From positions 1 to 28,386 of IMG/VR virus record IMGVR_UViG_3300009604_000056: 28,386 nt of DNA; one strand, written 5' to 3'. The position numbers were made by a program, and so were the translations under genes. Origin of the DNA: a virus. The notes under the pieces were generated by a model that was not told where the DNA came from, searched no databases, and saw only the letters and a list, made by a program, of their open reading frames with translations. Shown here one piece after another: positions 1 through 28,386 of this stretch; the stretch's first letter is position 1, and every line of letters starts with the position of its first letter.

Positions 1-109
1 CCGGGTAGAATCGTACCACCCAACCCTTTAAAGCCCGATATAGGCCCGCTATGAGCTTTTTTATTTGGCGGAATACCGTCGTTTCCTCTCCTGGGTCCCA
101 AACTTCCAT
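1..109 (-). CDS. Unknown protein, 3' end cut by window edge
   Basis: An open frame starts at an ATG (109-107) that shares its A with the TAA stop of the 62-residue gene upstream (TAATG), and it stays open for 36 codons to the window edge. The visible start reads MEVWDPGEETTVFRQIKKL, followed by a basic amphipathic stretch rich in Lys, Arg, Trp and Leu. The same TAATG coupling links the two genes upstream, which supports it as the next gene of the minus-strand operon. I do not recognise the family, and only the N-terminus can be read. Confidence 0.6.
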   Translation of the reverse strand, partial: MEVWDPGEETTVFRQIKKLIAGLYRALKGWVVRFYP

Positions 110-297
110 TATTTGTCTTTTTTAGGCTCTTCAGGGTTATTTAGGAAATCATCACACAACTGCACTGCGCCAACAAGTCCATTCAGCTGTGCCTGCATGT
201 TTGCAAGTGCATTTTTGCCTTCAGTTATTTTTTCTTGTAAAGCATTGTGCTGCTTAACTATCATTTCTTTTTTCTTTTTTATATCTTCTGGTGTCAT
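109..297 (-). CDS. Small coiled-coil protein, unknown function
   Basis: A 62-residue acidic/basic helical protein. Nearly the whole length (residues 3-50) has heptad-like spacing of Ile, Leu and Val among Lys, Glu and Gln, so a coiled coil is likely; the C-terminus ends in a charged PEEPKKDK tail. The ATG is preceded by a strong AAGGAG Shine-Dalgarno sequence about seven bases away, and the start overlaps the stop of the 37-residue gene (TAATG). Small coiled-coil proteins of this look, with a Gly-Ala-x-Gln-x-Cys patch near the C-terminus, are common in marine phage genomes, but no function is known to me. No membrane segment is visible. Confidence 0.75.
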   Translation of the reverse strand: MTPEDIKKKKEMIVKQHNALQEKITEGKNALANMQAQLNGLVGAVQLCDDFLNNPEEPKKDK

Positions 298-410
298 TAT
301 TTTCTCCTTATCTTCATTCCCAAGCGGGCACGCCTTCGGTTCTTTCTCTTATTAGATCCAACCTTGCGTCTCCCCTTGTGTTTCTTTCTTTTTAAATCCG
401 CCTTGCTCAC
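297..410 (-). CDS. 37-residue Arg/Lys-rich protein, GTG start
   Basis: This frame exactly fills the gap between two solid genes. It starts at a GTG whose G is the last base of the TAG stop of the PAPS-reductase-like gene (TAGTG), and its TAA overlaps the ATG of the 62-residue gene (TAATG). The product begins VSKADLKRKKHKGRRKVGS and ends GMKIRRK, with about half its residues Lys or Arg and almost no hydrophobic core. Such a peptide could bind DNA or RNA, but that is inference from charge only. Coupling at both ends is the main evidence that it is translated. It is too short for most gene callers. Confidence 0.6.
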   Translation of the reverse strand: MSKADLKRKKHKGRRKVGSNKRKNRRRARLGMKIRRK

Positions 411-1501
411 TATACTCCGCAAAGCCCTTCGCATTCATCTGCAAACTCCGGATCAAACGTTTCCCCGAACAGGTCTCGTTGTTTCTTAGGTTCCTGGAAA
501 TCTATGCTTCTTAAAGGTTTTGCTGACTTGTGAAGGAACAGTTCCGCTGTAGTATTTTTTAAACCGTGTCTTATTTTGTCATCAACCTCGCAAGCGTCCT
601 CAAAGTCCACTGGATAGTTCTTCTGCATGTTTTTCCACTGGTCATTGTGGTGATAAGGGCACCCTATGCAGGATGATTTCCCCGGCATTGGATGCTTCTT
701 CATGTCACGGTACCACTGCAGGCAGTCCGCCCTTGACATTTTCATTTCAATGAGTGGCCAGCGTGACTCCAGCCAGTACATCCTTGCCTTCTTCATGCGC
801 ATAGCCTCATCAGTCGATATTCCAATCCACTGTTCGACAATTGTTCCTTTCTTCACGCGGTGTCGTGGTTTTATACCCAGTATTTCCCGCATCTTTTTCT
901 GTATGGGAATGACCTTGTAATCATGGGTGCACTGGCGGTAAAGCATTCCAACCTTTCCACCGGGGCGTGCCGCAAACAGTGGGGGATTGGGAACGCGTCC
1001 GGCGAAAGACTTCCACTCATCATTAGACCCCTTAATGGGGTTCGCCGCTCGAATCAGATCCTCACGGATGTTGCTTCGTTCAACGGTAATGATTGGGCAG
1101 ATGGTTATTGCCTTCTTGAGATACTCAACGTGTTCGTAAACGAACGACGGTTCCCATCCGGTGTCGGCAAAGATCATGTAGTCCGGTTTGTGCTTTGTTA
1201 GTCCTTCCTGTGCCATGAGTGCGAGACAGGAAGACTGTACCCCTGCGCCGAGCGATAGAATACGCATTGTGGGCTCTTTTTTCTTTCCTTCCTCGTCAAA
1301 ATACTCCGGCTCCTTCGTGGCAGCCACTGCCGCCATTGTGTTAAGCTGTTTCTTGTTGGGCTTAAGTTTGGAAGACATCTCCTCCAAAAGCTTTCGCCTT
1401 TCGAATTCCATTTGTTCTGGGTTGATCGCAAATCCATGTTTCACTCCGTCGGTTCGTTTCTTTCCTTGGGCTCGGTACCCGGGTTTTCTGCTATTATTCA
1501 T
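410..1501 (-). CDS. PAPS reductase-like PP-loop ATP pyrophosphatase
   Basis: The 363-residue product belongs to the phosphoadenylylsulfate reductase/DndC-like adenine nucleotide alpha hydrolase group. The modified PP-loop SLGAGVQSS lies at residues 83-91, followed by a FADTGWEP strand-loop (111-118) typical of phage members. Cysteines sit at C191 (RQCTH), C260 and a C278-x2-C281-P pair (SSCIGCPYHH), which could bind metal or an Fe-S cluster, plus C357 and C361 near the end. Phage homologues often start close to the PP-loop (a Met is at residue 79), so the first 78 residues are an unusual basic/helical extension. They are open in frame, and the ATG at 1501 overlaps the glucosaminidase stop by eight bases. 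The superfamily includes sulfate reduction, tRNA thiolation, queuosine synthesis and DNA phosphorothioation enzymes. The substrate here is unknown. Confidence 0.8.
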   Translation of the reverse strand: MNNSRKPGYRAQGKKRTDGVKHGFAINPEQMEFERRKLLEEMSSKLKPNKKQLNTMAAVAATKEPEYFDEEGKKKEPTMRILSLGAGVQSSCLALMAQEGLTKHKPDYMIFADTGWEPSFVYEHVEYLKKAITICPIITVERSNIREDLIRAANPIKGSNDEWKSFAGRVPNPPLFAARPGGKVGMLYRQCTHDYKVIPIQKKMREILGIKPRHRVKKGTIVEQWIGISTDEAMRMKKARMYWLESRWPLIEMKMSRADCLQWYRDMKKHPMPGKSSCIGCPYHHNDQWKNMQKNYPVDFEDACEVDDKIRHGLKNTTAELFLHKSAKPLRSIDFQEPKKQRDLFGETFDPEFADECEGLCGV

Positions 1502-2009
1502 AGTTTTTCAGTTCTCTCATTGTTTGGATTATTTTTTGCGTATAATATACGTCTTCAGCATAAATTACAAGCGTTTCCGCAAGTGATTCCAGGTCCACTA
1601 TGTCATTGATATATTGTGATAATCTCCTCTCCCTGAAGGCACAATAATGGTGGCTATTGTTTAACAAATCAATATAGTAGGATATGGATTCACATTTGGT
1701 CTCAAAGATCCTAAGCCCCCAGCTCACATTAGGTTTATCAATGGGCTTTAGTTGATCATCAGACGGGTCAAATGTACGAATCCCCATAAGATTGTTGCCC
1801 TCAACGGCAAACCTGGATCTACCCCAATTGGATTCATGGATTGCCTGTGCGACTACCAAGTCCACAGGAATACGGTTCTGTTCCTCTTCCATGGAATTTA
1901 GGTGAATTGCGCAGTCCCGTACATCTTCAATGAATTCCTCACTGCTGGTGTAATCCATTTCCGGATTAAAGTTAAAACAGATTAATAGTACAGAGCACAT
2001 CCAGTTCAT
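1494..2009 (-). CDS. GH73/Bax-type glucosaminidase (peptidoglycan hydrolase)
   Basis: A 171-residue protein with the hallmark glucosaminidase block VAQAIHESNWGRS (residues 53-65), where E59 is the expected catalytic acid, followed by EGNNLMGIRTFD (70-81). Members cleave glycan strands of peptidoglycan. The ATG at 2009 has an AGAGG Shine-Dalgarno sequence and overlaps the endonuclease VII stop by four bases. The first 16 residues are hydrophobic (MCSVLLICF), perhaps a weak export signal or anchor; an internal Met18 is an alternative start. It lies in the replication operon, far from the lysozyme/holin pair at 13948-14564, so it may act in cell-wall penetration or as a second endolysin rather than the main lysin. 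Confidence 0.8.
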   Translation of the reverse strand: MNWMCSVLLICFNFNPEMDYTSSEEFIEDVRDCAIHLNSMEEEQNRIPVDLVVAQAIHESNWGRSRFAVEGNNLMGIRTFDPSDDQLKPIDKPNVSWGLRIFETKCESISYYIDLLNNSHHYCAFRERRLSQYINDIVDLESLAETLVIYAEDVYYTQKIIQTMRELKNYE

Positions 2010-2422
2010 GAGAATTTCCTCTTGTATTTTATGGCCCGTTTAAGTTCCTCAATATTTTCTTTAAACATACCAAATCCTAAATTATGTCTTTGGCACAGTA
2101 AACCACGGGGAATAAATTTTTTCTTTGAGTGGTCATGGTCAATCACCAGCTCATCACTATTACTTCTTCCATTTTTTCTGGTGGGTGCCTTTTCATATAT
2201 CACTTTAGGCCCGCACATATAGCATATGGATTTTTGTTTCAACCACCAGTCAGCTACTTCTTTTCCATGTTCACACTTGGTTTTAACATACTTTATATCT
2301 ATCCTTCCCTCTAAACTTTTTCTTTTCTTTTCCATGTATTTTTTACTTGCTCTACTGTGTGCTGCCTTACCCTTTTTTGTTTTCACGTATCTTTCCTGTC
2401 TAGCTCTAGAGTATGCCATCAT
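2006..2422 (-). CDS. Recombination endonuclease VII-like (T4 gp49 family)
   Basis: The 138-residue product has a basic, helical N-terminus (residues 1-60) and the endonuclease VII His-Me finger core: CYMC (C67, C70), ELVIDHDH (91-98) and PRGLLCQRHNLGFG (105-118). The family resolves Holliday junctions and branched DNA, often before packaging. The fourth zinc ligand, usually Cys in C-x2-C, appears here as His (C110-x2-H113). Two adjacent ATGs are possible: 2422 overlaps the polymerase stop, and 2419 forms TGATG with it and is better spaced from the GGTGG upstream. It sits directly downstream of the DNA polymerase, fitting a role in replication-recombination. Confidence 0.88.
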   Translation of the reverse strand: MMAYSRARQERYVKTKKGKAAHSRASKKYMEKKRKSLEGRIDIKYVKTKCEHGKEVADWWLKQKSICYMCGPKVIYEKAPTRKNGRSNSDELVIDHDHSKKKFIPRGLLCQRHNLGFGMFKENIEELKRAIKYKRKFS

Positions 2423-4263
2423 CCACCCCAGCTTTCACCAACATTTATGTCCACTTTTGATGGAACTTCCAATTTAACGCAGTCTTCCATAACTTCCTTC
2501 ACCTTTTTCCCTTCATTTTCATCCTTGACGGAACAATTTAATTCATCATGTACCTGAATATGTGGAATTATACCCAATTCATCATAAACATTAACCATGG
2601 CTTTCTTGGTTTGATCCGCCGCTGAACCTTGTATTAACCTATTTAAAGCCTTGTACGTTCCAGCTCTTTTTATGGCCATACCATACTCTGATTGTGCTTG
2701 ATTTAATGGCAAAGCTCTGTGTACACCCCATGACGTAGGTTCCCACAAATCAAATCTGCATTTACGGCCGAGTAACGTTCTAATAACACCTTTGTTATTG
2801 GCTCTGTTCATTACAATTTCAAGCATTCCTTTCATAAAAGGAACTTTGGTGTGGAAATCCTGTAACATGGATTTTGCTTCCTGTGGTTCAAGATCCAGTT
2901 CACGGGCCAGTTTGTTGTAACCCATTCCATACATAACACCTAGTCCGATAGTCTTCGCAAGGCGTCTCTCAACGCCTGCCATTTCGGCTGTTTGTTGATG
3001 AAAGTCGAGGTCTTTTTTATTATATGCTTCCTGTACTTCCCTAGAACCGGCTTGGTCGACGAGTCTTGCGAAATGCGTGAGCAACCTGGGCTCCTGCTGC
3101 GAGTAGTCCGCTTTAAGCCAGTATTTTCCCTGATCCGGAATGAATAGTTTCCTAAGTTCTTGCGCAAATTGGCCCCTGTTAGGAATCTGCTGTAAATTAG
3201 GATGATAGTAACTAAACCTGCCAGTGACAGTACCTCCACTGTCAGACCTAATTTGGTTAATGTGGGCATGTATCCTCCCTTCATGGGTGTGGTCCAAGAG
3301 TCCCTTTAAAAAAGTTCCCCTCAGTTTGTTAAGCTCACGTGCCTGCATAATCAATCTGGGAAGCTCGTGAGGGTGATCCGTCAAAAACATTTTAGTAAAT
3401 GAGGGAGCATTTGTCTTTTCCGTTCTTTCATACGGCAAATTCAATGAATCAAAAGCCTTGGAAATTGACGCCGCTGCCCATATCTCTATGTTAAGACCGG
3501 TTAAATCCTTGATTCTTTTCATCAATTTCTTTTCCTTATTTCTAAACTTGTCATTTAATCTTATGCAACCATCTACGTCAAATCTAACTCCACCCTGTGT
3601 CATGTTAAAAATGACATTAATTAACTTGCATTCTATGTCATAGATTGTGGTAAGATTATCCTTGACAATCTCCCAGGACAGTTTTTCATGCAATTTGTAC
3701 GTCAGGTCAGCGTCTGCCTCCGCATACTCCCCTACAAATTCCGCGGGTAGCTTATACATTTCTGACTTGGCATTCACGCCGAATGCATCCGCTGCTTCCT
3801 TAAGTTTTTGTTCGTTTTTGAATTCACCCAGATATTCATGCACAATGCTATTGAGTGTATATGAGAACCTATTCTCATCTATGAGAGCCGCAGCCACCAT
3901 GGTATCATGAATGCGGCCCTTGACTTCTATTCCAAGTGTTGAAAGCCATCCAATATCATATTGTGCATTGTGAAATATTTTTTCAATTGAATCATCTTCA
4001 CATATGGACTTAATATATTTGATAACTTTCTTTTCATCCATGTTTCCCCCACCGGAGTGGGAAATTGGATAGTAACCCTTGAAAGAAGCATTCGCCACTG
4101 CAATACCAATTACATAACCACGCTTACGAGGCCATCCTGGTCCTTCCTTGACAAGTTCAGTATCACAAGTTTCCAAATCAACCGCGACTTTACCCTCTAA
4201 TTTAGGAAATTCAGAGGGTGAAATCCAATTGGAATTTACAGTTTTAAATAGATCCGCTGTCAT
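2419..4263 (-). CDS. polA: DNA polymerase, family A, with 3'-5' exonuclease
   Basis: A 614-residue phage-size polymerase I without a 5'-3' exonuclease domain. Proofreading motifs: VDLET (D29, E31), HNAQYDIG (98-105) and YAEADAD (180-186). Polymerase motifs: TGRFSYYHPNLQQIP (347-361), motif A KADYSQQEPR (D386), motif B RRLAKTIGLGVMYG (433-446) and motif C VHDE (571-574). All catalytic residues are present. The position matching E. coli Phe762 is Leu441 (four after the motif B Lys437). Leu at this site has been linked in the marine-virus literature to slower, more accurate synthesis and often to temperate phages; that link is statistical, and nothing here shows lysogeny. The start overlaps the upstream DUF6378-type gene by 20 bases, with GGAGAG just before it. 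Confidence 0.97.
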   Translation of the reverse strand: MTADLFKTVNSNWISPSEFPKLEGKVAVDLETCDTELVKEGPGWPRKRGYVIGIAVANASFKGYYPISHSGGGNMDEKKVIKYIKSICEDDSIEKIFHNAQYDIGWLSTLGIEVKGRIHDTMVAAALIDENRFSYTLNSIVHEYLGEFKNEQKLKEAADAFGVNAKSEMYKLPAEFVGEYAEADADLTYKLHEKLSWEIVKDNLTTIYDIECKLINVIFNMTQGGVRFDVDGCIRLNDKFRNKEKKLMKRIKDLTGLNIEIWAAASISKAFDSLNLPYERTEKTNAPSFTKMFLTDHPHELPRLIMQARELNKLRGTFLKGLLDHTHEGRIHAHINQIRSDSGGTVTGRFSYYHPNLQQIPNRGQFAQELRKLFIPDQGKYWLKADYSQQEPRLLTHFARLVDQAGSREVQEAYNKKDLDFHQQTAEMAGVERRLAKTIGLGVMYGMGYNKLARELDLEPQEAKSMLQDFHTKVPFMKGMLEIVMNRANNKGVIRTLLGRKCRFDLWEPTSWGVHRALPLNQAQSEYGMAIKRAGTYKALNRLIQGSAADQTKKAMVNVYDELGIIPHIQVHDELNCSVKDENEGKKVKEVMEDCVKLEVPSKVDINVGESWGG

Positions 4264-4534
4264 TCATCTCTCCCGCTATTGCCATGTATGCCGCACCATC
4301 GACAAAATCATCTAGGTTAAAATCGCCCATGGTGGAGCGCGAAATCTTTAGTAAGCACATCATGACTGCTACGTCACCGGGTGTTATTTCCTTCATTACC
4401 TTAAGTTTGTCATCCAAAAATACACTCCATAAATCCGCTATCTGGGAATGATTTTTAAACGCATTTCCGTGAGTCCCTTCTCTTTTTTCATTAACAAGCT
4501 GAATTGCTTTATTTAATATTTCTTCTTTTTTCAT
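4244..4534 (-). CDS. DUF6378-like small helical phage protein
   Basis: A 96-residue, mostly helical protein. The pattern EEILNKAIQLVNEKREGTHG, a central DLWSVFLD, then PGDVAVMMCLLKISR (52-66) and FVDGAAYMAIAGE (77-89) matches the DUF6378 type found in many phages. I recall no proven activity for the family; the general look (acidic helices with a late Asp-x2-x-Tyr helix) invites comparison with MazG-type nucleotide pyrophosphohydrolases, but that is only an idea. It lies between helicase and polymerase with short overlaps. The start has an excellent AAGGAGG ribosome binding site nine bases upstream, so expression at replication time is expected. Confidence 0.75.
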   Translation of the reverse strand: MKKEEILNKAIQLVNEKREGTHGNAFKNHSQIADLWSVFLDDKLKVMKEITPGDVAVMMCLLKISRSTMGDFNLDDFVDGAAYMAIAGEMNDSGSI

Positions 4535-6051
4535 ATTATGAATCCTCCTTCTCTCTGTGGTTGTACAATATGTAAACTTTCTTTGGTGCGTGTTATTCCG
4601 ACATAGAATACACGTGACTCATCATCCGGATTTTGTTCCAGTGATTCCTGTGTCTTGCGTGTTAAATCCGTAAGAAGCATTACATTTTGAGCTTCCCCGC
4701 CTTTAGAGGCATGAATTGTGCTTAAGTTAATTTTAGGATCAACATTAAAGTTATTTCCATTTCTTTGTTCTATGGCTCTAAGGTATTCTTTATCCCTATT
4801 CCCAACTTTATCAAAAGCTACGTCCCAAGGCCTGCCTGCCATTAATAATCCATGGTGCATAACCAGTGATTCCATGTTATATTTACTTTTATCATCGGCA
4901 GTTTTCAATTGCTTATGGCCGTGTTCGATGCTTATCTTTGTTGACATATAAGAATAAATAGATTTAACAGAGCTCAAATCTATTTCTTTTTCCTCATTCA
5001 GCATTTTCCATGCCTGAACTGCATCCAATAATTTTTGAGATATTGGAAGCCTGTTGTTTCTCTTGTACAACAAACCTTCTGTTTTTACCTGTCGTTCCAG
5101 TTCATCTAAAAGATAGTTTGTTCTGGCCATTATCAACCACTCCCCATTTCTTAAATCAACACCCTCCGTAAATGCGTGGTACCGTATTTGGCCCATGTAA
5201 TCTCTGCCCTTCCATTCCTTTGGCCTTCTGTTACCGACACGTTGAATGATTTTATCGGCCATTTTATGAATTAATCTGGGGCATCTATATGATTGATTTA
5301 ATATAGTAAGGTTATCAGCTTTCATTTTAATGAAGTATTCTATGTCCGCTCCCGTCCATCTAAAAATAGCCTGATCATCGTCACCACTGATGTAAACTTT
5401 TTTAGCCTTACTCCACGCATGGGCAGCAACCGACCACTGCAACCAACTTAAGTCCTGTGCCTCGTCTATAAAAACAACATCCAATTGAGGAACATTACTA
5501 ACCTGAAGAAATAATTCCAGCATATCAGTGAAATCCAAAACCTCTCGTTTAGACTTATATTCCTCAAAAGAACGTTGAGCCCTTAACAATGCGTGCCAAG
5601 ATACATCAAGATTTGACTTATTGTAATGATCCTGTAAATCTAATCCTTTCATTCGTGATAGATTTATTTCGGTTATAAATCTGTTGTCGGTTGTTATTAC
5701 ACCACCAACATCTGAACCATCTGTTACTGAACCTAAATCCATCCCGTAAGCTTGAGAAAATTCCCTGTAATTGTCCCGAGACATTACTTCTGAAGTAGTA
5801 AGACCAAGTTGTAAAAATGCGAGAGAATGTAAAGTCCTGAAAAACGGTAATTGTTTATCCTCCAATTTAAATTTTATTTTTGCCCTTTCTTTAGCCTCAC
5901 TTGCGGCTTTTTTAGTAAAGGCAAAAAAACCTATTCTGTCCGGTGGTGTCCCATTGGATAATTCTTTCTCAACTAAATTCAATAAATTATGTGTTTTTCC
6001 TGTCCCTGGAGGACCTAATATAATATTAATTTCTGGTTTAGAACGGTGCAC
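4531..6051 (-). CDS. UvrD/Rep-like superfamily 1 DNA helicase
   Basis: A 506-residue SF1A helicase with all main motifs: Walker A GPPGTGKT (13-20), Ia FAFTKKAASEA (44-54), II FIDEAQD (194-200), III SGDDDQAIFRW (222-232), IV NQSYRCP (252-258), V STIHASKGGEAQNV (444-457) and VI VFYVGITRTKESL (481-493). It is shorter than cellular UvrD/PcrA (about 720 residues), mainly in the 1B/2B insertions. It likely unwinds DNA for the phage replisome or for repair. The start is GTG, 14 bases inside the primase gene, chosen because AAGGAG lies seven bases upstream and the nearby ATG is in the primase frame. With no DnaB-like protein in the window, this may be the replicative helicase (inference). Confidence 0.93.
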   Translation of the reverse strand: MHRSKPEINIILGPPGTGKTHNLLNLVEKELSNGTPPDRIGFFAFTKKAASEAKERAKIKFKLEDKQLPFFRTLHSLAFLQLGLTTSEVMSRDNYREFSQAYGMDLGSVTDGSDVGGVITTDNRFITEINLSRMKGLDLQDHYNKSNLDVSWHALLRAQRSFEEYKSKREVLDFTDMLELFLQVSNVPQLDVVFIDEAQDLSWLQWSVAAHAWSKAKKVYISGDDDQAIFRWTGADIEYFIKMKADNLTILNQSYRCPRLIHKMADKIIQRVGNRRPKEWKGRDYMGQIRYHAFTEGVDLRNGEWLIMARTNYLLDELERQVKTEGLLYKRNNRLPISQKLLDAVQAWKMLNEEKEIDLSSVKSIYSYMSTKISIEHGHKQLKTADDKSKYNMESLVMHHGLLMAGRPWDVAFDKVGNRDKEYLRAIEQRNGNNFNVDPKINLSTIHASKGGEAQNVMLLTDLTRKTQESLEQNPDDESRVFYVGITRTKESLHIVQPQREGGFII

Positions 6052-7534
6052 TTTCCATCTCCTTTATGTCAAAATCTGAATCTTGTTGCTGAAAAGCGGG
6101 AATACACCATGTATTTACCCCTCTTCCTTTTATCTTAAAGAACTTACTTTTTCCCTTAAGGTCCCTTAAACGCGCCACAATTTGACCGGTGTTATAATGA
6201 GTAAATTTATTTCTTATCAAATAATCATGAAGATCCTTTAACCTGAAATATGTTATTCCATTTTCAGTCCAAGGCTTGTGTAATAATAATTCATCTTTGT
6301 TTAAAGCCTGGGCACGATCAGTACAAAATTCCTGGAGGTGAACCTCAAACTGACCTGCCACAGACCCATCACTAGAAACCTCAATTTCAATAACATTGCC
6401 CATCAAGGTTCTCAGTGTCTCTTGCCAAAGATTTGATCTAAGTAATGGAAATGGAAAATTAAGAACATCCATACATCTTCTTTGGAATTTCTGTTGCATT
6501 TGTAATTCTTCTGTAGACAATTCTAAACGTTGATCTTCAACATCCAAAAACCAAATAGGGGGATCAGTGCATAATTTTGATAAAGACCCAAACTGAGGGG
6601 CTACATTATCCGAACCTATTCCAAATTTTCTGGTTTTGCAAACCGAAGCATTACAAAAGGAGGCAATAGGCTGTTCTTTGCACCTATATGCGTAATCCTT
6701 TTTTTCCAACTGCTTTATTATTGTCACAACTTCACTAGACGGAAGTGGTGGCGTCATGTGATTTCTGTTGTATTCTTCTATTAAAGTTGTCCAATTTTCT
6801 GGATCAAACTTACGTAAATAAACTCCAATGTTAAATAACCCATTATTTCTGGTTCCCTCCGGAAATCCTTGCGAGCACAAACTTTGTAAACAAGGTGGTC
6901 CATCCGCTATGACTTTATTAGATGTCTGCCTTGCAATTCTGTCTATATCAATAACAACATGTTTAGTGTATAACGATAAAAATTCATGGTACGTAGAATT
7001 CGTTCCATCATCGTTAACAGCACATCTTGAAGTATTTTTATAATTATAATAAGGTAAGTTTAAAAAATTACCGAGATCCCCTTTTTCTATTAGTATGCTC
7101 GATTGTTTGGGAAATATTTCAGCAGAGGAGTACCCTAAATCTGACGCAACCGATTTTAACTTCGATCGCATTATTTTTGCGGCAATTGGTTTAGCCACGA
7201 ATAAAAATAAATGGGCCCCACCGCTTTTAGATTTAAAATGTACTAGGGGTAATTCTAATTTTCTTATTTTATGAATTAATTTCTTATGATCAAGAGGATA
7301 GGTATCAATATCTATACATCCCCATATAACAGTGTTGTCTGCCATAATAGGAATGATCCCTAAGGAAGGTCCTTCCCCCTTAAGATGTTTTTCCCATAAT
7401 TCGTCAGTTATTTCTTTACGGACAATATAAGATTTTCCTTCCTGCTTACCGTCAGCACGCTCTCCATTGGATTGGTGCTGACCATAAGCTATGTCTAAGC
7501 CGGAAAATATCGCCTTAAATTTATCAACTTCCAC
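6038..7534 (-). CDS. Archaeo-eukaryotic-type (TOTE/AEP) DNA primase
   Basis: A 498-residue protein with the primase-polymerase (AEP) fold signatures: WGCIDIDTY (71-79) with the catalytic D75-x-D77 pair, KSKSGGAHLFLF (101-112) for the sGxxHxxxF nucleotide-binding motif, and AEIFPKQ (138-144). After it comes a PriCT-like helical region (about 210-280, PEGTRNNGLFNIGVYLR) and a cysteine cluster C-x8-C-x4-C near residues 287-303 that could bind Zn or an Fe-S centre. The C-terminal 150 residues are unassigned. It would make primers for PolA. No fused helicase domain is present, unlike many phage primase-helicases. GTG start with GGAGG four bases upstream. The gene is followed immediately by the SF1 helicase. 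Confidence 0.85.
   Translation of the reverse strand: MEVDKFKAIFSGLDIAYGQHQSNGERADGKQEGKSYIVRKEITDELWEKHLKGEGPSLGIIPIMADNTVIWGCIDIDTYPLDHKKLIHKIRKLELPLVHFKSKSGGAHLFLFVAKPIAAKIMRSKLKSVASDLGYSSAEIFPKQSSILIEKGDLGNFLNLPYYNYKNTSRCAVNDDGTNSTYHEFLSLYTKHVVIDIDRIARQTSNKVIADGPPCLQSLCSQGFPEGTRNNGLFNIGVYLRKFDPENWTTLIEEYNRNHMTPPLPSSEVVTIIKQLEKKDYAYRCKEQPIASFCNASVCKTRKFGIGSDNVAPQFGSLSKLCTDPPIWFLDVEDQRLELSTEELQMQQKFQRRCMDVLNFPFPLLRSNLWQETLRTLMGNVIEIEVSSDGSVAGQFEVHLQEFCTDRAQALNKDELLLHKPWTENGITYFRLKDLHDYLIRNKFTHYNTGQIVARLRDLKGKSKFFKIKGRGVNTWCIPAFQQQDSDFDIKEMESAPF
6059..6064 (-). promoter_or_regulatory. Ribosome binding site for helicase GTG start
   Basis: AAGGAG on the minus strand lies seven bases before the GTG at 6051-6049. 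It is inside the end of the primase gene and decides the helicase start. Confidence 0.7.
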
Positions 7535-7538
7535 TAAA

Positions 7539-7543
7539 CCTCC
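7539..7543 (-). promoter_or_regulatory. Ribosome binding site for primase GTG start
   Basis: GGAGG on the minus strand, four bases before the GTG at 7534-7532; no in-frame ATG is available nearby. Confidence 0.6.
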
Positions 7544-7562
7544 AGTTTAGAAAAAGATATAC

Positions 7563-8369
7563 CTAAAACGGTATATCTTCGTCGCTTTCTTTACTGTTTG
7601 ACTGTGGAGCCTCTTTTACAGGTTCCCCCTCAACGGTAGGTTTAGCTTCTACATCTCCTCTTGATGCTGCGGTTGAAAATGATTTTGCTTCATTATAAAT
7701 GTCAGCGTCTTCTACCTGTCCAGCTTTCTCAAGTTGATAACCAAACCAACTTCCGCGATCATTTGACTCACTAACTGTAGTGAGATTGTAGATCATTGCG
7801 TATGTTGGTGGAGTGAAACTTCCCGATGGGCCTTGAACTTTTTGGGTTAGCATCAAGCTGTTCCAGCGTCTGCTCTTTTTTAATTGAGTAGATGTCATGC
7901 TGATAACTGCTTGTGACCAATTTCCATCAGCTCCTTGAACCAAGACATAATGATATGCCGTAGTGGCAATGTAATTGCCATTCTCCAACACATCTTTAGA
8001 TGTCAACTGGTCGCGCTTTGTTTTAGACAAGATCCCACTGTCGGCATCATGTGCTTCTACAAATCCGCCACCGGATTCACGTGGTTTCCATTCCACGTAT
8101 CGTAGTTGGTAAAGGACAGGAATCACTTTAAGTGAATCACTGACTTCCTGCGAAACAGTATTGTAGAACTGTCCCACTTTTGCCCCTTCAACATGTTCCG
8201 CTTTTGATGGATTAAGCTGAGGGCTTGTTGTTTGTAGTATATTGATGTAAGGGATAGCGATATCTCTTGACAAGTCAAGATTGCCGAATCCACTCGCATT
8301 TTTTGAATCACTAGCAAGAACCGCTAGATCTAGTTTTGCCGCTTTTGCGACTTCTTTAGTTTGTGCCAT
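7563..8369 (-). CDS. Putative single-stranded DNA-binding protein
   Basis: A 268-residue soluble protein with a compact beta-rich region (about residues 35-225) and a disordered, acidic tail from about 230 that ends SDEDIPF. That tip matches the C-terminal protein-recruiting tip of bacterial SSB (DDDIPF), strongly suggesting a functional analogue. The body contains aromatic/basic patches such as RYVEWKPRES and STQLKKSRRWNSL that could contact DNA, but it is not a recognisable classical SSB OB fold. It sits just upstream of the primase and helicase in the replication operon. ATG chosen with AAGGAG nine bases upstream. The assignment rests on tail and context, not on a domain match. Confidence 0.65.
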   Translation of the reverse strand: MAQTKEVAKAAKLDLAVLASDSKNASGFGNLDLSRDIAIPYINILQTTSPQLNPSKAEHVEGAKVGQFYNTVSQEVSDSLKVIPVLYQLRYVEWKPRESGGGFVEAHDADSGILSKTKRDQLTSKDVLENGNYIATTAYHYVLVQGADGNWSQAVISMTSTQLKKSRRWNSLMLTQKVQGPSGSFTPPTYAMIYNLTTVSESNDRGSWFGYQLEKAGQVEDADIYNEAKSFSTAASRGDVEAKPTVEGEPVKEAPQSNSKESDEDIPF

Positions 8370-8383
8370 AAGGCCTTTCTCCT

Positions 8384-8932
8384 TTAATCTTTAATCGTTG
8401 TTTTTTGTCCTACGTAAGCTCCTAACAAGTCCATAGGCAATTGATTGCCTGCTTCATGTTGCTCACGTATAAATGCGCGAAGGGTGGAGGGTTCGACCCA
8501 CTCGCGTTGTGAAGATTGAAAACCCTTTTCATTTAAAGTGTTAATCAATCCTTTAGCTTTCTCATCTTCATCCCGTCCAAAGCTGCAAGAGACTTGGTTT
8601 TTTATTAAATCCCCAAATCCATTGTCCCGTAACCATGCAAACGCGGCACTTTTTTTAGTGTCCTTTATCGACGCCCCATAATAGTTACCTACTTTAAGAT
8701 GTCTGCCGTCTGCTAGTTTTAACTCTGATAACCCAACCTCAGCAAAAAGATTAGGTAAAACATTTTCTGATAAATGTTTCTTGTAATGTTTTTTCTTTTT
8801 TAGTTGATCTTCTATATCACTGATCTCTTTGTCCGTATCAGCAATGTCATTGGCTACTGCGCCAATCTTACCCATGTTGTCCTGGGCCGTGTTGCCCGCA
8901 TCTTGGGCCATTTGTCTTAATAGATCACTCAT
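8384..8932 (-). CDS. Unknown early protein with N-terminal coiled coil
   Basis: 182 residues. A helical, charged segment at about 25-55 (DIADTDKEISDIEDQLKKKK) predicts a coiled coil. The rest is mixed, with DGRHLKVGNYYGASIKD (75-91) and a C-terminus LLGAYVGQKTTIKD reminiscent of a shared end in many phage early proteins. Second gene of the leftward operon, overlapping the previous gene by eight bases and with AGAGG before its ATG. It may assist the replication proteins downstream, but I do not recognise the family. Confidence 0.75.
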   Translation of the reverse strand: MSDLLRQMAQDAGNTAQDNMGKIGAVANDIADTDKEISDIEDQLKKKKHYKKHLSENVLPNLFAEVGLSELKLADGRHLKVGNYYGASIKDTKKSAAFAWLRDNGFGDLIKNQVSCSFGRDEDEKAKGLINTLNEKGFQSSQREWVEPSTLRAFIREQHEAGNQLPMDLLGAYVGQKTTIKD

Positions 8933-9239
8933 TTTTACCTCTCAAGTCTATTTCTATGTCGTAATATTTCTTTTCATCACGGTCCCACTTCAGAACCTTG
9001 AATTTTCCTCTGTTTGCTTCGCTTACAACTGCTCCAGCAATTGCTATTATAGCAGGATCCCCTATCAAAAGCAAGTAGTCATCGTCACAAAATGTGGATA
9101 ACTCTTTTCTTAGCTTATGGGTAAGTGGTCCGGAGGATAGGACAATTTGTTTATTGTCAGGAAGTAAAATTTTTAAATCACCAAACTTCTCTGCCGATCT
9201 AACGTTTCTTCCCATTTCCTGTAAAACATATACTGTCAT
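8925..9239 (-). CDS. Unknown conserved-type early protein, first of operon
   Basis: 104 residues, alternating beta/alpha, starting MTVYVLQEMGRNVRSAEKF and containing DDDYLLLIGDPAIIAIAGAV (52-71) and a C-terminal KFKVLKWDRDEKKYYDIEID. It resembles a small protein type seen at the start of replication operons in marine phages, with no known function to my knowledge. The ATG lies 21 bases from the -10 of the leftward promoter, so it is the promoter-proximal gene. No DNA-binding helix-turn-helix or metal motif is visible. Confidence 0.8.
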   Translation of the reverse strand: MTVYVLQEMGRNVRSAEKFGDLKILLPDNKQIVLSSGPLTHKLRKELSTFCDDDYLLLIGDPAIIAIAGAVVSEANRGKFKVLKWDRDEKKYYDIEIDLRGKNE

Positions 9240-9250
9240 ATTTTTATTTC

Positions 9251-9279
9251 TTGACTTTCCTTATACACTATGATATAAG
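9251..9279 (+). promoter_or_regulatory. Rightward sigma70-like promoter (divergent region)
   Basis: TTGACT (9251-9256), 17-base spacer, TATAAG (9274-9279), with a TG one base before the -10 (extended -10). Predicted to start transcription near 9286 for the endonuclease V-like/SNF2 operon. It overlaps the leftward promoter over most of its length. Confidence 0.7.
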
Positions 9280-9288
9280 CTTTGTCAA
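9260..9288 (-). promoter_or_regulatory. Leftward sigma70-like promoter (divergent region)
   Basis: On the minus strand: TTGACA (9288-9283), exactly 17 bases, TATAAG (9265-9260), start predicted near 9253, 14 bases before the ATG of the first replication-operon gene. Both hexamers are near consensus. Its -10 lies inside the rightward promoter spacer and vice versa, so the two RNA polymerase sites should exclude each other. Confidence 0.72.
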
Positions 9289-9309
9289 GTAGAAAGTTAG
9301 AAATACAAT

Positions 9310-9792
9310 ATGAATATATTTTTTTTAAATGAAGACCCAGCTAAAGCTGCACGAGCACAGTGTGACAAACATGTAGTTAAAATGGTATTAGAAACTACAC
9401 AAATGTTGTCTACAGCAATTAGACGCCGTGGCTATGATGCAGGATATAAATCAGCTTATCCCAATCATCCCATGACAATATGGGTTGGTGATACCCGTGA
9501 TAATTTTTATTGGGCACTTTGTCACGCAGAAGAATTGTCTAAAGAATATACAGTTCGTTATAATAAATTTCATGCGTGTCAGCAAGTTATTAATGCTATT
9601 CACGAACTTTATCCAAGACTTTCGTCTTTTGATAATATTACTGATCCTCCACAGTGCATGCCAGATGAATTTAAACAAGATGATTTTGTAAGAGCATATA
9701 GGGATTATTATGTGCATAAAATTGGTCAATGGAAAAATCCACCAAAATGGTTTAAAAATTTAGACGCTGATCCGTATTACGCCAATGTATAA
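9310..9792 (+). CDS. Endonuclease V-like small phage protein (possible DNA glycosylase)
   Basis: 160 residues, a protein type widespread in phages, beginning MNIFFLNEDPAKAARAQ and followed by CDKHVVKMVLETTQML (18-33). Compared by eye with T4 endonuclease V (DenV), the D-x-H and the Glu seven residues later fall in the same relative places (H21/E28 here; H16/E23 in DenV), and the C-terminal KIGQWKNPPKWFKN resembles the Pro-Thr-Trp-Tyr end of DenV. The DenV Arg22 and Arg26 positions are Leu and Gln here, and residue 2 is Asn rather than Thr, so activity is uncertain. A pyrimidine-dimer repair role is therefore a hypothesis. First gene after the rightward promoter; it overlaps the helicase by eight bases. 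Stronger AT bias than its neighbour. Confidence 0.7.
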   Translation: MNIFFLNEDPAKAARAQCDKHVVKMVLETTQMLSTAIRRRGYDAGYKSAYPNHPMTIWVGDTRDNFYWALCHAEELSKEYTVRYNKFHACQQVINAIHELYPRLSSFDNITDPPQCMPDEFKQDDFVRAYRDYYVHKIGQWKNPPKWFKNLDADPYYANV

Positions 9793-11221
9793 ATTTAAAA
9801 CTAAACCGTATGAGCATCAAAAAGATGCTTTGAAAAAATGCTGGAATAAGGAATCTTTTGCCATCTTTGCCGAGATGGGAACTGGGAAAACCAAGATAGC
9901 ATTGGACAATGCGTGCATACTTTATAATAAAGGGAAAATTGACAGATTATTAGTGATTGCTCCAAAGGGAACGTACATGACGTGGGTAGATCAAGAAATC
10001 CCCACGCACGTTCCGGACTACATTGAAAAAAAAGTTGTGTCATGGAAACAATCAACATCCAGGAAATATCTCGATGATTTGGGATGGATGAAACAGCACA
10101 GCGGAGACATGGTTTTTAAAATAATGGTCATGAACGTTGAGGCACTCTCAACAAAAAAAGGAATGGAATTCGCGAAGATATATTTAATAGGGCGGTCCAT
10201 GATGATTGTTGACGAGAGCACCACCATTAAAAATCCAAAAGCAAAGAGAACAAAGAATATTTTAGGACTATCCAAGGAAACCAAATACAGAAGAATTCTG
10301 ACTGGATCCCCAGTGACACAGTCACCCATGGACCTCTGGTCACAGATGGATTTTCTTGATCCGGAAATACTGGGTCAGCAAAGCTACTACGCATTCAGAA
10401 CCCGGTACGCCGTGGTCATTACAGCGAACGCCGCAGGCGGAACGCACAAGTACCAGAAGATCGTCAAGTTCAAGAACCTGGCCCAACTGGGACAGCTTGT
10501 ATCACCCCATTCATACCGCGTGTTGAAGAAGGACTGCCTTGATCTACCGGACAAGGTATACACCAAGCGTGAAGTGGAACTGACGGAGGAACAGAACAAA
10601 GCGTACCGTGACATGAAAGCCAACGCCATGACAATATTAAAGGGAGAGTCACTAACCGCTGTCAATGTTCTGACACAGTTGATAAGACTGCACCAGATTA
10701 CGTGCGGTCACATGAAAACGGACAGCGGGGATACACTGGACCTTAAAAATAACAGGCTTGATGAATTGATGCAGATACTGGGAGAGACCACGGGAAAGGT
10801 AATCATATGGGCCAACTACATTCATGACATTAAAAGAATTGAAAAGGCCATTTCAGATGAATACGGATCAAGCTCATGCTGCACGTATTACGGCGCAACG
10901 GCAACGGAAGATCGGCAGAAGTGCATTAACGCTTTCCAGGGAAAGACTTCCATACGTTTCTTCATAGGAAACACCCAAACAGGTGGATACGGGATCACAT
11001 TAACCGCTGCTAGTACGGTCATATACTATTCAAACAATTATGATTTGGAAAAAAGAATTCAGTCAGAGGACCGTGCCCATAGAATAGGACAAAAGAATGC
11101 GGTACTTTATATAGATCTAGTAGCCAAAGGGACTGTGGATGATAAAATCATCAAGTCCCTTCGGAACAAGGTCAACATCGCCAAGGAAATCAGCGGTGAG
11201 GAACTTTCTAGCTGGATTTAA
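9785..11221 (+). CDS. SNF2-family (superfamily 2) helicase/translocase
   Basis: 478 residues, compact two-lobed SF2 ATPase: Q-motif-like YEHQ (9-12), Walker A EMGTGKT (30-36), Ia VIAPKG (57-62), motif II VDEST (142-146, instead of DEAH), III LTGSP (172-176), V NTQTGGYGITLTAAS (396-410) and VI QSEDRAHRIGQ (426-436), which is the SNF2 signature. Such enzymes move along double-stranded DNA and remodel recombination or repair complexes. The ATG overlaps the previous gene by eight bases. Its 3' end overlaps the opposing Hsp20 gene by 14 bases. Coupling with the endonuclease V-like protein points to DNA repair or recombination. Confidence 0.93.
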   Translation: MYKFKTKPYEHQKDALKKCWNKESFAIFAEMGTGKTKIALDNACILYNKGKIDRLLVIAPKGTYMTWVDQEIPTHVPDYIEKKVVSWKQSTSRKYLDDLGWMKQHSGDMVFKIMVMNVEALSTKKGMEFAKIYLIGRSMMIVDESTTIKNPKAKRTKNILGLSKETKYRRILTGSPVTQSPMDLWSQMDFLDPEILGQQSYYAFRTRYAVVITANAAGGTHKYQKIVKFKNLAQLGQLVSPHSYRVLKKDCLDLPDKVYTKREVELTEEQNKAYRDMKANAMTILKGESLTAVNVLTQLIRLHQITCGHMKTDSGDTLDLKNNRLDELMQILGETTGKVIIWANYIHDIKRIEKAISDEYGSSSCCTYYGATATEDRQKCINAFQGKTSIRFFIGNTQTGGYGITLTAASTVIYYSNNYDLEKRIQSEDRAHRIGQKNAVLYIDLVAKGTVDDKIIKSLRNKVNIAKEISGEELSSWI

Positions 11222-11621
11222 TTTTTATTTGTTTTGGTTTTTCGGATTCTGGAATTTCACGTTTATAGGTAACTTTAAGAAGTCCATCCTTTAGCTCCGC
11301 TCCATCAATTCTAATGTGTTCATGAAGTTTGAAGCTTTTTCGGAAAGTTCTATCCGATATTCCTTTGTGATAAAAGTCCGATTCGTGCTTGAGCTGCCCG
11401 TCGGATTTTTTTTCCTTACACCCCGAAACCTTTAAAGTTTGGTCTTTTACCTCAACTGTCAAATCACCCTCAGCGAACCCCGCAACGGCGAATTCAATGA
11501 CACCTAGGTCATTCTTTTCTCTTACGTTGTATGGTGGGTAGGTTGAGACTGTCCTGAAATTATCAAAAAAGTCATTGTTAAAACCAAGAAAATGGTTACG
11601 TATGATATCTAGCTCGTTCAT
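11208..11621 (-). CDS. hsp20: Small heat-shock protein Hsp20 (alpha-crystallin family)
   Basis: 137 residues: short N-terminal arm (1-28, FNNDFFDNF), alpha-crystallin domain (about 29-122) with FAVAGFAEGDLTVEVKD, YHKGISDRTFRKSF and the conserved ELKDGLLKVTYKRE, then a tail with the I-x-I oligomer anchor (IKI, 132-134). It is closest in style to IbpA/class A bacterial proteins. sHSPs hold unfolding proteins in an ATP-independent way; phage copies may protect virion assembly or host proteins late in infection. Last gene of the leftward late operon, AGGAGG before the ATG, and 55 bases behind the exonuclease gene. Confidence 0.95.
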   Translation of the reverse strand: MNELDIIRNHFLGFNNDFFDNFRTVSTYPPYNVREKNDLGVIEFAVAGFAEGDLTVEVKDQTLKVSGCKEKKSDGQLKHESDFYHKGISDRTFRKSFKLHEHIRIDGAELKDGLLKVTYKREIPESEKPKQIKIKSS

Positions 11622-11676
11622 ATTTACCTCCTGTTAAGCAAGATTTAGTAGGACCCATTACGGCATCCTGTATGTA

Positions 11677-12345
11677 TTATATAATAGTTTTCAGGTAAAA
11701 GTCAAGTGCTTTCATGAATTTTTCACCGGCGCGAATGAAATTGTCGCCTTTCAGTTCAAATTTCTGGAAAGTAAGGTCGCGTGAACACATAAAAATGACG
11801 CCCTGGTCAATTTCGGTGTTAAATATCTCGTTATGGGCCATGGCGTAAGCGGAAAGCTGCATAAGGTAGTCCTGCACCCACTCGCGCTTCTTTGGCCGAT
11901 TAGCCTGCTTAAAATCGATAATTGCGGGCCTTCCCTGGTACAACGCAATCATGTCAGCCGTTCCGGCGTATTTTCCTGGATAATAGAGGTTAACCTCCGA
12001 TCCCCATACGTCCGTGATGTCCTTCAGCCCTTCCTTCACTATGACTTCAGCCATTTTCTGGGCTGTTTTCCCTATTTCCGTTAAATCCTTGTATCCTTTT
12101 TTGTTCACTAAACGTTCTATATATAGGTGGAGCGCCGTTCCAATCTGGGTGGATTCACGCATTATTCGCTCCGCTTCTTTGTCCCCCACACGGTTGCGCC
12201 ATTTTTTCAGGAAGCTCTTGTCTTTCGCTTTTGAGAGAATGGTCGTAACGGACGGTAAGCTTTCACCGTCGGGTGTAAGGTATAAACGGGCTTCCCCGTC
12301 CTCCCTTTTCAATGATGAGTAATCATATTTCTTAATTAATTTCAC
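11677..12345 (-). CDS. PD-(D/E)XK exonuclease (RecB/Cas4/MGME1-like)
   Basis: 222 residues with the full nuclease pattern: GTALHLYIE (69-77), SEVNLYYPGKYAGTADM (116-132) with E117 and D131, IDFKQA (143-148) giving the D144-x-K146 core, and a QLSAY helix (163-167). Phage members act as single-strand exonucleases in recombination and end processing. Start is GTG with AAGGA three bases upstream; no in-frame ATG occurs before residue 62. Placed at the end of the late operon, away from the replication genes. Confidence 0.88.
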   Translation of the reverse strand: MKLIKKYDYSSLKREDGEARLYLTPDGESLPSVTTILSKAKDKSFLKKWRNRVGDKEAERIMRESTQIGTALHLYIERLVNKKGYKDLTEIGKTAQKMAEVIVKEGLKDITDVWGSEVNLYYPGKYAGTADMIALYQGRPAIIDFKQANRPKKREWVQDYLMQLSAYAMAHNEIFNTEIDQGVIFMCSRDLTFQKFELKGDNFIRAGEKFMKALDFYLKTII

Positions 12346-12367
12346 GGTTCCTTATATCACAAAAAGA

Positions 12368-12931
12368 CTAAGAAATCAAGCTAATTAATCCACCACTGTA
12401 TTTTTCAGGTTTTTTAAACGGAATAATTTTCGCCCCTTCTTTTTCATCCGCTAGTTCTGTTAATTCTTTTTCCAGTTTCTGATTTTGCAGTGCCATGTCA
12501 TACTTGAATTCATCTGTTTCTTTATACTTTAAAAAATCTTCATCGAAAGCCCTAATAAAATTGAAAGGTTTTTTCCTGTTCCCTTCTCTAATAGTAAAAT
12601 CCAGAAGCTTGGGCCATCCTAATTTTACATTAAAGGGATATTGTCCCTTTTCATGCTTAACATTGTCAAACACCCATCTTTTGAGTTTTATCGCCGCTTT
12701 GTCTTCGTATCCAATGTCCCGCAACTGTGGGGGTAAATCCCTTTCCCAGGCAAGTCTCTCACCTAACTTACTTATAAAAACATCGGCGTAGACTGGGTGA
12801 AGTTTCTTCATGACCTTCAGTAACGGAAGCTGCATGGAAGGAGAAAGGTAATCGAATATGGATCCAAGACCCTTTCCGAAACGCTCTCCCAATCTTAATT
12901 TAGGTGGTTTTAATTTTATTGGACTACCCAT
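12368..12931 (-). CDS. Unknown probable virion-module protein with GGLISLIS tail
   Basis: 187 residues, basic N-terminus (MGSPIKLKPPKLRLGERFG), a helical middle and an acidic helical region (about 145-170), ending GGLISLIS. That last octapeptide is almost the same as the ends of the gene upstream (GGLVSLVNG) and the 1079-residue protein (RGIISLVS). The start ATG overlaps the upstream stop by eight bases. No recognised family. Position behind the lysozyme and the shared tail suggest a virion or assembly-linked role, which is inference. Confidence 0.8.
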   Translation of the reverse strand: MGSPIKLKPPKLRLGERFGKGLGSIFDYLSPSMQLPLLKVMKKLHPVYADVFISKLGERLAWERDLPPQLRDIGYEDKAAIKLKRWVFDNVKHEKGQYPFNVKLGWPKLLDFTIREGNRKKPFNFIRAFDEDFLKYKETDEFKYDMALQNQKLEKELTELADEKEGAKIIPFKKPEKYSGGLISLIS

Positions 12932-13955
12932 TGACCAAACTCACTAACCCACCAGTTTTCTTCTTAAAAAGATCCATCTGTTTTGAAGGCAGTTCGCCTA
13001 TTTCTTCGCTGAGCATTTTATTTACCTTGGATTCAGAGTAAGGCTGCTTCGCAAGATCAGGATTTGCTTTCAGAAGAAGCCACTCCAGTCCTTTGTCACT
13101 TCCAGCCCTTAAACCCTCATCCGTTATACCGTACTGTTTTTTTAATTTATCGGATACATCCCAATTGAATTTTATTGCCATTTCCAATAATTCCTTTTCA
13201 CTCATTCCCATGGTTGTACCCAATTTTAACAGAGATTTCATCAATCCTGTATCATGCAACTTGGGTGTTCTAATCTTGATTCCTCCACCAGCAAGACCAG
13301 GTGGAGACCAATCATCATCTTTCCCGCCTTGAATTAGAGTAAATATTCCCTTCTTTTTTTCCTTTTCTATTTGTTCTTTTACAGCTTTATCATATCCTTT
13401 TGGATTTTCCTGAAATTCTGCCGGGCGTAAATGCTCTGGTACAAGTTCCCAGTTTTCCTCCACTTTTACGTAGGCATTTTCTTTTGGGTCCCATGTATAA
13501 CCGGCAAGGTCCTGTGCTTGTTGCCACTTTTCATATGTCATGTTGGGAAATTTTTGAGCCTGATCCCAGTCCATGTGTTGCCAGTCTTCTATTGTCACGG
13601 CCGGTTCTCCCTCTGTCCATTTATGTGTATGCTGAAGAGCGCCAGGATCTGTTCTCGCCTTGATCCAGTCCTCAACACTGAACCCAGCGGATATCGCGTC
13701 TTTCAAACGCAATCGCGCCAAAGTTTCCAGATCCACTTTGGATCCTATTTCGTCAGCTGTTATGCCAAATTCCCCCCTTGCTGTTTTTTCAAATATATCC
13801 ATTAAAACATTCTGAGGGTCATATGGTTTTGTAATACTCTCCACGACACCATCGGCTCCCCTGGTTTTGCTAATGAGATTGGTAAGCCATTCAATAGGTT
13901 TTTTTGTAAGGAGACTTAAGATTCCTTGAAGGTTAAATCTAGGTGTTTTAGGCAC
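12924..13955 (-). CDS. Unknown probable virion-module protein with GGLVSLVNG tail
   Basis: 343 residues. N-terminus MPKTPRFNLQGILSLL, a Trp/Asp-rich central region (about 110-170: DWQHMDWDQ, YEKWQQAQ), a Lys/Glu helix (about 190-205), a Gly-rich GLAGGGIKIRTPKL patch near 225, then helical modules, ending KKTGGLVSLVNG. I do not recognise the family. Start is GTG at 13955, overlapping the lysozyme stop by eight bases, with GGAG 13 bases upstream, a long spacing; no nearby in-frame ATG exists. Confidence 0.78.
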   Translation of the reverse strand: MPKTPRFNLQGILSLLTKKPIEWLTNLISKTRGADGVVESITKPYDPQNVLMDIFEKTARGEFGITADEIGSKVDLETLARLRLKDAISAGFSVEDWIKARTDPGALQHTHKWTEGEPAVTIEDWQHMDWDQAQKFPNMTYEKWQQAQDLAGYTWDPKENAYVKVEENWELVPEHLRPAEFQENPKGYDKAVKEQIEKEKKKGIFTLIQGGKDDDWSPPGLAGGGIKIRTPKLHDTGLMKSLLKLGTTMGMSEKELLEMAIKFNWDVSDKLKKQYGITDEGLRAGSDKGLEWLLLKANPDLAKQPYSESKVNKMLSEEIGELPSKQMDLFKKKTGGLVSLVNG

Positions 13956-14382
13956 AGTTTTTCATATGCTCCGACATTTCGTTAGCTCGATTTGGCGTTT
14001 GCTTGGCCCATTTGCTGTCAAGCATCTGAACGTGCGCCTCGAAATAATTTGGCGGATTTTCCTTAAGGGCTTTCCACATGTTCTTGAACTTGGAAACACC
14101 GTTTCCTCCAAGCTGAAAAATCATCTCACAAATTATGGATTTTGCATCGTCTGAAATTTCCAGTCCCTGGCACATGTCATGCGCCTGATCAATTGCTGAT
14201 TGTAAATCTTTTTCCAGAATGTCTTCCAGATATTCCTTGTCATATTTCTTTCCGTCTTCCCAATGGTCTTCCACACAAAGATGGCCGTAGCCCACGGTGC
14301 GTTTGGAAAGTGAGTCCAGATACACGTGGTCCTTAAACCCTTCGTGTTTCTTGACTGACTCTAATAATTTATCATAATTCAT
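13948..14382 (-). CDS. T4-type lysozyme (GH24 endolysin)
   Basis: 144 residues from the ATG at 14382, which shares its A with the TAA of the holin-like gene (TAATG). The GH24 catalytic triad is exact: E14 in KKHEGF, D23 in YLDS and T29 in RTVGYGH (E-x8-D-x5-T). It hydrolyses peptidoglycan between MurNAc and GlcNAc. No signal peptide, so holin-dependent release is expected. A longer GTG-started frame to 14445 exists but would lie inside the holin gene. Size is close to T4 lysozyme (164 residues). Confidence 0.95.
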   Translation of the reverse strand: MNYDKLLESVKKHEGFKDHVYLDSLSKRTVGYGHLCVEDHWEDGKKYDKEYLEDILEKDLQSAIDQAHDMCQGLEISDDAKSIICEMIFQLGGNGVSKFKNMWKALKENPPNYFEAHVQMLDSKWAKQTPNRANEMSEHMKNCA

Positions 14383-14564
14383 TACATCATCGCCGTGTAA
14401 ACGGCCTTGAGAATCAACGCCAGCACTCCGAATGAGACTGTCCACACAATCCTGAAGATGGTGTCAATTTTTTCAGAGATGTGGTGAATATGATTGTCCA
14501 GCTTCTGGTTAATCAACCTTAGTTCACCTGTAATCTTAATAATATCCTCACGGTTCTGTGTCAT
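14382..14564 (-). CDS. Holin-like small membrane protein (XhlA-like)
   Basis: 60 residues from the ATG at 14564: an N-terminal amphipathic helix/coiled coil (ITGELRLINQKLDNHIHHIS) and one C-terminal membrane segment (IVWTVSFGVLALILKAVY, about 37-54). This layout matches XhlA/haemolysin-type lysis proteins, and it lies directly before the lysozyme, coupled by TAATG. ATG preferred over the GTG at 14579 because GGAGG lies eight bases before it. Confidence 0.82.
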   Translation of the reverse strand: MTQNREDIIKITGELRLINQKLDNHIHHISEKIDTIFRIVWTVSFGVLALILKAVYTAMM

Positions 14565-14572
14565 TTTTTCTT

Positions 14573-14577
14573 CCTCC
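14573..14577 (-). promoter_or_regulatory. Ribosome binding site deciding the holin start
   Basis: GGAGG on the minus strand, eight bases before the ATG at 14564. It overlaps the alternative GTG at 14579-14577, which argues against that start. Confidence 0.7.
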
Positions 14578-14579
14578 AC

Positions 14580-17500
14580 CTAACTCACCAATGAAATTAT
14601 TCCTCTCTTGTCCATCTTTCGAGGGGCATTGAGGGGTTCAATCATTCCTCCGTCCTTTTGTCCGCCGTACTTTGAGGCGAGTGCCGCGTCAGTATTGCCC
14701 TGATACAGCCACCCAGCTGTATTAGGTGACATGGTTTGATTTCCATAAATGGATGATCCAGTAACACCATATCCACCCGCGTCTTCACCGGCAGCTTCAG
14801 GGGCATAGGTATCGGCCACAGGTGGCGCTTCCTCCCCTTTCATGTATTCAAATGGAAGTGTTCCTGGTTCCATAACTTTTGGAACATAAGGTGTTTCACC
14901 GGAAATAACTTTTTTTCCTAAATCATAAGCGGTATTCACTACACGCTCCATAGCGTCAGCTGATCTATTACCCCACTTATCGAGCATTGCTTTGTTTCCA
15001 CCTGTTTTTATAATTTGTTTTTGTGCATTTTCAAGTTCAGCCAGATCTTGGTCAAAAGATTTCCACTCATCCGGCATGTTTCTCATTAATCGAATGAGAT
15101 TCAAGGCACGAACGGTTTCAGGTAAGTTTGTATCAATTGCGTTTCTGTAGACGCGCATGTTGACAGGACTGGTCATGACTTTTCCACCATAACGAAGAGT
15201 CCACGCACCCATTAAAGGCCAGAACCACTGTCCACCAATCAAGCTTAATGCACCGGCAGTACCGGCACCAGTTCTTGCACCAGTTCCTAGAACCTGTGTT
15301 GGAAGCGCCGCATTTAAACCTGCTCTTACACCACCAATTGTCGCACGACGAGCCATGAACACACTCATTGAAGGTATTCCATTCTTGAAAACTTTTTCCA
15401 TAACATCCAGAAGAGACCTAAAATCATCAAGTTGCGGAAGCTTTCGAAGCTCCGTGCTTGCCATTGTTCCTTCAGGAAGGGCACCTTTGAACAGGTTAGG
15501 ATCAAATTCCTTTCCGTCTATTATTTTTACTGGTGAAGTTGAGCTGTCAAGTGCTTTTTCCCAGAAAGGTTTTACCTTAAGCGCCTTAGATGTTCTTGAA
15601 ATTCCAAGCACTTCACGAAGTTTTGCCCAGTTTGGTTTCATTATTCCGTCAACTTCTTTAATGTTTTGCTCAAATATATCTCGTAAATGAGTTCCAACGC
15701 CACGGTAGTACGCCTCGTCGCCCACTATGTTTTTTAATCTCAGTATTGATTCAGGATCACCGCTTTTTATCGCTGTCTTGAACAAGGACGCCGCTGCGCG
15801 TGTTGAATCATTACTAAGCTGCAATTCATATCCAAATTTGCTTACCTTTCCCGCAACTCGTCCTGCATCCGTTCCCCACATCAACAGTCCGTTGTTAATA
15901 AAGCGATCATAAGCCGTTAACGCCTTAACGACTTCCGGTGCCTCATACTCACTTCCTATTCGTGCAATGTCTGTATCCCACGCTTTGATGAGATCTGTTA
16001 CATCATCCTTGCTTCCCTTTGTTCCATATTCCAGTGCTTTTGATAAATCCTTTAATGATTCAGGATCGCGTGCAACGGACCCCAACCCATTTTTCCCTAC
16101 AAAGAAGTCCAATTCCTTTCTCATGTTGAACATCTGACGAACGTTCTTTCCGCTTGAATCGCCTGACAGTTGTTCCAGAAGTTTTACCCATTTTTTATTT
16201 GTAGCGTTTGGAACGATTTTTCCGGCTTCGCCTTTTGCCCATGTGCTTTTCATGCTGTTGAGAATGTTTCTTGCTATCATCCGAACGGCCTGATCATTAA
16301 TGATGTCACCATATGCATCACCAGCTTTCAATACATCCTGTTCCAATTTTAATGCCTCTTTCTGGAACCATCCAAATTTTTTGGTGGAGAGAACCTTGTA
16401 TGCATCATCCAATTCCGCCATTGATGCGTAAGGATTCAACCGTCCAAGCATGTTATCTGACAATTCACCATAAAATTCACCACGTTGTCCCAGATGTTCC
16501 TTTATCCATTTTCCAATCCACGGTATCCTGCCAAGCATCGGTTCCACTCCACTTACAAATCCAGCGCTACTGATGTGGTGTTTTCCTAGCCCCGTTCCCG
16601 GAACCATATTGTCTTTGACAGCGGGACCCAAAAGATTAGCAAATCTAGTTCGAAGTAAATTTGTCAGAGGACCGCCAATGAAAGGAACATTTAATGTTTC
16701 TGCTTGGGATACTTTTTTCATTAAATCATCCCCGCCAAACTTCTGAATCAATTTCATTTCCTCTTCGATTAATTGTTGTGGGTCTATTGCGCCAGCTCCT
16801 GGCCCCTTCTTACCCATTCCAAATACACCTTTACCAATGGTAGATTTTAATCCATAGTACAATGGACGCGCACCAAAGAAAGCGGTTGAAATGGAAGCAT
16901 CAAGAATGACATCCTTCTTTAAACTTTCCCATCGTTCATCAAATGCAGGACGGTTAATTCCTCGAGGCCCGAATGTCAATGCATCAGGAACTATTTCAGA
17001 AACTTTTTTCTTCAGTGATGAAGGATCATCTTTTAAATTTTCTTTTGCCTTTCCGGCTCCATTCATCAGGTCAAGCATAACATCATAACCAAAATCAGCG
17101 GCACCAACTGCCGCAGCTCCACCAATGACTGCTCCACCAGCTTTAAGCCACCAAGGACCTTTAGCGCGAGCAAATCCTGTTGCCGCACCCTTTCCCATGT
17201 TTTTGATAAAATTTTTAGCCAACAATGCTTCACCAAATGAATATCCCTTGCTCATTCCAAACAGTCCACCAATTGCCTCTGATAAATATTCTATTTGTGG
17301 ATAAGGATTTGGAGATGATGACCACAGTCCTGAATCATCACGAAGAATGTAAGCTTCCTTGCTTACCTGTGGATTAAGATCAAAGTCAGTTAAGCCTGAT
17401 GCTTGTAACATCTGGTCTTTTGTCTGCAACGCAAAATCCAGAATTTGTTCATTTCCTGTTTTTTCATACCCATCTCTCGCCTTGTGAAAAACGTCTATAA

Positions 17501-17819
17501 TCTGATCCTTTACTTCATCCCTTTTCTGTCTCCACAATTTGGACTTCTGAATCTCAGCTTTTTTCATTGCTTCCGCTTCCTCGTTGCTGGCAATGTCAAA
17601 TTTCTTTCCTGGAATCAACGGATTTAAATAAATTTGTGAGAGTGAACGGAAGACCTTTCCAATGGGGCCTGTCACAGCCTTCATTCTTTCCTGGTTCTTT
17701 CTTATAATTCTTTCCGCTTCACTTATGGGAACATCACCGTCAGTCTTCGCTGAAAACTGCGTGTCCGCCGGTGCCTGATATCCTGCCGGAATTTCCCCCG
17801 TTAACCAACTTTGCGCCAT
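14580..17819 (-). CDS. Very large probable ejection (internal virion) protein
   Basis: 1079 residues. Two Gly/Ala-rich hydrophobic regions could enter membranes: about 205-245 (LKAGGAVIGGAAAVGAADFG) and about 830-876 (GAGTAGALSLIGGQWFWPLM). Between them are long charged helices. The end is Gly/Pro/Tyr-rich (about 1010-1060), followed by DGGMIEPLN and the tail RGIISLVS. Length, Gly/Ala-rich segments and position between the 896-residue protein and lysis genes fit podovirus internal virion proteins that form a DNA-injection channel. No enzymatic motif (e.g. transglycosylase) is seen. ATG overlaps the upstream stop (TAATG). Confidence 0.75.
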   Translation of the reverse strand: MAQSWLTGEIPAGYQAPADTQFSAKTDGDVPISEAERIIRKNQERMKAVTGPIGKVFRSLSQIYLNPLIPGKKFDIASNEEAEAMKKAEIQKSKLWRQKRDEVKDQIIDVFHKARDGYEKTGNEQILDFALQTKDQMLQASGLTDFDLNPQVSKEAYILRDDSGLWSSSPNPYPQIEYLSEAIGGLFGMSKGYSFGEALLAKNFIKNMGKGAATGFARAKGPWWLKAGGAVIGGAAAVGAADFGYDVMLDLMNGAGKAKENLKDDPSSLKKKVSEIVPDALTFGPRGINRPAFDERWESLKKDVILDASISTAFFGARPLYYGLKSTIGKGVFGMGKKGPGAGAIDPQQLIEEEMKLIQKFGGDDLMKKVSQAETLNVPFIGGPLTNLLRTRFANLLGPAVKDNMVPGTGLGKHHISSAGFVSGVEPMLGRIPWIGKWIKEHLGQRGEFYGELSDNMLGRLNPYASMAELDDAYKVLSTKKFGWFQKEALKLEQDVLKAGDAYGDIINDQAVRMIARNILNSMKSTWAKGEAGKIVPNATNKKWVKLLEQLSGDSSGKNVRQMFNMRKELDFFVGKNGLGSVARDPESLKDLSKALEYGTKGSKDDVTDLIKAWDTDIARIGSEYEAPEVVKALTAYDRFINNGLLMWGTDAGRVAGKVSKFGYELQLSNDSTRAAASLFKTAIKSGDPESILRLKNIVGDEAYYRGVGTHLRDIFEQNIKEVDGIMKPNWAKLREVLGISRTSKALKVKPFWEKALDSSTSPVKIIDGKEFDPNLFKGALPEGTMASTELRKLPQLDDFRSLLDVMEKVFKNGIPSMSVFMARRATIGGVRAGLNAALPTQVLGTGARTGAGTAGALSLIGGQWFWPLMGAWTLRYGGKVMTSPVNMRVYRNAIDTNLPETVRALNLIRLMRNMPDEWKSFDQDLAELENAQKQIIKTGGNKAMLDKWGNRSADAMERVVNTAYDLGKKVISGETPYVPKVMEPGTLPFEYMKGEEAPPVADTYAPEAAGEDAGGYGVTGSSIYGNQTMSPNTAGWLYQGNTDAALASKYGGQKDGGMIEPLNAPRKMDKRGIISLVS

Positions 17820-20509
17820 TACTGATTCCCCATTAGAATGTTAAAACCTTGGTCAAATTTATCCCTTATGTTTTCCACGGTTCCTTTTTGCTCTTTGTCC
17901 TGTCCAATCACTTCGTTTTGAAGCTGTATCTCTCCGTCCTGTTCCCACTGATTAAATGTATAGAAAGTTAATTCCGGAAGATCCTGCATTCCAGGCACTT
18001 GTGATTTTAGCGTATAGTATTTATTCGCAAATTCTCTAATTTTTTTAACACTCCACATATGATTATCGGTTCCAGGAATTTTTCCTCCATCAAATTCTTT
18101 GATGTAACGAAGACCCTCCACATAGTGTTTGGATTGCGGGTTAGTTTTATCCGGATTATTGGTTATACCGGCATTTCTGTATGCAGTATCAATTTTTTCA
18201 TACATTTCATTTATGATGCCAACATGCGCTGTAAGGACAGCTGTTCTGTTGGCTTTTGGATCCGTTCCTATGCCGACAAACCTGGCGTCTTTCATGGAAC
18301 CTTGAAGAACATCCGCCAGCATACGTCCAGTTGGCTGACGCGATCTTGCGTAACCAATACCAATTGTTCGTGAAATAAGATCCTGTTGACCAAGAACTTC
18401 AGCGTTGAAAAATTTATCAAAACCATCCTTAACCATGTAAGTGCGAATTCCGTTTTCATGTACAAGTCTTGTGTCTCTACTTTTTGATATCACGCCACCA
18501 GAGTTCATTCCTAAATCATTGTTCCAGTCAATAAACACCGGAATAGATTGGCCACCCATATTCATTGTACTGTTTGAGCTCCTATTGGTAAGTCCCCCAT
18601 AAGATTGTCCTTCCGCATCTGTCCATCCAGTTTCAAATTCATCTCTCGCACTAAGCAATCCTTTAGCCATTGTACTTTCCCATTCAGGAAAATCCCCAGT
18701 GAAAACGGCAATGGAATCCTTAATGGTTGATATACCACCAAGTCCTTTTTCGGCAAGATATCCAGAAGCACCCATAAGTTCAGGGAAATCAATTAACGTG
18801 GTCAAGTAAGGAACTCCCACATCAAGAATATCTCCCATGTAACCACCTGTTTGTTGGAAAGCGTCTCTGCTTGTATCACTGATAAGCGGTCCTTTATCTC
18901 CTTCCGGGACTGAAGCCTGGAAAATTCCTGCTGTTGAAGGATCCTGTGGGGATCCAAAATAATATTTAGGACGGTTGAATGCTTCAAAATAAGCGTTGTC
19001 TTCCGCCATTGCGTTTCTAAATTCATCACTGTTTAATTGGTACATTTTTGCCGGCTTCGTGCCGCTTGCATACCAGTCTCCGCTTTCATTCTGTTTCCAA
19101 TCAATTTCCGCCACCATGTAAGGTGAACCACTTGGACGCGCATCTTTCATTTTATCCATGTACATCTGCAGTGCGGCGGTCGCAAGTGACTGTTTTTTCT
19201 CTTCGCTTAACGCCCCAAGCTTCATGAGCTGTGGTGCAATTTCCGCCCCTGCCTGTCCGGCTGCCTGAAGAAATCCTTCAATTCCCTGCTTTGTTGTCTT
19301 TGCGTTCATAAGGGACGTACCCAGCTGCATCAAAAGTGACGCGCCAATCATGGGATCACGCTTGCCCATAATTCCCTGAAGGAATCCCATGTATTGCTTT
19401 ATGTCGCTAAGGTCATCCGGTTCCAGTTCCATCATTCCCTCTAAAGCCTTATTGTTGACGTTGATATTGTCAGAAAATGATGAGGTAACAGTCTCGTTTA
19501 ATTCCTCGTTGGAAACTGTTTCCTCTAAATGTGAATAATCTAAAAGATTACCGGTTCCTGAAATCATTTCCCCTTTGTTCTTTTCATGCTTATTTATATG
19601 CTTGTTCATGTCAACAACATTTCCGGATTCGGCCTCATCGTTGGTTATTGGGGTATTGAAATTTTCAACATCATCACTTCCACTTGTTGCCACAGCCTTG
19701 TGGTCAGCGGTGTCTTCATTTTCTTGTTTTAGGTCACTAATTATTTCAGGGAGCTGATTACCTAAATAATCATCCCCCATGAAGCTTCTATCTTTTATTA
19801 AGTTTTCTTTTAAATTTTCAAGAACCTCATTCTTTATGGTCTTTTGCGGCAAGGAGTCTTCCATCACCCATTGGTCTGCATTTTTAATGTCTTTTGTCTC
19901 TAGCTCATTTATAGTCTTTTCCTGCAACTTTACTTCATCGGATTTAAGCGCTTCCGTTCCCCAGCCATAGGCGCCGGCTGCTGTCAATCCCTTAAATGTT
20001 TTCTGTGCAATTTCTTTTCCTGCTCCACCCAAAGTTTCATTGGGAACGTATGTCTTGGTTACATTGTCCCATCTCATGCGGGGAGGTCGTAGTGGAAGAG
20101 GCCCTACCTTTGGCACGTATCCAAGTGGATTAAGCCATCCCTCGTTTCCCCATTTAAGTGTGTCCAGAAGAGAGTTGCTTGTGTATTCTTTTGTGTTTAT
20201 TTTTGTTGGATCAACTGTTGTTTTCGTTTCGATGTCGGAAAATCCCAGTGACTTGGAAGCTCCGGCACCGTAGTTTTCATCCAGTTCCTTCAGTGACTGG
20301 TTTAATAGTCTTTGCTGCATCCATTCAGGAAGCCATGACCCACCTGCTATTTTACGCTGAATCCATTCCAATCCCTTAATTCCGTATTTCTCCGCAATGT
20401 CCTTGGGATTAAATTTAGTTTTTATTCTGGGTTTAAACCCTCCACCGGGACCAAATTTTTGAATCCCACCTCTGGAAAACATGGGGCGGTCATAAATGTT
20501 TCTATTCAT
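17819..20509 (-). CDS. Large probable ejection/virion protein
   Basis: 896 residues. Starts MNRNIYDRPMFSRGGIQKF followed by GPGGGF, a Pro/Gly-rich N-terminus, then an acidic low-complexity stretch (about 200-350) and an Ala/Gly-rich helical segment (about 365-435, with KRDPMIGASLLMQLG and LQAAGQAGAEIAPQL). The C-terminal half has mixed folds, with SGGVISKSRD near 660. The RGGI-QK-GGG and x-RDP-x motifs recur in the 448-residue protein at 21869-23215. It is likely the partner of the 1079-residue protein in DNA ejection. Placement and composition support this; no domain match does. Confidence 0.72.
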   Translation of the reverse strand: MNRNIYDRPMFSRGGIQKFGPGGGFKPRIKTKFNPKDIAEKYGIKGLEWIQRKIAGGSWLPEWMQQRLLNQSLKELDENYGAGASKSLGFSDIETKTTVDPTKINTKEYTSNSLLDTLKWGNEGWLNPLGYVPKVGPLPLRPPRMRWDNVTKTYVPNETLGGAGKEIAQKTFKGLTAAGAYGWGTEALKSDEVKLQEKTINELETKDIKNADQWVMEDSLPQKTIKNEVLENLKENLIKDRSFMGDDYLGNQLPEIISDLKQENEDTADHKAVATSGSDDVENFNTPITNDEAESGNVVDMNKHINKHEKNKGEMISGTGNLLDYSHLEETVSNEELNETVTSSFSDNINVNNKALEGMMELEPDDLSDIKQYMGFLQGIMGKRDPMIGASLLMQLGTSLMNAKTTKQGIEGFLQAAGQAGAEIAPQLMKLGALSEEKKQSLATAALQMYMDKMKDARPSGSPYMVAEIDWKQNESGDWYASGTKPAKMYQLNSDEFRNAMAEDNAYFEAFNRPKYYFGSPQDPSTAGIFQASVPEGDKGPLISDTSRDAFQQTGGYMGDILDVGVPYLTTLIDFPELMGASGYLAEKGLGGISTIKDSIAVFTGDFPEWESTMAKGLLSARDEFETGWTDAEGQSYGGLTNRSSNSTMNMGGQSIPVFIDWNNDLGMNSGGVISKSRDTRLVHENGIRTYMVKDGFDKFFNAEVLGQQDLISRTIGIGYARSRQPTGRMLADVLQGSMKDARFVGIGTDPKANRTAVLTAHVGIINEMYEKIDTAYRNAGITNNPDKTNPQSKHYVEGLRYIKEFDGGKIPGTDNHMWSVKKIREFANKYYTLKSQVPGMQDLPELTFYTFNQWEQDGEIQLQNEVIGQDKEQKGTVENIRDKFDQGFNILMGNQ

Positions 20510-20511
20510 GC

Positions 20512-21417
20512 TTACCCCTGTCCAAATGCGTTCTGGTATCCTTGGTATGCGCCTAGCCCCGTTATTCCCGCGCCAACGGCCTGTGCCATTGGATTGGTCA
20601 TTGGCGATGAGCCCATTGTCAATGCGGAAGAACTGCTTGGCATTCCTTGGTAGATATCCGAGACAAAACCGATTCTTTGGTAAGGCTCGTACATCTGCTG
20701 TACTTGCTGTCTGTATTGCGCGTCAGCGACCTGCTGTTCCCGTTGCTGTCTTTGTGATCCAGCCGCGAAAAGTGCTGACAGGTCACCCTGTCCTAGTTGC
20801 TGTCTTTGTGTCGCCTGTGCCCCGTATCCCTGCGCAACGTTCTGTAAACGATTCATTTGTTCATCAAAACGTCCCATGGACGCTTGCTGTGCCTGTTGAT
20901 AATTCTGTGCCTGTGCCTGTCCCACTGCCTGTGCGCGCTGTCTTCCAAGCTCAGCGGTCGTGATTCCTTCCCTCGCCCCGCCAAACGATCCAGTTTGTAT
21001 CGCACGTTTATTGGCTTCATTCTGCAGTTTGTCAAACTGGCTTTCTATTCCGCCGATGACTTCGGTCTGGTATGGGTTCATGTATTGCTGATACGACGAT
21101 GGGTCATATTGAGCGCCACCAGCGATGTTTAACGCGTCGGTGGCGGCGCCCATGTACGGCATAAAGCTTCCAAGCCCTTGCGTCGTTTGTGTAAAACCCT
21201 GTTGTTGAAGTGGGTCAAATTGTGCAACCTGTTGAGTGGGAATATTCAATGATCCGCCAGTAGGAACGGCGCCCTCACCGGCAAGCTTGCCGGCTACATC
21301 CATTAGCTGGAGCTTACGCGCCTCTATTTGTGGCGCTTCCCTCTCGAACTGCTGGTATATCTGTGGATCTGTTGGCTGGTACGGATCCGGCGTTCCTATT
21401 CCTGGAATACTGCTCAT
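20512..21417 (-). CDS. Gln/Ala-rich virion protein, unknown
   Basis: 301 residues. Gln- and Ala-rich helices (about 130-245, including QRAQAVGQAQAQNYQQAQQA) predict a long coiled coil; the C-terminus is Gly-rich and hydrophobic (QAVGAGITGLGAYQGYQNAF). It resembles ejection-protein/tail-associated proteins of marine podovirus-like genomes. Start ATG overlaps the acetyltransferase stop (TAATG); three bases separate its stop from the next gene. Role in the virion is inferred from composition and neighbours. Confidence 0.75.
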   Translation of the reverse strand: MSSIPGIGTPDPYQPTDPQIYQQFEREAPQIEARKLQLMDVAGKLAGEGAVPTGGSLNIPTQQVAQFDPLQQQGFTQTTQGLGSFMPYMGAATDALNIAGGAQYDPSSYQQYMNPYQTEVIGGIESQFDKLQNEANKRAIQTGSFGGAREGITTAELGRQRAQAVGQAQAQNYQQAQQASMGRFDEQMNRLQNVAQGYGAQATQRQQLGQGDLSALFAAGSQRQQREQQVADAQYRQQVQQMYEPYQRIGFVSDIYQGMPSSSSALTMGSSPMTNPMAQAVGAGITGLGAYQGYQNAFGQG

Positions 21418-21869
21418 TATAAATCTCCTCTGTAAACTTTTCCAACTTCCTTCATTTCTAGTCGTTTTGCCATAGCGTCAAACTTATTTACATTGTCAAC
21501 GCTTTCTGGCTCAAAAATAATTTCCTTCGCTTCCTTTGTTTTGGCCCATGCCTTGAACATTTTCATCATTAACATTCCGGCCATTTTTCCGCGGTATTTT
21601 TTCTTAACATACAAGTCAATTTCCCTTGCAAATTTTTCGGTCCCAAAACTGTATTCCACTATGGTTCCAGTCATGAATCCGATGTCACTGTCGTCTTCGT
21701 GCGCTATGATTCCGAACATGTCCGGATTCGTAAGCACCGCGTGAAAATATTTTTTTACCTTATCCTCACGAAACTTTACCTTTTTGGACCAGCTGGATTC
21801 AGCGTGCATTTCCCTTGCTGTCTCCATGATCCAGTCGAGGTCTTTTTCCCCGACAAATCTCCACTCCAT
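21417..21869 (-). CDS. GNAT-family N-acetyltransferase
   Basis: 150 residues with the GNAT layout: N-terminal helices, a beta region (MFGIIAHEDD, DIGFMTGTIVEY), motif A REIDLYVKKKYRGKMAGMLM (82-101) holding the acetyl-CoA pyrophosphate loop RGKMAG (93-98), and the late FEPESVDNVNKFDAMAKRLE helix typical of motif B. It transfers an acetyl group from acetyl-CoA to an unknown substrate, perhaps a virion or host protein. It sits between two structural genes and is TAATG-coupled at both ends, so it is made with the virion proteins. Confidence 0.87.
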   Translation of the reverse strand: MEWRFVGEKDLDWIMETAREMHAESSWSKKVKFREDKVKKYFHAVLTNPDMFGIIAHEDDSDIGFMTGTIVEYSFGTEKFAREIDLYVKKKYRGKMAGMLMMKMFKAWAKTKEAKEIIFEPESVDNVNKFDAMAKRLEMKEVGKVYRGDL

Positions 21870-23215
21870 TAAACTATCTGCGGTTCCTCTCCCGGTCGCG
21901 CGGACTGCGGATCAAGAGAGTTCATCATTGAATACATTCTCTTTGCCCCCTCCATCCTATCGCCGCCTCCGGCGTTTTCTACAGCCTTTGCCGTCACGAC
22001 AAATTCGCCGTCTGATAGTTTTGCGTTAACGCTGTCCGATTTAGGTCCACCTGGGCCCATGACGTGCGCACCACGCGTGTAGTCTCCTCCACCCATCATT
22101 CCCAAATCTCCTTGCTCCTCAATGCCCATCTCTGAACTTGGTCCAAGATAGTCACCCATTCCGCCTATTGATTCCGGTCCCATGGGAATTGGTTCCTCGC
22201 CTTCGCCCATTGTTGGGGCAATCATGTTCATGATTATTTCCATTATTTTTTGCATCAACGGATCGCGTTGGTTGACGATTCCCGCAAGTATTTCTGCTGG
22301 TATTCCCTCTTCTCCCGCGAACATTTCTTCTGTAGCTCCGGAAAAATCATCATACGCTTGAATTCCCTCTTCCGGCAAGGCTGCTTGCGGATCCATCATT
22401 GGTCCTTCATCCTGCGCCATCAGGTCCCCAAGGAAATCCCCGCCGCCCTGAAGCTTTTGCATGATTCCGCCGCGATTGGCTTCAGCTGTTGGAAGACCCC
22501 ATCCGGGCCATCCGTACATCTGTGCCTTATAGTAGGGGTTAAGAAGCAACTCATCCATGAACGCTTTATTTTTTCTTGTTTTCTCTTGCCCTTGCTCCCA
22601 TATTTCTTCCGGCTCATATCCTGACTCCGTGAATCCCATGACCTCCGGCATCATTCCCAACATGTCAAATCCTTTCTCGTATCCTGCTATTGGTCCCTTG
22701 CCACCGCCAAAAATGCTAGAGAAAATACCTTCACCAGCTTCTCCTTGACCGTATATTGGCTTGTCCTTCGTGAACATGTCCATGAAACCAAGTTCGGGAT
22801 CCGTTCCAGTTGGTCCCTGAAATCCAGGTTCCAGTGGAAAACCTTCTCTTCCCTGTCCAAGCATGAGCTTCCACCAGGGAGTGTCAGTTCCTGGTCTAAG
22901 AACATCCATTCCTGACTCACCACCCAAAAGGTCCTTTGTCAGTCCATAATTCTTCCACGCCTGAAACGGCAGTGACCACAGCGCGGACGCCATAGCGCCC
23001 TTTCCTGGGTGCGGCCTTCCCATCGCTAGATTTGTAAGGTATGAAGTTGCACCACGACTTGCCATGTTCTTCAGCATGGAGCTTGTAAGGAACTTGTTCA
23101 TTGCCGCTTTTCCAAACAGCCCGTATCCTCCGAGTCCTCCAAGGATTGCCATCTTTCCAGCATCACTTCTTAGTGCTCTTCCTACATCTCTAACTTTATC
23201 CGATAGCCAGCTCAT
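21869..23215 (-). CDS. Gly/Met-rich virion protein with tail-type LSDGEF motif
   Basis: 448 residues. N-terminal 80 residues have Gly/Ala hydrophobic helices (AILGGLGGYGLFGKAAM), then Gly/Pro/Met-rich sequence. RGGIMQKLQGGGDF lies at 248-261, GIVNQRDPL at 312-320 and a C-terminal KSDSVNAKLSDGEFVVTAKA block near 385-420. The last motif is common at the end of tape-measure and tail-associated proteins. The other two recur in the 896-residue protein. Tail or ejection component likely; exact role unknown. Starts with TAATG overlap behind the 77-residue gene. Confidence 0.75.
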   Translation of the reverse strand: MSWLSDKVRDVGRALRSDAGKMAILGGLGGYGLFGKAAMNKFLTSSMLKNMASRGATSYLTNLAMGRPHPGKGAMASALWSLPFQAWKNYGLTKDLLGGESGMDVLRPGTDTPWWKLMLGQGREGFPLEPGFQGPTGTDPELGFMDMFTKDKPIYGQGEAGEGIFSSIFGGGKGPIAGYEKGFDMLGMMPEVMGFTESGYEPEEIWEQGQEKTRKNKAFMDELLLNPYYKAQMYGWPGWGLPTAEANRGGIMQKLQGGGDFLGDLMAQDEGPMMDPQAALPEEGIQAYDDFSGATEEMFAGEEGIPAEILAGIVNQRDPLMQKIMEIIMNMIAPTMGEGEEPIPMGPESIGGMGDYLGPSSEMGIEEQGDLGMMGGGDYTRGAHVMGPGGPKSDSVNAKLSDGEFVVTAKAVENAGGGDRMEGAKRMYSMMNSLDPQSARPGEEPQIV

Positions 23216-23448
23216 TATGATGTTCCTCCTAGTATATCCGGTAATTTATTTACGCTTATTGCCACGTCTCTTTTAATGTCCTCTTTTGTTGTGCTTGTTG
23301 CAGGGTCATTGATGTCGGCTTCCGCCTCCAATTCATCGGCGTAAACCTTCCCTGTTGTGGCGTGCTTGACGGTGGACTTGGTTTCCACGTCAGGTGCCGG
23401 AGTCGTTGTCTTTCCGGCGATCACGGTAATGTTATCTTTTATACTCAT
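23215..23448 (-). CDS. Small unknown protein of the virion module
   Basis: 77 residues, acidic C-terminal half (DELEAEADINDPATSTTKED), a Thr-rich N-terminal part (AGKTTTPAPDVETKSTVKHATTG is its core style) and a final helical KRDVAISVNKLPDILGG. No known family. ATG preceded by AAGGAG (TTGCAATAAGGAG). Its stop is fused to the next start (TAATG). Small acidic proteins at this place are frequent in marine podovirus-like contigs. Confidence 0.75.
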   Translation of the reverse strand: MSIKDNITVIAGKTTTPAPDVETKSTVKHATTGKVYADELEAEADINDPATSTTKEDIKRDVAISVNKLPDILGGTS

Positions 23449-23469
23449 TTTTTCTCCTTATTGCAATAA

Positions 23470-23853
23470 TTAACTTATTTCCAGTACGCTAATGACAATT
23501 GTCAAATCTCCGGCTTTTTCAGCCACTACTTTCAGAACTTCCGATTCCTTCAGAATAAGTGGTGCTGATCCGCCAGCGCGTGCTGACCTAACATTTTCCC
23601 CTGTTTCCGCTTCAAGTCCTGTCTGTAACAGTTCAACGGATGACCCTTTTGGAATTTCCCTGCTTGTTTCCAATGGATAAACAACTGAACTGGTATCTAC
23701 CAGATTCAGGGTAATATTGCAACTGCGGCTAACATTGCTGTTGGAAATGCGAATTGACTTAATGATCGCCGTCGTCTCCGACCCCACCGTATAAATGGTT
23801 GTTGAAGCGCTGCTTGTCAGGTTCGCCTTATAATTTGTATATGCGTTGGCCAT
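23470..23853 (-). CDS. Small beta-rich virion protein
   Basis: 127 residues, nearly all predicted beta strands: MANAYTNYKANLTSSASTT start, then IIKSIRISNSNVSRSCNITLN (a strand-turn-strand), EIPKGSSVELLQTGL and LILKESEVLKVVAEKAGDL, ending TIVISVLEIS. The order resembles small neck/head-decoration or adaptor proteins that begin MANAY.N in marine phages. It directly abuts the 57-residue gene. Structural role is inference. Confidence 0.78.
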   Translation of the reverse strand: MANAYTNYKANLTSSASTTIYTVGSETTAIIKSIRISNSNVSRSCNITLNLVDTSSVVYPLETSREIPKGSSVELLQTGLEAETGENVRSARAGGSAPLILKESEVLKVVAEKAGDLTIVISVLEIS

Positions 23854-24027
23854 TTATGCTGCCAGGAACCATGAAACTGCCTCGTCATCATTACGAAGTG
23901 GCTCCGATGTGTATGTGTTGTTCAGGGCAAAAATCAATTGCTCCAGTGTCTGTACCAGTTGCGCCATCTGTGACTGGTCATATTCCTCCCTTGCCTGTGG
24001 CAGCATGGGTACCGTTATCTTTGACAT
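23854..24027 (-). CDS. 57-residue small virion-module protein
   Basis: Starts MSKITVPMLPQAREEYDQSQ, with a helical middle (MAQLVQTLEQLIFALN) and an acidic end (RNDDEAVSWFLAA). Fits exactly: ATG one base after the 626-residue gene's TAA with GAGAGGAGG upstream, and its TAA is immediately followed by the ATG of the 127-residue gene. Too short for many gene callers, but spacing, ribosome binding site and amino acid composition support it. Confidence 0.8.
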   Translation of the reverse strand: MSKITVPMLPQAREEYDQSQMAQLVQTLEQLIFALNNTYTSEPLRNDDEAVSWFLAA

Positions 24028-24028
24028 G

Positions 24029-25909
24029 TTATCCTCCTCTCAGTCCGTCCGGTTTCCCGTCAAATCGCAGTGTTCCGTATCTCCAGTCCTCGTCAACGGC
24101 GTCGCTTTCAACGCGAAGTGCCAGTTGCCGTCCTCGTATGCGTGTGTCCTGTTTTGTTACACTTGTCGTGATTGCATAGGGCCCGTGGCTTGTCTGTGAT
24201 GATGCCGGATAGGGACGTGACTTGACTGTCAAATCAACCGTTCCTGTCTGGTTCTTAAAGTCGGGAATGAAACGGGAGATGGATAGAAACTGGTCGCCGT
24301 CAGCAATGTCAATGTCACCTGATTCAATGTAGGCAGTCATCGCCGACCCTGCGGCATTGACTCCTTTCTCCTGCGCGTAGACAAAAGTTCTTCCAACCTT
24401 GTTACCGTAGATGGTAGAGATGGTTGAAGTTGAATCATCGGAATCAAATTCCGTTGCGTACGGATTGGCGTAAACTCCACGATCAGCCCAAGTGCTTCGT
24501 GACAGTGATCCTGTATGCCAAAGGTTCTCCGCGTAGTTATAAGTTACGTGTCGATTTATTTGCAGTGACCCACTGGCGGCGTAGAACCATATAATCTCGT
24601 TAAAGTCAGAATTGGTAGCGCAATAAATATCCCCCACCGCGTTAGGGTTAATGTCATCGAAGACATAATCCTGCACCGTGCACGGAATCTTTTTCACAGC
24701 ACCATCAAACATAAAGAAGGAGTCGTGACCCATCCAGTAGGATATGCCGCTGACATCAATGGCCGTATTAATTCCAACCGCTCCGCAGTTATCACCCAGT
24801 TGCTTGAATCCAAAAGTGAAAGGCGGTCCAATGAACTGCATCTGGTAAAGTGACGTATCCGTCCAGATAAGTATTGCGCCCCTGCTTCTTACGGCTGCGT
24901 TAATTTCGTTTCCTGCGGTAAGTCGTTGCGATCCTGCCGTGTTGGTTGCTGTCGGTGTCCACGTGTTAACTTCTTCCTGATCCGACCAGCGTATGAACAT
25001 GTTGTCCTGCGTGGTTGTTGTCGCAATGGTTGTTTCCGTTCCAAAGCAAATTACGTGCCGGTCATCACCGGATACCATCATGAACCTACTCTTGGTTGGT
25101 CCTGATGATACGCTTGTTGTTGCCGCCACATTGCTTGAAAGTCCAGCGGAAGTGTCCCAGTAATAAATTCCTCCGTCAAATTTCTGTATTAGGACATCCT
25201 CTCCCCAGTTGTCCAGTGACCATTTTTCTGATTTTAATTTTACCGCCTGTGCACCTGTCAATCCTTCACGGGTATTGTTCCATGTTCCCTTGTCCGAGTC
25301 GCCCGTTGAATCCCACACACTGGCACCCCATCCATATCCATAAATGGACACAGCCGGTCCTGAATTAATTTCATATGTCGCCGTTGCCGTTGCGCCCGTT
25401 GTTGTTGATGACGCCGCAGCCGGTGACACTATTGTATAGGTATTGGCATCAACCGCTGTCTGTATTTCAAACTCGTTCTGGAGATTTGCCTGCGTGATTC
25501 CGCCGATGTCCCCGCTGACGCTTGATATGGTGACATGGTCGCCAATCAAGCAACCGTGGTCTGCGTCCGTTACGGTAACTGTCGTTGATGCGTTTGTTGT
25601 TCCAAATTCTGTTATACTTCCTGTTCCGCGCGTTGGCGTGATATCTCCGTAGCTTCCTTCCGAATAGGCGTAAAGTTTCTTGTTGGTGCCGTACATGGCG
25701 TAGTTAACCCCGTTTAGGTCCGACCATGTAAGAATGGCACGCGTTGACCCTAGAAGGGCGTCACTCGTTACCTTTGACCAGCCACCAATTTTTTCCGGCT
25801 GTCCATAGCGAAAGCGGACATTGTCAGCATCCACCCATCTTCCTTCAGCGCCGTATTCGGTATTTTGCTTGTCAATACCAGGCGCTATTTGCAGTTTTGT
25901 TAACGGCAT
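24029..25909 (-). CDS. Tail/neck stabilisation protein (P22 gp10-like), beta-propeller type
   Basis: 626 residues, rich in beta strands and Trp/Tyr repeats (e.g. WSDLNGVNYAMYGTNKKLY, FDGGIYYWDTSAG). The N-terminal PLTKLQIAPGIDKQNTEYG and GRWVDADNVRFRYGQPEKIGG are characteristic of a marine-phage tail protein related to packaged-DNA stabilisation/tail-nozzle proteins (P22 gp10, T7 gp12-like). An insert at about 100-165 (DADHGCLIGDHVTISSVSG ... VDANTYTI) looks like the small beta-barrel FCCH-type domain found in other phage proteins. The C-terminus (RGRQLALRVESDAVDEDWR) closes the family pattern. It likely builds the tail tube tip; assignment is by pattern only. Confidence 0.78.
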   Translation of the reverse strand: MPLTKLQIAPGIDKQNTEYGAEGRWVDADNVRFRYGQPEKIGGWSKVTSDALLGSTRAILTWSDLNGVNYAMYGTNKKLYAYSEGSYGDITPTRGTGSITEFGTTNASTTVTVTDADHGCLIGDHVTISSVSGDIGGITQANLQNEFEIQTAVDANTYTIVSPAAASSTTTGATATATYEINSGPAVSIYGYGWGASVWDSTGDSDKGTWNNTREGLTGAQAVKLKSEKWSLDNWGEDVLIQKFDGGIYYWDTSAGLSSNVAATTSVSSGPTKSRFMMVSGDDRHVICFGTETTIATTTTQDNMFIRWSDQEEVNTWTPTATNTAGSQRLTAGNEINAAVRSRGAILIWTDTSLYQMQFIGPPFTFGFKQLGDNCGAVGINTAIDVSGISYWMGHDSFFMFDGAVKKIPCTVQDYVFDDINPNAVGDIYCATNSDFNEIIWFYAASGSLQINRHVTYNYAENLWHTGSLSRSTWADRGVYANPYATEFDSDDSTSTISTIYGNKVGRTFVYAQEKGVNAAGSAMTAYIESGDIDIADGDQFLSISRFIPDFKNQTGTVDLTVKSRPYPASSQTSHGPYAITTSVTKQDTRIRGRQLALRVESDAVDEDWRYGTLRFDGKPDGLRGG

Positions 25910-25917
25910 ATAAGCTC

Positions 25918-26919
25918 CTAATTAGTCGCGTAGTAAGGTATCCAAAAATCTGTTCCATTGATGTTAACACGAATGTGCCCTGTCAATGATCCCACGCTTG
26001 TGTCCGTTGTTAGGCTTTTTGTTTGATCCGAGGCAGTTGTTCCATCAAACTTGATAAATTCCTGATCTTGATCATCTTGATCTAATTCTAAACACGCAAC
26101 AGCTCCTGTTGAACTGTTTTGATTAACTTCCAGTTTTGCTCCTGGTGCACCCGATGTTCCAATTCCTATGCGGTCATTACCTGCATCAGAAATAAAGTTA
26201 TAGGCATCATCATCACTTTCAATTCGAAAATCAAGATCTGCTCCTGTATCATTAAAGGTAAATGTTCCACCGTCAAGATCAATCGTGCCTGTTGCCTTGA
26301 TCCCACCTACAACATGAAGTTCAGTTGAAGGTGACGCTGTTTTTATTCCAACACGATCATTGCCGGCATCAAGATAAATTAAGTTAGCATCACCGCTTCC
26401 CTCAAATCTGGCGTCTAAATCCGCTCCAGCTTCATTGTAAATAAAAGTTCCACCATTGAGGCTGACATTTCCTGCCACGGTCAGTGTTCCGTTTGCCGAT
26501 ATGTTTCCACAGTCAGCCAACACGTCAAACATGGTTGAGCCGTCAGTGTATAATAAGTGTTTTGAACTTGCCACAAGGGAAGCCGCTGTTCCGCTTGCCG
26601 GCTTGAATCCCAGCGTGTAGGTACCCATGGTTGCCGCATTGTCAACAATGAACCAGTTCTCCTGTGCCTCACACTGCATGGTTGTGTTTCCAGTGAGTGT
26701 TCCAGTAAGCTTTACAATTGCGTTGTCCTGCTCCAAGCCAGTTGATCCGTCCTCAAAGGTTAAGGCATCCGATGTGCTCGCAATGGCAACTGATACATAT
26801 CCCTTGATTGCCGCTTCCAGCTTTTGCAGGTTGTTGTTTGTTATTGTTCCCCAGGTTCCCGAGTTCTCCCCGGTTGTCTGAAGCTCAAGATTGAGTCTGC
26901 TTGAATATGTCGAAGCCAT
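25918..26919 (-). CDS. Tail fibre-like protein with two beta repeats
   Basis: 333 residues. The N-terminus MASTYSSRLNLELQTTGEN plus SGTWGTITNNNLQKLE is a known phage tail-fibre start that likely attaches to the virion. Central residues 156-265 hold two degenerate repeats, each with GGTF-x-(Y/F)N, GADLD and DAGNDR(V/I)GI. The C-terminus (SLTGHIRVNINGTDFWIPY) is a common final strand-turn motif in marine phage fibres. It probably binds host surface polysaccharide or protein. No chaperone domain visible. Confidence 0.87.
   Translation of the reverse strand: MASTYSSRLNLELQTTGENSGTWGTITNNNLQKLEAAIKGYVSVAIASTSDALTFEDGSTGLEQDNAIVKLTGTLTGNTTMQCEAQENWFIVDNAATMGTYTLGFKPASGTAASLVASSKHLLYTDGSTMFDVLADCGNISANGTLTVAGNVSLNGGTFIYNEAGADLDARFEGSGDANLIYLDAGNDRVGIKTASPSTELHVVGGIKATGTIDLDGGTFTFNDTGADLDFRIESDDDAYNFISDAGNDRIGIGTSGAPGAKLEVNQNSSTGAVACLELDQDDQDQEFIKFDGTTASDQTKSLTTDTSVGSLTGHIRVNINGTDFWIPYYATN
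26125..26454 (-). repeat. Two tandem ~61-residue protein repeats in tail fibre
   Basis: Codes for residues 156-265 of the fibre protein. Shared residues include GGTF, N-x2-GADLD, DAGNDR and GI followed by a Leu/Val-ending strand (ELHV, KLEV). Repeats are similar in protein, less so in DNA. They may form a beta-helix shaft. Confidence 0.7.
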
Positions 26920-26929
26920 TTATTCCTCC

Positions 26930-27397
26930 TTATGCCACGTCATCTATTAAGGCCGCCACGATCAGGTTTGCCGTTGCATCCCCCGCGTCACCAATGTCCG
27001 ATGATATGGCGTGCAAGTTACCAACTGTCGTGTTGGGCAACCGTCCGAACCATGATTGTTCTGGTCCAATAAATACACCGTCAGCCAAATTATAGGCCGC
27101 CACTCCTCCGTCAAAGCATACCACAACTCCGTCCGAAGTGCTAGTATTCTTAATGAACAGGAACTTTACCTTGTCACTTGTCGTGATCGCCGTTGGCGCC
27201 GTATCATCATCAACAGCTGTGTAATCTAAAAAACTTCCTGCAATCAAGTCCGTGCTTGTTGTTGTACACGCCGTCAGCTTGTAATACCACTTGTCATTTG
27301 CGTCATCAGGAGTCACCGTCATGGATCCACTGATGGTTTTTGAAATTTCGTCCGGCAGTATCGTTGCGCTTATTGTTATACTGGCATCATCAGCCAT
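26930..27397 (-). CDS. Small beta-rich tail-associated protein
   Basis: 155 residues, Thr/Asp-rich beta sandwich in style: MADDASITISATILPDEIS, then KWYYKLTACTTTSTDL, SDKVKFLFIKNTSTSDGVVV, and a hydrophobic end (NLIVAALIDDVA). No identified family. AGGAG upstream of the ATG, overlapping the stop region of the first gene. Placed between fibre and the first late gene, so a tail or adsorption accessory is likely; not shown. Confidence 0.78.
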   Translation of the reverse strand: MADDASITISATILPDEISKTISGSMTVTPDDANDKWYYKLTACTTTSTDLIAGSFLDYTAVDDDTAPTAITTSDKVKFLFIKNTSTSDGVVVCFDGGVAAYNLADGVFIGPEQSWFGRLPNTTVGNLHAISSDIGDAGDATANLIVAALIDDVA

Positions 27398-27406
27398 ACT
27401 TGTCTC

Positions 27407-27730
27407 CTAATTTGTGGACCCCGGATCTACCGAAGACCATGTTGATGTTTCACTGTCGTCCACTTCATTCCAAGCTGCAAAATCCAAACTTCCCAGGTCA
27501 AATTCAATTAAACCGGAAAATTCCCCACCAAATGCGTCTTCATCGCCAAGACTGAATGTTATAGATAAATCATCGCCAGTGGGTTCTACAACCGCCGTTC
27601 CTGTAGCCGTTTCCGATCCCGTGCTGAATGTCATACCAAATCCCGTTTCCGCGAACTCGATGTTGTGCACCGCGTCCAGCCTTGCGTCCTGGAATGCCTG
27701 TTCTGAAAAAGTCGTATGTCCTAATAGCAC
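27407..27730 (-). CDS. First late-operon gene, beta-rich unknown protein, GTG start
   Basis: 107 residues beginning at a GTG (27730) that follows GGAG by five bases. The product starts MLLGHTTFSEQAFQDARLD, then has Thr/Gly/Asp-rich strands (TGDDLSITFSLGDEDAFG) and an acidic Trp-containing end (WNEVDDSETSTWSSVD). The LG-x-TF-(S/A)-E-x-x-F start is a frequent feature of small marine-phage tail-region proteins. Unknown function, probable virion component. Confidence 0.75.
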   Translation of the reverse strand: MLLGHTTFSEQAFQDARLDAVHNIEFAETGFGMTFSTGSETATGTAVVEPTGDDLSITFSLGDEDAFGGEFSGLIEFDLGSLDFAAWNEVDDSETSTWSSVDPGSTN

Positions 27731-27746
27731 AATATCTCCAAATAAA

Positions 27747-27775
27747 TTGACACTTTACCATATTTATGATAAATA
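27747..27775 (+). promoter_or_regulatory. Rightward promoter candidate, second divergent region
   Basis: Perfect -35 TTGACA (27747-27752), 17-base spacer, weak -10 TAAATA (27770-27775) with TG one base before it. It would drive the small plus-strand genes from 27788. The weak -10 limits confidence. Confidence 0.45.
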
Positions 27776-27779
27776 TCAA
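27752..27779 (-). promoter_or_regulatory. Leftward late-operon promoter candidate
   Basis: On the minus strand: TTGATA (27779-27774), 16-base spacer, TAAAGT (27757-27752) with an extended TG before the -10. It reads into the late operon, 22 bases before the GTG at 27730. It interlocks with the rightward candidate like the pair at 9251-9288. Late phage promoters may use another polymerase, so this is tentative. Confidence 0.4.
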
Positions 27780-27787
27780 GAAATTTC

Positions 27788-27895
27788 ATGGATCTGACAG
27801 AAACTGAGAAAGCAGTAATTTACCATGCCATAAAACAGAATGAAAGGAAAAAGAGTGAAAAATTATTTAAAAACCCTTTCATATTCACCTTCTAA
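27788..27895 (+). CDS. Possible 35-residue small protein
   Basis: ATG-started frame directly after the rightward promoter candidate: MDLTETEKAVIYHAIKQNER and a basic end KLFKNPFIFTF. It overlaps the next frame by 56 bases if that gene begins at 27840. No good Shine-Dalgarno is seen, only an A-rich leader. Could be a real small gene, a leader peptide or an upstream part of the next gene shifted by one frame. Confidence 0.4.
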   Translation: MDLTETEKAVIYHAIKQNERKKSEKLFKNPFIFTF

Positions 27896-28172
27896 TTACA
27901 TAAATGTGGGAATTCATTACGGAAAGGAAAAAGCCATCTGTATTGAGTCTAAATCTTCAGCGTTTATTTCAGAAGGAAAAATAGATGTTTTTTGCGAACA
28001 ACCACATCAAAAAACCCTCCACTACAAAATAAATGTCAAGGAACCAACCGAGCTAAAAAATGAAACTTTAGGCAAAGTATTCGTTAAACTAGATGAATGT
28101 GTTTTAATGCCCAACAGGCCAGGTGATCATACCCTTCACATCAAAAATGGCGTATTAGAAAATTTTAATTAA
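27840..28172 (+). CDS. Unknown small protein, uncertain start
   Basis: 110 residues from ATG 27840; the convincing part begins near NVGIHYGKEKAICIES (about residue 22) and continues through beta-rich sequence (EGKIDVFCEQP, KTLHYKINVKE, LGKVFVKLDE) to DHTLHIKNGVLENFN. The first 20 residues overlap the 35-residue frame and lack a ribosome binding site, so a GTG at 27905 may be the true start. Family unknown. Its stop is directly followed by the oxygenase ATG. Confidence 0.6.
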   Translation: MKGKRVKNYLKTLSYSPSNYINVGIHYGKEKAICIESKSSAFISEGKIDVFCEQPHQKTLHYKINVKEPTELKNETLGKVFVKLDECVLMPNRPGDHTLHIKNGVLENFN

Positions 28173-28386
28173 ATGAATTTAATAGATTTTTATTATTATT
28201 TTAAAGAACGAATTCCTGAAAAAATATGTAATGATATCATAAATGAATGTGTAAAAAATAAACTATTTAAGGGATCAGTTAATAATAATAAAGAAGAAGA
28301 TATTAAAAATAATAAGTCAGATCTAGATGAAAAAGCAAGGGAATCTAAAGTTTGTTTTATTTCCCATACATGGATTTATGATATAC
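28173..28386 (+). CDS. Probable 2-oxoglutarate/Fe(II) dioxygenase, 3' truncated
   Basis: 71 residues are visible before the window ends. MNLIDFYYYFKERIPEKICN is a typical start of phage prolyl-4-hydroxylase-like proteins (helix with KxIPxxxCdxII), followed by an Asn/Lys/Asp-rich stretch and KARESKVCFISHTWIYDI, which resembles the RxSkvxWl strand before the iron-binding domain. The H-x-D...H iron ligands are off the window. Follows the previous stop without a gap; AT-rich. Substrate unknown. Confidence 0.6.
   Translation, partial: MNLIDFYYYFKERIPEKICNDIINECVKNKLFKGSVNNNKEEDIKNNKSDLDEKARESKVCFISHTWIYDI

Follow-up and report, generated by a model that had tools for sequence, protein, structure and literature searches.

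How two divergent operons of a marine phage are started from one short gap is the question raised by the window analysed here, the whole 28,386-nt stretch of IMG/VR record IMGVR_UViG_3300009604_000056. The intergenic gap between the divergent genes (9240-9309) measures 70 bp and holds a 38-bp element (9251-9288, both strands) with a -35/-10 pair on each strand. The rightward promoter consists of TTGACT (9251-9256, +) and TATAAG (9274-9279, +), separated by 17 nt, and as read from the sequence its -10 is preceded by an extended -10 TGA (9271-9273, +). The leftward promoter consists of TTGACA (9283-9288, -) and, again after 17 nt, TATAAG (9260-9265, -), without an extended -10. All hexamers, spacers and strands had been placed to the base by the first-pass annotation. 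Counted from the sequence, the two promoters match the consensus at 10 and 11 of 12 positions. The minus-strand -10 lies inside the plus-strand spacer (9257-9273) and the plus-strand -10 inside the minus-strand spacer (9266-9282), and the two -10s do not overlap each other. The element is at the same time an imperfect inverted repeat with 16-nt arms (9250-9265/9274-9289), 75% complementary, in which CTTGAC faces GTCAAG.

Taking the purine nearest to 7 nt from the -10, the rightward transcript is predicted to start near A9287 with a leader of 23 nt (9287-9309, +). The leftward transcript would start near 9252 and carry a 13-nt leader (9240-9252, -), in which no Shine-Dalgarno is evident by sequence. 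By arithmetic the predicted starts are 33-35 bp apart. The two promoters do interlock, but 'face-to-face', as they were called initially, is a loose term, since the predicted transcripts diverge and do not overlap. Since each strand has its own -35 and -10 spaced by 16-18 nt, and the two promoters share DNA upstream of divergent genes, 9251-9288 belongs to the broad kind of overlapping divergent promoters.

The leftward promoter is predicted to drive GP32 and the replication genes, the rightward one the genes at 9310-9792 and for SNF2. GP32 (8925-9239, -; PF23992, Pam3_gp32; predicted CARF/SAVED-like fold) is followed by a DUF7307 gene (Pam3 gp33-like; 8384-8932, -), a Pam3 gp34-like gene (7563-8369, -) and genes for a primase-like protein (AEP-TOTE; 6038-7534, -), a UvrD-like helicase (4531-6051, -) and a family A DNA polymerase (2419-4263, -). 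On the other side lie a pyrimidine dimer DNA glycosylase-like gene of the T4 endonuclease V type (9310-9792, +), absent beside the element in most relatives, and the gene for a SNF2-like helicase (9785-11221, +); these rightward genes end against an HSP20 gene on the minus strand. These gene contents support the first-pass annotation, which named a replication operon and an endonuclease V-like/SNF2 operon. DNA-metabolism genes are present on both sides of the element. In 131 of 140 unique homologous regions (see below) the right operon starts with SNF2 and lacks the glycosylase gene, which comes first in the other nine. Because SNF2 starts the right operon in most relatives, the left and right operons appear to be partners rather than alternatives.

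Just upstream of the HSP20 gene, TTGACT-N18-TATAAT (11 of 12) is found at 11676-11705 on the minus strand. Phage DSL-LC04 (L162) carries between primase and helicase a small protein annotated as RNA polymerase sigma-G factor (7240-7497); the primase and helicase genes of the window overlap, so that there is no room there for such a gene. Rfam gave no match in the window at gathering scores.

The two promoters were scored together as hexamer matches of 24 against a sigma-70-like consensus. The window pair scores 21. When its 110-nt region was shuffled 5000 times with dinucleotides preserved, at least 21 was reached twice. No other pair in the 28,386 bases has a score of 21 or more, three others scoring 19, and none of 50 shuffled windows contained such a pair. 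Taken alone, without the relatives, these window statistics are suggestive. A stock promoter scan lists neither promoter because it accepts only -10s with a final T, and both of these finish in G; within the stretch it lists instead TTGTCA-N16-TACAAT on the plus strand (9282-9309).

Related loci were gathered by GP32 and by the 38-bp pattern, the best 80 loci per fetch being taken as a sample; four of the gathered records were the window and three annotated phages. Examination of 264 records, many of them repeats of one contig, gave 241 regions beside the SNF2/glycosylase start (22 records lacked the right gene start and one lacked GP32). These regions reduced to 140 unique ones and to 53 non-redundant representatives with little 8-mer overlap. 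When facing pairs with spacers of 16-18 nt and a span of 30-42 bp were scored, an interlocked pair with at least 20 of 24 matches was found in 43 of the 53 representatives and 113 of the 140 unique regions among these sampled loci, and in 34 of 44 representatives once the nine found by pattern scan were removed. At least 21 matches were reached in 25 of the 53 representatives; among shuffles, at least 20 was reached in 20 of 10,600 and at least 21 in none. With wrong spacers of 11-13, 13-15, 19-21 and 22-24 nt, only 3, 3, 6 and 1 of the 53 reached 20. The ten representatives below 20 are L127, L134, L256, L341 and L346 (19 each), Pelagibacter phage HTVC027P (18), L088 (17), and DSL-LC04, L264 and L266, which all score 0; HTVC027P and DSL-LC04 are isolates. 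The comparison with relatives proposed in the first-pass annotation thus came out in its favour, hexamers and spacing being conserved at the same intergenic region. It is this conservation, not the window statistics, that decides against chance.

The spacing was also examined with the -35s anchored and the mean -10 match scored at spacers from 9 to 25. On both strands the match peaked at 17, with values of 4.32 and 3.92 in the 113 of 140 regions that have a strict facing TTG pair; the same peak at 17 was found in 43 of 53 representatives (3.88 and 4.19). For spans of 33, 35, 36 and 37 bp the maximum is less distinct or falls at another spacer. An earlier spacer-free test (spacers 10-24), in which 15 of 53 representatives, 40 of 140 unique regions and 5 of 10,600 shuffles met all conditions, is weak because AT-rich halves give equal-scoring -10s at other spacings. 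Among the 128 unique regions with a pair, a 17-nt spacer is found on the GP32 side in 110 and on the SNF2 side in 101, in a search limited to 16-18. Of the 24 representatives with span 38, a set selected on its hexamers, 13 have a TGn extended -10 on the GP32 side, 17 on the SNF2 side and 9 on both. The interlock is looser in 10 of 43 regions, whose -10s do not lie wholly inside the opposite spacer.

The divergent helicase/GP32 order is also present in HTVC027P, 023Pt_psg01 and DSL-LC04. In ten loci that were read, the element stays beside the SNF2/glycosylase start when other genes enter on the left, and GP32 is at least 140 bp away in 12 of 140 regions, including 023Pt (158 bp). Genes inserted directly beside the element, on either side, were seen in the window (9310-9792, +) and in L087, L127, L135, L139, L149, L153, L155, L157, L158 and L160. 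Left-inserted genes mostly bring a Shine-Dalgarno-like AGAAGGA, and GP32, when first, is without it in the close relatives of the window. No SNF2-GP32 junction was found in the inspected stretch of KPP12 (Pbunavirus, with gp34 relatives), and no facing TTGAC pair was seen by eye in the inspected stretch at the ends of HTVC023P. A literature search that also covered Pbunavirus, including KPP12, found no mapped start sites for any of these phages.

An idealised 38-bp pattern, TTGAC-N5-TTATA-N8-TATAA-N5-GTCAA, was scanned in 2.9 million IMG/VR contigs and found in 24 stretches, 23 of them between GP32 and SNF2. GP32 at these 23 loci is 46-100% identical to that of the window, and four carry the window's own element. 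Two control patterns, the letter-reversed palindrome and the same arms placed 4 bp further apart, gave no match. The 24th stretch (L185, 13768-13805) is a near-perfect palindrome (95%) on a phage contig without GP32 or SNF2 matches. In bacterial and archaeal genome contigs the pattern occurs in 12 stretches, with mixed contexts by crude ORF reading. Five of these are in Treponema (L351, L352, L355, L357 and L358), and two share the element in one Poribacteria assembly (L354 and L356); recurring in similar or identical form within these groups, the pattern is perhaps a repeat element there.

The first gene on the left, GP32, belongs to a family with hundreds of relatives in IMG/VR. A model from a 24-sequence alignment had a mean pLDDT of 85.5. 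The best PDB match in Foldseek was a viral SAVED ring nuclease (E 4.2e-3), with none at 1e-3 or better. In a second structure comparison, 49 of the 50 matches listed (Z 6.4-8.4) were CRISPR, CBASS, SAVED or ring-nuclease proteins by name, among which we take Csa3, Csm6, Can2, Cam1 and Cad1 to belong; the remaining one was a Vibrio cholerae protein without such a name. A PDB sequence search with the GP32 profile gave IscB, not a CARF protein, as best match (E 0.14), and PADLOC found no match for the first three leftward proteins. The CARF/SAVED-like fold suggested by the model is a lead only, because Z scores near 8 may mean merely a common arrangement and sequence searches lend no support. On this basis GP32 would be a candidate counter-defence protein, either a ring nuclease or a cyclic-nucleotide sponge. 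In 58 of 128 unique regions the predicted start lies 0-2 nt before the in-frame GP32 ATG, from which it is likely that the GP32 mRNA is leaderless in those regions. In L170 (6716) the GP32 ATG overlaps the opposing -35 (GTCAATG).

As for function, the element is probably a mirror-image pair of sigma-70-type promoters that shares host RNA polymerase between the two operons, rather than a switch. Host RNA polymerase would dock on one 38-bp site in either orientation, transcribing the replication operon leftward in the one and the glycosylase/SNF2 operon rightward in the other. A bound polymerase would exclude a second one, each -10 lying in the spacer of the other promoter and each predicted start in or beside the -35 of the other. 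Mutual exclusion from the overlap is a fair inference, polymerases at overlapping promoters in general being described as mutually exclusive (PMC12825309; PMC4207663). With two good, similar promoters and no known regulator, firing would alternate and the output ratio of the operons would be roughly fixed. Use of sigma-70 polymerase, the start positions and even sharing are likewise inferred. The promoter scores are alike, with means of 10.5 and 10.6 of 12 in the 43 representatives; the two sides are equal in 16, differ by 1 in 15 and by 2 in 12, a difference that the cut of 20 itself limits to 4. The related phage HTVC027P lacks a gene for RNA polymerase and is said to depend on the host enzyme, and its early genes are all of unknown function, according to its transcriptome paper (PMC12753301); its annotated helicase and primase would then fall in a later class. 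The term 'early', used in the first-pass annotation for one of the operons, is therefore a tentative label. The main text of that paper contains no mention of gp01, gp04 or gp87 (PMC12753301).

It is possible, though less probable, that the promoters merely share space to save DNA, with exclusion so rare as to have no effect and no selection for balance or for switching. The genome is compact, with 70 bp in the gap, and in E. coli the five natural bidirectional promoters that were tested all had a basal activity too low for competition (PMC12825309), so that exclusion may not matter in practice. When one -35 was strengthened there, however, the opposite transcript was greatly reduced (PMC12825309), and both -35s of the window element are good, unlike in the weak E. 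coli cases. Moreover, 43 of 53 regions retain the overlap even though the genes lie at varying distances from it and additional genes have entered on either side, so that there was opportunity for the two promoters to separate.

Improbable is a palindromic operator, at which a dimeric phage or host regulator would bind the inverted repeat and control both operons, the promoters being incidental or covered. The imperfect dyad with CTTGAC/GTCAAG arms would suit such a site. When the halves of 46 distinct 38-bp elements were compared with re-paired halves, the hexamers were slightly more self-complementary within a sequence (0.82 and 0.94 against 0.78 and 0.89; the observed value was reached by 7 of 500 re-pairings for the -35 and by none of 500 for the -10). 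This slight excess may reflect shared ancestry, or it could reflect a true symmetric constraint or binding site. Outside the hexamers, however, complementarity between halves was at chance, both at the three positions between hexamers (0.304 against 0.325 re-paired) and in the centre (0.495 against 0.538). The arm distance varies as well: in the 128 unique regions with a pair the span is 33 bp in 14, 34 in 29, 35 in 3, 36 in 4, 37 in 22 and 38 in 56; among the 43 strong representatives, one gives 39. Neither symmetry beyond the hexamers nor a fixed arm distance, as an operator would have, was thus found, and moving the idealised arms 4 bp further apart left no match in IMG/VR. The GP32 model resembles CARF/SAVED proteins; its listed relative Csa3 is a transcription factor, but was matched at the CARF part. 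Two real overlapping promoters are the better fit: the span drifts while the 16-18-nt spacing is retained, and outside the hexamers there is no more symmetry than chance would give, so that the symmetry is that of two promoters.

Slightly less probable still is the switch read into the element at first, in which transcription would be directed first to one operon and afterwards to the other, by polymerase occupancy or by a factor acting later. The overlap implies exclusion, and at bidirectional promoters activation in one direction can bring repression of the opposite one (PMC12825309). Overlapping promoters make a switch, however, if their strengths differ and a regulator affects them differently, as set out in the study of pLS20 (PMC4207663). 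Here the scores are alike on both sides, the operons have partner functions, and no regulator was named among the window proteins scanned; the similar scores and the lack of a known regulator favour sharing of polymerase over switching. Chance hexamers in AT-rich DNA are hardly credible: single matches mean little, given 47 promoter-like sites of the stock scan in positions 1-16000 against a shuffle mean of 36.4, but conservation in relatives, shuffles and control patterns refute this reading for the interlocked pair, which is not chance.

A bolder and rather doubtful extension of the preferred polymerase-sharing reading is that of a 'mirror promoter', a complete sigma-70 promoter that comprises -35, -10 and in many cases an extended -10, reads alike both ways, has long been kept in marine phages and, as a one-site, regulator-free splitter, fixes the operon ratio by polymerase exclusion, launching in many relatives a leaderless CARF/SAVED-like message. 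All 24 hexamer positions match in L169, L170 and L179. If the idea were true, an anti-defence gene may be among the first products in many relatives. The natural relevance of polymerase competition at overlapping promoters is at issue here, the five E. coli cases tested having been too weak at base (PMC12825309). The window element offers two good promoters of similar score, long conserved and with many natural variants (spans of 33-38 bp, varied hexamers), so that in vitro experiments could address the question directly. The element also serves to mark the replication block in this group of marine phages.

Among known systems, the bidirectional promoters of E. coli and other prokaryotes (Warman, Grainger and colleagues; PMC12825309, PMC10268837) are likewise short stretches with divergent starts, often between divergent mRNAs, to which polymerase cannot bind in both orientations at once. 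In them the -10 is shared, the starts lie most often 18 bp apart, with 10 and 23 bp also seen, and the promoters were weak in all five cases tested (PMC12825309). The window element differs in having separate -10s, two good -35s and predicted starts about 33 bp apart (from 71 less the span when both spacers are 17 nt; about 33-38 bp for the elements as a whole), and so falls outside the shared--10 class with starts 10, 18 or 23 bp apart (PMC12825309). The Pc/Pr promoters of pLS20 are likewise overlapping and divergent, with polymerase on one at a time, but there a switch arises from promoters of unequal strength, one strong and one weak, together with RcoLS20 as regulator and with DNA looping (PMC4207663); the window element has similar scores on its two sides and no known regulator. 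Phage divergent control regions such as PR/PRM of lambda are named in the same paper (PMC4207663). They likewise serve two phage operons in opposite directions from one region. The lambda promoters, however, are set apart from each other and are run by a repressor, and none is evident at the window element. No title or abstract describing this arrangement in phages was found in the open-licence literature. The same gene order around the locus is found in HTVC023P-type pelagiphages (PMC9599517, PMC12753301), a group with a mean G+C of 42.1% to which HTVC027P belongs (PMC9599517); in HTVC027P and 023Pt_psg01 the helicase is divergent from the GP32/primase block, HTVC027P keeping only a weak pair (18/24) and 023Pt_psg01 one of 20/24. 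The window element is a variant of the known overlapping divergent or bidirectional promoters.
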